NCBI GenBank assembly: GCA_902809985.1
Contig: CADDXC010000001.1
Span: 2,356,001 to 2,420,000, forward strand
Origin: Clostridiaceae bacterium BL-3
GTDB taxonomy: Bacteria > Bacillota > Clostridia > Clostridiales > Clostridiaceae
Reading direction: 5' to 3'
DNA: 64,000 bases
Shown: positions 1-64,000 of the stretch, one piece after another
Numbering within the stretch: position 1 is the first letter of the stretch
How the letters are laid out: the number at the start of each line of letters is the position of its first letter
Position numbers and translations under genes: made by a program
Notes under the pieces: generated by a model
Seen by the model: the letters and a program-made list of their open reading frames with translations, nothing else
What the model was told of the DNA's origin: nothing
Database searches by the model: none

Positions 1-97
1 ACATGGATATAACAGTTACCATCATCGTAGCTGATAAATATGGAATTAACTTTGGAATACACTTCACCATATAAGTAAAATCAAATATCTTGTCCAT
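1..97 (-). CDS. Amino-acid ABC transporter permease, N-terminal fragment
   Basis: Only the first 32 codons are in the window; the gene runs off the left edge. The start ATG at 97 follows a strong AGGAGGGTG ribosome binding site. The fragment (MDKIFDFTYMVKCIPKLI, then a hydrophobic stretch) resembles the N-terminus of polar amino-acid permeases of the HisM/GlnP family, which carry an amphipathic start before the first membrane helix. It lies 45 bases downstream of a family-3 binding-protein gene in the same direction, so the two probably form one importer operon. The assignment rests mainly on this neighbour, because too little protein is visible for a firm domain call. Confidence 0.7.
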   Translation of the reverse strand, partial: MDKIFDFTYMVKCIPKLIPYLSATMMVTVISM

Positions 98-142
98 AAA
101 ACACCCTCCTGATATGAAGTCATGATATTCTATACCATCTAT

Positions 143-958
143 TTATTTAGGTATATACTCTCCACCAGTCCATTTTTTTGATAACTTTGCAAGCGTGCCG
201 TCTTCTCTAAGCTGTTTAATTATAGGATCGATTTTTGATTTGAGTTCCTGCCCTTGCTTGTCTTTCTTAAAAACAAGATGTATCTTGTCACTTTGAACTG
301 GTTTTGCAACTACCTGTACCTGTAAATTCTGCTTTTTGATAGTGGCCTCTGTCATTACTGGATCATTTACATAAGCGTCAACTCTTCCATTTTGCACATC
401 TATCAAATTATCTGATGAATTTCCTGTATCATTATATTTTAAAATTATTTTATTACCATTTTCCTTATTATATTTTTCAAGCAATTGTGTGTATGAGTCA
501 CCTACAGAAGCTGCTACACTTTTACCTTTTAAATCTTCCAACGACTTTATATCATTTCTACCTTTTTTTACAATTATGACTGACTCAGCTGTAAAATACG
601 GCTGATCTGAAAAAAGATATTTTTTCTCACGCTCAGGGTTTTTAGCAATTTCATCTGCAACAATTTGAGTTTTATTTGATTCCAGCGAAAGAAAAATACT
701 ATCCCAAGCAGCAGGTGCAAATGTAAATTTATATTCATCTAATCTCTTATCTATTTCCTTTATTACATCAATATCATATCCAGTTAAATTACCTTTGTCA
801 TCATTGTAACAAAAAGGCGGATAATCATTTTGCGTACCTACATATATGGTTTTTACTTCTTTTTTGCTCGTATTGGGTTTTGTATTTGAAGAGCATCCGT
901 TAAAAATCGCTATTATTACCACTAACGCTAAAATTATTGCAGTTTTCTTTTTTTCCAT
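143..958 (-). CDS. Amino-acid ABC transporter substrate-binding lipoprotein
   Basis: Extracytoplasmic binding lipoprotein of family 3 (PBPb fold), 271 residues. The N-terminus is a lipoprotein signal with a lipobox ending in Cys22 (FNGC). Family features follow: GTQNDYPPFCY near residue 45, the GYDIDVIKEI segment, and GRVDAYVNDP in the second lobe. An upstream in-frame ATG at 1003 exists, but the ribosome binding site GGAGAGAAAAT sits directly before the ATG at 958, so I chose that start. The gene is about 240 bases downstream of a SAM-I riboswitch and immediately precedes a permease. Riboswitch control suggests uptake of methionine, cystine or a related sulfur amino acid. That substrate is inferred; the protein alone does not show it. 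Confidence 0.85.
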   Translation of the reverse strand: MEKKKTAIILALVVIIAIFNGCSSNTKPNTSKKEVKTIYVGTQNDYPPFCYNDDKGNLTGYDIDVIKEIDKRLDEYKFTFAPAAWDSIFLSLESNKTQIVADEIAKNPEREKKYLFSDQPYFTAESVIIVKKGRNDIKSLEDLKGKSVAASVGDSYTQLLEKYNKENGNKIILKYNDTGNSSDNLIDVQNGRVDAYVNDPVMTEATIKKQNLQVQVVAKPVQSDKIHLVFKKDKQGQELKSKIDPIIKQLREDGTLAKLSKKWTGGEYIPK

Positions 959-1201
959 ATTTTTCTCTCCTTTGAATTTTATTATATCTTTATCAATATT
1001 CACAACTATTTTAAATAAATCTGCAATATCACCGCCTTTTGATAATTATTTTGGGAATAAACAAAGGCCAAGAATTACCATTATAAAATTATAAATTCAT
1101 AATTTCACAACGGCAAAACTTAGCCTTTAGTTTTCTAATCAACTAATTTTAAATTAATAATCTTTAAATTTTTCCCAAGTCTCAAAAAATAATCAGAAAT
1201 A

Positions 1202-1356
1202 AAAAAACTTCTTGCAGAGAAAACTACAAGAAGTAACACTCTAATAATATCCTCATCTTTCAGGCTTCGCCTGATGGAATTAGCACCATTGAATACATAA
1301 TAATATCCAGGTTGCCGAGCTTCATAGGGCCAGTCCCTCCGCTTCTCTTGATAAGA
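1202..1356 (-). promoter_or_regulatory. SAM-I (S-box) riboswitch with intrinsic terminator
   Basis: Read on the minus strand, the aptamer runs from about 1355 to 1252. Its closing P1 helix pairs CTTATC (1350-1355) with GATGAG (1252-1257). The S-box core is present: GAGGGACTGGCCC, ATGAAGCTCGGCAACC, then GGTGCTAATTCC and the final GAAAGATGAG. A hairpin ACTTCTTG/CAAGAAGT followed by a run of T (about 1202-1235) is the expression-platform terminator. When SAM is bound, the family terminates transcription. The next gene is the amino-acid binding protein starting at 958. The rest of the 510-base gap shows only a promoter on the far side and AT-rich leader. Confidence 0.95.
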
Positions 1357-1396
1357 AAATTAATTTTTAATTTATATTGCATATATTACGAGATTT

Positions 1397-1425
1397 AGTA
1401 TATAACATATCAATTTTTTTGTCAA
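1397..1425 (-). promoter_or_regulatory. Sigma-A-type promoter of the SAM-I leader
   Basis: On the minus strand TTGACA (1425-1420) and TATACT (1402-1397) are separated by 17 bases. Transcription would start near 1390, about 35 bases before the aptamer. Confidence 0.8.
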
Positions 1426-1468
1426 CAGAAATCGAATTGTCAATTTTTTTATTCTTATCCATAATTAC

Positions 1469-2212
1469 TTAGGATATACGTTTACCTTCCACATTTTCAT
1501 TAAAATTGTTCTTTTGTTCTTCTTTTGCTTCTTTTAAATTTTCTTCACCTTTATCATCAGCTTTTTTCACGCATTCTTCATCGTTATCGTTTTTATTCAC
1601 TTTTTCCATTTTAGAAATGGAAACTTCATAGGCCACTTTTTTTACGACTTCTGTATCAGATATTTTTTTTTGATATTCTCTGCTCTGCAGCCTTCCCCAA
1701 ATTCTTATGTTGTCACTGACTTTCAACGACTTACAAAACCTAGAATTTCTTCCCCAGGCAATAGTAGGTATGTAGTCAGATTTATTATAGGCTCTATTTA
1801 CAGCTAACAGCATATCGGAGATCTCCCTTCCAAAGGGAGTTGTCCTATAAATTGGTTCTTTGCATATGAAACCGTCAAGAAAAATTTGATTTGGATTTTT
1901 ACTTTTTTCTTTACATAAACTTATATTCCTTGCAAATACAGTTAATATCAATCTATTTGCTCCATCTACAAATTTATTGTATGATCTCAATTGTCCTTCC
2001 ACTACAATATCTATTCCCGGGATAATATTCATTCCACCTATAAGTCTTTCTGAAATTGTAATAAATAATACATCCTTGCTTTCGCTTAATCTCGGGACTT
2101 CAATATTAAAGGTATAAAAACCTTCACCATACATTTCATGACTAAATTTTAATTCTGATACTACTTTGCCTTCAAGATAAATTTTATTATTTAACATTAA
2201 ATTGTCCATCAT
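1469..2212 (-). CDS. SSB-like protein with two OB-fold domains
   Basis: Protein of 247 residues related to single-stranded DNA-binding proteins. Residues about 8-100 form one OB-fold-like unit (IYLEGKVVSELKFSHE, with VVEGQLRSYNK near residue 70). Residues about 108-200 form a second, with IFLDGFICKEPIYRTTPFGREI and the typical SSB strand IRIWGRLQSREYQKK. The second unit keeps the SSB/PriB look, including PTIAWGRNSRF. The tail (about 205-247) is highly charged and rich in Glu, Lys and Asn, but does not end in the DDDIPF-like motif that canonical SSB uses to recruit partners. It is therefore probably a paralogue and not the housekeeping SSB. The upstream gene 2300-2797 is co-directional, 87 bases away. 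ATG at 2212 or 2209 both follow AAAGAGGGG. Confidence 0.75.
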   Translation of the reverse strand: MMDNLMLNNKIYLEGKVVSELKFSHEMYGEGFYTFNIEVPRLSESKDVLFITISERLIGGMNIIPGIDIVVEGQLRSYNKFVDGANRLILTVFARNISLCKEKSKNPNQIFLDGFICKEPIYRTTPFGREISDMLLAVNRAYNKSDYIPTIAWGRNSRFCKSLKVSDNIRIWGRLQSREYQKKISDTEVVKKVAYEVSISKMEKVNKNDNDEECVKKADDKGEENLKEAKEEQKNNFNENVEGKRIS

Positions 2213-2299
2213 AAACCCCTCTTTCCCTTAGTTTTAAATATCTCATTATCCTATAACTATTCACAGGGAGGTAAAAATATACTTGCAAATACTTAATAT

Positions 2300-2797
2300 T
2301 TAACTAAAAATTTTAAATGCTTTATTTTTGAGCAATATATGCATGTATCTATTATCCATCAGCCCCAAAGTTATAGCTATCATAGCTGCATATAGTTCAT
2401 CAATGTCTCTTAAAACCATGTTAATCGGAATTTCCTGAGATTCAATTATATTCTGTCCATTTTGTACAATATCTCTCTGAAGGCAATATACAAATCCACT
2501 GTTATAATCTAAGCTGGATATGGTAACTGTATTTTTGCTGCCTAATCCATAGGTTATGATATAACCTTGCAAATTTAAATCATCACCTAAACCATCTATT
2601 AAATCCATATTTATAAAATAATAGCGTCCATCCAAAATATCATGTTTTTTATTTATAGAATTCATTATTATATATTTTGCTTTTTCAACGCCATCTTTAT
2701 TTTCAGACACATTGTACTGTAAATTGTTCAGATCTAATAAATTTATCAAATGGCTTTTAAAATTATCATTACTATCAATAATTTTTACGAATCCCAT
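2300..2797 (-). CDS. Conserved hypothetical protein, 165 residues
   Basis: I do not recognise this protein. It has no signal peptide or membrane segment and looks soluble and mixed alpha/beta (MGFVKIIDSNDNFKSHLINL at the start; a hydrophobic helical stretch ELYAAMIAITLGLMDNRYMH near the end). A ribosome binding site (AGGAGGTAATATT) precedes the ATG. It lies upstream of the SSB-like gene on the same strand, so the pair may be co-transcribed. Codon use matches the neighbours, and the clean start and length support a real gene. Confidence 0.7.
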   Translation of the reverse strand: MGFVKIIDSNDNFKSHLINLLDLNNLQYNVSENKDGVEKAKYIIMNSINKKHDILDGRYYFINMDLIDGLGDDLNLQGYIITYGLGSKNTVTISSLDYNSGFVYCLQRDIVQNGQNIIESQEIPINMVLRDIDELYAAMIAITLGLMDNRYMHILLKNKAFKIFS

Positions 2798-2991
2798 AAA
2801 AATATTACCTCCTGAAAAAATATATAATCTAAAATTATTTTAAACAGGATATAGTTTTTTATACTAATTCTCCATTTGCTAAAAATCTCATTATAAACCT
2901 TTACTATATGAGTATTATATACAGACTTGCTTTACTGCCATTATAATACATATTTATCCTATTTTTCAATAACTGTTATAATATAAGATAT

Positions 2992-3747
2992 TTAATTGGG
3001 TATCTGCTTTCCATCATAATTTAATTTGTAATTATTTTTGTAAATTAAATCTCCTACTTTGACAAATTTATAACCTTTTTTTTGAAGTTCTTTTATTATT
3101 TTAGGCAAATTTTCCGGCGTATATCTGGCATTACCATGAAACAGAAGTATTGAACCTGGCTTTGTATTCTTAATTATTCTGTTATATTCAATATCTGCCC
3201 CCTGTTCTTTCCAGTCCACACTGTCCACATTCCATTGAATACAATAATATCCTGATTCTTTTACTAAATCTATCACCCTGTCATTATAAGCTCCTTCTGG
3301 ACATCTAAATAACTCGGTACCTGCTCCTGTTATGCTTCTTATTTTCGCTTCGTTTATATTTATATCTTCAATGATCTTTTCACGAGATATTTTAGTCATG
3401 TTAGGATGTCTATTGGAATGATTTCCTATTTCATGTCCCCTTTTATATATTTCTTCTAGTTTAACAGGATTTTTATCCACCCAGTCACCTACTACAAAAA
3501 ATGTGGCTTTAATATCGTATTTATCAAGTAAATCCAATATTTTTTCAGTATAATCATCTTTACCTAAACTCACATCAAAAGTTATAGCCACTTTTTTTTC
3601 TTTTGTGTCTACAGAATATATAGGTAATTTTTTGCTTGAATTTATAAAGACTCCTCTATACCCGTAATTGGTAAAAAATGATACTCCAATAGCTACAAAT
3701 AATAATACAGATACCATAAATATTTTTTTTATAAGTCTTGTTTTCAA
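2992..3747 (-). CDS. Polysaccharide deacetylase (NodB domain), PdaB-like
   Basis: Membrane-anchored carbohydrate deacetylase of 251 residues. One N-terminal helix (about 8-27) should anchor it outside the cell. The NodB domain occupies about 48-240. Motif 1 is TFDVSLG, where the family usually has TFDDG or TFDxSWG. Motif 2 is the metal-binding HSNRHP, motif 3 is RCPEGAYN, and LLFHGN near residue 204 carries the catalytic His. The second Asp of motif 1 is replaced by Val, as in sporulation-type PdaB/YlxY proteins. Such enzymes remove acetyl groups from peptidoglycan or other GlcNAc polymers, often during sporulation. It is a single-gene unit with about 190 bases before and 110 bases after it showing no other feature. 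Confidence 0.85.
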   Translation of the reverse strand: MKTRLIKKIFMVSVLLFVAIGVSFFTNYGYRGVFINSSKKLPIYSVDTKEKKVAITFDVSLGKDDYTEKILDLLDKYDIKATFFVVGDWVDKNPVKLEEIYKRGHEIGNHSNRHPNMTKISREKIIEDININEAKIRSITGAGTELFRCPEGAYNDRVIDLVKESGYYCIQWNVDSVDWKEQGADIEYNRIIKNTKPGSILLFHGNARYTPENLPKIIKELQKKGYKFVKVGDLIYKNNYKLNYDGKQIPN

Positions 3748-3875
3748 TTTTTTTCCTCCAAATATTTGCTTTTATAATTTTATATAGTATCTCATATTGA
3801 TAAATATTACATAAATTAAAAAATTTACTTATATAAAATTAGAGTAAGTAAAATATTTTTAGGCAGAAAATAAGG

Positions 3876-3912
3876 AAAGGCCTCCAGCAATTACCTGGCT
3901 GAAAGGCCTTTT
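3876..3912 (+). terminator. Hairpin inside the left end of the IS, before the transposase
   Basis: AAAGGCC (3876-3882) pairs with GGCCTTT (3905-3911) and CCAG pairs with CTGG inside it; a short T-rich stretch follows. It lies between the IS end and the transposase start. It could stop transcripts entering from outside and so limit transposase expression, an arrangement seen in other IS. Confidence 0.55.
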
Positions 3913-3972
3913 ATTCATACTAAAGACTTTTTATAATTAAATTGCCATAAAAAAATAGAAAGGAGCTTTAGT

Positions 3973-5418
3973 ATGAACAATATAATTTTAGATGAATTAG
4001 AATTGAATTTCAATAATATAGAAGAGGAAGTTTATGGTATTGTATGTGAAGCAGGTCTATCAAGGATTAAGCTCATGCTGGAAAATGTAGACAACTTGAT
4101 ATTTGAAAGTAGGGATACCAAAAGATACAGGTATAAGTTCAAAACAGAAAAAACTATTCAGACAATAATGGGCGATTTGACCTTCAGCAGGAGATACTAT
4201 ATAGATAAATACAATAACCGGGGAGTCTTTCTCATGGATGATGCACTGAATTTAAATTTGGTGGGCAGAACAAGTGAAAATTTAATTGAGAAAATGATAG
4301 ATACCGCGGTTGACAGCTCTTACAGGAAAAGTGCAGCTAAAATAGAAAAATCCACATTAACAAAAGTAAGCCACCAGACTATAAAAAATAAAGCAGACTA
4401 CTTTGGCAGTGCTATAGAAAAGATTGAAAATAACAGGGTTACAAAATACCTTAAAGGAGAACTTAGAGGTAAAAGAGAAGTGAATGTGCTCTTTGAAGAA
4501 AAGGATGGGGTTTACTTAAAAATACAGGGTAAAAAGAATAAACAGGAACTCAAGGTGGGTAAAATATACGAAGGGTGGATTAAAAAGAATGATGGATACA
4601 GGACTGTTGGGACCAGGTATTTTTCAGGGTATGAAAAAGGCAGTAACTTTGATAACCTGATAAACAGCCATATTTCAGAAGTATACAACCAGGATAAAAT
4701 TCAGTATACTATTCTAAATGGTGATGGAGCCCCATGGATTAGCGCTGAAACAGAAAATGACACCCAGAAAATATACCAGCTGGATCTATTTCATATATTC
4801 CAGAAGGCAAATCGTAAGATTAAGGACGAAGAATCCAGAAAGACGGTAAAAAAGCTCTTAAAAGAAAAAAAGTACGATGAAGCATTGGAAAAAATTAAGG
4901 AACTTATAAATTTAGAGACAGATAAAAGAGCAAATGATGAACTGAAAGAGTTGTACAGTTACTATAAGAACAATTTTAATGCACTTGCAAGATACCAGGA
5001 CAGAGATGATATCACTATACCGCCGCCTGGAGGTATAGAATATAGAGGTCTGGGTACTATGGAGAGTACTATAAGGAATGTAGTAGCTTCAAGAATGAAA
5101 GGCAACGGGACAGCCTGGTCTATAGACGGGGCAAACCATATGAGTAAAATTCTATGTCTGAAACATTCTGACGAATTAAAAGGGAAGTTAAGGACTATAT
5201 TGAGGAATGGGAGGGTTATAGACTTCATAGATATCAATGAAATTATCAAAGAACAATTGAAAGAATCCAGGAAAACCATAAATGCCGAAGTGAAAGCGCT
5301 TATAAAAGGGCAGAAAAAAGCCGGGAAATATAATGAAAGTATGAAAAGCAGCATAATATATGGACAGGGTAAAGTTACGAGAACCAGAGAAATACTAAAA
5401 AGCCTGTCAGGCATTTAA
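3973..5418 (+). CDS. ISLre2-family transposase
   Basis: Full-length transposase of 481 residues of the UPF0236/ISLre2 family. Recognisable segments are the N-terminal region with TIMGDLTFSRRYY (about residue 65), the SYRKSA and VSHQTIKNK helix-turn-helix-like stretch (about 115-140), and the core with VNVLFEEKDGVYLKIQGKK (about 173-191). Further on are TILNGDGAPWI (about 249) and LDLFHIFQKANRKI (about 268), then a GNGTAWSIDGANHM motif near 375. No frameshift or internal stop is seen, so it may be active. The ATG at 3973 follows AAAGGAGCTTTAGT. Long stretches free of stops on the opposite strand are shadows. Confidence 0.92.
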   Translation: MNNIILDELELNFNNIEEEVYGIVCEAGLSRIKLMLENVDNLIFESRDTKRYRYKFKTEKTIQTIMGDLTFSRRYYIDKYNNRGVFLMDDALNLNLVGRTSENLIEKMIDTAVDSSYRKSAAKIEKSTLTKVSHQTIKNKADYFGSAIEKIENNRVTKYLKGELRGKREVNVLFEEKDGVYLKIQGKKNKQELKVGKIYEGWIKKNDGYRTVGTRYFSGYEKGSNFDNLINSHISEVYNQDKIQYTILNGDGAPWISAETENDTQKIYQLDLFHIFQKANRKIKDEESRKTVKKLLKEKKYDEALEKIKELINLETDKRANDELKELYSYYKNNFNALARYQDRDDITIPPPGGIEYRGLGTMESTIRNVVASRMKGNGTAWSIDGANHMSKILCLKHSDELKGKLRTILRNGRVIDFIDINEIIKEQLKESRKTINAEVKALIKGQKKAGKYNESMKSSIIYGQGKVTRTREILKSLSGI

Positions 5419-5633
5419 TTTCACATTAAAATTATTGTAATAAGTATCAAAAATGCATTTTTAAAATACAAGGGACAGTTTCCGCCCATAATAAAAAAGG
5501 AAGAGTATTCATATTGAGGGAAAATCTGCGCCATATAAATTTTTACTGTGACATAAAATTATTTCAAAATATAAGTTCAAATATTTTATGTTATAATATA
5601 AATATATTTTAAATTCAATGGAGAGGATTTTAA

Positions 5634-6161
5634 ATGTTCGAAGATACTTTAGAACTAGCAGAAAATAAACTATTACTGCTTTATATATTTAAAAGAATTA
5701 AATTTCCCATTTCCAATAATCAAATAACACAAATTATACTTGAGAACGGCTTTATAAACTATTTTACTCTTCAACAATATTTAAATGAACTTTTATCTTC
5801 TAATTTTATCAAAAAAGTAGTTTATTCAAATAATCATAAATTCATAATAACCAAAAAAGGTCTTAAAGTATTGTTGTTATTTGGAAATAGAATTTCAAAA
5901 AATAAAATGGACATCATAAATCAGTATTTAGATACGAAAATTGAGTCTATAAAAAAGAATCTTTTTATAAATGCCAGTTATACCATCGATCCAAAAAACA
6001 ATTTTATCGTGAACTTAAAAATACTGGAAAATAATTCTGAACTAATAGACATAAAATTAAATGTAGACTCCAACAGCAAGGCCAAAGAGCTGTGCAAAAA
6101 ATGGAAAAAAGATTACTTAGATCTCTACTATAATATTGTTGAACTACTTATGAGCAATTAA
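5634..6161 (+). CDS. DUF4364 family protein, winged-helix-like
   Basis: 175 residues, matching clostridial DUF4364 proteins. Residues about 1-75 look like a winged helix (LAENKLLLLYIFKRIKFPIS, then a recognition-helix-like FTLQQYLNELLSSNFIKKV and a wing ending in ITKKGLKVLLLF). The C-terminal half has no motif I can name. It may be a transcriptional regulator, but no ligand or target is known to me. AGAGGATTTTAA precedes the ATG, and a TATAAT lies at 5592-5597. It converges tightly with the beta-propeller gene: only 3 bases separate the stops. Confidence 0.75.
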   Translation: MFEDTLELAENKLLLLYIFKRIKFPISNNQITQIILENGFINYFTLQQYLNELLSSNFIKKVVYSNNHKFIITKKGLKVLLLFGNRISKNKMDIINQYLDTKIESIKKNLFINASYTIDPKNNFIVNLKILENNSELIDIKLNVDSNSKAKELCKKWKKDYLDLYYNIVELLMSN

Positions 6162-6164
6162 AAT

Positions 6165-7058
6165 TCAACTTAAAACCATACCTGTAGGTTCTCCACCTAT
6201 GGGTATATATTTTTTATTTTTACTTTTTATATTCACCTTTATCAATAGATCATTATAGTTGTCTCCCACATACAGGTTTTCCTTATATTTTATTATATTT
6301 TTAGGCATTCCACCAACAATTATCTTTTTTTCCTCCTTATAATTATTTATATCCAAAATACTTATTGTACCCTCTCCAAAATTAGATACAAAACAATGTC
6401 TACTGCTGCAATAAATATCTATTGGCGAATTTCCCACAATAATCCTGTTTATTATTTTATAATTTTTCAAAGATAAAATAGCTACACTCCCCCTAAATTC
6501 AGATCCTATGTTACTTTCGCATATCAATACATGTTGTCCGTCTAATGTAAACACAGCTTTAGTAGGATAAGATCCCACTCTTATATTTTTAACACATCTA
6601 TTGTTTGTACAATTTATTAAAGTTATGCTATCATCTTCCATATTGGATATCAATAATAATCTTCTCTCTTTATTCAAGCATATGCTATAGGGAAGACTTC
6701 CACAGGGGATTTCTTCAGTTACTTGCTTCTCTTTAAGATCAAAAACCAGTAAGCTGTTTAAGTCACTACATATTATATATGCATTGTTTCCGTAAACCAC
6801 AACATCATTACAACAAGCTCCTACATAATAACTTTCTTCCTGTATTTCCCTTTTTATATCAATTATAGATATGGTATTGTTATATCTATTTGCTGTTATG
6901 AGCTTATTATCATTGGTATATATTCCATGAGGACCTACATTATAAATCATATCATTGGACCTTAAATATATTCTCTTCTCTTCGCAGAAGTAGTCCAAAT
7001 TAATTTTTGACACAAGATCAGAAGAAGTGCTGCATACATAAAGATAATCCAACACCAT
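6165..7058 (-). CDS. YVTN-repeat beta-propeller protein
   Basis: About 297 residues made of repeated beta-propeller blades of the YncE/YVTN type. The repeats recur about every 40 residues, for example NTISIIDIKRE, SLLVFDLKEKQVTEEIPCG, DSITLINCTNNRCVKNIRVG, SVAILSLKNYKIINRIIVG and TISILDINNYKEEKKIIVG. No signal peptide is visible, unlike many YVTN proteins, so it is probably cytoplasmic. It likely acts as a binding scaffold; no catalytic motif is seen. AAGGGGGTG overlaps the start region, and ATG at 7058, GTG at 7055 or TTG at 7052 could be used. Divergent from the TSCPD gene. Confidence 0.75.
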   Translation of the reverse strand: MVLDYLYVCSTSSDLVSKINLDYFCEEKRIYLRSNDMIYNVGPHGIYTNDNKLITANRYNNTISIIDIKREIQEESYYVGACCNDVVVYGNNAYIICSDLNSLLVFDLKEKQVTEEIPCGSLPYSICLNKERRLLLISNMEDDSITLINCTNNRCVKNIRVGSYPTKAVFTLDGQHVLICESNIGSEFRGSVAILSLKNYKIINRIIVGNSPIDIYCSSRHCFVSNFGEGTISILDINNYKEEKKIIVGGMPKNIIKYKENLYVGDNYNDLLIKVNIKSKNKKYIPIGGEPTGMVLS

Positions 7059-7108
7059 CACCCCCTTACAAATATAATATGAATATCTGCTAAAATAGGT
7101 AATAACAA

Positions 7109-7138
7109 TTGAAAATTTATTTTATTGTATTGTATAAT
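7109..7138 (+). promoter_or_regulatory. Promoter of the TSCPD gene
   Basis: TTGAAA (7109-7114) and TATAAT (7133-7138) are separated by 18 bases, and the ATG of the TSCPD gene follows at 7200. Confidence 0.6.
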
Positions 7139-7199
7139 GTTTGTGTTACATAATTACTTTGTTCAATATATTCATTCCCTATAGAAATCAGGTGATAAA

Positions 7200-7457
7200 A
7201 TGTATACTTATACCACAAAGGGAGTTTGCTCGAGTAAAATAATTTTTGACATAGTGGGAAATAAAATTGCAAATGTAAATTTTATAGGAGGCTGTAATGG
7301 AAATCTTCAAGCTATATCCAGACTTGTAAACGGGATGGATGTAGAAGAGGTAATAAAAAAATTGCAGGGTATTTCCTGTAACGGCAAGGGTACCTCCTGT
7401 CCAGATCAGTTTGCAAAAGCCCTCAAAAAATTAGTTTTAAAAAATAAGACGGTTTAG
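7200..7457 (+). CDS. TSCPD domain protein (TIGR03905-like)
   Basis: 85-residue stand-alone TSCPD protein. This domain is named after a Thr-Ser-Cys-Pro-Asp motif and also occurs at the C-terminus of some class II ribonucleotide reductases. The motif GTSCPDQFAKAL is at about residues 65-76, and conserved Cys residues occur in KGVCSSKI, GGCNGNLQ and ISCNGKG, suggesting metal binding. GGTGATAAA precedes the ATG. The biochemical role of the small stand-alone forms is unknown to me; they may be nucleotide-metabolism accessories. Confidence 0.85.
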   Translation: MYTYTTKGVCSSKIIFDIVGNKIANVNFIGGCNGNLQAISRLVNGMDVEEVIKKLQGISCNGKGTSCPDQFAKALKKLVLKNKTV

Positions 7458-7495
7458 ATTTCTCCAATTTGATTTATAGCGTAAAAACTCAAAAA

Positions 7496-7528
7496 ACAAA
7501 ATGCACCTTGATTTAGGTGCATTTTTAT
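7496..7528. terminator. Bidirectional terminator between the TSCPD gene and folC
   Basis: AAATGCACCT and AGGTGCATTT pair around a 6-base loop. T runs on both sides serve both converging genes. Confidence 0.85.
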
Positions 7529-7546
7529 ATGGCAAACTCATCAAAA

Positions 7547-8893
7547 TTAAAATTTTGCACTGTATCTTTTTATTATCTTCCTCATATCCCCTATCATATA
7601 AAGCGAACCGGATATTAAAAGCAAATCCTCCTTCTCGCAGTAAGAAAGTGCTTTTTTATAGGCAATTTCATAATCCTCAAAAGCTTCACAGTTTGGATTA
7701 TACTTTTCCACTACAGCTCTCAGTTGTTTTGAGCTCTCTGCCCTCGTATTGTTTGGAGTTACGGCTATAACCTTCCAGGCAAGTGGTACAATGGTCTTCA
7801 CCATGATATCTACTTCCTTGTCAGCCAGAATACCCAATATAAGCACCATATGGTTATAGCTGAAATAGCTCTCTATATTATCCTTAAGCACAGAAATCCC
7901 CTCCCTGTTATGGGCTCCATCTATAACTACTAAAGGATTCTTTGCCATCACCTCAAGCCTTCCCATCCACTTTACACTGCTAAGAGCTCTTGATATTATG
8001 GATCTACCTATTTGAATCCCATATCTGGACAATTGCTCTACAGCAAAAACGGCCGCAGCACAGTTCAAAAGCTGATGTCTACCTAAAAGGGATAATTTAA
8101 TATCATAGTTCTGTTTTCCCGTATGAAGGCTTATATGCTGCATGCACCCTCTATTGCGGCTGCTTATTTTATCTTTTTCAATACGTTTTACTGAATTTAC
8201 TGGCACTTTTATAAGCTGACTTCCTTTTTGTCCACACACCTGTTCTATGACTTTCCCGGCTTCTTCCTCTTCAGGATACATTATTACCGGAATGCCGGGT
8301 TTAATTATACCTGCCTTTTCATAAGCTATTTTTCCCAGTGTATCCCCCAATATTTTCATATGATCATAACTTATAGAGGAAATTATGCTTAGCATAACTC
8401 CACCTTTTTGTTTCTCAGAAAAAGGCGGCATTACATTTGTAGAATCTAATCTTCCCCCCAACCCCACTTCAACCACAGCTATGTCTACTTTCTTTTCAGC
8501 AAAATAGTAGAACATGCTGCAGGTAATTATCTCAAATTCAGTAGGGTTGTCATAGCCCATCTCAACAACCCTTCTTACAACTTCAGATACCTTTGTAACC
8601 ACTTTGCTCAAGTCATCTCTCGGTATATTGACGCCATTTATCTGTATTCTCTCTTCAAATACTTCCAAATAAGGAGAAGTATACATCCCTACTTTAAAAC
8701 CAGCTTCCATCAATATTTTACTTATCATGGCTGTGATAGAGCCTTTTCCGTTAGTGCCTGCCACATGTATGGCTTTTATCTTTTTATGGGGGTCACCTAA
8801 AATCTCCAGCATTTTTTCAGTTCTATCAAGCCCCAGATTGCTCCCAAACTTAGCTACATTTTCTATATATCTTAAGGTCTCTTCATAATTCAT
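7547..8893 (-). CDS. folC: Folylpolyglutamate synthase / dihydrofolate synthase
   Basis: FolC adds glutamate to dihydropteroate and then to folates in the cytoplasm, using ATP. The protein has 448 residues, a normal length. The Mur-ligase-type P-loop is AGTNGKGS (about 45-52), followed by GMYTSPYLEVFEERIQING, the VEVGLGGRLDSTN segment (about 141-153), SSISYDHMKILGDT and the C-terminal VIDGAHN (about 325). All are typical of FolC. It starts 20 bases after valS, with GGGGATG before its ATG. The valS-folC order is common in Bacillota, so both are likely transcribed from the valS T-box promoter. Confidence 0.95.
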   Translation of the reverse strand: MNYEETLRYIENVAKFGSNLGLDRTEKMLEILGDPHKKIKAIHVAGTNGKGSITAMISKILMEAGFKVGMYTSPYLEVFEERIQINGVNIPRDDLSKVVTKVSEVVRRVVEMGYDNPTEFEIITCSMFYYFAEKKVDIAVVEVGLGGRLDSTNVMPPFSEKQKGGVMLSIISSISYDHMKILGDTLGKIAYEKAGIIKPGIPVIMYPEEEEAGKVIEQVCGQKGSQLIKVPVNSVKRIEKDKISSRNRGCMQHISLHTGKQNYDIKLSLLGRHQLLNCAAAVFAVEQLSRYGIQIGRSIISRALSSVKWMGRLEVMAKNPLVVIDGAHNREGISVLKDNIESYFSYNHMVLILGILADKEVDIMVKTIVPLAWKVIAVTPNNTRAESSKQLRAVVEKYNPNCEAFEDYEIAYKKALSYCEKEDLLLISGSLYMIGDMRKIIKRYSAKF

Positions 8894-8913
8894 AGTAGTA
8901 CATCCCCATATTT

Positions 8914-11562
8914 TTATTTTAAACTCTGTATTCTCTCCAGTACAGTATTAAGCATTTCCCTGTACTTACAAGCTTTTTCTTTCTCCTTATCCACTACATC
9001 TTTAGGAGCTTTTAAAAGAAATTTTTTATTTGAAAGTTTTTTCTCCACTCTTTCTATTTCATCTTCTAATTTTCCTTTTTCCCTGTTCAGCCTTTCAATT
9101 TCTTTATCCCTATCTACCAGATCCAAAAGTGGAATGAATAGCTCTGCTCCTTTAGTAACTGCCGACACTACATTTTCTGGTACATCACCTTTATTGTTTA
9201 AAAACTCCAGTTCACTCGTTGAAGCCAATTTTTTAAAATAGTCTTCTCCATTTTTTAACGATTCCGACGCACTTTTTTCAGTAGCCCATACCATTACCTT
9301 GGCCTTTCTCGAAAATGGTACATTCATCTCAGTTCTGACATTTCTGACAGCCTTAATAGCCTCTATGACATATTCCATATCTTTTTCTGACTCTAGGTCT
9401 TTAAGTTCATCATTATACTCCGGCCACTTCGATATGGTTATGGATTCATATTCTGTGCAGAGATGCGTATATATTTCCTCCGTTATAAAAGGCATTATAG
9501 GATGAAGCAGCTGTAAGCTTATAGTAAGTACTTTATTCAATACATTATAAGCCACTCCCTTGGTCTTTTCATCCTCACCGTACATGGCAGGTTTAACAAG
9601 TTCTATATACCAATCGCAAAATTCACCCCATATAAAATCATATATCTTTTGGGCAGCTATTCCCATTTCAAATTTCTCTATATTGTAAGTTACTTCCTTT
9701 ACCAGCGAGTTTACTCTGGACAATATCCATTTATCCGCAATACTGTAATCTTTACAGTTCTTGTATTTATCCATCAGATCTTCATCCAAATTCATAAGTA
9801 CGAACCTTGAAGCATTCCATATCTTATTGGCAAAATTTCTAGAAGCCTCTACTTTTTCAGGATAATATCTTATATCATTTCCCGGTGCATTGCCGGTAAT
9901 AAGTGCAAACCTCAGGGCATCTGCTCCATACTGCTCTATGACTTCTATAGGATCTACCCCGTTTCCAAGGGATTTTGACATTTTTCTTCCCTGAGAATCT
10001 CTCACAATCCCATGTATAAGCACATTTTCAAAAGGAATGTCATCCATGCAGTATATACCAGAAAATATCATTCGTGCCACCCAAAAAAATATTATGTCAT
10101 ATCCGGTAACGAGGGTATTGTTAGGATAGAAACATTTTAGATCCTCCGTGTTATCCGGCCATCCCAAGGTGGAAAAAGGCCAAAGCGCAGAGCTGAACCA
10201 GGTATCCAGCACATCTTTATCCTGTTCTATATTGGTTGAACCGCACTTAGTGCATTTTGTAGGATCCGTATCACTTACTATAACTTCACCACAATCTTTA
10301 CAATACCAGACAGGAATTCTATGACCCCACCATAGTTGTCTTGAAATACACCAGTCCTGAATATTTTCCATCCAGTTAAAATAGATCTTTTCAAATCTTT
10401 CCGGTACAAATTTTACCTTTTTGTTTCTTACCACATCAATAGCAGGTTGTGCCAGAGATTTCATTCTCACAAACCACTGTTTTGAAAGCATTGGTTCGAC
10501 AGTAGTGCCGCATCTGTCATGACATCCTACATTATGTGTATGATCTTTTATCTTTACCAGAAATCCCTGTTCTCTTAAATCCTCCACCAGTACTTTTCTG
10601 GCCTCATATCTATCCATTCCATCATATTTGGTTCCCGGAAGCTTTATGGTTCCATCTTCATTCATCACTACAATTTCAGGTAAGTTATGCCTTTTTCCCA
10701 CCTGATAATCATTTGGATCGTGTGCAGGGGTTATCTTGACTGCACCTGTGCCAAACTCCATATCCACATAATCATCGGAAACTATGGGTATTTCTCTGTT
10801 GACAATAGGCAGTATGGCAGTTTTGCCAACCAAATCCTTGTATCTTTCATCTTTTGGATTAACTGCAATAGCTGTATCACCAAACATGGTCTCCGGTCTT
10901 GTAGTAGCTATTTCCAAATATCGGTCGCTGCCAACTATCTTATATCTTATATTCCACAAATGGCCCTGCTGTTCTTCATATTCAATTTCTGCATCGGACA
11001 AGGCAGTCTGGCATTTAGGACACCAGTTTATTATTCTGTTTCCCTGATATATGAGTCCATCATTGTATAATTTGACAAAAAATCTTCTTACAGCTTTGTT
11101 GAGCCCTGCATCCATTGTAAATCTCTCCCTTGTAAAATCCACAGAACATCCAAGCTTTTTTACCTGATTTCTTATTCTCTCCCTGTACTCATGAGTCCAA
11201 TCCCAGGTTTTTTTAAGAAATGCCTCTCGCCCCATTTCCTTTTTTACAATGCCCTTTTTTAATAATTCCTTTTCCACTTTTACCTCAGTGGCTATGCTGG
11301 CATGGTCTTCTCCTGGAACCCACAGCGTATTGTAACCCTGCATCCTTTTAGTTCTTATTATTATATCCTGAAGCGTATCATCCAGAGCATGACCCAGATG
11401 TAATTTACCAGTAATATTGGGAGGTGGTATCACCATGGTATAAGTTTTTTTGTTGTCCTCTGCTGCAGGCGTAAAATATCCTTTTTTTTGCCAATTGTTA
11501 TAAAGTTTTTCTTCAAATGTCTTTGGATTGTAAGTAGTTGCTATATCTTTCCTCTTCGACAT
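8914..11562 (-). CDS. valS: Valyl-tRNA synthetase
   Basis: Class I aminoacyl-tRNA synthetase of 882 residues that charges tRNA-Val. The HIGH motif is in [14 protein letters not shown] (about 45-58) and the KMSKS motif in [11 protein letters not shown] (about 525). The editing domain lies between, with [15 protein letters not shown]. The C-terminal coiled coil (about 815-880) is the tRNA-binding arm of ValRS. An upstream in-frame codon at 11622 would add 20 residues, but GGAGGAGGAGATTTA lies directly before the ATG at 11562. Expression is controlled by the T-box leader just upstream; folC follows in the same operon. Confidence 0.97.
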
Positions 11563-11589
11563 TAAATCTCCTCCTCCTATAGTTCTGAA

Positions 11590-11846
11590 AATAACTTGAT
11601 ATATAAAAAAGCCTTCATCCACAAAGGACGAAGACCCGCGTTACCACCTTTTTTTCTGAAAATTACAGACTCTCACAAAAATAACGGTACAAAACCGTCT
11701 CTACTTACTTCTATTTCAGTAAAGAAGCTCCAAAACTACCTTCAGGATATACCATATGAAAAGCCTTTCAGCTAATAAGCTTTTCTCTCTTTATACAATG
11801 CTATCCTTACTCTTTTTTTTCACAGCTGATAAATTAATTAATACAT
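11590..11846 (-). promoter_or_regulatory. T-box leader of valS
   Basis: On the minus strand the T-box core AAGGTGGTAACGCGGG (11650-11635) is followed by the terminator stem CTTCGTCC/GGATGAAG and a T run (11633-11605). Stem I can be closed by AGTAA near 11811 pairing with TTACT near 11719. Its specifier region contains GTA and GTT, both valine codons, but I cannot decide which is read. Uncharged tRNA-Val would prevent termination. Together with its promoter this accounts for most of the gap 11563-11988; what remains is AT-rich. Confidence 0.92.
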
Positions 11847-11851
11847 TTTCT

Positions 11852-11879
11852 ATTATAACGTTAATTTTTATACTGTCAA
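11852..11879 (-). promoter_or_regulatory. Promoter of the valS-folC operon
   Basis: TTGACA (11879-11874) and TATAAT (11857-11852) lie 16 bases apart on the minus strand, just upstream of the T-box. Confidence 0.85.
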
Positions 11880-11988
11880 GAAATTTTACACATTCAGCAA
11901 TTAGAAAAAAACAAGATTGCTTTTTTATAAATTTTATTGTATTTTACAGTTATAAAGTAGGTAATTATATATGGAAGGAGATATAAAA

Positions 11989-12306
11989 ATGAATTGTTTA
12001 AGCACAGAACTCAGGAAGTGCCTTATTGGGAAAGGCGCTTCAATTGTCGGTTTTGCAGACCTAAAAGATATTCCAGAAGATCAGAGGGAAAGCTACAGAT
12101 ACGGAATTTCAATTGCGGTAGCAATGAATCCTCATGTAATTGCTGGAATAGAAAATGGACCGACAAAAGATTATTATGCTGAATATACAAGAGTAAACGA
12201 GCTTCTGGATAATCTCGATGAATATGCAGCAAAAATAATACGACAGCGTGGATTTAAGGCACTGCCAAAAGTAAAAAGAAGCATTCAAACGGATAAAACA
12301 ACTTAA
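11989..12306 (+). pseudogene. Truncated QueG-like (epoxyqueuosine reductase family) gene
   Basis: 105 residues resemble the N-terminal third of small QueG-like iron-sulfur proteins: KGASIVGFADLKDIPE, YGISIAVAMNPHVI and GPTKDYYAEYTRVNELLD, ending at RGFKALP. Family members continue with a GLGWIG segment and two ferredoxin-type Cys clusters; none of this is encoded downstream in any frame I checked. The reading frame stops after KRSIQTDKTT. The gene therefore looks C-terminally deleted. The start codon and GGAGATATAAAA binding site are intact, so a short protein could still be made. A run of ten C lies 76 bases past the stop. Confidence 0.7.
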
Positions 12307-12425
12307 TGTATATTTGTATGCCCTTGGACACAAAAATATTTAAAATCACAGAATTCAATTTAAAATATTTTTAGAGCTGGCTCCCCCCCCCCTTTACAGT
12401 GGGTTGACCCAACTCTACATCATGC

Positions 12426-13445
12426 CTATTTAACGGCTTTTTCCGCAAAAGAATTATTCACTATTTTGTCAAAAGGAGGTCTTTCAGGTATCAAATCTGA
12501 TTTATATGATTGTATTACATCCATAAGTCTATTTAAATCCTGTTCTTTTATAATCGGAGTATCAGCATAGGCCTTTATATTCCTGTAGTTTTTTATTACA
12601 GATTTTAGTACATCCTCATCAGTTCCCGGGAAGAAGGATTTTATAGCCTCAGCTACTTCCTCATCACTGTGTTTTTGAACCCATATCTGCCCTTTATGAA
12701 TGGCATTTGTAAATTTCTGTATTAACTCAGGATTCTTCGATATATAAGACTTAGTGGCAAAATAACAAGTATAAGGCAGTACACCAGCAGATTCACCTAC
12801 AGAAGCCTGTATATAACCATTTTTATCCTTTTCCAGCATACTGGCAGTGGGTTCAAAAAGAGCCACATAATCTCCTGTATTGGCTTTAAATGCACCTGCT
12901 GTTGCAGTATAAGCCAAATTAGTTATTAAATTTACATCTTTTCCGGGCTGTATATTATTTTTTTTAAGTACATATTCTAAAGCCATTTCTGGAACTCCAC
13001 CAGGTCTTCCGCCAATTATGGTCTTTCCCTTAACGGATTCCCATTTAAAATTCTTCTGCTCACTCCTACCCACTAAGAAGGATCCATCCGTAGCAGTCAA
13101 TTGAGCAAATAATACAGGAAAATCCTTTCGCTTTTGATTATATATATAAATTACCTGCTCTGGTCCGCAAAAGCCTATATCACAGCTGCCGCTTAATACC
13201 TGCTGCATTGTCTTATCTGCTCCCTGACCTGTAGTAAGATCTATATTTATACCCTGTTCTTTAAACATTCCCTTGTTTATCGCCACATACATTGGTGCAT
13301 AAAATGCAGATCTTGCCACTTCATTCAACTTTATATTAACTACGGAATTAGCACCTTTTTTGCTATTTCCACAAGCTGCAAAAATGGTAACTATAAAAAT
13401 AAAGCACAATAGAACAGAATAGAGCCCTAATTTTTTTCTTATCAT
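12426..13445 (-). CDS. NMT1/SsuA-type ABC transporter substrate-binding lipoprotein
   Basis: 339-residue binding lipoprotein with a signal peptide and lipobox Cys25 (IFAAC). The NMT1/THI5-like fold is seen in NEVARSAFYAPMYVAINKGMFKEQGINIDL (about residues 40-70), GSCDIGFCGPEQVI, and GKTIIGGRPGGVPEMALEYVL. Such proteins bind nitrate, sulfonates, pyrimidine thiamine precursors or other small molecules; the ligand is not evident here. GGAGGATAT precedes the ATG at 13445. It follows the giant activase gene in the same direction (about 77 bases away). The matching ATPase and permease lie beyond the activase in the opposite direction, at 18137-19698. Confidence 0.88.
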   Translation of the reverse strand: MIRKKLGLYSVLLCFIFIVTIFAACGNSKKGANSVVNIKLNEVARSAFYAPMYVAINKGMFKEQGINIDLTTGQGADKTMQQVLSGSCDIGFCGPEQVIYIYNQKRKDFPVLFAQLTATDGSFLVGRSEQKNFKWESVKGKTIIGGRPGGVPEMALEYVLKKNNIQPGKDVNLITNLAYTATAGAFKANTGDYVALFEPTASMLEKDKNGYIQASVGESAGVLPYTCYFATKSYISKNPELIQKFTNAIHKGQIWVQKHSDEEVAEAIKSFFPGTDEDVLKSVIKNYRNIKAYADTPIIKEQDLNRLMDVIQSYKSDLIPERPPFDKIVNNSFAEKAVK

Positions 13446-13522
13446 ATATCCTCCAAAAAGCAATTTTAATATCTATTCATAATATGAGTATAATGTAAAT
13501 TGTGTTAAAGCCTTTTGGATTT

Positions 13523-16500
13523 TCATTTATTTCCATCCTCTACAAGCACTGCCTGGGGAACCAGTTTATTTTTACGGCTCTCCACTGCGACTTCACTTTC
13601 CATGGATTTAAATGCCACTGACAACATGAGCTTTAACCTGTTTAACTGATTTACCTCACTTGCACCTGGATCATAATCTATAGTTGCAATATTGCTTCCT
13701 GGATACCTTCTTTTTAGTTCCTTTATCATTCCCTTGCCTGTTACATGATTAGGCAGGCAGGCAAAAGGCTGCATACACACAATATTTTTTACTCCGCTTT
13801 TTATAAGTTCTATCATTTCAGCTGTCAAAAACCAACCCTCTCCTGTCTGATTTCCAATGGACAATATTTGTGAAGCATCTTTTGCCAGCTGTTCAATATT
13901 AGATGGTGGAGCAAACCTTTTGCTGTTTTTCAGTGCATCTCTCATATATCGTCTAAAATATTCAATAAATTTTATTGCCCCTTCATTTATAATTGTACTT
14001 AAATAGCTTCCAGACAAATATCTGTGCTTGAATTTAGCATCATAAGCACTGTACAATAAGAAATCCGTCAAATCAGGGACTACTGCTTCGACTCCCTCTT
14101 CTTCCAATGTATCCACAATTCTATTATTGGCAGTTGGATGAAATTTAACCAATATTTCTCCCACTACTCCTACTCTTGGTTTCCGTATATCGGTCACTTC
14201 CAGATTGTCAAAATCATCTACTATATCGTAAATATTTTCTTTAAATTCTCTGTGAACACCGTTGGCAACATTTCTCTTGCATTTTTCAATCCATCTTTTA
14301 TAGAGTAAATTTGCAGATCCCGGTATTTTTTCATAAGGTCTCACCCTATACAGTACTCTCATAAATAAATCCCCATATAAAAGCGCTATCATGGATTTAT
14401 TTATAAGTTTCGGTGTGATTTTAAATCCAGGATTTTTCTCCATTCCAACTACATTCACAGATATTACAGGTATATTTTTCATTCCAGCTTCTTTTAATGC
14501 CTTTCTCAAAAAGCCTATATAGTTGGTTGCCCTGCACCCCCCACCTGTCTGGGACATCACTACAGAAGTATTATTCAAATCATATTTGCCAGATTTTAAT
14601 GCCTCTATCAACTGTCCTACCACTATTATGGAAGGATAACATGCATCGTTATTTACATATTTCAGTCCCTCGTCAACAGCTTTTTTATCAACAGAAGGCA
14701 GTACTTCCAAATTATAACCTGAATTTCTAAATGCTTCCTGCAAAAATTGAAAATGTATAGGCGACATTTGTGGACATAATATAGTATGATTCTTTCTCAT
14801 CTCTTTAGTAAACATCACTTTTTTATAATTGTCCTCAACCCTATGTGGCTTAAAGCCTGCCTTTTCTCGTTCTTCAAGAGCTGCTTTCAAGGAACGTATC
14901 CTTATTTTAACTGCTCCAAGATTACTTCCCTCATCAATTTTCAGTACCGTATATATTTTCTCATATTTATTGAGTATTTCCTGAGTTTGATCCGTAGTAA
15001 CTGCATCCAATCCACATCCAAAAGAATTCAATTGAACGAGCTCCAAATTATCCTGGGTATTTACAAAACTTGCTGCAGCATACAACCTGGAATGGTAAAC
15101 CCATTGATCTACCACACGAAGCGGCCTCTCCACAATGCCAAGGTGAGCTACTGAATCTTCAGTAAATACTGCCATACCATAGGATGTAATTATATTGGGA
15201 ATCCCGTGATTTATCTCCGGATCAACATGGTAAGGTCTTCCAGCCAGCACTATTCCCTTTCTTCCAGTTTTTTTAAGATATTCCAGTACTTCCTCTCCCT
15301 TTGCCCTTATATCCCTTTTCATTCTTTTATCTTCTTCAAAGGCTTTGTCTACAGCATCGAATATCTCCTTTTCAGGAATGTGAAATTCCTTAAGTTCTTC
15401 TACAAGTCTTTTCTTGAGTCTCTCCTTATTGTTCAGTGGTAAAAATGGATTTTTAAAATTAATATGTCTTTCTCTGATTATATCCATATTATTTTTTATA
15501 ACTTCAGGATAGGAAGTTACCATTGGACAATTATAACTATTATTGGCCTCTTTTTGCTCCTTCTGCTCATATGGTATACAAGGGTAGAATATAAAATTTA
15601 TTCCCCTCTGTATCAGATTCATTATGTGGCCGTGAACTATCTTGGCAGGATAGCAGGCAGATTCCGAAGGTATAGTTTCTATACCAAGTTCATAAATGCG
15701 TTTTGAGGAACGGGCTGACAATTCCACTCTAAACCCCAGCTGAGTAAAAAAAGTAAACCAGAATGGATAGTTTTCATATATGTTCAAAACCCTAGGTATA
15801 CCTACCTGTCCTCTATTTGCCTCATCTTTTTTGAGAGGTATATAATTAAATATTCTCTTGTATTTATAGTCATAGAGATTCGGTATATCTAAGGTTTTCC
15901 TCTCAAGACCTGCACCCCTTTCACATCTGTTTCCAGATATAAATTCTTTTCCATCTGAAAATTTATTTACAGTCAACAGACAATTATTAGCGCATTTCCC
16001 GCATCTTCTCATTGTAATTTCCGTTGAAAATCTATCCAGCTCAGCTGAGTTTAACAGTGACGTCTCATGCTCCGGTTCAAATCTTTCCCTGGAAATAATA
16101 GCAGCTCCAAATGCCCCCATAAGGCCTGCTATATCCGGTCTTATCACTTCTCGCCCGGATATGATTTCAAAAGCTCTCAATATGGCATCATTATAGAATG
16201 TGCCGCCCTGGACTATTATCTTTCTACCTAGTTTCTCAGGATCTCTTATCTTTATTACCTTAAATAATGCGTTTTTTATAACCGAATAGGAAAGTCCTGC
16301 TGAAATATCTCCTACAGAGGCTCCCTCTTTTTGGGCTTGCTTAACCCTTGAGTTCATAAAAACAGTACACCTGGAACCCAAATCCACGGGCTTTTTAGAA
16401 GTTTCTGCAGACTTAGCAAAATCTTTTACACTCATATTTAAAGACTTGGCAAAAGTCTCTATAAAGGAACCACACCCGGAAGAGCAGGCTTCGTTCAACA

Positions 16501-17818
16501 TTATTTTATCGATTACTCCATCCTTCACTTTAAGGCATTTCATATCCTGTCCGCCAATATCCAATATAAAATCCACCCCAGGCTGAAAGAACTCTGCTGC
16601 TTTATAGTGGGCAATAGTTTCAACTTCACCTATATCTACAGATAAAGCTGCCTTTACAAGTCCTTCCCCATATCCTGTAACTGTTGAATTTACTATTTTA
16701 GCACCTTCCGGTAATTTTTTATATAAATCTTTCAATATATCCACTGTAGATTTCAAGGGATTACCTCTATTACTTCCATAAGAAGAATACAGCAAATTTC
16801 CATACCCATCAATTAGAGCTGCCTTAGTGGTTGTAGAGCCTACATCTATCCCCAGATAACAGTTTCCACTAAATCCTTCCAAACTTCCTCTCTTCACCGA
16901 ATTCCTGCTGTGCCTTTCTCTAAATTCTTTTAATTCATTTTCATCTTTAAAAAGAGGCCTTAATGTTTGTATATCCTCACCCGAAGACTTATTTAAATTT
17001 GGAAGTCTATCTATTAAATTTTTGAAAGAAATAGGTTTTTCATTTTTAGATGAAATCGCAGCACCAAGTGCTACAAATAATTGAGAATTCTCTGGGAAAA
17101 ACACTTGTTTATCTGTAAGTTTTAAAGTTTTTATAAATCTTTTTCTAAGTTCAGATAAAAAATATAGGGGTCCACCCAGGAATGCTACATTACCCCGTAT
17201 AGATTTTCCACAAGCAAGTCCGCTTATAGTTTGATTTACCACCGACTGAAACACAGATACTGCAATATCTGACTTATCAGCCCCTTCATTTAAAAGTGGT
17301 TGTATATCGGTTTTTGCAAATACACCGCATCTGGCCGCTATAGGATAAATCACCTTATAATTTTTAGCCAGCTCATTTAAACCCTTAGCATCTGTTTGAA
17401 GCAGCGATGCCATTTGATCTATAAATGCTCCGGTTCCTCCTGCACAGGTTCCATTCATTCTCTGATCAATTCCGCCCTCAAAGAAGGTTATTTTAGCATC
17501 TTCCCCTCCTAATTCTATTGCAACATCAGTATCTGGAATAAATCTTTCTATAGTATTAGTGCAAGCTACAACCTCCTGTATAAAGGGTATATTAAGCCAT
17601 TTAGATACAGACATTCCTCCAGAGCCTGTGACCATTACAGTGATATCTGAATCCTTTAGCTTTACATAGGCATCTTTAATAATTTTAGCTATAGTATTTT
17701 TTATATCAGAAAAATGTCTTTGATATTTTTGATAGATTATACTGTCTTTTATATCCGATACTACTATCTTTACTGTAGTTGAACCTATATCAAGACCTAC
17801 GTGAAATAAATTTTTCAT
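13523..17818 (-). CDS. Giant 2-hydroxyacyl-CoA dehydratase activase-like protein (two BadF/HgdC domains plus DUF2229)
   Basis: 1431-residue cytoplasmic protein. Two ASKHA ATPase domains of the BadF/BadG/HgdC family sit in tandem: about 5-257 ([23 protein letters not shown]) and about 320-577 ([22 protein letters not shown]). Each has the Cys pair that holds the bridging [4Fe-4S] cluster in HgdC, 39 residues apart: NGTC125/ARC164 and NEAC445/SRC484. A Cys cluster ([12 protein letters not shown]; about 606-632) and a DUF2229/HgdB-like part with further Cys ([46 protein letters not shown]) make up the rest. HgdC-type ATPases deliver low-potential electrons to radical dehydratases or double-cubane proteins; here donor and acceptor may be fused. 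The substrate is unknown. AAAGGTG supports ATG at 17818 over TTG at 17824. Confidence 0.88.
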
Positions 17819-17887
17819 AATCAATCACCTTTTAAAATTAATAATTTAGACTAATTTTATAGACTTTAAAACAACATATTATCTATA

Positions 17888-17939
17888 AATTGCAGATGTA
17901 TGTACATATATTATAACATATGAACATGTATCTGCAATT
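17888..17939. repeat. Long imperfect inverted repeat in a divergent promoter region
   Basis: AATTGCAGATGTATGTACATAT (17888-17909) matches the reverse complement of 17918-17939 at 19 of 22 positions, with an 8-base AT spacer. It lies between the giant activase gene and the ABC importer genes. It could be an operator serving both units, or a transcript hairpin. There is no T run, so it is not a typical terminator. The rest of the 318-base gap is AT-rich without other clear signals except the direct repeat listed separately. Confidence 0.6.
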
Positions 17940-17965
17940 CTAATATATTCCATTCTAATATATTC
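17937..17965. repeat. Tandem direct repeat of 14 bases
   Basis: ATTCTAATATATTC occurs at 17937-17950 and again at 17952-17965, overlapping the end of the neighbouring inverted repeat. It could be a regulator site or chance in AT-rich DNA. Confidence 0.5.
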
Positions 17966-18136
17966 TGAATACCCTAATTTTATAATAATATTCCTAATGA
18001 TGTGGATTTTTAACACCATATTGTACTCATTCATATAATAGATTATAACTTAATTTTACCTTATATTAAATAATATAAAATTAGAATTTCAACCTATCTT
18101 TAACACCTTAAAACACAGTTATTAGGAGATGATATC

Positions 18137-18895
18137 TTGAATAAATTAGTTGTAAACAACATCTATATGAATTATCATTCACCCAAAAACTCTACTAAAG
18201 CCTTGGAAAATATAAGTTTTGCTGTAGAGAAAGGTGAATTTTTAAGTATAGTAGGCCCTTCCGGATGTGGTAAAACCACTCTTTTAAATATAATATCAGG
18301 TCTTATAAAACCGTCCCACGGCGAAGTATATATAGATGATGAAAAATTAACTTCTTTTTCTTCCAAAATGGGATATATGTTTCAAAAGGATCAGCTGTTT
18401 GAGTGGCTGAATGTATGGGATAATGTATTTCTCAGCATTAAAATACAGCATAGATCCACAGTTAAATATAAAAATAAAATAGCTGCCATGTTAAAAAATT
18501 ATGGCCTGTGGGATTTCATTCATCATTATCCTGAAGAGTTATCTGGAGGAATGAGACAAAAGGTAGCTTTAATAAGAACTCTGGCACTAGAACCGGAATT
18601 TCTATTATTAGATGAACCCTTTTCATCATTGGATTACCAAACCAGATTAAACATAAGTGATGAAATATTTAAGATAATAAAAAAAGAAGGTAAAACTGCC
18701 ATAATGGTAACTCATGATATTTCAGAAGCCATATCAATGTCAAACAGAGTCATAGTTCTTTCCAAAAGGCCTGCAAAATTAAAAAGAATCTACAATATAG
18801 ATTTTGAAGGGAATCATGATTCCCCCCTAAAATGCAGAGAAGATCCTAAATTTAGAATTTATTTCAATAATATTTGGAAGGAGTTGAACAATTGA
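18137..18895 (+). CDS. ABC transporter ATP-binding protein, nitrate/sulfonate type
   Basis: 252-residue ATPase of the SsuB/TauB/ThiZ group. It has Walker A GPSGCGKTT (about 39-47), the Q-loop FQKDQLFEW, the signature LSGGMRQK (about 135), Walker B FLLLDEPFSSLD and the switch His in VTHDISEA. The FQKDQLFEW stretch and MSNRVIVLSKRPAKLK end are typical of this group. Translation starts at a TTG with TAGGAGATGATATC before it. The permease gene follows with a 4-base overlap. It should energise the importer whose binding protein is encoded at 12426-13445. Confidence 0.92.
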   Translation: MNKLVVNNIYMNYHSPKNSTKALENISFAVEKGEFLSIVGPSGCGKTTLLNIISGLIKPSHGEVYIDDEKLTSFSSKMGYMFQKDQLFEWLNVWDNVFLSIKIQHRSTVKYKNKIAAMLKNYGLWDFIHHYPEELSGGMRQKVALIRTLALEPEFLLLDEPFSSLDYQTRLNISDEIFKIIKKEGKTAIMVTHDISEAISMSNRVIVLSKRPAKLKRIYNIDFEGNHDSPLKCREDPKFRIYFNNIWKELNN

Positions 18896-19698
18896 TTATG
18901 GACTATATAAAGGAACGTGAAGTATATTTAAAAAATGTCAATACGCGAAAGAAAAAAATCATAATAAGCAGAATAGCCATTTTAATAGCTTTTTTTATGT
19001 TGTGGGAAATTGCTGGAGATTTAGGGTGGGTGGATCCTTTTTTGACAAGCACTCCTTCCAGAATGTTAAAAAACCTGATAAAACTTTATGCTGAAGGAAA
19101 TCTATTTAAACATATTGGTATAACTTGCATTGAAACAATATTGGGTTTTTTACTCAGCACAATTATAGGTACTTTCATCGCTGTACTCCTATGGTGGTCT
19201 GATTTTGTTTCAGATGTATTGGATCCTTATGTAGTGGTATTAAATGCTCTTCCCAAAGTTGCTCTGGCTCCTATAATAATATTTTGGGTGGGTAATGGAA
19301 TACCTGCTATCATTTTAGTAACCGTATTGATTTCAGTAATTGTAACCATATTGACTGTACTAAATGGGTTTAAAGAAGTGGATAAAGATAAAATTAGGCT
19401 TCTTCAAACTTTTGGCTCATCAAAATTTCAGATTTTAACTTACCTTATAATACCAGCTTCCATACCAACATTGGTATCTTCCTTAAAAATAAATGTTGGA
19501 CTTTCCTGGGTGGGAGTAATAATGGGAGAATTTCTGGTGGCAAAAGAGGGACTTGGATTTTTAATAATATATGGCGGCCAGATATCACAATTGGACACAG
19601 TTATGTTGAGTATAATAATTCTTTCAATCTTAGCTTATGCAATGTATGAAGCTGTATCAATAGTTGAAAGAAAGCTGAGAAAAAAAATGTTTCACTAA
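18892..19698 (+). CDS. ABC transporter permease, nitrate/sulfonate/taurine type
   Basis: Membrane permease of about 268 residues with six predicted helices and the EAA-type loop (GSSKFQILTYLIIPASIPTLVSSL, about 175-200) that contacts the ATPase. It belongs to the SsuC/TauC/ThiX family. TTG at 18892 overlaps the ATPase stop (TTGA), and its spacing of 8 bases from GGAAGGAG makes it the best start; ATG at 18898 is the alternative. A terminator follows directly, so ATPase and permease form a two-gene unit. Confidence 0.9.
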   Translation: MIMDYIKEREVYLKNVNTRKKKIIISRIAILIAFFMLWEIAGDLGWVDPFLTSTPSRMLKNLIKLYAEGNLFKHIGITCIETILGFLLSTIIGTFIAVLLWWSDFVSDVLDPYVVVLNALPKVALAPIIIFWVGNGIPAIILVTVLISVIVTILTVLNGFKEVDKDKIRLLQTFGSSKFQILTYLIIPASIPTLVSSLKINVGLSWVGVIMGEFLVAKEGLGFLIIYGGQISQLDTVMLSIIILSILAYAMYEAVSIVERKLRKKMFH

Positions 19699-19705
19699 AA
19701 GATTT

Positions 19706-19740
19706 CGTTAAAATGCCTTTCTGGCATTTTAACTTTTTAA
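19706..19740 (+). terminator. Terminator after the ABC permease
   Basis: TTAAAATGCC and GGCATTTTAA pair around TTTCT, followed by a T run. Confidence 0.85.
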
Positions 19741-19829
19741 ATGGAAAATATTTTAGAATATTTTTTCTAAAAATGGATATAAATTTATTAAGGGATTACA
19801 AAATAATATATAATCTAAGGAGGAGTAAA

Positions 19830-20189
19830 ATGAGTTATTTTCAAAAAGCCAATGAGTATTACAATTCAAAAAACTATAAAAGAGCCATTGATATGTATGA
19901 AAAGGCAATAAAAATAAAGGATAATGAATCATCTTCACTATACAATTCAGCCGTATGTTTTATAAAATTGAAAGAATACAGAAAAGCAATTGACTTGTTG
20001 AATTCCGCAATTAAATTAAAAAGAGAAAGTAAATATTTTTTTAATCTTGGATATTGTTATACCATGTTGAAAGATAATAAAAAAGCTCTCATATACTTTA
20101 ATAATGCATGGTGTTTAAATAATGAAGACTCAGATTGTGAAAAAGCCATAGATAACATACTTAAAAATTACATAGCAAAATCAAAATAA
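19830..20189 (+). CDS. TPR-repeat protein, 119 residues
   Basis: Small tetratricopeptide protein. Three TPR units of 34 residues can be read from residue 2: FQKANEYYNSKNYKRAIDMY, then SLYNSAVCFIKLKEYRKAID, then YFFNLGYCYTMLKDNKKALI. No signal or membrane segment is present, so it probably acts as a cytoplasmic protein-binding adaptor; no partner can be named. The ATG at 19830 follows AGGAGGAGTAAA; the open frame extends further upstream, but without a better start and across a terminator. It is a stand-alone gene with terminators on both sides. Confidence 0.85.
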   Translation: MSYFQKANEYYNSKNYKRAIDMYEKAIKIKDNESSSLYNSAVCFIKLKEYRKAIDLLNSAIKLKRESKYFFNLGYCYTMLKDNKKALIYFNNAWCLNNEDSDCEKAIDNILKNYIAKSK

Positions 20190-20232
20190 ACAAATACCAC
20201 TCTTTTTCAAATCAGAGTGGTATTGATCTTTT
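20190..20232. terminator. Bidirectional terminator
   Basis: AATACCACTCT and AGAGTGGTATT pair around a 10-base loop between two converging genes; a T-rich stretch follows. Confidence 0.85.
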
Positions 20233-20239
20233 TGACTTT

Positions 20240-21433
20240 CTACCATTCTCCTATCACCTGTGCATTTTTGTGATCAACCTGAAATCTTCTGCTGTTAAAA
20301 TAATTTCCTCCCTTATAAAAAGTAGTATCTACATTTATCCATTTATTCTGTTCTGGAATATAAACTTGATTCCAGGCATGGCTTACCCAGCTTATTCCAT
20401 TAAATCCCTCGCCAGTTATTAATCTCACTTTCATGTTATTGGCCCTGGCCATAGCTACATACAGGCAAGAATAATCAAAGCAAATTCCCTTTTTGGAATA
20501 GAATGTGGGAATCGCTCCTGACTTCACATTAAAATCATTGTTCAACACCTTGTTGGCTTTCTCATTATCATAATTTATATTAGTTCCTATCCAATTGTAC
20601 AGCATTTCTGCCCTTTCAGTAGTATTACTTCCCTCTGAAGCAAGATCCTTGGCAAAACTGTTGATCTCTGAGTTTGATTTAACACCTTCATCCAGTGTAA
20701 CTCCGTTATAATATACTATGGTATTTTCATCATTTTTTACTCTATTTAAATTACCTGCATCTTTTACTTCATTTGAATTTGGTTCTCTTATAACTATCTT
20801 GAAAGAATTATCCAATACATTTGGCAGTTGTTTTGCAATAGTTGAATTGGTAACAGGTATTATTATTTCCTTGCAGATATAATTATAGGGCTTTGAACCT
20901 TCCATATACTTATTTAACTTTGAATTTATATTAAACATGGACATTATATTTAGTACAAATGTAACTAAAAGCACATAACATATCGCCTTAGGAACTTGAG
21001 ATACCACTCCAAGTATTCTTTTAAAAGTATTGCTTTTGGATCTCAGAAATCTATCTATGCTGTCAAGTACAGGGTAAAATGTAAGATAATTAAGTAAATC
21101 TAAAAACAATTTTATAATTTTATAACATATGAACACAAACAGTGGAATTGCAACTGCATATACTATAAAGTTATTGTTCTCAAGATACTGTGAAAGATTG
21201 TCGGGTATTAAATTATATATTTTCTCATATATTCCTCCATCATGCTGTATAAATACTTTTTTCCCAAAATATGTGCCCATTATTAAAGATATTATAAATG
21301 AAACACTTCTACTCACATCACTTATATCTAACTTCAATGCATTAGAAGAAAACTTAAACAAAAACCCCTTTACAAGGGGATATAAAAATATCAATCCTAT
21401 CATCAATGTTATAGGATTCACTTTCATAATCAT
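20240..21433 (-). CDS. Membrane protein with transglutaminase-like domain
   Basis: About 397 residues. The N-terminal 170 residues contain four or five hydrophobic helices in a CvpA-like layout (IGLIFLYPLVKGF; SVSFIISLIMGTYFG; FIVYAVAIPLFVFICYKI). The outer C-terminal part carries a transglutaminase/protease-like fold with the Cys-His-Asp triad visible in KGICFDYSCLYVAMA, VSHAWNQVY and WINVDTTFY. Family members act as cysteine proteases, transglutaminases or cyclic-peptide enzymes at the cell surface; the substrate is unknown. AGAGGTGATT precedes the ATG at 21433; GTG at 21439 and ATG at 21427 are alternatives. Confidence 0.8.
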   Translation of the reverse strand: MIMKVNPITLMIGLIFLYPLVKGFLFKFSSNALKLDISDVSRSVSFIISLIMGTYFGKKVFIQHDGGIYEKIYNLIPDNLSQYLENNNFIVYAVAIPLFVFICYKIIKLFLDLLNYLTFYPVLDSIDRFLRSKSNTFKRILGVVSQVPKAICYVLLVTFVLNIMSMFNINSKLNKYMEGSKPYNYICKEIIIPVTNSTIAKQLPNVLDNSFKIVIREPNSNEVKDAGNLNRVKNDENTIVYYNGVTLDEGVKSNSEINSFAKDLASEGSNTTERAEMLYNWIGTNINYDNEKANKVLNNDFNVKSGAIPTFYSKKGICFDYSCLYVAMARANNMKVRLITGEGFNGISWVSHAWNQVYIPEQNKWINVDTTFYKGGNYFNSRRFQVDHKNAQVIGEW

Positions 21434-21542
21434 AATCACCTCTAAACGGCAAAAAGTTTCAAATCCAAATAATAAATTTTAATTATATATAGTAAATTCT
21501 AAATTATTTTTTCAGTACAGTCAAAAGGTAATATATTCTAAA

Positions 21543-22394
21543 TTAAATAGAGAAATCCTCCATAATCTTTCCTAAAACCTTTTTTATATCTTCCCATAAG
21601 TATCCCCTTCGCAGCAAATATGTCCCTATTTTTCTATATATTTTATTCCTGTCCTCTTCTGATTTTATTGCTATCTGGTATCTCTTCTGAGCGATATTGT
21701 ACAACTTATCTATATCATTTTCACTTAAATGGATTCTTTCATCCTTTCTATTGAAATCATCACATTTGTTTAATATCTTTCGAAGTACGTCTTTAACTAT
21801 GCTATAGTCATACCCTTTTCTTGTCAAATAATCTCCTAATTTTTTATATATTATTTTTGTACTATTTTCATTTTTTGAAATAGCATCATATTTTTTTTGT
21901 GCTATATTTAAAGCAGTCTTCTCCTCAAAACAATTATCTATTGAATTCAATTTTTCATTCAGAAGATTTTCCTCTATTCCTTTTTTCATTAAGGAATACT
22001 TAATTTTATTTCTACCCTGGAAATTAATCTTCTCCTTTATATACAGTTCTACAAATTTATTATCATCTATAAATCCATATTTTTTCAAAAAATCCATGAC
22101 TTTTGCAACAGTTTCCTCGTCATATTGTTTTTCAAGCAATTTATCTTCCATTTGTTTTTCCGTCTTATAGGTTTTTTCCAATACTTTAAGTGCAGAATTC
22201 TTGCATCTCATATAATTATTTTCAGCTGCTACACTTTTTAAATATTCTATATCTACAATTTTTCCTTTAAATATATTAAATGTATATATGAGTTCTAAAT
22301 CACAGGAAAAAGCAAACTCTCCATCTACATATACATTGGCTTTTTCTCTATTCCTTCTTTGAACTTCAATTTTAGTTATTACATGTTTATCCAT
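21543..22394 (-). CDS. recX: RecX-family regulatory protein
   Basis: 283 residues. RecX binds RecA filaments and inhibits recombinase activity. The family three-helix repeats are seen several times: LKVLEKTYKTEKQMEDKLLE, VAKVMDFLKKYGFIDDNKFV, and further copies ending in YLTRKGYDYSIVKDVLRKIL and YLLRRGYLWEDIKKVLGKI. It is longer than many RecX proteins because of the additional repeat at the C-terminus, a form common in clostridia. GGGAGGAAATT precedes the ATG at 22394; the longer open frame upstream lacks this site. Confidence 0.88.
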   Translation of the reverse strand: MDKHVITKIEVQRRNREKANVYVDGEFAFSCDLELIYTFNIFKGKIVDIEYLKSVAAENNYMRCKNSALKVLEKTYKTEKQMEDKLLEKQYDEETVAKVMDFLKKYGFIDDNKFVELYIKEKINFQGRNKIKYSLMKKGIEENLLNEKLNSIDNCFEEKTALNIAQKKYDAISKNENSTKIIYKKLGDYLTRKGYDYSIVKDVLRKILNKCDDFNRKDERIHLSENDIDKLYNIAQKRYQIAIKSEEDRNKIYRKIGTYLLRRGYLWEDIKKVLGKIMEDFSI

Positions 22395-22489
22395 AATTTC
22401 CTCCCTAAATACTAGTTCAATGCGCAATTAATGAAGGCTTTCGGATAAGATCAAAAATCAGCTCTGAAGTTTGTCTAAAATAATTTCTT

Positions 22490-23722
22490 CTAAGACCTTC
22501 TCTTGAGTATATGAATAGTAGGTTCCCTAAAAACAGCCCTGGCTACTTCATATATATCTTCTTTCCCTATATCTTCAATTTTTTCTATATCATAGATAAA
22601 TCTGTATATGCTGTCTCCCCTCATAGCTTGATGCAGTACATAATTTCCTAAGTCCATAGGATCCTCTAGAGTAAATACCACTGCTGTTTTTAATACCTTT
22701 TTCATCAGAGTCATCGTATTATCATTAAAATTTACCTTCTCATTCTTCATCTTGTTTATGCAATCTTCAATGACACTAACGGCATCTCTTATGTTTTCTT
22801 CTCTTACAGAGGTATATATATACAAAGTTTTTATATAGTCCGATAAATCTAAATCACTATATATATCATAGGCAAGTCCTTCTTCTTCCCTTAGCTTTCT
22901 AAACAAAATAGAATTGCTGCTCTCTCCAAATTTGTGATTTAATATTCTAAGAGCTAATTCATCTTTTTCACTCAATCCGTAAAAAGAAAAAAGATATATT
23001 ATAGTGTTCTGTTCTATATCCCTTTTATAAGAAACTTTTTTGCATGGAAAATTTTTTTCAACTATTATTTTATTTCTACTAAACTCCTTATATTTCCATA
23101 CTCCAAAATATTTTAGAACCAAATTATAGATTTTCTCATGTTCATAGGAAGAAACCACTGATATAAAGCAATTATTGGGTACATAATATCTATTGTAAAA
23201 TTCAATCAGATCATCTCTTTGAAATTTACTCACACTATCTTCATTTCCTGTTATATCATATCTCAGAGGCCCTTTTTTGAATGCCAATTCATTTGTTTTT
23301 CTAAAACTATATTCTTCAATATCGTCTTTGTTGGTTCTTATTTCAGAAAGTATTACATCTCTCTCTTTTTCAATTTCATCTGCGGGAAATATTGAATTCA
23401 TAAGCATATCAGAAATAATATCTAAAGACTTTTCTAATTCTATCCACAATGCTGTAATGCTATACACTGTAGAACCATTATCCGTATAAGCATTGTATTC
23501 TCCACCTAAGGTTTCTAAATTCACATTCAATCTTTCATTATTTCTAGATTTCGTGCCCTTAAAAAGCATGTGCTCAATAAAATGGGATATACCTTTTTCA
23601 TCAATGTTTTCATATATGGCGCCAATTTTAATGCCAGCATGTAAAGCCATTATTTGTGTATCCTTCTTTATAGTGATAAGTTTTATACCATTAGGCAGAA
23701 CACTTTCTTTAGCATCAAACAT
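22490..23722 (-). CDS. M16-family zinc metallopeptidase
   Basis: 410-residue peptidase of the insulinase/processing-peptidase family. The inverted zinc motif HxxEH is HFIEH at 47-51, followed by MLFKGT, and the third-ligand region is RDVILSEIRTNKDDIEE near residue 125. The second half is the usual inactive M16 repeat. Such single-chain proteins (PqqL/YmxG type) degrade peptides in the cytoplasm. AAAGGAGAATTTCAT precedes the ATG. It stands alone, about 95 bases from recX on the same strand. Confidence 0.9.
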   Translation of the reverse strand: MFDAKESVLPNGIKLITIKKDTQIMALHAGIKIGAIYENIDEKGISHFIEHMLFKGTKSRNNERLNVNLETLGGEYNAYTDNGSTVYSITALWIELEKSLDIISDMLMNSIFPADEIEKERDVILSEIRTNKDDIEEYSFRKTNELAFKKGPLRYDITGNEDSVSKFQRDDLIEFYNRYYVPNNCFISVVSSYEHEKIYNLVLKYFGVWKYKEFSRNKIIVEKNFPCKKVSYKRDIEQNTIIYLFSFYGLSEKDELALRILNHKFGESSNSILFRKLREEEGLAYDIYSDLDLSDYIKTLYIYTSVREENIRDAVSVIEDCINKMKNEKVNFNDNTMTLMKKVLKTAVVFTLEDPMDLGNYVLHQAMRGDSIYRFIYDIEKIEDIGKEDIYEVARAVFREPTIHILKRRS

Positions 23723-23874
23723 ATGAAATTCTCCTTTAATTCATCAGTATATTCTATTATAGTTTATATCATTATAAATAAAAAGTATTTAAATCAAATT
23801 AAAATTTGATAATATGTATATACTATGATATGATAAGTTTTGTTTTGTAATATAAAAAAGAAAGAGGAATTTTA

Positions 23875-25455
23875 ATGAAAAATATTGATTTTAATAATTT
23901 AGGCTTACATTCTAAAGTCCTCCAGGCCATAGATAATATGGGATTTGAAGAGCCTTCTCAAATTCAAGCGGAATCAATTCCCATAATATTAGAGGGAAAA
24001 GATGTAATAGGTCAGGCACAAACAGGTACGGGAAAAACCTTGGCCTTTGGAGCACCAATGCTGAGTAAAATTGATTGCAATAGTAAAAACATTTCATCTA
24101 TAATAATCACGCCTACTCGAGAGCTTGCCATTCAAGTAAATGACGAACTATCCAGAATTGCCAAATTTAGAAAAATATCACTGCTTCCAATATACGGCGG
24201 TCAGCCCATAGAGAGGCAAATCAAAGCCTTGAAAAGAGGCATAGATGTAGTAGTAGGCACACCTGGGAGAATATTAGACCACCTACATAGAAATACCCTG
24301 GATTTAAGCAGTATACAATTTCTGATAATAGATGAGGCAGATGAAATGCTGGATATGGGTTTTATAGATGATATAGAAGATATAATCAAAGCCTGCAATT
24401 CAAATAGACAGACACTGCTCTTTTCTGCTACCATGCCAAATCAGATAAGAAAATTAGCCTCAAAATACATGAAAAGCGATACAAAATATATAGAAATAGC
24501 TAAAAACACGTTAACTGTTGAAAAAACAAAACAGTATTACTATGAAATAAAAAACAAAGATAGGTTCGAATCTCTATGTAGAATTTTAGATGTAGATGAA
24601 CCCTCCAGTGCTATCATATTTTGCAGAACTAAACGCGGCGTAGATGAATTAGTAGAAGGCCTCCAGTCAAGAGGATACAATGTAGAAGGTATGCACGGAG
24701 ACATGGGGCAAAATCAGAGGTTGAACACACTTAGAAAATTCAAAGATTCCTCCCTGGACTTTTTAGTTGCCACTGACGTAGCTGCCAGGGGAATAGATGT
24801 TGAAAATGTATCCCATGTAATAAATTATGATCTTCCCCAGGACACCGAATCCTACGTACACAGAATAGGAAGGACTGGAAGAGCCAATAAAGAGGGAATT
24901 GCCTATTCTCTGGTAACTCCCAAAGAATATATGCTGTTAAAGCAGATAGAAAAGTTCACTAAAAGCAAAATAAAGAGAAAAGAAATTCCTACAGTAGATG
25001 ATATATTTGAAGCTAAATATAAAAATATAGAAAAAAAGATAAGAGATGTTATATCGGAAAACAATTATAAAAATTTTGTTCCAGTAGCAATGGAATTGGA
25101 TGAAGAATACAATTTGGTGGATGTGGCTGCTGCCCTTATGAAGATAATTTTCGAAAAGGAATTGAGTTTTAATTATAAGGAGAATTCCATAAACATAGAA
25201 GAGGAAAATATGAGATTATTTTTTTCCATAGGAAGAATGGATAATATAACTCCAAGAAAGCTGTTGAAATTCATAGCTGAAACCTCTTCAGTGGAGGCCT
25301 ATGAAATAGGAGATATAGACATACTAAACAAATTTACCTTTATAAGCGTTCCCGAAAGAGTTGGAAACATCATACTTAAAAAATCCAATGGTAAAAAGCT
25401 TCAAGGCAGAAGAGTTTCTGTAGAACTGGCAAAAAATAAAAAATCCCATCGTTAA
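23875..25455 (+). CDS. DEAD-box ATP-dependent RNA helicase
   Basis: 526-residue helicase of the CshA/DeaD/DbpA type, which remodels structured RNA, for example in ribosome assembly or mRNA decay. Motifs in order: Q motif (GFEEPSQIQ), I AQTGTGKT, Ia PTRELA, Ib TPGRILDH, II DEAD in IIDEADEMLD, III SAT, V ATDVAARGID and VI HRIGRTGR. A DbpA-like RNA-binding domain forms residues about 445-520 (RLFFSIGRMDNITPRKLLKFI), which in DbpA recognises rRNA hairpins. AAAGAGGAATTTTA precedes the ATG. A long hairpin follows the gene. Confidence 0.95.
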   Translation: MKNIDFNNLGLHSKVLQAIDNMGFEEPSQIQAESIPIILEGKDVIGQAQTGTGKTLAFGAPMLSKIDCNSKNISSIIITPTRELAIQVNDELSRIAKFRKISLLPIYGGQPIERQIKALKRGIDVVVGTPGRILDHLHRNTLDLSSIQFLIIDEADEMLDMGFIDDIEDIIKACNSNRQTLLFSATMPNQIRKLASKYMKSDTKYIEIAKNTLTVEKTKQYYYEIKNKDRFESLCRILDVDEPSSAIIFCRTKRGVDELVEGLQSRGYNVEGMHGDMGQNQRLNTLRKFKDSSLDFLVATDVAARGIDVENVSHVINYDLPQDTESYVHRIGRTGRANKEGIAYSLVTPKEYMLLKQIEKFTKSKIKRKEIPTVDDIFEAKYKNIEKKIRDVISENNYKNFVPVAMELDEEYNLVDVAAALMKIIFEKELSFNYKENSINIEEENMRLFFSIGRMDNITPRKLLKFIAETSSVEAYEIGDIDILNKFTFISVPERVGNIILKKSNGKKLQGRRVSVELAKNKKSHR

Positions 25456-25463
25456 ATTAATTT

Positions 25464-25536
25464 GTCCTATAAGAGCCATGTGAAACCCTGTAAATATCAT
25501 GAAATATATCCCTATGGTTTCTTTTAGGACTTTTAT
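25464..25536 (+). terminator. Long composite hairpin after the helicase gene
   Basis: GTCCTATAAGA (25464-25474) pairs with TCTTTTAGGAC (25520-25530) at 10 of 11 positions. Inside it GAAACC (25482-25487) can pair with GGTTTC (25516-25521). TTTTATCC follows. It probably acts as a terminator, though the T run is short and the loop is large. Confidence 0.5.
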
Positions 25537-25609
25537 CCAATATTGACAACAACAACATCAAAAATAGAATTTTAACTCAAAATGTATAAAATAAGTTGGA
25601 GGAACCCAT

Positions 25610-26191
25610 ATGAATAAATTAAATTTTAAAGGCAGTGCAATGTTAAACCCAACTCCAGTGGTCCTTGTGGTTTCCAAAAGCATATCCAATAAATTAAATA
25701 TTTTTACAGTGGGATGGGTAAGCACTGTATGTACTAAAAAACCCATTGTCGCCATGGGAATAAGACCTGAAAGGCTTTCTCATAAATACATTAAAGAAAG
25801 TGGACAATGTTCTATAAATCTTCCTACAAAAGATATGACTACAATTGTAGATTATTGTGGAGTTGTTTCTGGAAAAAAGGAAGATAAAATCAAACATTTT
25901 AATCTTAAACTTAACAAAGGCATATCCATCTCCACTCCATCTCTTGAAAGATCTCCAGTAGCCCTGGAGTGCAAATTGCTGTCAATTACACCTCTTGGAA
26001 CTCACGATCTATTTTTGCTGGAAATTTCAAACGTAAAAGTGGATAAAAATCTGCTTGATTTAAACAATAAAATACATTTCGAAAAAGCGAACCTTATCTG
26101 TTACAGCCATGGAGAATACTACAGCCTAAATTCAAAACCTCTTGGCCACTTTGGATATTCAATCAAGAGAAGAAATAAAGCCCCAAGATAA
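25610..26191 (+). CDS. Flavin reductase-like (FMN-binding split barrel) protein
   Basis: 193 residues of the flavin reductase family (DIM6/NTAB). FMN-binding segments typical of the family are seen: PTPVVLVVSKS near residue 14, FTVGWVSTVCTKKPIVAMGIRPERLSHK (about 31-58) and ESGQCSINLPTKDM (about 62-75). The family passes electrons between NAD(P)H or ferredoxin and free or bound flavin; the partner here is unknown. TTGGAGGAACCCAT precedes the ATG. The terminator overlaps its stop codon. Confidence 0.9.
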   Translation: MNKLNFKGSAMLNPTPVVLVVSKSISNKLNIFTVGWVSTVCTKKPIVAMGIRPERLSHKYIKESGQCSINLPTKDMTTIVDYCGVVSGKKEDKIKHFNLKLNKGISISTPSLERSPVALECKLLSITPLGTHDLFLLEISNVKVDKNLLDLNNKIHFEKANLICYSHGEYYSLNSKPLGHFGYSIKRRNKAPR

Positions 26192-26205
26192 GGGCTTTTA
26201 TTTGA
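26175..26205 (+). terminator. Terminator overlapping the end of the flavin reductase gene
   Basis: ATAAAGCCC pairs with GGGCTTTTAT around the stop codon, followed by a short T run. Confidence 0.75.
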
Positions 26206-26221
26206 TCATTTACAGTATTAA

Positions 26222-26683
26222 CTAGCTCTCACAAACATCTATCCACTGTCCATTTACCAAATTGCCAATTACCTCTGGTTTTATTTTAAGGGCAAACTCT
26301 TTAGATCCAGCAGCAGGGTATACATATTCAAAATCCCTTATAGATTTATCCAAATATACTTTAATAGGGTTTTTCAATCCAAAAGGACACAGTCCTCCCA
26401 CAGGATGACCTGTATCTTCCAGCACCTCATCATGACTCAGCATTTTAGCCTTAGTTTTAAAAAACTTTTTGTATTTTTTATTACTAACTCTTAAATCCCC
26501 TCTCATAACTATTAATATATCATCATCTTTAACTTTAAATGCCAACGTCTTTGCTATATATTTTGGCTCCGTATGTATGGTTTCTGCAGCCTGCTGAACA
26601 GTAGCACCACTATCAGGAAGTTTGAATACTGGATTTTCCATTCCCCTATCTAAAAAATAATTAACTACACTTTCTACACTCAT
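26222..26683 (-). CDS. YbaK/EbsC-family aminoacyl-tRNA deacylase
   Basis: 153-residue stand-alone editing-domain protein. YbaK hydrolyses mischarged Cys-tRNA-Pro, and relatives act on other tRNAs. Family features are the central KTLAFKVKDDDILIVMRGDLRVSNKKYKK segment with the catalytic-type Lys, then a GGLCPFGL motif (residues near 102-109) and PAAGSKEFALKIKP. AATTGGAGGAATTGAAG supports ATG at 26683; the upstream TTG at 26698 overlaps this site. The gene is about 100 bases downstream of a SAM-I riboswitch terminator on the same strand, with nothing else between them, so it appears to be the regulated gene. Confidence 0.88.
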   Translation of the reverse strand: MSVESVVNYFLDRGMENPVFKLPDSGATVQQAAETIHTEPKYIAKTLAFKVKDDDILIVMRGDLRVSNKKYKKFFKTKAKMLSHDEVLEDTGHPVGGLCPFGLKNPIKVYLDKSIRDFEYVYPAAGSKEFALKIKPEVIGNLVNGQWIDVCES

Positions 26684-26785
26684 CTTCAATTCCTCCAATT
26701 TTTTATCAAATAATTCTTAAGTTCAAGAAATGACATCCATGATTATACATTGTAAACTGTGAATCAAGAAAAGATAGCCTTCAGA

Positions 26786-26935
26786 TAAAAAATCTCCTTA
26801 TAGATAAGCTATAAGGAGATTTACATACTCATATATCTTATCTTCCAGGTATCACCTGCTGGAATTAGCACCTTAAAATATAATTTTAGGTTGCCGGACA
26901 TCATGGGGCCAGTCCCTCAGTCTCTCGCGATAAGA
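26786..26935 (-). promoter_or_regulatory. SAM-I (S-box) riboswitch with intrinsic terminator
   Basis: On the minus strand P1 pairs CTTATC (26934-26929) with GATAAG (26842-26837). The core reads GAGGGACTGGCCC, GTCCGGCAACC, GGTGCTAATTCC, and ends in GGAAGATAAG. The terminator AATCTCCTTATAG/CTATAAGGAGATT with a T run is at 26822-26786. The next gene downstream is the YbaK-family deacylase. No other coding region lies in the 357-base gap 26684-27039. Confidence 0.95.
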
Positions 26936-26958
26936 ATTTTAATATTAATTTTAAATAC

Positions 26959-26987
26959 AGGATACCAGACTATCATTTGTTTGTCAA
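26959..26987 (-). promoter_or_regulatory. Promoter of the second SAM-I leader
   Basis: TTGACA (26987-26982) and TATCCT (26964-26959) lie 17 bases apart on the minus strand. Confidence 0.75.
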
Positions 26988-27000
26988 CTCATGTTTTTGT

Positions 27001-27041
27001 AAAAAAATATTTCGCTAGATAAAATATCCAGCGAAATATTT
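27001..27041 (-). terminator. greA terminator
   Basis: AAATATTTCGCT (27005-27016) and AGCGAAATATTT (27030-27041) form a perfect 12-bp stem that overlaps the greA stop codon; a T run follows on the minus strand. Confidence 0.88.
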
Positions 27042-27504
27042 ATAAAATCTTTTCTATTTCCACATCATAATTTCCATCTGGAGATGCAACCGTCGCCCTT
27101 TCCCCCACTTTCATCCTAAATAAGGCCTTACCCAGAGGTGATTCTATACTTATTTTCATCTTTTTCACATCTGATTCTACTGAACTTACAAGAGTAACCT
27201 GTTCAACTTCATCTATATCACAAAATTTTACTTCTGCCGTTTTATTTATATCGAACACATCTTCATCCTGTGAACTCTCTATTATTACAGCATTTTTAAG
27301 TTGACTTTCCAGTTCCTGTATTCTAGTTTCAGTCATAGATTGATCATCTTTAGCTGCACTGTAATCGGCATTTTCGCTAAGATCCCCCTGTGCACGAGCA
27401 GATTTCAAGGCAGCTTTTATTTCCACCCTTTTAACCGTCTTTAAATATTCCAATTCCTGTTCAAGTTTTTTTTTGCCTGATTCTGTCAAAATTACATCTT
27501 GCAT
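27040..27504 (-). CDS. greA: Transcription elongation factor GreA
   Basis: 154 residues. GreA enters the RNA polymerase secondary channel and stimulates cleavage of backtracked RNA. The N-terminal coiled coil (about 8-75) carries the acidic tip SARAQGDLSENADYSAAK with the conserved Asp-Glu pair. The C-terminal FKBP-like domain has SPLGKALFRMKVGERATVASPDG. Length and motifs are normal. Only a weak ribosome binding site (AGGTGAATTATTT) is seen before the ATG. It is a single gene with its own terminator. Confidence 0.95.
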   Translation of the reverse strand: MQDVILTESGKKKLEQELEYLKTVKRVEIKAALKSARAQGDLSENADYSAAKDDQSMTETRIQELESQLKNAVIIESSQDEDVFDINKTAEVKFCDIDEVEQVTLVSSVESDVKKMKISIESPLGKALFRMKVGERATVASPDGNYDVEIEKIL

Positions 27505-27737
27505 AAATAATTCACCTACTATTCTAAATTTTCCATAATGTAATCAAAAAACCAGCTATTTTTCATGGATTCGCTGTTTTTTTACGTGCTCATTTGCCTT
27601 ACTATTTTATTATAATATTACTAATTAAATAATACAACCCAAGTTCCAGACAGTCTAGTAAAATTCAAGCCAGCCTTTTATAGATGATTCTTAAAATCAA
27701 CATAATTATACCTATCAGTATCAATATTGAAAACATG

Positions 27738-27767
27738 TTGACACAATAATATTTACCATTATATAAT
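27738..27767 (+). promoter_or_regulatory. Promoter of the YitT gene leader
   Basis: TTGACA (27738-27743) and TATAAT (27762-27767) lie 18 bases apart. The transcript would have a leader of about 155 bases. Confidence 0.75.
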
Positions 27768-27790
27768 ATATTTAGTAAGGCATTTAAAAG

Positions 27791-27880
27791 ACATACACAC
27801 AATTATATTTGCAATTTTTGTATGTATGAGAGCATATGAATCTGAGAGAGTATTTACTTAGATTTTTATATGCTTTTTTT
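27791..27880 (+). promoter_or_regulatory. Attenuator-like leader of the YitT gene, class unknown
   Basis: Two hairpins lie in the untranslated leader. The first pairs ACATAC (27791-27796) with GTATGT near 27820-27825. The second pairs GCATAT/AATCT (27832-27843) with AGATT/ATATGC (27860-27873) and is followed by eight T, a convincing intrinsic terminator upstream of the gene. This suggests control by premature termination. I recognise no known riboswitch core. The rest of the 425-base gap 27505-27929 is AT-rich, with only the promoter noted. Confidence 0.6.
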
Positions 27881-27929
27881 AATGAATAAATTTACAGTCA
27901 AGTGTATACAAGGAGGGAGGTTATTTATT

Positions 27930-28775
27930 ATGAAAAATATAAAAGATATTTTTTTCATGTTGATTGGAACATTTCTTGTAGCTTTCGGTACCTATTTCTT
28001 TTTAGCTCCAAATCACATTGCCGCCGGTGGCACAAGCGGTATTGCCATAATTATAAACACATTGTTTCCAAATCTTCCTATTGGTCTGTTGATGATGGGA
28101 ATGGAAGTTATATTATTCACTTTAGGAATTATAATAATTGGCCCTATATTCGGCGGGAAAACCGTATTCTGCAGCTTCTCCATATCTGCACTGATATTTT
28201 TCTTAGAAAAAATATATCCACATATAAAGCCATTTAGCAGTGATATTCTAGTTCAGCTTATATTTGGCATATTGATATGTGGAATGGGCATGGGTATAAT
28301 ATTTAATCTAGGCGCTTCAACTGGAGGTACGGATATAATCGCAAAAATAATAAACAAATATACAAAAATAAGCATAGGCAAATCCGTGTTGATAGCTGAT
28401 ATAACCGTAACTATAGCTGCAACTATAGTACTCGGGGTAAACAAAGGTCTTTATGCCATACTGGGGGTAATATTAAATTCTACAATAATAGACAGGGTTA
28501 TAGTAAGTCTAAATTCCTATAAGCAGGTTGCTATAATAAGTAATCACGGGAGGAATATACAAAATTTTATTATAAAGGAACTTGAGAGAAGCGCCACCAT
28601 CTATTATGCCAAAGGCGCCTATAAAGATGATAAAAAGGAAGTCATAATTACCATTTTAAATAGAAAACAATTTTTAAAATTGAAAAATTATATAAGACTT
28701 TTAGATAATAAAGCTTTCATCACTGTAAATGACATAAATGAGGTATTAGGAGAAGGATTTAGCAATATAGTGTAG
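27930..28775 (+). CDS. YitT family membrane protein
   Basis: 281 residues. The N-terminal half has five or six membrane helices (DUF161 type) with the conserved start FGTYFFLAPNHIAAGGTSGIAII and the later GASTGGTDIIAKII. The C-terminal cytoplasmic domain (about 200-281; DUF2179 type) ends in DNKAFITVNDINEVLGEGF, a signature of the family. A transport role is presumed but the substrate is unknown. GGAGGGAGG with suitable spacing supports ATG at 27930; the open frame to 27870 overlaps the leader terminator. A long hairpin overlaps the stop codon. Confidence 0.9.
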   Translation: MKNIKDIFFMLIGTFLVAFGTYFFLAPNHIAAGGTSGIAIIINTLFPNLPIGLLMMGMEVILFTLGIIIIGPIFGGKTVFCSFSISALIFFLEKIYPHIKPFSSDILVQLIFGILICGMGMGIIFNLGASTGGTDIIAKIINKYTKISIGKSVLIADITVTIAATIVLGVNKGLYAILGVILNSTIIDRVIVSLNSYKQVAIISNHGRNIQNFIIKELERSATIYYAKGAYKDDKKEVIITILNRKQFLKLKNYIRLLDNKAFITVNDINEVLGEGFSNIV

Positions 28776-28820
28776 AAGATATCCGAAAGGTAACTAGATT
28801 ACTTTTCGGGTATCTTCTAC
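28772..28820. terminator. Long hairpin between converging YitT and DUF917 genes
   Basis: Arms 28772-28793 and 28799-28820 match at about 20 of 22 positions. The left arm includes the YitT stop. There is no good T run on either side, so it may protect 3' ends or terminate with help. Confidence 0.65.
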
Positions 28821-28823
28821 ATA

Positions 28824-29939
28824 TTAATCTGGTGACAATATATCTTCCACTTTTTTGTAAGGTACGTGATATCCAAAAAACTCAGGTCCAAAAATTTCAA
28901 GTCCCCTTTTACTTCTCCATTGCTCAAAAGCCTTTAGAGAAAACACCGTAACTTCCATACCCACTTTTGCATAGGGATTCAAAAGTGGCATATTTTTATC
29001 ATTGTCCACTACATTTATTGAATCTGGAACCGTTACAAACACTTTTCCATTTTTCCAGGAAATTATATTTTCATTTTGAAACCAAATTCTTAAGTTTTGA
29101 TTTTGATATTTTCCATTACCTTCAATATATATATTTCCAAAAGTAAATCCGGATTTATCTTCCCAACAAACCTTACTGACTTTTCCTTGAAACATGATGA
29201 ATCCATCAAATTTTTCCACAATATCATAGGCAAAGTTTATATTTTTATTCCTAGCGATTCTGGCGATTTTGCCTACTTCCAGGCACATTGTAACAGTATT
29301 TTTGATAAGGGTATTTTTAATTACCTTCCATCTTGCAACATGATCTACCACCCCAACATGATTAAAGCTAGCAACAGCCGCTGCCCTGGCAAGGGCTTCT
29401 GCTCTTTCGTCACTTTCAACTTCTGTAAATATCATGGAATCTCCAAGCTTGTCTGCTACACCCATTGGAGTTATAGGTATCCCCTTTAAATTATAAGTTG
29501 AGTGTTGAAGGCAGGGAACACTTCTTCCCGCAGGATCCGCATCTATTATGGGCTTTCCGGTTCTAGCTGCCACATCCAGTGCAGATGCCATATTGCCGCC
29601 GCCGAGCTCCGTTGTAACTACTCCATATAAGTCCTCTCCCAAATATTCTTCTATTGCATTGACAGCAGCCATTTCTGCAGTATATTTTATTTTGTACATA
29701 TTTTTATATTTTTCTACCTGATCCTCAGAAAGAGGGCTTATAGAACCACATCCATATGGAGTTCCTACCAGGGCCTCATCTTCTATTTCACTTAAACCTG
29801 CGAGATAAAATTGATATCCTTCATTAAAAGAACCTTCTACCAATTTTATTCCATTTTCAAGACTTCCTCCTCCACCTGTGCCAACTATTGCAGCTCCAAG
29901 CAATATATCTCTCAAGTCCTGCATACTCAGCCTCTTCAT
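28824..29939 (-). CDS. DUF917 family protein (second copy, end of operon)
   Basis: 371 residues of the DUF917 family, which Pfam has renamed after S-methyl thiohydantoin desulfurase. The Gly-rich N-terminal motif is VGTGGGGSLENGIKL (about 19-33). The central block is ELGGGNMASALDVAARTGKPIIDADPAGRSVP (in pieces, about 105-135). The C-terminal domain has FGNIYIEGNGKYQNQ, NENIISWKNGKVFVTVPDSI and a final EIFGPEFFGYHVPY. It parallels the copy at 36586-37683 throughout but is clearly diverged, so the two may form a heteromer or act on successive substrates. GGAGGAAGGTGG precedes the ATG. It is the last gene of an operon with an ABC importer. Confidence 0.88.
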   Translation of the reverse strand: MKRLSMQDLRDILLGAAIVGTGGGGSLENGIKLVEGSFNEGYQFYLAGLSEIEDEALVGTPYGCGSISPLSEDQVEKYKNMYKIKYTAEMAAVNAIEEYLGEDLYGVVTTELGGGNMASALDVAARTGKPIIDADPAGRSVPCLQHSTYNLKGIPITPMGVADKLGDSMIFTEVESDERAEALARAAAVASFNHVGVVDHVARWKVIKNTLIKNTVTMCLEVGKIARIARNKNINFAYDIVEKFDGFIMFQGKVSKVCWEDKSGFTFGNIYIEGNGKYQNQNLRIWFQNENIISWKNGKVFVTVPDSINVVDNDKNMPLLNPYAKVGMEVTVFSLKAFEQWRSKRGLEIFGPEFFGYHVPYKKVEDILSPD

Positions 29940-29963
29940 AATTAAAGTCCACCTTCCTCCATA

Positions 29964-31007
29964 TCATTTTTTAAATATTTCATCTACATATTTAACAAGA
30001 TCAGGATGTATAATCCTACCATTGTCCATTATTTTTACGTTATCCACCCATATAGAAGAATTAAGACATATTCCATCACAATGGGATACAGCATTTTGTC
30101 CAAAAGGAGGCGCCTCACTTTTGCTCACATATCCTATTCCCCATTCAACAGCACCCCAGACCCTCTCGTCCTCTACTATATTCCCGGTAAGCATTGCTCC
30201 TGGTCCAAATCCATACGCTATATGGGCAAGCTTATACATACTGGGATCCTTCAATGATTTCAGCCATTCCTTAAATTCATCAGCTTGATGACCCCCTTCT
30301 ATCTTAACGATGGTACTGTTCTCAATTTTCATCCTTATGGGTTCTTTTAAAAGCCCGCAAGGCGGAACAAGAGATCCGTCAAACACCAGCACACCGTTTA
30401 TTGTGCCAAATCTAGGAATCACGTTTATCTGCCCCGGCATCATGAACATTCCAGGCTCATAAGCTTCTCCAGCATCACAAGCTACTACATGTGTGGGATC
30501 TAGTTGAAATTCAAGGTGAGTTCCAAGAGGCGTTTCAGCTGTCATAGCTGCGGCAGATCTATTCATCTCTGCTACTTTTCTCAAAAACTTCGCAAGTACT
30601 CTTATATTCACTTTTCCTATATTTCTTATCATAATATCCGGATTCATTCCCACAAGATTTATATATCTTAATTTTTTGTTGTTTTTAAATGCCACCTCAA
30701 AGGGTGTAGAATACAAAAGCCATTTCTCATTATATTCTATCCACACATCTGCTTTTGACAGTGCAGCTCCAAGAGCTTCAACTGGAAGCTTTGGATCTGC
30801 TGCCTTTCCAACTCCATCCGGAGTTGCAGTCCATATGACCATAGGCTTTCCCTTTACACTATATATGCTTGAAGCTGTGGTATTTACAACAGTTTCATTT
30901 GAAGAAGTATCTGCTGTTATCAAAACAGTTTCTCCTTCCTTGACTTTGAGTATTTCATTGACCAATTTATCTGCTGCCTTTTGTAATTCAAACTCGTATA
31001 ATTTCAT
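29964..31007 (-). CDS. M29 aminopeptidase / 2,5-dihydroxypyridine dioxygenase-like metalloenzyme
   Basis: 347 residues. The protein resembles the family shared by M29 leucyl aminopeptidases and NicX-type 2,5-dihydroxypyridine 5,6-dioxygenases. Residues 1-140 form the N-terminal domain (MKLYEFELQKAADKLV). The C-terminal domain holds His262 (LAHIAYGFGPGA), Glu288 and the His309-x-Asp311 motif (SHCDG). From family knowledge, NicX binds Fe(II) through two His and one Asp with a similar layout, so the site is likely metal-binding. Whether it cleaves peptides or opens a ring cannot be decided here. GGAGGGTGTGATCTG precedes the ATG at 31007; a longer frame upstream lacks such a site. It sits between the importer and DUF917 genes. 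Confidence 0.8.
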   Translation of the reverse strand: MKLYEFELQKAADKLVNEILKVKEGETVLITADTSSNETVVNTTASSIYSVKGKPMVIWTATPDGVGKAADPKLPVEALGAALSKADVWIEYNEKWLLYSTPFEVAFKNNKKLRYINLVGMNPDIMIRNIGKVNIRVLAKFLRKVAEMNRSAAAMTAETPLGTHLEFQLDPTHVVACDAGEAYEPGMFMMPGQINVIPRFGTINGVLVFDGSLVPPCGLLKEPIRMKIENSTIVKIEGGHQADEFKEWLKSLKDPSMYKLAHIAYGFGPGAMLTGNIVEDERVWGAVEWGIGYVSKSEAPPFGQNAVSHCDGICLNSSIWVDNVKIMDNGRIIHPDLVKYVDEIFKK

Positions 31008-31065
31008 CAGATCACACCCTCCATATAAAATTTTAACCATTATGTTTTCTAACATCATAAATTTG

Positions 31066-32046
31066 TCACTGCCGAATCATATGACACCCTACCCTTCTCC
31101 CATCCTCCAACATAATCAATTCAGGCTCTTCAATACTGCATATACCCTTTGCATAGATACATCTAGTATGAAACCTGCATCCTTTTGGGGGATTTATTGA
31201 GCTTGGCACATTTCCCTTTAAAGTAACCATATCTTCTATATTTTCCATATTTATATCCGGTATAGCAGCAAACAGAGCCTGGGTATATGGATGCATTGGA
31301 TGGTTGAACACAGTATCTGAATCCCCGTATTCAACAATTTTACCAAGATACATTATCGCAATCCTATCGGCCATATAGCTTACAACACTTAAATCATGAG
31401 ATATTATTATATAAGTTAAATTGAACTTTTTTTTAAGCCTTTCCAACAATTCCAAAATTTGGGCCTGGGAAAATACATCTATAGATGATGTTGGTTCATC
31501 GAGAACAATGAGTTTTGGCATAAGTGCCAATGCCCTAGCTATCGCAATACGCTGTCTTTGACCTCCACTAAATTCATGAGGATATTTATAAGCACCATCT
31601 TTTGGAAGTCCAACCATTTCAAGAAGTTTTTCGACTCTTTTCATAATTTCAAAGTTATTTATTTTCTCCTGAACTTTAAGTGGTTCTCCCACGATATCTT
31701 TCACCAACATTCTAGGGTTCAAAGACCAAAAAGGATCCTGAAATACAATTTGTATGTACTTTCTTATACTTCTCAATTCCTTTTTACCCAGACTAAATAA
31801 ATCTTTCCCGTCAAAAATAACTCTTCCAAAAGTCGGCGTTATCAAATCTAAAATAGTATTTACCAAAGTTGATTTTCCGCAGCCTGATTCTCCCACAAGC
31901 CCAAGAGTTTCTCCCTTTTTCACATCAAAAGATACATCATCAACGGCTTTTAAATAGGATTTAGTTTTAGAAAAAAGACCCTTTTTACCAATTTCAAAGT
32001 ACTTTTTTAAATTTCTTACCTCTAATAATTTTTCATTCATCATCAT
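31066..32046 (-). CDS. Oligopeptide/dipeptide-type ABC transporter ATPase (DppF-like)
   Basis: 326-residue ATPase with Walker A GESGCGKST (about 51-59), Q-loop FQDPFWSLNPRM, signature SGGQRQRIA, Walker B LIVLDEPTSSID and switch His in ISHDLSV. The C-terminal oligopeptide-transporter extension carries the Cys motif CRFHTRCIYAKGIC, which in this family can bind an iron-sulfur cluster. The start overlaps the end of the preceding DppD-like gene by 14 bases, with AAAGGAGATA before it. It works with the DppD-like ATPase as a heterodimer in the importer of this operon. Confidence 0.93.
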   Translation of the reverse strand: MMMNEKLLEVRNLKKYFEIGKKGLFSKTKSYLKAVDDVSFDVKKGETLGLVGESGCGKSTLVNTILDLITPTFGRVIFDGKDLFSLGKKELRSIRKYIQIVFQDPFWSLNPRMLVKDIVGEPLKVQEKINNFEIMKRVEKLLEMVGLPKDGAYKYPHEFSGGQRQRIAIARALALMPKLIVLDEPTSSIDVFSQAQILELLERLKKKFNLTYIIISHDLSVVSYMADRIAIMYLGKIVEYGDSDTVFNHPMHPYTQALFAAIPDINMENIEDMVTLKGNVPSSINPPKGCRFHTRCIYAKGICSIEEPELIMLEDGRRVGCHMIRQ

Positions 32047-33022
32047 TATCTCCTTTGTATAGACAGCATTTTACAAAGTGATTTTCCCCAAGTTGTAATA
32101 ATTCTTGCTTTTTTCTGCACTTGTCCTGTCTTTTCAAACATCGGTCATAATATAAGCATCCTTTTCTATCATCTCCAGCATTTCCTTCTGTAAATACCAA
32201 TTTGTTTAAATCTATTTCATTTTTTCTATTCTTCGGTACGGCATTTAAAAGCATCTGCGTATAGGGATGTTTGGCATTTTTTAATACTTCTCTAGTTTTT
32301 CCCCTTTCAACTATTTCTCCTCTGTATAATATTGCAGTATCATCACAAGTTGCAGAAACAAGTCCAGGATTATTTGCTATAAAAAGCACTGTTACTTTTA
32401 GATTTTTTTGTAGTTCACGAATAAGTTTCAAAATACCTGCCTGTATTGTTACATCCAGGTTTCTCGTGGGTTCATCCGCGATGATAAATTGTGCTCCGCA
32501 GCTTAGCGCAAGTGCAATTATAACTCTTTGCCTCTGACCTCCACTTAATTCATGAGGATATTTTTTCATTATATTTTCAGCATCAGGGAGTTTAACAGTA
32601 TTGATCATCTCCACCGCTTTTGAATATGCATCTCTTTTATTTAAATTTTGATTTTCCATTATTACTTTTATTATCTGATCTCCAATGTTAAAAACCGGAT
32701 TTAAAGTAGACATCGGATCCTGAAATATCATGGATATTTTTTTACCTCTTATTTCACTCTGCATACGCTTCTGACTCATATTTAAGAGATTTTCTCCCTC
32801 CAAAGATATCTCTCCTCTCACCACTCTGCCAGGAGGCATTTGAAGGAGTTTCAGAATAGATAATGCTAGTACTGTTTTCCCTGTTCCGCTTTCTCCTATT
32901 ATTCCATATGACTTCCCTCTATCTATTCTAATTTCATCTATATTGAGTACAGTCTTTTCTCCCTCAAAACTCTTAAAATTAATTTTAAGATCTTTTATAT
33001 GAAAATACACTTTACTGCTCAT
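32033..33022 (-). CDS. Oligopeptide/dipeptide-type ABC transporter ATPase (DppD-like)
   Basis: 329 residues. Walker A is GESGTGKTV (about 38-46), with FQDPMSTLNPVF, signature SGGQRQRVI and Walker B FIIADEPTRNLD; the His switch position is replaced (IANNPGL instead of ITHDLGL). The C-terminal Cys motif is CLYYDRCLKRQDKC followed by CCLYKG. GTGAGGTGGTTAT precedes the ATG. The missing switch His suggests that this subunit contributes an impaired ATP site, as in asymmetric ABC pairs; the partner DppF-like protein keeps its His. Confidence 0.92.
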   Translation of the reverse strand: MSSKVYFHIKDLKINFKSFEGEKTVLNIDEIRIDRGKSYGIIGESGTGKTVLALSILKLLQMPPGRVVRGEISLEGENLLNMSQKRMQSEIRGKKISMIFQDPMSTLNPVFNIGDQIIKVIMENQNLNKRDAYSKAVEMINTVKLPDAENIMKKYPHELSGGQRQRVIIALALSCGAQFIIADEPTRNLDVTIQAGILKLIRELQKNLKVTVLFIANNPGLVSATCDDTAILYRGEIVERGKTREVLKNAKHPYTQMLLNAVPKNRKNEIDLNKLVFTEGNAGDDRKGCLYYDRCLKRQDKCRKKQELLQLGENHFVKCCLYKGDNDDE

Positions 33023-33038
33023 ATAACCACCTCACTTA

Positions 33039-33929
33039 TCAGTTTTTTCTAGTTTTAGGATCAAGTATCTCTCTAAGTCCATCACCCAACAGATTGAATA
33101 TGAGAACTGTAATAAATATGGCCAATCCAGGGAATATACTATACCACCAGGAATCCAAAAAATAATCTCTGCTTGTACTGACCATCAATCCCCATTCAGG
33201 AATGGGAGGCTGCGCACCCAGTCCTAAAAAACTCAAAGAGGCTATAGTCAAAATAACTCCTCCTATATCCATAGAAGCTTGAACTATTATAGGTGCTATA
33301 CAATTGGGGATTATATGGCTTAAAATAATAGTATGAGGCGAAGCTCCTATAGCTTTCGCCGCCTTTACAAATTGCCTCTCTTTTATAGACACTGCCTGAC
33401 CTCTCATTATTCTCGTATACCATGGCCACCATGACAACGCTATGGCAATCATAGCATTTTGAAGATTAGGTCCTAAAAATGCGGCAATAGCTATAGCAAG
33501 CAGCAAAGGTGGAAATCCTAAAAATATATCTGTAAATCTCATTATCAATTCATCTACAAATCCCCCAAAAAATCCGGCTACAGCACCTAATGGTATTCCT
33601 ATAACAAGAGCCATCCCAACAGCCAAAAGAGCCGTTTTTAAGGAGATATTTGCACCTGCAATTATTCTTATAAATACATCTCTTCCAAGTTCATCTGTTC
33701 CAAAAATATGTTTTAGAGAAGGTGCCATCAATTTGTCCTGGGGAACTGCATTTTGAGCAATAATTTGAATAGACGGTACAAATATAGGAAGTATAAATGC
33801 AATGACAAGAAGAATTAAAACTCCATAATAGGCAATTCTGGTAAGTTTATTTCTTTTAAGTAAATAAACATTAACCCTTAATTTTTTGATTTTAGGTTTT
33901 ATTGTTTTAGATAACTGCATACTATTCAT
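33039..33929 (-). CDS. Dipeptide-type ABC transporter permease (DppC-like)
   Basis: 296-residue membrane permease with six helices. The N-terminal segment before the first helix is followed by KLMAPSLKHIFGTDELGRDVFIRII, the DppC hallmark. The EAA loop AAKAIGASPHTIILSHIIPNCIAPI (about 190-215) contacts the ATPase. It ends in the typical GLREILDPK. GGGAGGATGGCAGAAG precedes the ATG. It pairs with the DppB-like permease encoded 15 bases upstream. Confidence 0.93.
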   Translation of the reverse strand: MNSMQLSKTIKPKIKKLRVNVYLLKRNKLTRIAYYGVLILLVIAFILPIFVPSIQIIAQNAVPQDKLMAPSLKHIFGTDELGRDVFIRIIAGANISLKTALLAVGMALVIGIPLGAVAGFFGGFVDELIMRFTDIFLGFPPLLLAIAIAAFLGPNLQNAMIAIALSWWPWYTRIMRGQAVSIKERQFVKAAKAIGASPHTIILSHIIPNCIAPIIVQASMDIGGVILTIASLSFLGLGAQPPIPEWGLMVSTSRDYFLDSWWYSIFPGLAIFITVLIFNLLGDGLREILDPKTRKN

Positions 33930-33944
33930 CTTCTGCCATCCTCC

Positions 33945-34955
33945 CTATACTCTGACTCGTGGATCGAATGAAATTATTATATCTGCTATAAGGTTCAATA
34001 GTATATATGCACAGGCTGAAAACAGTGTGACCCCCATAATTGCGGGATAATCCAGTGATACAACAGCTGTGGATATATAATTTCCTATACCTGGCCAGCT
34101 AAAAATAGCTTCTACTAAAAATGTGTTGGTAAGTGTATATCCTATAGACAAAGCCAATACTGTAACTGTAGTTCCCATTGAATTTTTTAGGGCATATCTC
34201 CATATGATAAACCTCTCCTTAATTCCATAGGATCTTGCTGCTTTTATATAATCTTCCTCCAATATTTCCAAAAGGGAAGATCTCGTCATTCTCGCTACAA
34301 GCCCCATGGGATAAAGTGCTATAGTTACCGCCGGTAGAATAATATGCTTGGCAGCATTTAAAAATACAGGTATTTGGCCTGACAACAAACTGTCTAAAAG
34401 CAATAATCCCGTATTATGAGGCACATTATACAAGATGTTCATTTTTGTATCCAATTGCCCACCTAAAGGCAAAATCCCCAATTTTCTATAAAATATCAAT
34501 TGTAAAAACAATGCCACCCAGAAGGTAGGTAGAGATACAGCCCCTACGGAGAAAAATCTACAGAAATGATCAAGTGCATGATCTTTTTTCCTTGCAGAAT
34601 TCAAGCCAAGCGGTATTCCAATCAAAACTGCCATTATCGTAGACCAAAATACAAGTTCAATCGTAGGAGGCAAATAAGTTTCCAGCTCTTTTAAAACAGG
34701 TTGCTTAGTCCTAAGCGATGTTCCTAGATTACCATGGAACAGATCCACTACGTATTTTTCAAATTGAACATATATGGGTTTATCTAAACCCAATTCAATT
34801 CTTGCTTTCTGTATCTGCGCAGGCGTAGCTCTTGAACCTGCCCACTGTGCAGCTGGATTTGAAGGTATCACCCTAGTTAGAAAAAAGGTTATGAGAATTA
34901 CTCCAAATAATACCACCACTCCAAGTAAAATTCTTTTTAATATATAACTTTTCAA
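33945..34955 (-). CDS. Dipeptide-type ABC transporter permease (DppB-like)
   Basis: 336 residues. The start MKSYILKRILLGVVVLFGV and the VIPSNPAAQWAGSRATP block are typical of DppB, as are ARIELGLDKPIYVQF and the EAA loop AARSYGIKERFIIWRYALKNSM. Six helices are predicted. Translation starts at a TTG with AGGAGGTGAAGAT just before it. It is the first transmembrane component after the binding-protein gene. Confidence 0.93.
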   Translation of the reverse strand: MKSYILKRILLGVVVLFGVILITFFLTRVIPSNPAAQWAGSRATPAQIQKARIELGLDKPIYVQFEKYVVDLFHGNLGTSLRTKQPVLKELETYLPPTIELVFWSTIMAVLIGIPLGLNSARKKDHALDHFCRFFSVGAVSLPTFWVALFLQLIFYRKLGILPLGGQLDTKMNILYNVPHNTGLLLLDSLLSGQIPVFLNAAKHIILPAVTIALYPMGLVARMTRSSLLEILEEDYIKAARSYGIKERFIIWRYALKNSMGTTVTVLALSIGYTLTNTFLVEAIFSWPGIGNYISTAVVSLDYPAIMGVTLFSACAYILLNLIADIIISFDPRVRV

Positions 34956-34985
34956 ATCTTCACCTCCTAGTTATCCTTGGATAAA

Positions 34986-36560
34986 CTATTTTCTATAGCA
35001 GTCATAGAAAAACACTACTAGAGGATAAGCAGAATTTGCTTTAAATCCTCCTAAAGAAGAATTAGTTATCCATGCATCTTCTTTGTCGTAGATAAATACA
35101 GCTGGATTATCTTTAAGAAGAATTTTCTGTGCGTCTATAAATTTATTTTCTGCTTCTTCAATATTGGTGCTTGACATCTTATATCCATCATCAACCAATT
35201 GATCATACTGGCTATTTGAATAATAAGCTAAATTATACAGAGGATTTTTTTCACTGTGAAATAGATTATAGGCCCATGAATACGGACTTGAAATATCAGG
35301 CCACCAATACATCATGAGTATATCCTGTCTGCTCTGTATATCCGTACCTTTGGCTTGCTGCCATTGACTTTCCCAAGGCATAGCCCTTACCTCCAAGTTC
35401 ACTCCAATTTTTGAAAGTTCACTTTTATACAGCTCTGCTGTTTTCTTTTCAGATTCATCTCCACTCATATAAGTAAGTGAAAGCTTCAACTGCCCTTCAT
35501 TTATTCCAGCTTCTTTCAATAGAGATTTTGCTTTATCCAAGTTTAAGGAATACTTTGTCAAGCTGTCACCATGCCCCCACATTCCAACCGGTATAACTCC
35601 TGTAGATTGCTTTGCTAATCCTCCTGCCGCATACTTAACTGCATTTTCATATGGGAATGCATAAGTTAATGCCTCCCTGACTTTTTCATTATCCAGGGGT
35701 GCTTTCTTAGTATTAAAAAATGCTACTAAATTTGTAAATGAAGGCTCTATATCAACTTTTACATTTTGTGAGGATTTAAGAGCTTTTACATCTTCTGCAG
35801 GAAGATTGTTTGTTATATCAGCATCACCCTTTTCCACCATCTGCCTTCTAGATGAGGTCTCAGAAGTTTTCTTTATTACAGCTTTAGAAAAATGCTTTCC
35901 ATTCCATCCTTTCCAATAGTCATTGAATTTAGAAAGTACCACTTCATCTCCCATTTTATTGCTGGAAAGCTTGTATGGTCCCGTCCCATCTTCATTGCCC
36001 TGTTCCAGCCAATTATCAGGTTTATCTTTAACCTTAGGTGAAATTATAAAAGCTGCATAAGGACAACTTGCTATCATGTCAAGTGGAGCTGCATAATTTA
36101 AGGTAAATTGAACAGTATAATCATCTATAGCCTTTATTTCTTTCACAGGAGCCCATATATAAGAAGCACCCACTTCTTTTTTCTGAGTTCTCTCTATAGA
36201 ATATTTAACAGCATCTGCAGTCATTGTAGTTCCATCGTGAAATTTTACACCCTTTCTCAATTTAAAGGTCCATACAAGTCCGTCTGAGCTTTTTTTATAA
36301 CTTGTTGCAAGTACATAATCGTATTTTTTAGTTGTAGGATTAAATCTGAGAAGTGTTTCGTAGACATTGTTTAACACAATAACTCCATTGGAAAATTCAA
36401 CACTTGGATCCCAATTGAGTATCGGCTCACTATTATAGGCATAATAGGCAACATCATTTCCATCACTACTGCCACCACTATCACTGCTGCTTCCGCCGCA
36501 TCCAGTAAACAATGACAAGATCATCATAAATACAGCTAAAAAACAAATTTTATTTTTCAT
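34986..36560 (-). CDS. Dipeptide-type ABC transporter substrate-binding lipoprotein
   Basis: 524-residue family-5 binding lipoprotein with lipobox Cys21 (LFTGC) and a Gly/Ser linker. Family segments include WTFKLRKGVKFHDGTTMTADAV (in pieces, about 92-113), NEDGTGPYKL and VREALTYAFPYENAV. It delivers the ligand to the DppBCDF-like importer. Family-5 proteins bind peptides but also nickel, opines, sugars and other small molecules; nothing in the sequence fixes the ligand. The unusual catabolic neighbours argue for a non-peptide or modified amino-acid ligand. AAGGGGGCATTATCTT precedes the ATG. Confidence 0.92.
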   Translation of the reverse strand: MKNKICFLAVFMMILSLFTGCGGSSSDSGGSSDGNDVAYYAYNSEPILNWDPSVEFSNGVIVLNNVYETLLRFNPTTKKYDYVLATSYKKSSDGLVWTFKLRKGVKFHDGTTMTADAVKYSIERTQKKEVGASYIWAPVKEIKAIDDYTVQFTLNYAAPLDMIASCPYAAFIISPKVKDKPDNWLEQGNEDGTGPYKLSSNKMGDEVVLSKFNDYWKGWNGKHFSKAVIKKTSETSSRRQMVEKGDADITNNLPAEDVKALKSSQNVKVDIEPSFTNLVAFFNTKKAPLDNEKVREALTYAFPYENAVKYAAGGLAKQSTGVIPVGMWGHGDSLTKYSLNLDKAKSLLKEAGINEGQLKLSLTYMSGDESEKKTAELYKSELSKIGVNLEVRAMPWESQWQQAKGTDIQSRQDILMMYWWPDISSPYSWAYNLFHSEKNPLYNLAYYSNSQYDQLVDDGYKMSSTNIEEAENKFIDAQKILLKDNPAVFIYDKEDAWITNSSLGGFKANSAYPLVVFFYDCYRK

Positions 36561-36585
36561 AAGATAATGCCCCCTTATATCAAAA

Positions 36586-37683
36586 TTATTTTGAAGCCAC
36601 TTTTTTTTCTATAGGTACATAGTCCACATCAAATCCAAAAAATCTGGGATTTAGAAGTGAGATCCCCTCTTTGCTCCTCCATATCCCATGTGATTTAAAC
36701 CCCAAAACAGCTATTTGGTCACCCTCCCTGCAATTAGGATTTGTTATTGGATAACCTTTTTCAGCATCTAAAACACATATAAGATCTGGACAAGTAATAA
36801 ATATTTCATTATTTTTCCAGGAAATCATATTTTCATTTTTATACCATATCTTAAATTTTTCACCCCGGAATTGATTTTGTCCTCCTATAGATATCGTCCC
36901 TATTGTAAACCCATCTTTTATTTGAAATGTAGTTCCCTTTTCCACTTTTCCCTTAAAAAGCATATACCCTCCAGTATTTTTAATTATATTCTCTATTGGA
37001 TCAACACCATTTTCTTCTGCTTCTCTTCTGGCCCTGCCAACTTTTTCAGCATAGCTCAGAGCATGCGGAACTACAGATCTTTTAAGTTCCATCCCATTTA
37101 TAGGATGATCTGCCATTCCAACTTCGTTATCCGTAACCTCAGCCATAACCCTGGACAATGCTTCAGCTCTCTCATCTCCATGAACTTTGGTGACAATTAT
37201 AGAATCTCCATATTTAGTTGCAATAGCAAAAGGACTTATAGGTTTGCTCTTAATGCAATATGTGGAAAATTGAAGCTCAGGTACTGCTCTCCCGGCTGCA
37301 TCACAATCAACTATACATTTATTCATAATTGCAGCGGTTGCCATAGCTTGTCCTGTGTTACCCCCTCCATATTCTATAGAAACTATACCTTCAAATTCTA
37401 TTCCCATATAATCTTCAAGTTTTTTCACTGCACGGATAGTTTCCATATTGTTTTTTTCACTATTCATTTCATCTTTCGGTTTAACTGAACCACAGTAATA
37501 AGGATTTACGTAATAAGAATCATCTCTAATTTCTTCAAACGCTAAAAGTTTAAATTCTCTTCCTTCATCAAATGTCCTTTTTACAGTTTTAATTCCTTTA
37601 TCTAAATCTCCACCACCTCCAGTACTTAAAATCGTGCATCCAATCAGTATATCCTCTACTTCTTGATATAACAATTTTCGCAT
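36586..37683 (-). CDS. DUF917 family protein (first copy, head of operon)
   Basis: 365 residues. The N-terminal motif is LSTGGGGDLDKGIKTV (about 18-33). The central block reads IEYGGGNTGQAMATAAI and DCDAAGRAVPELQFSTY, parallel to the second copy at 28824-29939. The C-terminal part has DGFTIGTISIGGQNQFRG, NENMISWKNNEIFITCPDLICVLD and LLNPRFFGFDVDYVP. GGAGGAGTTTTA precedes the ATG at 37683; the open frame extends 13 codons further without a site. It is the first gene of the operon, divergent from the PucR regulator, and so probably its direct target. Confidence 0.88.
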   Translation of the reverse strand: MRKLLYQEVEDILIGCTILSTGGGGDLDKGIKTVKRTFDEGREFKLLAFEEIRDDSYYVNPYYCGSVKPKDEMNSEKNNMETIRAVKKLEDYMGIEFEGIVSIEYGGGNTGQAMATAAIMNKCIVDCDAAGRAVPELQFSTYCIKSKPISPFAIATKYGDSIIVTKVHGDERAEALSRVMAEVTDNEVGMADHPINGMELKRSVVPHALSYAEKVGRARREAEENGVDPIENIIKNTGGYMLFKGKVEKGTTFQIKDGFTIGTISIGGQNQFRGEKFKIWYKNENMISWKNNEIFITCPDLICVLDAEKGYPITNPNCREGDQIAVLGFKSHGIWRSKEGISLLNPRFFGFDVDYVPIEKKVASK

Positions 37684-37957
37684 TAAAACTCCTCCAATAT
37701 TAACAATTCGATAAATATACAACTATTTTATTGATATTTATTTACATAATTATATAACTAATTATGATATAATTTATTATAATTATTACAAATATCCATT
37801 TATTTTTTTTAGTTTTCTATAATTGATTTGGAAATTACATATCAATTCTGGAAACTGCATTATAATATTGTATAATAATGCAAATATTTTTTACATTGTA
37901 TATAAACTTTCAAAAAGTTCAGGAGCAAAAACCCTGTAAGACATAGGAGGGAGATAA

Positions 37958-39109
37958 ATGGCAATCCAAATTAAAGACTTGCTATCATTGAATTTATTTA
38001 AAAGTGCTGTCATTGTATCCGGCAAAAATGGTATTTCAAATGAAATAAAAAGAGTTAATTTCGCAGATTGTCCTATTGTAGATGATATCTATGATAAAAA
38101 TCTTGTAAAACAAGGTGATATATTCATAAGTAGTTTATATATAGTTAAAAATAGTACGGATAAAATGTTCAAACTTATTGATTTTTGTATAAAAAGCGAA
38201 AGTTGCGGTATGTTTGTAATAAACGAATATATAAAGAAACTGCCAGACAAAATCATAGAATTGTCTAATAGAAATAATTTCCCCATAATATTAATCGATG
38301 CTGACATACCTTATGCAGAAATAATAAAAACTGTAACGGAAATGATCTTTCTCGAGCAATCTAACGTAATATCAGAGATGAGATTAGAAAAACTTTTAAA
38401 TAAAAATATAACTACAAATGAAGTGATCTATTTAGCTAAGCTTTTAAATAGTAATTTCAAAAAAAATTATGCATCTATATATATAAATACAGATAATTTT
38501 ACTCCTGGCAAAAATCACCTCATTAAGACTAATTTAAAAAATTTGACTAGATGTGAACTTTTAAGATATAAGAAAGGTTCTATACTCATTGTAAATTTTA
38601 ATATCATAAGCGAATTCATTTCAACCGTTAACTATATAAAAAATTTGGTTGATTCTTATAAAGATACCTATTATATTGGTATAAGTAATTCTTTTTCCAA
38701 TATTAAGGATTTTAATTTATGCATAAAGCAATGCATATCTTCATTTGAAATAGCAAAAATAATTGACGGTAATGTAGTTTATTACAAAGATTTAAATGTT
38801 TATAAAATCTTGTATCCACTAATAGATACCATATATCTCAATGATTTTTACAATGAAATTTTTATTCCAATAAAAAAATATGACGATTACTACAATGCTG
38901 ATCTGATAAAAACCATAAACACTTATTTTAAAAATGACGGTGATTACAAGAAAACCTCTTTAAAACTTCATCAACATGAAAATACAATAAGATATAGAAT
39001 TCTAAAGGCCAAAAAAATACTAAACCTTGAACACAACCATATAAAATTCATCGAACAAATGTCAATAGCCTTAAAAATAAATAAACTAAAAAATAATAAA
39101 AAATACTAA
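37958..39109 (+). CDS. PucR-family transcriptional regulator
   Basis: 383 residues. The N-terminal PucR domain (about 5-125: IKDLLSLNLFKSAVIVSG, then DIYDKNLVKQGDIFISSLY) is followed by a middle GGDEF-like region and a C-terminal helix-turn-helix (about 335-370: YKKTSLKLHQHENTIRYRI) of the PucR/CdaR class. Such regulators activate purine, amino-acid or other catabolic genes in response to a metabolite. GGAGGGAGATAA precedes the ATG. It is divergent from the DUF917-importer operon across 274 AT-rich bases containing several short AT dyads, and likely controls it. Confidence 0.88.
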   Translation: MAIQIKDLLSLNLFKSAVIVSGKNGISNEIKRVNFADCPIVDDIYDKNLVKQGDIFISSLYIVKNSTDKMFKLIDFCIKSESCGMFVINEYIKKLPDKIIELSNRNNFPIILIDADIPYAEIIKTVTEMIFLEQSNVISEMRLEKLLNKNITTNEVIYLAKLLNSNFKKNYASIYINTDNFTPGKNHLIKTNLKNLTRCELLRYKKGSILIVNFNIISEFISTVNYIKNLVDSYKDTYYIGISNSFSNIKDFNLCIKQCISSFEIAKIIDGNVVYYKDLNVYKILYPLIDTIYLNDFYNEIFIPIKKYDDYYNADLIKTINTYFKNDGDYKKTSLKLHQHENTIRYRILKAKKILNLEHNHIKFIEQMSIALKINKLKNNKKY

Positions 39110-39222
39110 CCAAATATAGATTTCAAATTTTTTTACTCAAAATCAATTTATTTTATATATTTTAGAATATTAACCAAAGTTATTGGCTATAATTTAAGAC
39201 AGTATTGAAGGGGGATATGCAT

Positions 39223-39867
39223 ATGAAATTACCAAATCACATAGGTATAATTCCAGATGGAAACAGACGATGGGCTGTAAAAAATAAATTGAGTAAAGAA
39301 AAAGGTTATGTTTTTGGTCTAACCCCTGGTATGAAATTATTTAAACTATGCGAAAGATTAGGAATAAAAGAATTAACCTATTACGGTTTTACTACAGATA
39401 ATACCAAAAGACCATTGATTCAGAGAAAGGCTTTTACTGAAGCATGTGTAGAAGCTGTAAAAATGCTTTCTAAAGAGGATGTTTCCCTACTGGTAGTGGG
39501 AAATACCGATTCTAATATGTTTCCAAAAGCTCTTCTACCCTATACCATTAGAAAAAATTTAGGCAGCGGTGGAATGAAACTTAATTTTCTGGTAAATTAC
39601 GGGTGGGAATGGGATTTGGGAAAAACACAACATTCCCGAACTACAAATAGACATTCCATTATTTCATCTCTAAATTCCCATGATATATCAAGAGTGGATC
39701 TGATAATACGATGGGGCGGCAGAAGGAGACTCAGCGGTTTTCTTCCTGTTCAATCAGTATATTCAGATTTTTATATAATAGATGATTATTGGCCGGATTT
39801 CAAAGCCGAGCATCTTATAAAAGCCCTAAAATGGTATAATAATCAAGATATAACCTTAGGAGGATAA
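39223..39867 (+). CDS. Divergent cis-prenyltransferase (undecaprenyl diphosphate synthase family)
   Basis: 214 residues, shorter than normal UppS (about 240-250). The catalytic-Asp motif is present as GIIPDGNRRWA (usual MDGNGRWA), and the C-terminal block DLIIRWGGRRRLSGF plus YWPDF matches DLLIRTGGExRLSNF and WPDF. Other motifs deviate: the usual His of the GH motif is Tyr (KGYVFGL), FSTENW is FTTDNT, and NYGGR is NYGWEW. It should be soluble or membrane-peripheral and condense isoprenyl diphosphates, but product length is unclear. It is probably a paralogue of the housekeeping enzyme. GAAGGGGGATATGCAT favours ATG at 39223; ATG at 39217 is possible. A TATAAT lies at 39188-39193. Confidence 0.82.
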   Translation: MKLPNHIGIIPDGNRRWAVKNKLSKEKGYVFGLTPGMKLFKLCERLGIKELTYYGFTTDNTKRPLIQRKAFTEACVEAVKMLSKEDVSLLVVGNTDSNMFPKALLPYTIRKNLGSGGMKLNFLVNYGWEWDLGKTQHSRTTNRHSIISSLNSHDISRVDLIIRWGGRRRLSGFLPVQSVYSDFYIIDDYWPDFKAEHLIKALKWYNNQDITLGG

Positions 39868-40008
39868 TTGAATTTACATATTACCTTATTACCTTATAGT
39901 ATTTTATAAAATTTTTAAAAATTGTAATTAAAAGCCGTAATATTAGAAAAACTTTTCACTTATATATTGTGGTTTTTCGAAAATACTAAAATTGAGGTGA
40001 TATAAACT

Positions 40009-40170
40009 ATGTCAAAAAATAAAAAAAATCATAGAGAAAAAATCATAGAAAATCACGAAACTGCTTCATGGGCAAACATTACTAAGATCAAACCGCTTTC
40101 CAAGGTACCTATTCCAGATGAAAACGCGACTGAGAATTCTAAAGAATGGGTAGACAGTAATGAAAAATGA
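40009..40170 (+). CDS. Small DUF3787-like protein, 53 residues
   Basis: A short reading frame from ATG at 40009, preceded by GAGGTGATATAAACT. The protein starts MSKNKKNHREKIIENHETA and continues with SWANITKIKPLSKVPIPDE and a KEWVDSNEK end. This pattern (charged N-terminus, ETASWAN, VPIP, KEWVD) matches the clostridial DUF3787 family as I recall it, some members of which have been associated with the spore surface. Function is unknown. A strong terminator follows within 36 bases. Confidence 0.75.
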   Translation: MSKNKKNHREKIIENHETASWANITKIKPLSKVPIPDENATENSKEWVDSNEK

Positions 40171-40205
40171 AATCTCAAAAAAATATATAACAAATAGTTA
40201 TATTA

Positions 40206-40259
40206 TAGGCTAAAAATTATGGATCGCTATTTTTAAAGCGATCCATAATTTTTAGCCTA
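40206..40259. terminator. Bidirectional terminator, 23-bp perfect stem
   Basis: Positions 40206-40228 are perfectly complementary to 40237-40259 with an 8-base loop. It lies between the small DUF3787-like gene and the converging PFOR gene. Confidence 0.92.
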
Positions 40260-40260
40260 G

Positions 40261-43200
40261 TTATTGTATTTGAGATAGTTTCTTGTATATGTCATATCTA
40301 TCCATAGCATTTTTTTCTGATAACTTAAATAGTTCATCCACCCTTTCCGGGAATGTATTTTTGAGAGATGAAAATCTTATTTCTCCCTCTATATAATCCC
40401 TGAAAGATAATTTAGGTGGTTTAGAATCTAAAATAAATGGATTTTTATTCTCAAGTTTCAATAGAGGATTAAATCTATATAGATGCCAATATCCAGATTC
40501 CACTGCTTTTTTTTCTTCAGCTATGCTGGTTCCCATACCAGTTTTTATACCGTGGTTTATGCATGGTGCATAGGCTATTATCAGCGAAGGCCCTCTATAG
40601 TTTTCAGCTTCTGTTATAACTTTTAGAGCATGATTCATATTTGCCCCCATGGAGATCTGCGCTACATATACATATCCATAGCTCATTGCCATAAGTCCTA
40701 GATCTTTCTTTTTAAGGACTTTACCCGAAGCTGCAAACTTTGCCACGGCACCAGTTTGAGTCGCCTTTGAAGACTGTCCTCCTGTATTAGAATACACCTC
40801 TGTATCCATTACAAACAGATTTACATCTTCTCCAGAAGCCAATACATGATCTACACCTCCGAATCCTATATCATAGGCCCACCCATCTCCGCCTATTATC
40901 CACTGGGACTTTTTTACCAGATAATCCCTTTTATCCATTATTTCTCTCAGTACAGGATCTTTTTTATAATCACAGGATTCAATGGATTCTACTACTTTAT
41001 CTGAAGAAACCTTAGATAAACTTCCATCTTCCATCGTGTTTAGCCACTCACTAAAGGCCTCTCTGATATTATCATACTTGCAGTCTTTTAAATAGGAGGT
41101 CATAAGAAGTTTAATTTTATCTCTCATCTGCTTTACAGCCAAAAACATACCATAGCCATATTCAGCATTGTCTTCAAACAGTGAGTTCCCCCAAGATGGA
41201 CCCTTTCCATTTAAATTCTTAGTGTAGGCCATAGATGGTGCGCTTGCACCCCATATAGATGAGCAGCCTGTGGCATTTGCAATCATCATTCTTTCTCCAA
41301 AGAGCTGAGTTATAAGTCTTACATAAGGAGTCTCACCGCACCCAGGGCAGGCCCCATTAAACTCAAGAAGCGGTTTTATAAACTGACTTCCCTTTAAGGT
41401 ATTCCTGCTCATTACATCCTCTTTTGAGACTATACTCATAGCATAATCCCAATTTTTCGATTCCACTTCCATCTTCTCTTCCAGTGGTTTCATAACAAGA
41501 GCTTTTCCCGGTGCCGGACATACATCCGCACAATTTCCACAGCCAGTGCAATCCATAGGACTTACCTGTATGCGAAAATTAAATTTTTCCAGCCCCCTGC
41601 CCACAGCTTTTTTACTCTCAAAACTTTCAGGTGAATTTTCTATCTCATCCTCATCTAGAAGGAATGACCTTATAGTAGCATGTGGACACACAAAGGCACA
41701 CTGATTACACTGTATACATTTGTCAATCTGCCATTCCGGTATGGTCACTGCTATACCTCTCTTCTCATAAGCTGTGGTTCCAACAGGGTAAACCCCATCA
41801 GCTATATTAATGAAAGCACTTACAGGCAAATCATCTCCTTCATTTTTCGCCATAGGTCTTTGAATATTTCTCACAAAATCTGGTTCATCTCTTATTATCT
41901 CCATTTCCTCTACAGCGTCTTTCCACTTTTCAGGAACATTTACCTTTACAACAGCCTCCAGTCCTCTATCCACAGCTCTGTCATTCATCTCAACTATATT
42001 TTTCCCCTTACGTCCATAGGTTTTCTCTATGGATTCCTTCAAATATCTAATGGCATTACCTATTGGTATAACATTGGCCAGCTTAAAAAACACTGCCTGC
42101 ATCACCGTATTTATTCTGCCGCCAAGGCCTATTTCTCTGGCAATCTTAACTGCATCCACAATATAAAATTTTATATTATTCTGAGAAATATATTTTTTCA
42201 TGGATGGGGGAAGTTTTTCATCCAACTCCTCTTGACTCCAGGGACAGTTTAATACAAAAGTCCCGCCTTTCTTCAAGCCTTTTAGTATATCATAATTATT
42301 TATAAAAGACCTATTGTGACAGGCTATATAATCCGCGCTATTCACAAGGTAAGGTGATTTAATAGGCTTTTTCCCAAATCTCAAATGAGATACCGTAGTT
42401 CCACCAGATTTCTTGCTGTCATAGGAAAAATAGGCCTGAGCATAAAGATCCGTATTATCACCTATGATCTTTACGGCAGATTTATTGGCTCCCACAGTAC
42501 CGTCAGAACCAAGTCCCCAGAATTTGCAGCTTATAGTTCCCTCAGGAGTGGTTTCTATTGTACCATAATTTTTTAATGAAGTATTGGTAACATCATCTAC
42601 TATGCCTATAGTAAACCTTTCTTTTGGCTCACTTTCCCTCATGTTTTCAAATACAGACAATATCTGGGAAGGGGTGGTATCCTTAGAACCAAGCCCATAT
42701 CTTCCACCAAATATTGCAGGTGCATTTTGTCTCCCATAAAATATCTTGCATATATCCAGATACAGAGGCTCCCCCACAGAGCCCGGTTCTTTGGTCCTGT
42801 CTAAAACTGAGATTTTTCTAACAGTGGAGGGAAGTACCTTTAAAAAATGCTCTTTTGAAAAAGGCCTGTAAAGGTGCACCTTTATACACCCGACTTCTTT
42901 ACCCTCTTTAATTAAATAATCTACAGTTTCATCAATGGTATCACATACGGATCCCATGGCCACAATTACACATTTGGCATTTTTATGCCCATAATACTCA
43001 AAAGGTCTATATTTTCTCCCAGTTATCTTATTTATTTCTTCCATATAGCTCTCTACTATCTCAGGAACTCTTTCATAAAATTTATTGGAAACCTCTCTGC
43101 TCTGAAAATATATATCTGGATTTTGCGCAGTTCCCTTAATTGTTGGATGTTCTGGATTTAAGGCCCTATCCCTAAATTCCTGTATTGCCTCATAATCTAC

Positions 43201-43782
43201 CAATGGTTTAATATCATCATAGTCCATGACCTCTATTTTCTGGTATTCATGAGAGGTTCTAAATCCATCAAAAAAATGTAAAAATGGCACTTTAGACTCT
43301 ATTGCACTCAGATGTGCAACAAATCCCAGGTCCATTGCTTCCTGAACATTAGAAGATGCCAGAAGAGCAAAACCCGTCTGTCTGCAGGCCATTACATCCT
43401 GATGATCCCCAAAAATTGAAAGTGCGTGGGTAGCAACTGCTCTGGCGCTCACCTGAAATACTCCCGGCAAATGCTCTCCTGCTATTTTGTACATGTTTGG
43501 TATCATCAGCAGAAGCCCCTGAGATGCAGTATAAGTAGTAGTCAATGCCCCTGCTGCTAGTGATCCATGCACTGCCCCTGCTGCTCCTGCCTCTGATTGC
43601 ATTTCAGCTACTTTTACAGTCTGACCGAAAATATTCTTTTTCCCATGGGCAGACCATTCATCCACACCTTCGGCCATTGGAGTAGATGGAGTAATGGGAT
43701 ATATAGCAGCTACCTCAGTAAATGCATAAGAAGCATAGGCTGCAGCTTGATTTCCATCCATAGTCTTCATATTCTTAACCAT
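40261..43782 (-). CDS. nifJ: Pyruvate:ferredoxin (flavodoxin) oxidoreductase
   Basis: 1173-residue single-chain PFOR, which converts pyruvate and CoA to acetyl-CoA and CO2 and reduces ferredoxin, the central step of clostridial pyruvate metabolism. The N-terminal domain has AAIYPITPSTPMAE. Two 4Fe-4S motifs are CIQCNQCAFVCPH and CTGCGNCADVCP (about 690-760). A third, cluster-proximal Cys motif is GACPGCGETPY (about 810). The thiamine diphosphate site is GDGWAYDIGFGG with DTEVYSNTGGQSS (about 960-1000). AAAGGAGG directly abuts an ATG at 43794, so the better-spaced ATG at 43782, matching usual PFOR N-termini, is chosen. The 290 bases upstream hold nothing recognised. Confidence 0.96.
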   Translation of the reverse strand: MVKNMKTMDGNQAAAYASYAFTEVAAIYPITPSTPMAEGVDEWSAHGKKNIFGQTVKVAEMQSEAGAAGAVHGSLAAGALTTTYTASQGLLLMIPNMYKIAGEHLPGVFQVSARAVATHALSIFGDHQDVMACRQTGFALLASSNVQEAMDLGFVAHLSAIESKVPFLHFFDGFRTSHEYQKIEVMDYDDIKPLVDYEAIQEFRDRALNPEHPTIKGTAQNPDIYFQSREVSNKFYERVPEIVESYMEEINKITGRKYRPFEYYGHKNAKCVIVAMGSVCDTIDETVDYLIKEGKEVGCIKVHLYRPFSKEHFLKVLPSTVRKISVLDRTKEPGSVGEPLYLDICKIFYGRQNAPAIFGGRYGLGSKDTTPSQILSVFENMRESEPKERFTIGIVDDVTNTSLKNYGTIETTPEGTISCKFWGLGSDGTVGANKSAVKIIGDNTDLYAQAYFSYDSKKSGGTTVSHLRFGKKPIKSPYLVNSADYIACHNRSFINNYDILKGLKKGGTFVLNCPWSQEELDEKLPPSMKKYISQNNIKFYIVDAVKIAREIGLGGRINTVMQAVFFKLANVIPIGNAIRYLKESIEKTYGRKGKNIVEMNDRAVDRGLEAVVKVNVPEKWKDAVEEMEIIRDEPDFVRNIQRPMAKNEGDDLPVSAFINIADGVYPVGTTAYEKRGIAVTIPEWQIDKCIQCNQCAFVCPHATIRSFLLDEDEIENSPESFESKKAVGRGLEKFNFRIQVSPMDCTGCGNCADVCPAPGKALVMKPLEEKMEVESKNWDYAMSIVSKEDVMSRNTLKGSQFIKPLLEFNGACPGCGETPYVRLITQLFGERMMIANATGCSSIWGASAPSMAYTKNLNGKGPSWGNSLFEDNAEYGYGMFLAVKQMRDKIKLLMTSYLKDCKYDNIREAFSEWLNTMEDGSLSKVSSDKVVESIESCDYKKDPVLREIMDKRDYLVKKSQWIIGGDGWAYDIGFGGVDHVLASGEDVNLFVMDTEVYSNTGGQSSKATQTGAVAKFAASGKVLKKKDLGLMAMSYGYVYVAQISMGANMNHALKVITEAENYRGPSLIIAYAPCINHGIKTGMGTSIAEEKKAVESGYWHLYRFNPLLKLENKNPFILDSKPPKLSFRDYIEGEIRFSSLKNTFPERVDELFKLSEKNAMDRYDIYKKLSQIQ

Positions 43783-44074
43783 AAAACTTGTCATCCTCCT
43801 TTATTATTTATAGATAGATATGTATAATATTCATAGAGTCTAGAGTCCCCATGAAATTCTCTCCACCTTTGTTTTTATCATTCCATTTTCTTCAATTTTA
43901 GGGTAGAAAGTATATCTTCTTTAACTTATTATTTGAAATATAAAGATTCTCATACATAAATATTTTAAAAATATCAGGTTTTCTAGATAATCACATTTAA
44001 TTATTTTCTCTATATAATAAATAGATGGATTGAATTACATAGCTGTACTTTAAAAACGATTTTCTTTATCAATT

Positions 44075-44161
44075 GATAATGTTTATTATCTTATATTACT
44101 ATTGACTTATAAGCTATTTTAGTCTATTATGATAGATATACTTAATTATCATTTGATAATT
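44075..44161. promoter_or_regulatory. Two GATAAT/ATTATC dyads upstream of the cation efflux gene
   Basis: GATAAT-GTTT-ATTATC lies at 44075-44090, before the -35 box. AATTATCA-TT-TGATAATT lies at 44144-44161, between the start of transcription and the ribosome binding site. Both use the hexamers of Fur boxes, though spacing and orientation differ from the classical box. They could bind a Fur-family or MntR-type metal regulator. Confidence 0.5.
44102..44130 (+). promoter_or_regulatory. Promoter of the cation efflux gene
   Basis: TTGACT (44102-44107) and TATTAT (44125-44130) are 17 bases apart. Confidence 0.65.
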
Positions 44162-44185
44162 ATTGAATCTTAGGAGATGTTTGAA

Positions 44186-45091
44186 ATGGATGAAAGAGTA
44201 AAAACTGCTACACTCTCTATAATTTCTAATAGCAGTTTAATAATTATGAAATTAATAGTTGGGATATTTACAGGCTCGGTGAGCATTTTATCTGAGGCAA
44301 TACATTCCACTATGGATTTAGCTGCATCCATAATATCCTTTTTTTCTGTCAAAATATCATCCAAGCCAGCAGATAAAGAGCATCCTTACGGTCATGGAAA
44401 ATTTGAGGATGTATCTGGCGTACTGGAATCAATTTTAATTTTTACAGCCTCTATATTTATAATAATAGAGGCTTCCAAAAGATTAATTAGTGGGAAAGAA
44501 ATAAATTCCTCCACTCTTGGATTTTTAATTATGTTTTTATCGGCAACTATAAACTTTTTGGTATCTAAAAGATTATACAAAGTGGCAGAAAAAAATGATT
44601 CTATGGCTTTAAGAGCAGATGCTCTTCATCTTAGAACAGATGTATATTCCTCTGCAGGAGTCGGCCTGGGGCTATTTTTAATATGGGTTACCAATCTTCA
44701 TTTTCTAGATCCACTGATAGCTATATTCATAGCTCTCTTTATTTTAAAAGAAGCCGTCAATCTTTTAAAGTCTGCTTTTGATCCACTAGTAGATGTAAAA
44801 TTATCCGACAGTGAGATCTCCATTATAACCAATACTATATCTAAATACAGCCCTGGCTGCGGCTTTCATAAATTGAGAACTAGAAAATCTGGAAATGAAA
44901 GATATGTAGATCTTCATCTGGTATTTCCCGGAAACATGCATATGAAAAAGGCTCATGATATATGCGATAATATAGAAAGCGAAATGGGTAATTCCCTTAA
45001 AAATACAGAAGTAATGATTCATTTAGAACCTTGCAATAATGATTGTAGAAATTGTGGACTCCTCAACAAGTCAAAATGTAAAAATAGATAG
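44186..45091 (+). CDS. Cation diffusion facilitator family efflux protein
   Basis: 301-residue CDF transporter that exports divalent metals such as Zn, Mn or Fe in exchange for protons. Six helices are predicted. The intramembrane metal site is formed by HSTMD in helix 2 (about 41-45) and HLRTD in helix 5 (about 148-152), with the HPYGHGKFED loop between them. The C-terminal cytoplasmic domain (about 205-285) has the usual CDF fold and ends in a Cys-rich tail (CNNDCRNCGLLNKSKC) that may bind metal. AGGAG with 9-base spacing supports ATG at 44186. The metal is not determined; the upstream dyads suggest metal-dependent control. Confidence 0.9.
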   Translation: MDERVKTATLSIISNSSLIIMKLIVGIFTGSVSILSEAIHSTMDLAASIISFFSVKISSKPADKEHPYGHGKFEDVSGVLESILIFTASIFIIIEASKRLISGKEINSSTLGFLIMFLSATINFLVSKRLYKVAEKNDSMALRADALHLRTDVYSSAGVGLGLFLIWVTNLHFLDPLIAIFIALFILKEAVNLLKSAFDPLVDVKLSDSEISIITNTISKYSPGCGFHKLRTRKSGNERYVDLHLVFPGNMHMKKAHDICDNIESEMGNSLKNTEVMIHLEPCNNDCRNCGLLNKSKCKNR

Positions 45092-45113
45092 GAATTGAAC
45101 ATTCCTATCTATT
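45083..45113. terminator. Terminator after the cation efflux gene
   Basis: AATAGATAGGAAT and ATTCCTATCTATT form a perfect 13-bp stem with a 5-base loop overlapping the stop codon; it also faces the converging DUF1858 gene. Confidence 0.8.
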
Positions 45114-45129
45114 TTAAAATTGATCTTTT

Positions 45130-45324
45130 TTATTCCACCTCATTTAGAGCTTTAATCAGCTTTCTCACGTTTATTCCATGTACCATGGCTGCTTCCTCTA
45201 CTGTTTCGGCCAATGATGCAGGGCATCCTATGCATCCCATTCCAAAATCCATAAGTATTTCAGCATAGGTAGGATTTATCTTTAACACATCACCTATAGT
45301 CATATTTTTATTAATCTTAGCCAT
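45130..45324 (-). CDS. DUF1858 redox-disulfide protein, copy 1
   Basis: 64 residues covering exactly one DUF1858 domain, also known as a hybrid-cluster-protein-associated redox disulfide domain. The layout is MTIGDVLKINPTYAEILMDFGMGCIGCP, with a CxxC pair, then EEAAMVHGINVRKLIKAL. The fold resembles the ScdA N-terminus. The CxxC may cycle between thiol and disulfide or bind metal. AAGGAGAGATTAAAT precedes the ATG. It follows a second copy encoded 87 bases upstream. Confidence 0.9.
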   Translation of the reverse strand: MAKINKNMTIGDVLKINPTYAEILMDFGMGCIGCPASLAETVEEAAMVHGINVRKLIKALNEVE

Positions 45325-45411
45325 AATATTTAATCTCTCCTTACATTTTTTATTAAATATTCAGTATATATCCCTAATTATAATTTCCAGCATTTTAAAT
45401 CTATATACAAG

Positions 45412-45606
45412 CTAAACAAGTGCGTTCAATGCCTTTAATAAATTGTCAACATCTATTCCATGTACCATGGCTGCTTCCTCTAAAGTCTCACCCTGAGCTG
45501 CACCACAAGCTACACATCCCATTCCAAATGCCATAAGCGTTTCAGCATGCCTCGGATGTAATCTGATTATTTCACCTATAGTCATATCCTTGGTTATCTC
45601 AGACAT
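45412..45606 (-). CDS. DUF1858 redox-disulfide protein, copy 2
   Basis: 64 residues, a paralogue of the downstream gene: MTIGEIIRLHPRHAETLMAFGMGCVACG has its CxxC as CVAC, then EEAAMVHGIDVDNLLKAL. The DNA coding for the EEAAMVHGI stretch is identical over 29 bases in both copies (45172-45200 and 45454-45482), pointing to duplication or gene conversion. GAGGTATAAAAT precedes the ATG. The 139 bases between this gene and apbE show no clear signal. Confidence 0.9.
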   Translation of the reverse strand: MSEITKDMTIGEIIRLHPRHAETLMAFGMGCVACGAAQGETLEEAAMVHGIDVDNLLKALNALV

Positions 45607-45745
45607 ATTTTATACCTCATTTCATATTTATTTACATACTTTAATCAGCAGGTTTATATAATTACCTCATGAATAGTATAGAATAATTTTAATACTAAAA
45701 TCATTTTACATCAAGCTTTACATAGATAAAATATTACAATACAAT

Positions 45746-46798
45746 TTATTTAATCTTACCAACTAGTTTAAAACTTGAATCAGTGAGCTGGAAATTATTT
45801 TTCAATCCCTCTGTAACATAGACTTCTTTATTTTTAGTAATAAATATAGCATTCAACCCAGATATATTTTTTACATATTCTGCACCTTTATCTAAACCAA
45901 GATAAAATATATTCTTTGTCATGGCATCAGCATTCAGAGAAACATCTGTAACCAGAGTTACACTTGCCAAATCATTGTCCATAGGATACCCTGTAAAGGG
46001 ATTTAATATATGGTGATACTTTTTTCCGTTCTTTTCAAAATATCTTTCATATATACCTGAAGTAACCACTGTTTTATTAGTTACACCTATAGTGCCAATT
46101 GGAGTTCCTCTTGCCTTGAAGGGGTTTTGTATTCCTATATTCCACGGTTTGCCATCAGGATCCCCATTTATAGTCAGAATATTTCCTCCTAAGTCCACAA
46201 TTGCATGTTCAACTCCATTTTTTTTCAATACCTTTACCACCTCATCTGCTGCATATCCTTTTGCAATACCTCCCAGATCCAATGACATTCCAGGTTTCAC
46301 GAGCATCGCTCTTTTACCTTTTTCATCAAGCAGAAGATTTTTATAATTAACCAGCGATTTTTTTTCATCAATTTCCTTTTGGGAAGGAAGTCTGGCATGA
46401 TCCGTGCCTATTCCCCACAGCTTCACCAGCGGCCCGATAGTTATATCAAAAACTCCCGAGGATTGCTCTGAATAATATTTCCCCTTCTCAAGTACATAAA
46501 AGGTGTCATCAGACACTTTAACAAAATTCTTTCCTGCAGCATCTGCCACATTATCCACTTCTGTTCCCGACTTGTTCACGCTCATTTTATTTTCAATTTG
46601 CTTTACTCTGGAAAAGGCTTCATCCAAAGTTGTTTTGGACTCATGATCATATATGGTTATTGTGCATATTGTACCAAGCATAAATTCTGTTCTTGACATA
46701 GGTTCTGAACCAATGTCACTGCAGGAAGACAGCGGAATAATACATATCATTATGATTGCACTTAAAAAAATACTTAGTTTTTTTCTCTTGTACTTCAC
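45746..46798 (-). CDS. apbE: FAD:protein FMN transferase, lipoprotein
   Basis: 350-residue ApbE, which links FMN covalently to Thr of target flavoproteins such as Rnf/Nqr subunits. A lipoprotein signal with Cys26 (PLSSC) places it outside the membrane. Family motifs: EFMLGTICTITIYD, LDLGGIAKGYAADEV (about 173), GGNILTINGDPDGKPWNIGIQNP in pieces, HHILNPFTGYP (about 255) and DAMTKNIFYLG (metal-binding Asp). Translation starts at a GTG after AAAAGGAGTCAATTCA. It follows cobU in the same direction, 51 bases away. Confidence 0.93.
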   Translation of the reverse strand: MKYKRKKLSIFLSAIIMICIIPLSSCSDIGSEPMSRTEFMLGTICTITIYDHESKTTLDEAFSRVKQIENKMSVNKSGTEVDNVADAAGKNFVKVSDDTFYVLEKGKYYSEQSSGVFDITIGPLVKLWGIGTDHARLPSQKEIDEKKSLVNYKNLLLDEKGKRAMLVKPGMSLDLGGIAKGYAADEVVKVLKKNGVEHAIVDLGGNILTINGDPDGKPWNIGIQNPFKARGTPIGTIGVTNKTVVTSGIYERYFEKNGKKYHHILNPFTGYPMDNDLASVTLVTDVSLNADAMTKNIFYLGLDKGAEYVKNISGLNAIFITKNKEVYVTEGLKNNFQLTDSSFKLVGKIK

Positions 46799-46848
46799 TG
46801 AATTGACTCCTTTTACTAAAAATTTTAACCTTCATGACCACTGCCATG

Positions 46849-47397
46849 TTATTTTAATTTCAATGGCAACCCGCAGACTGTCAAATATACTTCATTACTG
46901 TACTCAGCTATAAGCTGATTTACTCGTCCCAATATATCTGAAAATATTCTGCCCAGCCTATATTCCGGCACTACACTTAGACCAACCTCATTGGTTACAA
47001 TTAATATACATTTTGAGCTTTCACTTATTGAAAAAATTATGTCTTTAACTTCTTCAATAATACAGTTCTCCAGTTTCTCTATTTCTTCATGATCTGCATT
47101 GTCTACGTCAAAGCCATTTTCCAGAATTATATTGGTTATCATAGTACCTATACATTCCAACATTATATATTGACAACTGCTGTTTTTTATCACATTGCCC
47201 AATGCCCTATATCCCTCGTAAGTTATCCAATTGGGGTTTCTTCTGGATTTATGCTTTTCTATTCTATTTTTCATCTCTTCATCCGTGACCACAGCTGTTG
47301 CTATATAAAGAACCTTTTCCTTATCCTTTAAAAGCTTCTCAGCAAAGGTACTTTTACCACTTCTGCTTCCTCCTGTTACCAAAATTATTTTACCCAT
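46849..47397 (-). CDS. cobU: Adenosylcobinamide kinase / guanylyltransferase
   Basis: 183 residues. CobU phosphorylates adenosylcobinamide and adds GMP, giving AdoCbi-GDP. The P-loop GGSRSGKST is at about 8-16, followed by VLYIATAVVTDEEM, the HKSRRNPNW segment containing the candidate nucleotide-linked His, and VTNEVGLSVVPEYRLGRIFSDILGRVNQ near the end. Length is normal. GGAGGATAAAGAT supports ATG at 47397. It sits after cobS in the cob operon. Confidence 0.93.
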   Translation of the reverse strand: MGKIILVTGGSRSGKSTFAEKLLKDKEKVLYIATAVVTDEEMKNRIEKHKSRRNPNWITYEGYRALGNVIKNSSCQYIMLECIGTMITNIILENGFDVDNADHEEIEKLENCIIEEVKDIIFSISESSKCILIVTNEVGLSVVPEYRLGRIFSDILGRVNQLIAEYSNEVYLTVCGLPLKLK

Positions 47398-47435
47398 ATC
47401 TTTATCCTCCAAACAAAGCACTATAGATTATCGGT

Positions 47436-48194
47436 TCAGTTCATGATTGCAACAGATACCATAAGCATCGTAACTATTTCCACCATTTCATTATCTGCTC
47501 CAAATAAATCTCCTGTAAGTCCTCCTATCTTTCTATTGCAATACAAATTGAACAAAGTTGCTACAATAAGAGCAGTTAATATAACCATAATCATATACTT
47601 CAGGTTCATATTGACTATAAAGAGCAGGATAGCCACAGTGATGCACGTAGTGATAAAAATTTGAAATTTTCCTATATTTCCTATAAAAAGATTCCCTGAA
47701 CCTGTACTTTTTGCCGTTTTACCTATAAAAGCTATAAAAACTATAGAAAATCTGCCTATAACAGGGGCAGCTATTATTACAAAAGAGAATCTAGGGACTA
47801 TAAAACAAAGAAGGCTATATTTCAAAAGCAAATCCATTACTATGGTAACACAAGCATAGCTTCCTATTCTGCTGTCCTTCATTATCTCTATTATTCTGTT
47901 ATTTCCCTTAAAAGCAAAAAAACCATCACACATATCTCCCAGTCCATCTATATGTAATGCCCCGGTAAGTATTATTCCCACTAACATAACAACGGCTACA
48001 GAAACATTCACCGGCAATATGAGTACAGCCAATTTATACACTGCCCACTGTATTCCTCCTACTATAAGACCTATAACAGGCATAAAAATAGACGCCCTCT
48101 TAAAATTTTCTTTCCCACAATTTAAGTTTTTATTTACGGGAATTCTCGTTAAAAATTGAATCATCAAAAGAAAATCATTCATAAACTCCCTCAT
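47436..48194 (-). CDS. cobS: Adenosylcobinamide-GDP ribazoletransferase (cobalamin synthase)
   Basis: 253-residue integral membrane enzyme joining AdoCbi-GDP and alpha-ribazole (phosphate) to make adenosylcobalamin. The N-terminal MIQFLTRIPV and the conserved ALHIDGLGDMCDGFFAF (about 87-103) are hallmarks; about six helices follow, and NRKIGGLTGDLFGADNE lies near the end. GGGAGGGATTTAT supports ATG at 48194; a longer frame to 48245 has no site. It lies between the phosphatase gene and cobU in one operon. Confidence 0.93.
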   Translation of the reverse strand: MREFMNDFLLMIQFLTRIPVNKNLNCGKENFKRASIFMPVIGLIVGGIQWAVYKLAVLILPVNVSVAVVMLVGIILTGALHIDGLGDMCDGFFAFKGNNRIIEIMKDSRIGSYACVTIVMDLLLKYSLLCFIVPRFSFVIIAAPVIGRFSIVFIAFIGKTAKSTGSGNLFIGNIGKFQIFITTCITVAILLFIVNMNLKYMIMVILTALIVATLFNLYCNRKIGGLTGDLFGADNEMVEIVTMLMVSVAIMN

Positions 48195-48266
48195 ATAAAT
48201 CCCTCCCAACACTCCAAAACCGCTAATATGAATTGGCCTATCCAATTAAAATTTACAACAATACAA

Positions 48267-48860
48267 CTAAACATCAACATGAGTTATGCTGTCTATATAC
48301 AAATTATCATACTCATATTTTACCAATGTAATATCACCATTTTTGGAGGCAAATTTCCAGAAAAAATCCAGATTATCATTTAGTATATAGCAGTAGGCAG
48401 ATCTTATCACACCTCCATGAGTGACTATGAGAATATTTTTTCTATTTAATTTCAAAATATCCTCCATGAATCCACGTATTCTCGAATAGAACTCTATATA
48501 ACTTTCACCGCCTGGAGGTGATTCATTTTTCCAATCACTGCACCACTTACCCCACTGCTCTGGATATAATTTTTTTATCTGTTCATAACTTTTACCCTCA
48601 AACTTTCCAAAATCCATTTCATCTATTCTTTTGTCTATATTGATCTTTTTAAAATTATGTCCTAAAATTATATCAGCTGTTTCAACAGCTCTTTTTCTCT
48701 CACTTACATATACTTCATCAAATTTTACACGATTTAAAAAAGCAGCTGCTCTTTTAGCCTGGCTTAAACCCTTTTCATTTAAGCATACATCCAGCTTTCC
48801 ATAATAATACCTGTTATTATTTTCATCTGTTTGTCCATGTCTTACAAAATAAATATTCAT
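48267..48860 (-). CDS. cobC: Histidine phosphatase, probable alpha-ribazole phosphatase
   Basis: 197 residues of the phosphoglycerate-mutase-like histidine phosphatase superfamily. The catalytic motif is FVRHGQTDEN (His8), with the second Arg in SERKRAVETA and the second His in VTHGGVIR (about 145). Removal of the phosphate from alpha-ribazole phosphate is the expected role, based on the cobS-cobU neighbours; the sequence alone fits other phosphatases of the family. It is the first gene of the cob unit. No cobalamin riboswitch core is seen in the 185 bases upstream. Confidence 0.85.
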   Translation of the reverse strand: MNIYFVRHGQTDENNNRYYYGKLDVCLNEKGLSQAKRAAAFLNRVKFDEVYVSERKRAVETADIILGHNFKKINIDKRIDEMDFGKFEGKSYEQIKKLYPEQWGKWCSDWKNESPPGGESYIEFYSRIRGFMEDILKLNRKNILIVTHGGVIRSAYCYILNDNLDFFWKFASKNGDITLVKYEYDNLYIDSITHVDV

Positions 48861-48985
48861 ATAAATTATTCCTTTACTCAGTCAATGATTTTATTATATA
48901 GCATTAAAATAAAATATACAAATTAAAAATCAAGGTTTTGTACAGCTTATCTTGACATATCAAAACAATTACTATAAAATTGTTT

Positions 48986-49031
48986 TTGACAAGTAATAAT
49001 TTTTATTATATAGTTATAATTGATTATATAA
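48986..49031 (+). promoter_or_regulatory. Promoter of the Fur/PerR gene with a PerR-box-like site
   Basis: TTGACA (48986-48991) and TATAGT (49009-49014) are 17 bases apart. TTATAATTGATTATATAA at 49014-49031 resembles the PerR box TTATAATNATTATAA but has one additional central base. It overlaps the expected transcription start, suggesting autoregulation. Confidence 0.6.
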
Positions 49032-49045
49032 TGAGGATGGTGTCT

Positions 49046-49468
49046 ATGGATAATTTAACTAGTATTTTTAGAAATAAAAAATTGAAACTCACTCCCCAAC
49101 GTATTGCAGTATATAAATATCTACAATCTACTAAAGAACATCCATCAGCCGAGACAATATACAAGACTCTGCAGATAGATTATCCTACTATGAGTTTGGC
49201 AACTGTATACAAAGCTTTAAAAACATTGGTCGAAGTTAATCTCATACAGGAAATCAATGTGGGGGAAGGTAACTTCAGATACGATGGAAACGTTGAACCA
49301 CACTCCCATATTCAATGTATAAACTGTGGAAAAGTAGATGATATAGAGGGAATTTGCTTTCAGGATCTAAATTATAAAATTAAAGATCTTGTAAACTACA
49401 AGGTATTGAGTAATCAGGTCTACTTTTATGGAATATGTGAAAACTGTCAAAAAAACTCAACAGACTAG
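49046..49468 (+). CDS. Fur-family regulator, PerR-like
   Basis: 140-residue metal-dependent repressor. The winged helix is residues about 10-85 (LKLTPQRIAVYKYLQSTKEHPSAETIY, SLATVYKALKTL). The dimerisation domain carries EPHSHIQCINCGKVDDI, with metal-site His residues and the first CxxC, and ends in CENC, the second CxxC; together these form the structural Cys4 zinc site. The EPHSH-type segment and overall length fit PerR, the peroxide sensor, better than Fur, but I cannot be certain. GAGGATGGTGTCT precedes the ATG at 49046. Confidence 0.88.
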   Translation: MDNLTSIFRNKKLKLTPQRIAVYKYLQSTKEHPSAETIYKTLQIDYPTMSLATVYKALKTLVEVNLIQEINVGEGNFRYDGNVEPHSHIQCINCGKVDDIEGICFQDLNYKIKDLVNYKVLSNQVYFYGICENCQKNSTD

Positions 49469-49471
49469 ATA

Positions 49472-49517
49472 AAAAAAATGACAACTGTCAATTGATTTAC
49501 GACAGCTGTCATTTTTT
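49472..49517. terminator. Bidirectional terminator after the PerR-like gene
   Basis: AAAATGACAACTGTC pairs with GACAGCTGTCATTTT (14 of 15), with T runs in both directions. Confidence 0.85.
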
Positions 49518-49525
49518 ATAGCATT

Positions 49526-50761
49526 TCAATAGGATTCTTCAACTACTTCATTCCATTCATTTCCCGTATATTTTCCTGAAAATATATCATCTATTTTCAG
49601 AGATATACTGTATCTAAAATTTTTAGGCATATTGTATATAACGGCTATATTATCTTCCGTACTATTTTTCAAATGTTCTATTATACTTTTATTTATACCT
49701 TTTTTAGGAGTATTTACTTTCCTATTTCCAGTTATAAAACCCTTATTATACAATTTTTTTTGGATATTGTCACTCAGTATAAATTTTATAAAATCATTTA
49801 TTTGATCCATATTTTTGCTATTTACAGGTGTACTCATTATAACATCTGCCATAACTGGAACTTTAACATTATCAGATGCTGAATTGTCATATTGCAAACA
49901 TTTTATCCTGGTATTTTTAATATCATTTATATAATAGGAAGATGTTATTATCACTGGTATATCATTTCCATTGAATTTTTGTATAGTACTTCCATTCCCA
50001 ATCTCAAAGGTATCCTTATTTACATAACCATTTTTAACCATATCATTTAATCTGTGAAAACACTCCTGCATCTCCCCCAGTGATTTATAAGCTGAAGGTC
50101 CACTGTCATATATATCTTCTAGTTTTTTCATGGAAATCAAGTTATTTGACACTATAGAAAATAAAGCTGTATTTATATCCACATCCTCATTTAATACTAC
50201 AGGTACTCTTTTTTGCAGAGAATTGAGAGCTTTCAAGCTGCCCATAAATTCATTCATGGAATTGGGCATTTTTAAATTCAATTTATTAAAAGCATCTTCA
50301 TTACACAATATTTCTATAGTATAGGGAAATAATGCAATGCCATAGTATCTGTCATTAAATCTCCCAAAGGACTTCGATACGCTGTAATATCTTTCATTTA
50401 AATTATTTTCCCTGTATAAATTTCTCATATCAGACAGAGCACTTTTCCTAACTAAATTCAGCATGTCTGTTCTGGAAATAAATACAACATCCATATTGCT
50501 GTTGTCATTTATATCTCCATCTATTTTCTCACCTATGGAATTATCCACATTCAATTCAACCTTGGGATTGGCTTTTTTGTACTCATTTATAATATATTTT
50601 ATCATATTTAAAGATTCTCTGTCTTTCACTCCAATATATAGATTTATTTGTCCATCATCACTTGCATTGCTATTTCCACCACAGGCAGATAAATTAAACA
50701 GTAATATCAGAGTTAGAAAAAATATTATTATTTTATTTCTATGAAGCATACATTTTCTCAT
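49526..50761 (-). CDS. Extracellular solute-binding lipoprotein, family 1
   Basis: 411 residues. The signal peptide ends at a lipobox (FNLSACGGNS). The rest matches family-1 binding proteins, usually for sugars: NLYIGVKDRESLNMIKYIINEYKKANP near the N-terminus, YYGIALFPYTIEILCNEDAFNKL in the middle, and KNMDQINDFIKFILSDNIQKKLYNKGFI near the end. No permease or ATPase genes lie nearby, so it may be an orphan, or serve another system or as a sensor. ATG at 50761 after GGAAGTGAG is preferred; ATG at 50749 is possible. Confidence 0.8.
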   Translation of the reverse strand: MRKCMLHRNKIIIFFLTLILLFNLSACGGNSNASDDGQINLYIGVKDRESLNMIKYIINEYKKANPKVELNVDNSIGEKIDGDINDNSNMDVVFISRTDMLNLVRKSALSDMRNLYRENNLNERYYSVSKSFGRFNDRYYGIALFPYTIEILCNEDAFNKLNLKMPNSMNEFMGSLKALNSLQKRVPVVLNEDVDINTALFSIVSNNLISMKKLEDIYDSGPSAYKSLGEMQECFHRLNDMVKNGYVNKDTFEIGNGSTIQKFNGNDIPVIITSSYYINDIKNTRIKCLQYDNSASDNVKVPVMADVIMSTPVNSKNMDQINDFIKFILSDNIQKKLYNKGFITGNRKVNTPKKGINKSIIEHLKNSTEDNIAVIYNMPKNFRYSISLKIDDIFSGKYTGNEWNEVVEESY

Positions 50762-50795
50762 CTCACTTCCAAATATAAACACTTCAAAAATTACT

Positions 50796-50808
50796 CATAC
50801 TGAGTATG
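50796..50808. promoter_or_regulatory. Short palindrome between two divergent genes
   Basis: CATACTGAGTATG is a 6-1-6 palindrome in the spacer between the binding lipoprotein and the FG-GAP protein. It lies near a minus-strand TTGACT/TATGTA promoter-like pair and could be an operator. Confidence 0.4.
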
Positions 50809-50911
50809 TACATAAAATTATGTTTCATACAGTCAATATTTTATAAATTTATTTTGTACATAAATAATTAAATATATAATAAATTCATATAATTAAATGG
50901 AGGTGAAATTT

Positions 50912-51853
50912 ATGAAATTTAGAGTAATATTTCTAAAGAAACGACATATTTACTTTTTAATATTGTTAATCTTAATCATATTTTTATCTGTAACCTTTAT
51001 AGTATCCAGACATTCTTCTCCTTCTTTCAATACTATCTCCAGCAGCAGAAAAATACGGGCAGATCTCAATGGTGACGGAAAGAATGATATACTGTCTATC
51101 ATACGAGATGAAAACAGCTATCTAATAAAAGCAGTTATAGATAATAAAACTTTTAACTTCAATACTAATAAAAATTCACCAATAATTCAAAGCTATTCCC
51201 CATATTGGCCTTTAAGAATAACACTCATGGATGTATCCAGAAACAGAGTTCCTGAAATATTTGTGCAGGGTTCAATAAAAAATAAACCTGTTCAACGTGT
51301 CTTTATATATACTGGTACAGGATTTAAAAATATTATGTCAAATTCTAGCAACATACTTGGTTTTATGGATTGTAAAAACAACAGAACTCCAAAAATCATA
51401 TCAGGTAAACTGAGTGAAAGCTCCATGTATCTCTCCAATTACATATTTTTAAATAATGGATTTAAAAACTATGATTATGAATACAGAAGTTCTCTTATGG
51501 GACAAGATACTATTTATACATTTGTAAAATTTATACAAAGTTTGCCTGAAAGCGAACCATATAAGCCAAAAGATATTTTTTCATCTAATATATCTAAAGA
51601 GAATATGGCCCTAATTGGCAACTTGACAGGAGAAAATAATACCTATGTATTTCAAGACGGTTTCTTCATGGAAAATAAATGCGATAAAGACGGCAATGCT
51701 TCTGAAATTTCCTGGTCATTAAATTTTAAGGGTATTTCCAGAACAGATAAAAATACAGTAAAAAATTATAAATTGGATTTAATTCTCGTACCTGACAGCA
51801 GTGATACTAAAAACTGTCGTTTCAAAATTGCCTCTATGTATAGAAATAGATAA
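50912..51853 (+). CDS. Membrane-anchored FG-GAP/VCBS-like protein
   Basis: 313 residues with one N-terminal membrane anchor (about 10-32). Just after it comes RADLNGDGKNDILSI (about 50-64), the Ca-binding DxDxDG loop of FG-GAP/VCBS repeats. A weaker second unit follows near residue 105 (RNRVPEIFVQGS). The remainder resembles other clostridial proteins of this layout without known function. It would face the outside. The gene starts at ATG 50912 with GGAGGTGAAATTT; ATG at 50897 overlaps the site. Confidence 0.7.
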   Translation: MKFRVIFLKKRHIYFLILLILIIFLSVTFIVSRHSSPSFNTISSSRKIRADLNGDGKNDILSIIRDENSYLIKAVIDNKTFNFNTNKNSPIIQSYSPYWPLRITLMDVSRNRVPEIFVQGSIKNKPVQRVFIYTGTGFKNIMSNSSNILGFMDCKNNRTPKIISGKLSESSMYLSNYIFLNNGFKNYDYEYRSSLMGQDTIYTFVKFIQSLPESEPYKPKDIFSSNISKENMALIGNLTGENNTYVFQDGFFMENKCDKDGNASEISWSLNFKGISRTDKNTVKNYKLDLILVPDSSDTKNCRFKIASMYRNR

Positions 51854-51854
51854 T

Positions 51855-51882
51855 TAAAAAGGGACCGTATATGCGGTCCCAA
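51855..51882 (-). terminator. Terminator of the WYL regulator gene
   Basis: GGGACCG and CGGTCCC pair around a 6-base loop. Only the minus-strand side is followed by a T run, so it serves the gene at 52010-52963. The neighbouring bases 51903-51930 can form a weaker AT-rich hairpin. Confidence 0.75.
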
Positions 51883-52009
51883 GGGGGATGGGGGGTTACA
51901 CATCAAACAATAATTTATATTATTTGATGCTAAGGAGAATTTTATATCTCCTAATTACATTTATTATATTGTCCTAATATAAATAAATTATTCATATAAA
52001 TTAAAATTT

Positions 52010-52963
52010 TTAATATTTTTTATATAACTCCTCTAATTCTAACTTAATATTTTTTCGCAGTTCTTCAGGTTCAATTATCTCAGCATCTTTTCCAAAACCC
52101 ATCACCCATTTCTTCACATCTTCAATATCATCTATATAGAGACTTAAAATTATACTTCCATCTTCCAGATCGTCTATGCGCTGGTTGGTATTCCATTTTG
52201 TACTTTTTATAAAATGAGAGATGTTTCTGCTAAATTTTATTAGTACCTTTATCTTATCTCCCATAAACACTCCCCAATGCTGGTCTAAATAATCTTTAAG
52301 AGAGAATGTGTGGGGTCTCATATAAATATCATCGCTTATTTTCAAACTCTTGATTCTATCAAGCTTAAAAATTTCTATATCATCTTTCATATGACAGTAC
52401 CCTACTACATACCAGTTCCCCTGTTTAAATACTAAGTCGTAGGGATCCACTTTTCTCATAGTCAGATTGTTTTTATTTACCGAAAAATAATTTACGTTCA
52501 GGCTTTTTCCTTTACTCATGGAATAACTTATCTGTGATATTTTATCCTCTAATTTTTTCAAATTGCCTATTGAATCTATAGAAAAGCCACCTGTGTCATC
52601 CATTTCACTTAAATTAATATCTGAATTTATAGAAACACTTTTTATCTTATAAACTGCATTCTTAAGCTCTTTTTCATATATGAATCCATTTTGCTTTGTA
52701 AGCACTTCTGAGGCCATGAGAAGTGCACTAAGTTCTCTTGCACTCAAATTTGCAGACTTCATGTAAAAATTTTTATCTATATAAAATCCACCATATCTTC
52801 CTTTTTTAGTGTACACAGGTACATTAGCTTTATTCAGACTACTTATATATCTATATACCGTTTTCTTATCCACCCCTAAAGTCTGGGCTAATTCCGATGC
52901 AGTAGTCAATCCCTTATATTGTATTATCATTATTATCTCTAATAAATTAGAAATTTTAGACAT
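52010..52963 (-). CDS. HTH-WYL transcriptional regulator (YafY family)
   Basis: 317 residues. The N-terminal helix-turn-helix of DeoR/HTH_11 type (about 5-60) includes TTASELAQTLGVDKKTVYRYISSL. The WYL domain (about 140-225) has SLNVNYFSVNK, KVDPYDLVFKQGNWYVVGYC and EIFKLDRIKSLKISDD, followed by a C-terminal extension. WYL domains sense ligands, often nucleotides or nucleic acids. Its target is unknown; the divergent small gene at 53218 is a candidate. Confidence 0.9.
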   Translation of the reverse strand: MSKISNLLEIIMIIQYKGLTTASELAQTLGVDKKTVYRYISSLNKANVPVYTKKGRYGGFYIDKNFYMKSANLSARELSALLMASEVLTKQNGFIYEKELKNAVYKIKSVSINSDINLSEMDDTGGFSIDSIGNLKKLEDKISQISYSMSKGKSLNVNYFSVNKNNLTMRKVDPYDLVFKQGNWYVVGYCHMKDDIEIFKLDRIKSLKISDDIYMRPHTFSLKDYLDQHWGVFMGDKIKVLIKFSRNISHFIKSTKWNTNQRIDDLEDGSIILSLYIDDIEDVKKWVMGFGKDAEIIEPEELRKNIKLELEELYKKY

Positions 52964-53217
52964 GTTTTTAACCTCCAGTGTAAAATTATCATAATATTTA
53001 ATTATATCGTTACTTTCTATAATTTTTTTAGTGAAATTTTATATAAAATTAAATTTCTCTTATTATCCGGACATTTTACCATTACAATCTCCCATTTTTG
53101 TGTCAAATCTGTCCATCTTGAATAATATATAATATAAATTTAATTATGATAACTCAATGAATATAAGTATAAGTTCAACTTACCAAATACACAACATTAA
53201 AAACGAGGTGAATGTAA

Positions 53218-53598
53218 ATGTCAAAACACCACAGGAACTATAATAATGGTTTTAATATAGGTGATATTTTAAACAATATAGATATAACTCAACTTCTATC
53301 CATATTATCCGCATTGGGTGGAAATAAAAATTTCTCCAATGATCAACTGGGTTCACTTATGGAAAATTTAAATTCTTCCAATGGAGGAACTCAGGGGAAT
53401 TCTAACTTTAACGATTCAGATATAAAATCAAAACTGGCAGCATTGGAAAATAGATTATCTAAAATAGAAAACGGAGGAACTATAAAGGAAGAGCTTCTCC
53501 GTACAATAAAAGAGCTACAAGATTCCCCAGATGCAGCCAAAACATTAAATAATTATATAAATTCCATCAATTCCAGTAGAAACACACATAGAAGTTAA
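53218..53598 (+). CDS. Small hypothetical protein, 126 residues
   Basis: I do not recognise this protein. The N-terminal half is rich in Asn, Gly and Ser (NIGDILNNIDITQLLSILSALGG, then NSSNGGTQGNSN). The middle has a predicted coiled-coil segment (IKSKLAALENRLSKIENG, about 75-95). No signal or membrane segment is seen. GAGGTGAATGTAA precedes the ATG, and a terminator follows. The low-complexity composition with a short helix recalls small spore-coat or cortex-associated proteins, but that is only a suggestion. Confidence 0.65.
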   Translation: MSKHHRNYNNGFNIGDILNNIDITQLLSILSALGGNKNFSNDQLGSLMENLNSSNGGTQGNSNFNDSDIKSKLAALENRLSKIENGGTIKEELLRTIKELQDSPDAAKTLNNYINSINSSRNTHRS

Positions 53599-53611
53599 TT
53601 AAAATTACATT

Positions 53612-53657
53612 AAAAAACACTATCAAAATTTGTAATTAGTTTCCGATAGTGTTTTTT
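53612..53657. terminator. Bidirectional terminator
   Basis: AAAAAACACTATC and GATAGTGTTTTTT form a perfect 13-bp stem between converging genes. Confidence 0.85.
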
Positions 53658-53667
53658 ACTTTAAAAA

Positions 53668-54363
53668 TCAGCTTAATTTTTGCAGTAAAAGTGCTATTAC
53701 AGTTACAGAATTAAATGCAAAATGATTGAACACTGCATACCAGTATCCCTTTTTATATATTAAATAACAATTATAAAGTCCAATCCACAGTATTATTGGA
53801 AATGCATTAAGGCTAAAATGAATTACAGCAAATAAAAAGCTGCTTAAAAATGCTCCCAGGTAAATTCCAATTCTCTTCGCAAATATTTTTTCAAATATAA
53901 GCCATCTAAATACAAATTCTTCTAAGACAGGTGCAAATATTATAACTATTGGAATCATTATTAAAAATTTTCCCAATGGCATATTTGCCATATGAGTAAC
54001 TATTTCCTGCTGTTGTAATTCCAATTTAAAATTAGAAAGCACTGTTGTCTCAATTGCAGATATAAAAAAAGCAGCCAAATAAAATATGAATACCATCTTA
54101 AAAGCTTCAAAAATTTTAAAATTTTTAAAATCAAACTTATAGAATTCATCTGTATGTTTTATATACCACAAATTAATAACTACAAAAATAAATGGAATAA
54201 AATTTTCTGTAAATATGGAAAGAATTATATACAATACACTTATAATAAGCAAAATTACATTATTTCTTTTATCTTTCCGCCAGAACTTGATAAATACCAA
54301 AAGAGGTGGTACATAAACAAGTACAAAAACTAGAGCATTTTTTATAATATCCAACCTAAACAT
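53668..54363 (-). CDS. CPBP family intramembrane metalloprotease
   Basis: 231-residue membrane protein with about seven hydrophobic segments. The CPBP (CAAX protease/Abi) motifs are EEFVFR (about 148-153), FAVIHF with the metal His (about 183) and the final NHFAFNS (about 213). Family members process prenylated or bacteriocin-like peptides or act in immunity; the substrate is unknown. It lies 41 bases downstream of engB on the same strand and may be the last gene of that transcript. Confidence 0.88.
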   Translation of the reverse strand: MFRLDIIKNALVFVLVYVPPLLVFIKFWRKDKRNNVILLIISVLYIILSIFTENFIPFIFVVINLWYIKHTDEFYKFDFKNFKIFEAFKMVFIFYLAAFFISAIETTVLSNFKLELQQQEIVTHMANMPLGKFLIMIPIVIIFAPVLEEFVFRWLIFEKIFAKRIGIYLGAFLSSFLFAVIHFSLNAFPIILWIGLYNCYLIYKKGYWYAVFNHFAFNSVTVIALLLQKLS

Positions 54364-54404
54364 TATTAATTTCTCCTTGCTATTTTTATTAGCCTTACTA
54401 ATTA

Positions 54405-55004
54405 TTAATCTTCAGGAATTAAATTAAGCATGGAATCTAGAGTATCCAAAATTTCTTCTCTTCCCTTCTTATTTAAAGCAGAAAAAGTCAATACTTCATC
54501 ATCTTTTTTCAACTCCAGAGTATCTTTTATAATTTTTAAATTATCGTATAATTTATTTTTAGAAATTTTATCAATTTTTGTAACTATAATAACAGTTTTA
54601 TATTTATAATGCTTAATCCACTTATACATAGTTATGTCATCTGCCGTTGGTTTATGCCTGCAATCCAATATAAGAACTATTGCTTTAAGTTGTTTTCTAT
54701 CCTGCAGATATTTTTCTATTATTTTTCCCCATCCCTGTATTTCCCTTTTCGAAGCTTTCGCATATCCGTAACCTGGCAAATCTACAAAATAGAACATATC
54801 ATTTATTAAAAAGAAATTGATCAGCCTGGTTTTACCTGGAGTACTACTTACTTTAACTAATTTTTTTCTATTTACAAGTGCATTTATAAGGGAGGACTTT
54901 CCTACATTGGATCTTCCAACAAAAGCTATTTCCTCCCTGTTGTCTTTGGGATATTGACTTGAATCTACTGCTGAAATTAAAAATTCTGATTGTTTTATTT
55001 TCAT
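54405..55004 (-). CDS. engB: Ribosome biogenesis GTP-binding protein YsxC/EngB
   Basis: 199-residue GTPase needed for large-subunit assembly. G1 is GRSNVGKSS (about 30-38), the G2 region has [11 protein letters not shown]3 is DLPGYG, G4 is TKID and G5 is SAL. Length and motifs match YsxC. It starts 13 bases after lon stops and is probably co-transcribed with it, a frequent pairing in Bacillota. Confidence 0.95.
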
Positions 55005-55017
55005 AAATAAATACCAC

Positions 55018-57339
55018 CTAATCTCTGGTTAAAAGCGAATTTTTCAATACTACATCTATGTTGTCTGCCAATATATATTTCATCTTGTTTTTAACTGTAT
55101 TGGGAATTTTCAATAGATCATTTTTATTTTTTTCAGGAATTATAACCGTATCTATACCAGCCCTATATGCTGCAAGGCTTTTTTCTTTCAATCCTCCTAT
55201 AGGAAGAACTCTTCCTGTCAAAGTTATTTCCCCTGTCATGGCCACATTGTGCTTTATTTTTCTTTTACTTAAAGCAGATATCATAGCAGTAACCATAGTC
55301 ACACCTGCCGAAGGACCATCTTTTGGTACTGCACCTTCCGGAACATGTATATGTAAATCATAATTTTTGTAAAAGTCACTTTCAATTCCATACTTATGTG
55401 AATTGGCCCTTATATAACTGTAACCAGCTTTAGCCGATTCCTTCATAACATCTCCCAGTTGACCCGTAAGCTGCAATTTGCCACTTCCAGGCATAACAGT
55501 AGCCTCTATAGGAAGAGTATCTCCTCCATATCCGGTCCATGCCATTCCCATGACTACTCCAACCTTATCTTCTTCATTTGCCTTATCATAGGTAAATATT
55601 TCAGAACCAAGGTAGTATTTAACCTTAGTTACGGTTATACTTATGGACTTTTTACCTTTTTCCATCATTTCTGATATAGCTTTTCTTATAAGGGATGCAA
55701 CTCTTCTTTCCAGGCTTCTGACCCCAGATTCCCTAGTATAATTATCTATCAACTTATATATGGAAGAATCTGAGAAAGCAATCTCATTATTTTTAACTCC
55801 GTTTTCTTTCAATTCTTTAGGTACCAGGTATTTTTTACATATATTAAACTTTTCCTCAGAAGTATACCCAGATACTTCTATTACCTCCATTCTGTCAAAA
55901 AGGGGCCTTGGAACAGTTTCAAGGGTATTCGCAGTAGTTATGAACATCACATTGGACAGATCAAAATCCAGTTCAAGGTAATGATCCCTGAAGGTACTGT
56001 TTTGCTCGCTGTCTAATACCTCTAGAAGTGCATCTGCTGGATCTCCTCTGAAATCGCTGCTCATTTTATCTATTTCATCCAGTAAAAACAGTGGATTTTT
56101 TGATTTTGCCTGTCTCATGCCATATATTATTCTTCCTGGAATAGCTCCTACATAAGTTTTTCTATGTCCTCTGATCTCTGCCTCATCCTTCACTCCCCCC
56201 AATGACATTCTCACAAAATTTCTGTTTAAAGCATGGGCTATAGACTTTGCAATAGAAGTCTTCCCTACACCTGGAGGTCCTACAAGACAAAGTATTGGTC
56301 CTTTAAGAGACTTGTTCATTTTTTTAACTGCCAGATACTCAATTATCCTATTTTTAACATCTTTTAATCCATAGTGATCCTTTTCAAGTATTTCTCTGGC
56401 TAATTTTATATTTAAATTATCTTTAGTCTCAATATTCCATGGAAGACTCAATATCCAGTCCAGATAAGTTCTTATTACTCCTCCTTCTGAAGAATAAGAA
56501 CCTGTATTTTTAAGTCTATCCAACTCATATAACGCCTTATCTTTAACACCTTTAGGCAATTTAGCTCTAGTTATCTTATTCTTATACCTCTTTATTTCTC
56601 TTTTGTCTTCATCTTCTTCCCCTAGTTCCTCCTGTATAGCTTTTAACTGTTCTTTCAGATAATATTCCTTTTGAACTTTATCTATTTTGTTTCTTACCTT
56701 AGCGCCTATTTTCCTTTCCAACTTCAAAATTTCTATTTCATTTACCAATATGGAAAGCAATTTTTCAAGTCTTTTTCCCACATCATAGCATTCAAGAAGT
56801 TCCTGCTTTTTTTCCTGTTTTAACATCAGATAGGAACTCACAGTATCAGCTAATCTTCCAGGACTGTTTAACTCTTCCAATGTTATTATAGTTTCTACCG
56901 GTATATTTCCAGATAACTTTATATATTCATTAAAATTTTTTTCTATAGCTCGCACAAGGGCTTCATAATTTTTATCCTCGCTATAATTTTTATCCTCTAT
57001 TACTTCAACTTGAACTTTAAAAAATGGATCTTCACTGATATATTTTCTAAGCACTGCTCTGGATTCACCCTCTACAAGTACTCTCACTGTATCTCCAGGC
57101 AATTTCAATATCTGCTTTATATTACAAATTGTACCTGTTCTAAATATATCTTCTTCTCCAGGTTCTTCAGTTTTTACATCCTTCTGTGCAGTCAAAAATA
57201 TTCTCTGCTCTGTAAGCATGGCATCTTCAAGTGCAAGTATTGATTTTTCCCTACCTACATCAAAATGCAGAACCATATACGGAAATATAGTAATACCTCT
57301 CAACGGAATTAGAGGAAGATCTCTTAAATTTTTATCCAT
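55018..57339 (-). CDS. lon: ATP-dependent protease Lon (LonA)
   Basis: 773-residue LonA. The N-terminal substrate-binding domain (about 8-205) is followed by a coiled-coil region, then AAA+ with Walker [10 protein letters not shown] (about 350), Walker B in [11 protein letters not shown], and the protease domain with KDGPSAGVT carrying the catalytic Ser. The catalytic Lys lies in the [10 protein letters not shown] segment. It degrades misfolded and regulatory proteins in the cytoplasm. A separate promoter and the clpX terminator lie upstream, so it is transcribed apart from tig-clpP-clpX. Confidence 0.97.
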
Positions 57340-57409
57340 ATCTCTCTCCTCCTTTTAAAAGATTTTATAGTACAATAACATTTTCTGCTAACAAACAACA
57401 GATTAATTT

Positions 57410-57438
57410 ATTATAACTATAAAATATATTTTTTTCAA
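57410..57438 (-). promoter_or_regulatory. Promoter of lon-engB
   Basis: TTGAAA (57438-57433) and TATAAT (57415-57410) are 17 bases apart on the minus strand, 70 bases before lon. No clear CtsR or HrcA box is seen. Confidence 0.65.
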
Positions 57439-57502
57439 TTACCCTGTACTTTATCCACAATCATTTTATTGAATTAAACATAGATAACCTAAACTTTACC
57501 TA

Positions 57503-57532
57503 AAAAAGAGTACCGGAATCAGTACTCTTTTT
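57503..57532 (-). terminator. clpX terminator
   Basis: AAAAAGAGTAC and GTACTCTTTTT pair around an 8-base loop directly after clpX. Confidence 0.85.
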
Positions 57533-57541
57533 GATATGAAG

Positions 57542-58831
57542 CTATGCAGTTTCAGGACCTTTTCGCGTTCTGGATTTTTTTAATTTAATAGGAGTTCTCT
57601 TCCCATTTTCAGCATTTATAACCTTTGGTTTTCCCTTTAACACTGCATTTTTATCTATTATTACCTTACATATTTCCTCTCTCGAGGGAATATCAAACAT
57701 TATGTCTTTCATAGTTTCTTCTATAATAGCTCTAAGTCCTCTTGCTCCTGTGTTTCTCTCTAATGCCTCTTCCGCTATCGCATCCAATGCCCCATCTTCA
57801 AATTCCAGTTCTACATCATCAAATTCAAAGAGTTTTTTATATTGTTTAACAAGTGCATTTTTGGGTTCCTTCAAAATACTTATCAATGCATTTTTATCAA
57901 GCGCATCTAAAGTTACTATAATTGGAATTCTTCCTACAAACTCCGGTATAAGACCATACTTCAAGAGATCTCCTGGCATTATCTCCTTTAGAAGCTTTCC
58001 TACGTCCTTTTCCTTTTTAGATTGTATATTTGCACCAAAACCAAGAGTACTCATTCTAGTCCTTCTCTCTATTATACTATCTATACCGTCAAAAGCTCCA
58101 CCGCATATAAATAATATATTAGTGGTATTGATCTGAATAAATTCCTGATGAGGATGTTTTCTTCCCCCCTGAGGTGGCACTGAAGCTACAGTACCTTCCA
58201 GTATCTTTAAAAGTGCCTGCTGTACACCTTCTCCCGACACATCCCTAGTTATAGATGGATTTTCTGATTTCCTAGCTATCTTGTCTATTTCATCTATATA
58301 AACTATTCCGCGTTCAGCTCTTTCTATATCATAATCAGCATTCTGTATAAGTTTTAACAATATATTTTCTACATCTTCACCCACATAGCCAGCTTCTGTA
58401 AGCGTAGTAGCATCTGCAATAGCAAAAGGTACATTCAGAAATCTTGCCAGAGTCTGAGCTAAAAGTGTTTTACCAGATCCTGTAGGTCCAAGTAAAAGTA
58501 TATTACTTTTCTGTAGTTCTATATCATCACTTTCCTTATTAGAATTTATCCTTTTATAATGATTATATACTGCCACTGCTAGTGACTTCTTTGCATCTTC
58601 CTGACCTATCACATATTGATCAAGATAATTTTTTATTTCTATAGGCTTTGGAATTGAAGTCATGTCTATCTGTACATCTTCCTCAAATTCATCACTTATT
58701 ATCTCAGAACAAAGCTCTATACATTCATCACAGATGTATACACCAGGTCCTGCAATTAATCTTCTAACTTGATCTTGTGTCTTACCGCAGAATGAGCACT
58801 TAAGTTGCTTTTTTTCATCATTTTTTGCCAT
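57542..58831 (-). CDS. clpX: ATP-dependent Clp protease ATPase subunit ClpX
   Basis: 429 residues. ClpX unfolds proteins and feeds them to ClpP. The N-terminal zinc domain has Cys12, Cys15, Cys34 and Cys37. AAA+ motifs follow: GPTGSGKT (Walker A, about 115), a Walker B in IVYIDEIDK, the [18 protein letters not shown] stretch, sensor 2 GARGLR, and the LGF-type ClpP-contact loop ([10 protein letters not shown] in other species). Length is normal. It follows clpP by 19 bases. Confidence 0.97.
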
Positions 58832-58850
58832 TTCTACACCTCACTAAAGG

Positions 58851-59435
58851 TTATTTCTTTTTTGTAATAACTTCATCTATTAAACCATAATTTTTGGCTT
58901 CTTCTGCCGACATAAAGTTATCTCTCTCTGTATCACTTTCAACTTTTTCAAGAGGCTGACCTGTTTTCTCGCTTATTATAGTGTTTAGTTTTTTCTTTAT
59001 TTTTAGTATTCTATTTGCATGAATTCCTATATCAGTCGCCTGCCCTTGAAATCCACCAAGAGGTTGATGTATCATTATCTCTGCATTTGGAAGTGCAAAT
59101 CTTTTTCCCTTTGCACCAGCTGTAAGCAAAAATGCACCCATAGAAGCTGCCATTCCTATGCATATAGTGGACACATCTGACTTTATATACTGCATTGTAT
59201 CATAAATTGCCATTCCAGAGGTTATAGATCCTCCTGGGCTATTTATGTAAAGATATATGTCTTTATCTGGATCTTCAGCTTCCAAAAACAGCAATTGTGC
59301 TACCACAAGGCTAGCCGTTACATCATTTACTTCCTCACTTAACATTACTATCCTATCCTTTAAAAGTCTAGAATAAATATCATAGGATCTTTCTCCTCTA
59401 TTTGTCTGTTCTACAACTACTGGTACTAAACTCAT
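58851..59435 (-). CDS. clpP: ATP-dependent Clp protease proteolytic subunit ClpP
   Basis: 194-residue serine peptidase forming a two-ring 14-mer. The catalytic triad is Ser98 (GMAASMGA), His123 ([10 protein letters not shown]) and Asp172 (SDTERDNFM). The N-terminus is the usual [21 protein letters not shown]. An AGGAGGAGAGATTT-like site precedes the ATG. It is the middle gene of tig-clpP-clpX. Confidence 0.97.
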
Positions 59436-59488
59436 AAATCTCTCCTCCTTTATACTATATCTTAAATTAGTATATATTAAAAAATAAT

Positions 59489-60787
59489 TTATATCGCCTT
59501 ACTACTATCCACCAACATATTTACTACCTTGCCATTCATTACATCTGTTTTCAAATATTCTTTCTGGCTATCGAGAATAAGCTTTGACATCTTTTGAATC
59601 TTATCCTCTTCTTTGCTGCCATACTGTTTAGCCATATCCTTTGCTCTCTCTAAAAGTTCCTCATCTTCCACTTTTATATCTTCCACTTTAGCTATTTCTC
59701 CAACAACTAAATCCGTTTTAACTCTCTTTTCTGCTGTTTCTTTCATATAATTTCTAACTTTTTCTTCTGTATTATTTGTATATTGATAATAAGTTTTAAG
59801 ATCTAACCCCTGGTATTTCAATTTCATCTCTAAATCCTTAAGCATATTATCAACTTCTTTTTTAATCATAACTTCTGGTATATTCACTTCTGCATTTGAA
59901 CAAACCGCATCTAAAACTGCTTCCTCAAATTCCCTGTCAGCTTTTAATTGATTTGCCTCCTGTTTCTTACTTCTTATGTCAGCCTTAACTTCCTCCAAGG
60001 TATCAAATTCAGATATTTCCTTCGCAAATTCATCATCTAGCTCCGGTAATTCCTTGATCTTTATTTCATTGACTGTAACTTTAAATACAGCTTCCTTTCC
60101 ATTTAAATCCTCTCTTCCATATTCTTCGGGGAACTTCACATGGACATCCTTGGAATCACCAGTCTTTAGTCCAATAAGTTGATCTTCAAAATTATCTATG
60201 AAAGTTCCTGAACCAATTTCTAATTTATAATTTTTTCCTTCTCCACCTTCAAATTCTTTGCCATCCACTGTTCCCTTAAAATCTATTACGGCTATATTTC
60301 CCTTTTCTACAACTCCATCTTCTTTTGTTTCTATTCTAGCATTTTTCTGCTGCATTGTCTCTAATTCTTTTTCCACATCTTCCTCTGTCACTTCATATGT
60401 ATTCTTTTTCACTTCAAGACCTTTGTATTCTCCAAGTTTTACTTTTGGAAACACAGTTACAGTTGCCGTATATACAAAATCTTTATTATCACCTATCTGA
60501 ACTATATCAATTTGAGGATAATCCACAGGTTTTATGCTGTTTTCTTCCAGTGCCTTGGGATATGTATCATCACAGCAGAAATTTATAGCATCTTCATAAA
60601 AAACTCCTTCACCGTAATATTTCTTTATTATGTTCATTGGGGCCTTGCCCTTTCTAAAACCTGGTATATTAAACTTTTTGGCATTTTTCACAAATGCTTT
60701 TTTCATTGCTTCATTAAATTTTGAAGATTCTACAGTTATCTCTAATTTTACAACATTTTCTTCTATCGTTTCCTTCTTAACATTCAT
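59489..60787 (-). CDS. tig: Trigger factor
   Basis: 432-residue ribosome-associated chaperone with peptidyl-prolyl isomerase activity. The ribosome-binding signature is [21 protein letters not shown] in pieces (about 38-58). The FKBP-type PPIase domain is about 150-245 ([25 protein letters not shown]). The C-terminal chaperone arms follow. GGGAGGAATTTTGTA precedes the ATG. First gene of the tig-clpP-clpX order. The 220 bases upstream are AT-rich with a TATAAT near 60838-60843 on the minus strand, but no clear -35 box. Confidence 0.96.
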
Positions 60788-61007
60788 TACAAAATTCCTC
60801 CCACTAATTACTCTGTATGCTTATATCAACTATGCTATTATATCATATATCCATTCACATTTATATATTATACTTTCCACTTTTACTCATTGACCATAAT
60901 TTAATTTCAATATTAAGAATAAATTATTAATTTGTACCTTTATATTATATATTTTACCACTAAAATTATAATATTCGTATTATAATTTCATATTAAGCAA
61001 ACAAATT

Positions 61008-61805
61008 TCATAGTTTTTGACTGCAAATAATATTCCAGATATAGTTTTGGGACTCTTTCAGCTGACAATAATCTTTATAATTATCACTATATACTTCAAT
61101 TATACCCACTTTATTATATCCTATTTCCTTTAACTTACAAAGTATTTTTTTATAATCCACATCTCCTTTTCCCGGAAGAAGGCAGGAATTTTTATCGTCT
61201 CTGTCATTTAGATGAAGATTTTCCATAGCACTTCCCATGACGTCTATATATTCTTCAGGTGTCCTGCCCGCTCTATAAGCCTGTTTTATATCCAGAGTAA
61301 AATATATGGGATTACTGCATTTTTCCTTAAGCTCATACAAAAAATCAGTATTGCTGGATAAACACCAGAAAACATTCTCCTGGCATAATTTTATACCCTG
61401 TTTTCCTGCTGCGTATGTCAACTTATTATAAATGTCAAAAATAAAACTGCTGTGAACCTCTTGTAATTTTCTATACTTCATACCGTGAAAAGTATAGCAT
61501 TTAGCTCCCAGCAATTTTGCTAATTTACAAACTTTTTCAAATTTTAAAAAAGCATCATCCCTTCTTCTTTTATACTCATCAAATAAATAGGGTTCAAAAG
61601 AAGAAGAAAATGCATGAACTGAATTGATAACAAAATCATTTTTTAACTTTTGTTCCAAAAGCAACTTTCCAAAACTTTCTTCATACTCACTATCGCTGTT
61701 TAAAAATATCTCTCCCAATTTAAATCCTAAATTTCTCATTATAGTTATACTGTCTTCCGTATTTACATATGGATAAAAACTGGCAGATGACAATCCTATA
61801 TCCAT
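61008..61805 (-). CDS. Sugar phosphate isomerase/epimerase-like TIM barrel
   Basis: 265 residues of the xylose-isomerase-like TIM barrel superfamily (AP endonuclease 2 family). Metal-ligand-type residues are seen in CYTFHGMKYRK (about 103), GIKLCQENVFWCL (Glu about 143), YFTLDIKQAYRAG (Asp), MENLHLNDRDDK (His) and VGIIEVYSD (Glu). Such enzymes isomerise sugars, open inositol-type rings or repair DNA; the substrate cannot be told. AGGAGGTATT precedes the ATG. It follows the unknown membrane-anchored gene by 80 bases on the same strand. Confidence 0.8.
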   Translation of the reverse strand: MDIGLSSASFYPYVNTEDSITIMRNLGFKLGEIFLNSDSEYEESFGKLLLEQKLKNDFVINSVHAFSSSFEPYLFDEYKRRRDDAFLKFEKVCKLAKLLGAKCYTFHGMKYRKLQEVHSSFIFDIYNKLTYAAGKQGIKLCQENVFWCLSSNTDFLYELKEKCSNPIYFTLDIKQAYRAGRTPEEYIDVMGSAMENLHLNDRDDKNSCLLPGKGDVDYKKILCKLKEIGYNKVGIIEVYSDNYKDYCQLKESQNYIWNIICSQKL

Positions 61806-61885
61806 AATACCTCCTAAATTAACAAGCTAGTTATTATTGTCCACTGTACTACAAGAATACCCAGTCAGCAAGGTACATACCCCAC

Positions 61886-62665
61886 CTACTGGGTAACAGA
61901 ACCTGCTGCATTTACATAAACAGTTGCGCCATCTTCGATCACTGTAAGTCCCTTCTCGGTTAATCTCTGAAATTTTATATTTTCTCCCTGTATACCTTGA
62001 ACCATAATGTGACTTTTATTCTGTATATTCTCTATCCACACATATTTTGAGGTCTTACCTATCCATGGTAGTTGACTTATATATGCGATATTATTGTCGT
62101 CCAAAAATTTCGGTGATAAACACCATATATAAGATGGATTGCTGGATATTTGGGCATTTTTTTCTATCACACTGCCGTTAGTAGATACATATTTAGGATT
62201 TGTTATATCCTGTTTATTGCCATTTATATCTACTAGAAGTATACTTTGAGATTTGCTGTCAAATAGCACTATATTTTTAGCAGAGGGACTTATATCATAA
62301 TTTCCATTTCCAGGAGTGACACTTTTAAATTTTCTATCGCTGCCCTTACCTTCGTATGCCAAATTTACACTCTTGCCATCACTCAATTTTATTTTATAAT
62401 TTTCTTCTTTTTTTACTGATTTGGATTTCTGATCTGTCGAAGATACCTTTGCACCATGGCTACTGTCCTTTACCTGTTTATTTTCAGCAGAAATATTACT
62501 TTTTACTTTATTTGTTTCCTTTACTGCGGCTTTAAATGCCCCTCTTATATAAATTACAGCTAAAGCTATTATTAATAAACACGCTATCACAAGTATAATC
62601 AAATTTCTCTTGCGTCGTCGCATTTTCTTCTCATATTCTTTGCTAAAAATACTTGGCTTAACCAC
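61886..62665 (-). CDS. Unknown membrane-anchored protein, 259 residues
   Basis: I do not recognise this protein. A basic N-terminus (KKMRRRKRN) precedes a single membrane helix (about 22-43); a Lys/Ser-rich linker (about 50-95) leads to an extracytoplasmic domain with beta-strand patterns such as YDISPSAKNIVLFDSKSQSILLVDING and NIAYISQLPWIGKTSKYVWIENI. The latter recalls a WD/Tol-type propeller fragment. The topology suggests an outer-face protein. A weak AGGAGGAATTTTTG site precedes the ATG. Confidence 0.7.
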   Translation of the reverse strand: MVKPSIFSKEYEKKMRRRKRNLIILVIACLLIIALAVIYIRGAFKAAVKETNKVKSNISAENKQVKDSSHGAKVSSTDQKSKSVKKEENYKIKLSDGKSVNLAYEGKGSDRKFKSVTPGNGNYDISPSAKNIVLFDSKSQSILLVDINGNKQDITNPKYVSTNGSVIEKNAQISSNPSYIWCLSPKFLDDNNIAYISQLPWIGKTSKYVWIENIQNKSHIMVQGIQGENIKFQRLTEKGLTVIEDGATVYVNAAGSVTQ

Positions 62666-62847
62666 TCAAAAATTCCTCCTATACTCAGTATTAAAATTAT
62701 AAACTTAACCAATCATCATAGATAAAAAAACCATTCTAATTTTTTATCTATAATACATAAATACTCGTTATTTATTATAACTCAAAATCCTAAGAAATAG
62801 TACTAATTTTTTGTGAACCTTTCCAGATATATTTAATCTATTGCATC

Positions 62848-63007
62848 CACTTTATTTATCAAGTGATTCTTGGGTTCAGATGGAGTTTGCCTATAAGAAA
62901 TACTTTTCTCCAGCTGAACCTTAGCAGAACTTATCCAGGCGCGTAGCAGTGCTTATCTCCAACTTTAAGAAGTTGGGAGTATTAGCAATGTTAGCGTTCG
63001 GATAAAG
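62848..63007. other. Structured, GC-richer intergenic element of unknown class
   Basis: Three consecutive hairpins fill most of the 382-base gap between pyrE and the membrane-anchored gene. A: CACTT/AAGTG at 62848-62865. B: GGTTCAGATGGAG (62873-62885) with CTCCAGCTGAACC (62908-62920), 12 of 13 pairs. C: a long arm from CTTATCC (62930-62936) to GGATAAAG (63000-63007) enclosing CTCCAACTT/AAGTTGGGAG and a GC-rich internal loop. No coding frame covers it. It may be a non-coding RNA or a small non-autonomous mobile element (for example IS200/IS605-like ends). Remaining bases in the gap show nothing clear. Confidence 0.55.
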
Positions 63008-63047
63008 CTAAGCCCTACTTAATTTATTTAAATAGACTTAACTGAGC

Positions 63048-63632
63048 TTAAGAATTACTCGATTTAAACACTCTACTCCCGGGCTTCACATATTCCATTC
63101 CATCCTTACACATAGGACAATCTTCTACATCATAAGTGCTTATGTCTAACTTTACTGCACTATATACAGGATAGGGTATATCTATATCTTTTGCTCTCCT
63201 GTCAACTATACAGCATATACCTATAACCTTACCTCCCAAATTATCTACAACTCTGGCAACTTCCAGTGAAGACTTCCCCGTAGTCACCACATCTTCGGAA
63301 ATCAAGATCTTCTCTCCCGGATTTATCTCAAAACCTCTTCTTATAGTCATATCTCCATTTTGTCTTTCTGCAAATATCCCGGGTTTTCCAGTCTGTCTTG
63401 CAAGCTCATAGGAAACTATTATTCCACCCATTGCAGGCCCTACTATTTTGTCAAAATAGACACCCTTCAACTTTTGTACAACAACTGCCAATACTTTTTC
63501 CGCCCTATCCGGATATTGCAAAAGTTTAGCACACTGACAGTATCTATTGCTGTGCCTCCCTGAAGAAAGTAAAAAATGTCCCTCTAAAAGTGCCCCGGAT
63601 TCTTTCAAATTATCTATAACTAAATTGCTCAT
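63048..63632 (-). CDS. pyrE: Orotate phosphoribosyltransferase
   Basis: 194 residues. PyrE joins orotate to PRPP to make OMP in pyrimidine synthesis. The PRPP-binding motif is [14 protein letters not shown] (about 110-123); [11 protein letters not shown] lies near the N-terminus, and [17 protein letters not shown] near residue 60. AGGAGGAAAATT precedes the ATG. It is 10 bases downstream of pyrD, so the two are in one operon that continues beyond the window. Confidence 0.95.
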
Positions 63633-63642
63633 AATTTTCCTC

Positions 63643-64000
63643 CTAGATTATTCCTCTTATTTCTTCTAAATCCTCTATTTTTTCCTCTGCCGCATATTTT
63701 TCAAGCCCCTCTATTATATCCAGACATATGTCAGGCTTAATGAAATTTGCAGTTCCAACTTGAATCGCACTGGCACCTGCCATGATAAATTCCACCGCAT
63801 CCTCCCAACTGCATATTCCACCTATCCCAACTACAGGAACATTTACTGCCTTTGAAACCTCATACACCATTCTAAGAGCTATGGGCTTTATTGCAGGTCC
63901 TGAAAGCCCAGCAGTAATATTATCAAATACCGCTTTCTTATTTCTTACATCTACAGCCATGGCCTTAAAGGTATTTACAAGAGATATACTGTCTGCCCCT
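63643..64000 (-). CDS. pyrD: Dihydroorotate dehydrogenase, C-terminal fragment
   Basis: The last 118 codons are present; the gene continues past the right edge. The translated end includes [18 protein letters not shown], then [17 protein letters not shown] and [30 protein letters not shown] in pieces, the FMN-phosphate-binding end of class 1 dihydroorotate dehydrogenases (PyrD of the PyrDK type). It oxidises dihydroorotate to orotate, one step before pyrE. Confidence 0.93.

Follow-up and report, generated by a model that had tools for sequence, protein, structure and literature searches.

Several described systems resemble the locus analysed here. Non-CDPS gene clusters with a CDO carry, in the accessible part of their description, DUF917 proteins, hydantoin racemases, AroM, Dpp or OPT transporters and peptidases, and purine metabolism or secondary-metabolite biosynthesis has been proposed for such CDO-containing clusters (PMC11055893). 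The same source, as far as it is accessible, describes DUF917 and AroM proteins as lacking experimental characterization. NCBIfam now holds two named desulfurase subfamilies within DUF917. For one enzyme of the locus the closest structure is that of NicX, the 2,5-dihydroxypyridine dioxygenase of Pseudomonas putida (PDB 7cn3; PMC7910607). No description of the operon itself was found in the accessible portions of the literature on DUF917 and related families. The locus lies in a window, the whole stretch of 64,000 nt analysed, from Clostridiaceae bacterium BL-3, and its features are collected below.

The preliminary description had read eight consecutive minus-strand genes with short gaps or overlaps, and all eight reading frames proved intact where it had placed them, with 25, 30, 15, 16, -14, 7 and 24 bp between the called ORFs. 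Its naming of two DUF917 proteins, a binding protein and DppB, DppC, DppD and DppF was borne out by the Pfam domains, and the operon holds the full set of Dpp/Opp importer parts, namely a family 5 solute-binding protein (SBP), two BPD_transp_1 permeases and two ATPases with ABC_tran plus oligo_HPY domains. DUF917a probably starts at ATG 37683 rather than TTG 37722, because GGAGG stands upstream, and the NicX-like gene probably at ATG 31007 rather than 31058, because of an upstream GGAGGG; residue numbers of the NicX-like protein (Q210, H279, E305, H326, D328) follow the 364-aa ORF. Scans for sigma-70 promoters and terminators gave results near chance level.

Features of the operon and its surroundings, in window positions
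Feature	Coordinates	Strand	Remarks
Extra segment relative to congeners	28826..39145		spans operon and pucR with short flanks; left border approximate, 28762-28826
Terminator-like hairpin	28771..28824		-25.1 kcal/mol by folding; between operon 3' end and yitT-like gene
DUF917b, final operon gene	28824..29939	-	PF06032 E 5.2e-38, PF20906 E 6.4e-55
NicX-like metalloenzyme	29964..31007	-	NicX matches in PDB by sequence and profile
DppF-type ATPase	31066..32046	-	PF00005 + PF08352; 14-bp overlap with dppD
DppD-type ATPase	32033..33022	-	PF00005 + PF08352
DppC-type permease	33039..33929	-	PF00528
DppB-type permease	33945..34955	-	PF00528 + PF19300; TTG start
Solute-binding lipoprotein, family 5	34986..36560	-	PF00496 E 7.8e-88; lipobox LFTGC by eye
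DUF917a, operon gene 1	36586..37683	-	S-Me-THD N and C domains
Weak candidate operator TTTGTAATAATTATAAT	37776..37792	-	2 mismatches to TTTGTA-N5-TACAAA
PucR-type regulator, divergent from operon	37958..39109	+	PF07905 E 2.3e-21, PF13556 E 3.1e-12

Conservation of the gene order elsewhere had been set beforehand as a check on this layout, and the order was found again in five of the 24 loci compared for it (L020-L023 and L026). In L021 and L022 it is the same without interruption; in L020 one racemase gene is inserted, and L023 and L026 lack DUF917a; because it recurs in these five loci, the operon order is not a product of chance. A near-identical layout is present in Dethiosulfatibacter aminovorans DSM 17477. 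Across six related loci the orthologues share 48-67% identity for the SBP, 66-78% for DppB and 67-75% for DppC, and both dppD and dppF were recovered in L020 by tblastn. The regulator, which had been described as a PucR-type protein divergent from the operon head, is intact and carries an N-terminal PucR domain (76.7 bits) and a C-terminal HTH_30 domain (46.5 bits) in Pfam; divergent orthologues of 45-58% identity accompany all five order-conserving loci.

A palindrome that might serve as operator was noticed by eye in L020-L026 and then tested against shuffles, which were first-order Markov samples and not exact dinucleotide shuffles. The window copy is borderline on its own, because 33 of 500 shuffles equal it, and L021 likewise has two mismatches. 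With at most one mismatch the palindrome occurs in six of the 11 rows not used to spot it (L016, L081, L083, L090, L091 and L094), L090 and L091 not being independent because they are the same site in one genus. L085 has two mismatches (8 of 500 shuffles), no copy was found in L084, whose best site is equalled by 469 of 500 shuffles, and none with one mismatch or fewer in L089 (47 bp only), L092 and L099. A k-mer search for a common operator in seven intergenic regions gave no signal clearly above shuffles, and TTTGTA-N5-TAYAAA with at most one mismatch occurs eight times in the whole window against 4.4 expected, a number reached by 12 of 100 shuffles, so that enrichment is unclear.

Comparison with congeners delimits the segment. 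Homology stops near 28825 and restarts near 39146 for G007, stops at 28771 and restarts at 39145 for G009, and stops at 28761 and restarts at 39149 for G005; in seven of 12 congeners the site is empty, with the two flanking genes 86-168 bp apart. The nine-gene cassette was seemingly acquired horizontally by one bacterium rather than lost in the congeners. Between 28741-28860 and 39061-39230 no word of eight or more bases is shared that would mark terminal repeats. By eye, the empty site of G007 shows an inverted repeat resembling the terminator-like hairpin.

The neighbourhoods of NicX-like genes were surveyed at 50 loci, over at most ~13 kb on each side, less at contig ends, and over ORFs starting at 19000-49000 in the window. 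The count leaves out L082 and L095 (on the contigs of L025 and L037), L014 and L015 (further loci of the own genome), and L042 and L096, where no NicX ORF was called though searches matched; seven genomes contribute two loci apiece. Racemases, cyclodipeptide-oxidase-like genes and DUF917 recur beside the NicX-like genes, with a CDO-like subunit at 10 of the 50 loci and hydantoinase A nearby at two, and DUF917 is absent from the examined stretch at 18, some of these stretches ending at contig ends. Racemase and CDO genes are both missing from the window operon. The absence of a hydantoinase claimed earlier is right for the operon itself, not for the genome, in which a different DUF917 locus contains one hydantoinase-A gene. 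The genome also has a single DUF6092 match, again at a locus other than the operon. A CDOA nitroreductase together with CDOB, as in CDO-type clusters, occurs at some related loci, and the CDOB motif (PF19585) was not found in the window ORFs. The nitroreductases directly downstream in L020, L022 and L023 were considered as fused CDOs and rejected, the CDOB motif being absent from the ORFs of these loci; of the three proteins just the one from L022 was compared with the PDB, and its nearest matches there are NfrA-type reductases.

The most serious alternative is an ordinary di- or oligopeptide importer with an aminopeptidase-like enzyme, by which linear peptides are consumed, with the DUF917 proteins contributing side activities. 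The earlier label "M29/NicX-like" would suit it, yet only the NicX half of that label held: the NicX fold extends over the whole length of the protein, and NicX comes first in PDB (E 1e-8) and in profile comparison (E 6.7e-25), while no Pfam family exceeds its cut-off, M29 (PF02073) reaching E 0.0045 and 16.3 bits against 27. At the five compared positions, which we take to coordinate metal in the M29 enzymes of solved structure, all 11 M29-like neighbours have E/E/H/H/D; the NicX-like protein keeps the last two as H326 and D328 and has Q210, H279 and E305 at the first three, a pattern shared by its subfamily (Q in 55, H in 56 and E in 54 of 56). W106 and E108 are invariant among the 56 relatives, and Q210 and E305 nearly so. 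Recurring DUF917, racemase and CDO-like neighbours would, moreover, be unneeded for linear peptides, and we regard this explanation as unlikely, though still deserving some weight.

Purine or allantoin catabolism under PucR control is improbable. The family name of the regulator and the published proposal for CDO-type clusters, in the part of that source available, point towards it (PMC11055893), as does L107, where dihydroorotate-dehydrogenase-like, carbamoyltransferase and amidohydrolase genes adjoin an OPT/DUF917/NicX cluster; however, L107 is just one of the 50 loci, the importer is of Dpp type with no nucleobase permease, and no purine ring enzyme was recognized in the operon.

The two DUF917 proteins belong to distinct subfamilies, DUF917b falling in a six-row clade with support 100/100, and both exceed the Pfam cut-off of 27 bits by far (PF06032 and PF20906: 144.1 and 189.3 bits for DUF917a, 131 and 185.9 for DUF917b). 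All 39 proteins compared keep the same five polar residues (E117/E111, D139/D133, R145/R139, E297/E290 and D313/D306 in a/b), which have a putative catalytic role. DUF917 genes are sparse, with 23 matches over the cut-off in 118 genomes of the class, the own genome included. When a DUF917a model was compared with the PDB no chain stood out except 2o3i, which does not imply a unique fold. Degradation of a thiohydantoin or S-methyl-thiohydantoin of ergothioneine type, in line with the thiohydantoin chemistry suggested for this pair at the outset, would suit their S-Me-THD Pfam families, and thiohydantoin desulfurases are the only NCBIfam models that they match. However, against NF058529 and NF058532 DUF917a scores 94.3 and 81.3 bits and DUF917b 59.1 and 46.1, far under the curated cut-offs of 440 and 450, and a paralogue at another locus of the genome (L014) reaches 305 bits in a clade separated from the operon's proteins by a branch length of 2.4 (support 100/100). 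Desulfurase identity was thus rejected for both proteins, the suggestion of thiohydantoin chemistry is unsupported for this pair, and this reading is very improbable.

Hardly any weight, again, falls to a true NicX-type ring-cleaving dioxygenase for a hydroxylated, pyridine-like N-heteroaromatic: its match to the dioxygenase structure and three of the four NicX Fe ligands (His265, His318 and Asp320 as H279, H326 and D328) speak for it, but the fourth, Ser302, falls near Y310 in a gapped part of the alignment, the counterpart of His105 is Y116 (Tyr in 43 and His in 13 of 56 relatives), the operon has no pyridine hydroxylase gene, and several hosts, going by their names, are presumably anaerobes or peptide-fermenting archaea. 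As Ser occupies position 310 in 16 of the 56 relatives, a NicX-type site is possible for part of the family.

We prefer, at about an even chance for the whole account with its steps, a PucR-controlled, horizontally acquired cassette that scavenges a small peptide-derived compound. The substrate taken up by the lipoprotein SBP and DppBCDF would be a small amide resistant to ordinary peptidases, either cyclic or modified in some way and resembling a hydantoin or a cyclic dipeptide. Its ring may be attacked by DUF917a and DUF917b, as partners or sequentially, and the NicX-like protein, predicted to be an O2-independent mononuclear metal enzyme with ligands His279, His326, Asp328 and perhaps Glu305, would open or hydrolyse the amide that they leave. 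The freed amino acids would enter fermentation, and PucR may sense the compound or its product and switch on the divergent operon. That a small amino-acid compound, cyclic or modified, is imported and degraded had been proposed at the start; the conserved PucR-linked unit of importer and enzymes upholds the first part, and the compound class fits only by neighbourhood, because racemase, cyclodipeptide-oxidase-like and, at two of the 50 loci, hydantoinase A genes lie beside the NicX-like relatives, which is association only.

A bolder extension is conceivable but doubtful: the NicX-like subfamily may be a novel class of metallohydrolases or ring-opening lyases that work without O2, with the two-His-one-carboxylate site of NicX and His and Glu swapped relative to M29. 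Combined with a two-component DUF917 (a+b) ring hydrolase, it could be central to an undescribed but widespread pathway through which anaerobes and archaea that ferment amino acids recover cyclic dipeptides or hydantoin-like amides. If the enzyme is O2-independent, an oxygenase scaffold would be seen performing non-oxidative chemistry. Anaerobes and archaea repeatedly carry DUF917, AroM, racemase and CDOB genes in combination, the steps they encode being largely unassigned, and the operon is a compact version of such clusters that includes an importer, a regulator and three enzymes of its own; given this compactness and the near-identical layout in D. aminovorans DSM 17477, ligand screening for the substrate is feasible.

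Compared with known systems, the NicX-like protein differs from NicX in that neither Ser302 nor His105 is matched by the same residue, and its operon has no aromatic hydroxylase. It departs from the M29 aminopeptidases (AmpT, PepS, AmpS) by Q, H and E in place of E, E and H and by its score under the Pfam cut-off. DUF917a and DUF917b share their Pfam families with the NF058529/NF058532 desulfurases over the full length, and score just 46-94 bits against those models. The crocagin biosynthesis proteins CgnE/CgnB (PDB 6zsu, 6zsv) align over 254-261 residues at 13-14% identity, and no crocagin-type genes were recognized in the operon. CDO-type clusters, in the accessible part of their description (PMC11055893), have DUF917, Dpp transport and a peptidase-fold enzyme in common with the operon. 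Their CDO, racemase and AroM genes are missing from it; the operon is further set apart by its two DUF917 types, its NicX-like enzyme and its own PucR, and its uptake system would point to catabolism.

All eight genes of the minus-strand operon and the divergent regulator were found and none was broken, bearing out the arrangement observed in the preliminary description. The called ORFs lie within 30 bp of one another, with one pair overlapping by 14 bp, and the G+C content of the operon was 36.1%, against 32.6% for the remainder of the window. Pfam searches assigned both the N and C domains of S-Me-THD (DUF917) to the first and last gene products (DUF917a and DUF917b), SBP_bac_5, two BPD_transp_1 permeases and two ABC_tran plus oligo_HPY ATPases to the transporter, and PucR plus HTH_30 domains to the regulator. 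The metalloenzyme yielded nothing above the Pfam cut-off, and its earlier M29 label could not be retained (16.3 bits, cut-off 27); its sole PDB match at E ≤ 0.001 was NicX (E 1e-8, single-sequence search).

The NicX-like alignment was scanned against one genome per GTDB species and gave 24 loci; besides clostridial and Tissierellia-like genomes, these came from archaea and from other bacterial phyla. The window order, contiguous and with pucR divergent, was kept in two MAGs, one from Tissierellales (L021) and one from Sedimentibacter (L022); Dethiosulfatibacter aminovorans DSM 17477 (L020) differed by a single racemase gene separating dppF from the NicX-like gene, and L023 and L026 lacked DUF917a but were otherwise complete. 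Across these five loci, identity to the window ranged from 45–58% for PucR (first copy) to 71–78% for DppB and DppC. L016, from a genome in another family of the taxonomic order, had the transporter, the NicX-like gene and one DUF917 gene, accompanied by an M20 peptidase gene and a fused DUF1177::AroM gene, and one 594-aa ORF covered its DppD and DppF. The operon is a conserved cassette, and its NicX-like subfamily is rare, occurring at E ≤ 1e-60 in 8/391 genomes of the class and 15/398 of the phylum (own genome counted in both).

A palindrome, TTTGTA-N5-TACAAA, was first spotted by eye between the genes of L020–L026 and tested afterwards. Within the NicX clade of the window (21 rows), 11 of 18 operons had it upstream at ≤1 mismatch, vs 0 of 13 outside the clade; so did 6 of the 11 rows left out of its discovery. 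The window copy has two mismatches, a score equalled by 33 of 500 shuffles. The palindrome is a candidate operator and likely the binding site of the linked regulator; L016 has the site, yet pucR was uncalled within its 20 kb.

No match to the NicX-like alignment was detected at E ≤ 1e-40 in any of 12 congeners. The two flanking genes, yitT-like on the left of the operon and a short uppS-like one on the right beyond pucR, adjoin, 86–168 bp apart, in seven of them (G001, G003, G005, G006, G007, G009 and G012), compared with 10.4 kb in the window. The yitT gene was on a different contig in G002, distant in G008, and not found at E ≤ 1e-60 in G004, G010 and G011. Alignment with G007 delimited an extra segment of operon, pucR and short flanks, whose left border is approximate because homology with G009 and G005 ends 54–64 bp earlier; its two ends share no common word of ≥8 bases. 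The nearest rows of the window NicX-like, DUF917a and DUF917b proteins came from Tissierellales, Sedimentibacter and Dethiosulfatibacter. Many losses would be the less economical explanation, and the cassette was apparently acquired by gain. At L025, a gene resembling the uppS-like gene lies near a NicX-like gene.

The survey of neighbourhoods covered 50 loci carrying a NicX-like gene and counted the window as one of them, after excluding two duplicates, two other own-genome loci and two without a called NicX ORF. DUF917 was nearby at 32 loci and not shown at 18, a Dpp permease at 28 (24 together with DUF917), PucR at 30, a racemase or AroM at 23, an M20 peptidase at 12, a cyclodipeptide oxidase (CDO)-like subunit at 10, DUF1177 at eight, an OPT transporter at six and hydantoinase A at two. 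The class background for DUF917 was 23 over-cut-off matches in 118 genomes (own genome counted). A recurring protein of the racemase/OPT/DUF917 clusters had no Pfam match at E 1e-4 (two members searched).

Coordinates of features in the window and at related loci
Locus	Position	Feature
Window	~28826-39145	Extra segment
Window	37683	Probable DUF917a start, placed by its ribosome-binding site
Window	31007	Probable NicX-like start, placed by its ribosome-binding site
Window	39205-39867	uppS-like gene, 220 aa; in 13/13 genomes of genus
Window	13523-17824	1433-aa ORF near ABC transporter genes; start resembles acyl-CoA dehydratase activase (by eye)
L014 (own genome C1:1744001-1764000)	7960-15761	Second cluster: PucR, OPT transporter, DUF917, DUF1177, AroM, M29-like, Asp/Glu racemase
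L015 (own genome C1:1188001-1206000)	6950-12592	Third cluster: nucleobase-type permease, racemase, nitroreductase + DUF6092 (CDO-like pair), DUF917, hydantoinase A
L016	1666-5069	Single ORF, DUF1177 fused to AroM, and 594-aa ORF for DppD and DppF
L023	2529-21036	Two tandem PucR-SBP-DppBCDF copies, nitroreductase-like gene between; copy 1 with NicX-like and DUF917b, copy 2 then DUF917b cut by locus end
L091	12946-13797	Recurring ~274-284-aa protein
L104	18877-19701	Recurring ~274-284-aa protein
L086, L089, L092, L103		ORFs starting similarly to the recurring protein
L107	12442-19996	OPT/DUF917/NicX/CDO-like cluster adjoining 2Fe-2S, dihydroorotate-dehydrogenase-like, carbamoyltransferase, M20 and amidohydrolase genes; resembles gene sets for purine or hydantoin breakdown

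The thiohydantoin-type chemistry proposed earlier did not hold for the window operon. The L014 DUF917 protein matched thiohydantoin desulfurase with 305 bits, and therefore this second cluster suits that proposal better. The window operon most likely serves to take up a small cyclic or modified amide and to break it down non-oxidatively.

In four loci of one family (L081, L083, L084 and L085), a nitroreductase and a small DUF6092-like gene head a PucR-SBP-DppBCDF-NicX-DUF917 run. The L083 and L015 pairs, both searched, matched PF00881 and PF19585, the families of the two CDO subunits according to PMC11055893 (section 6); the small L083 protein matched AlbB itself weakly (E 0.041). In that paper, CDO genes are described as surrounded by DUF917, hydantoin racemases, AroM, Dpp/OPT transporters and peptidases, and the role proposed for such clusters is either purine metabolism or the biosynthesis of secondary metabolites. 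Because related runs carry these CDO-type pairs, the window operon is a member of a wider cluster set, partly described there; since it includes an importer, we infer that catabolism suits it better than the roles proposed in that paper.
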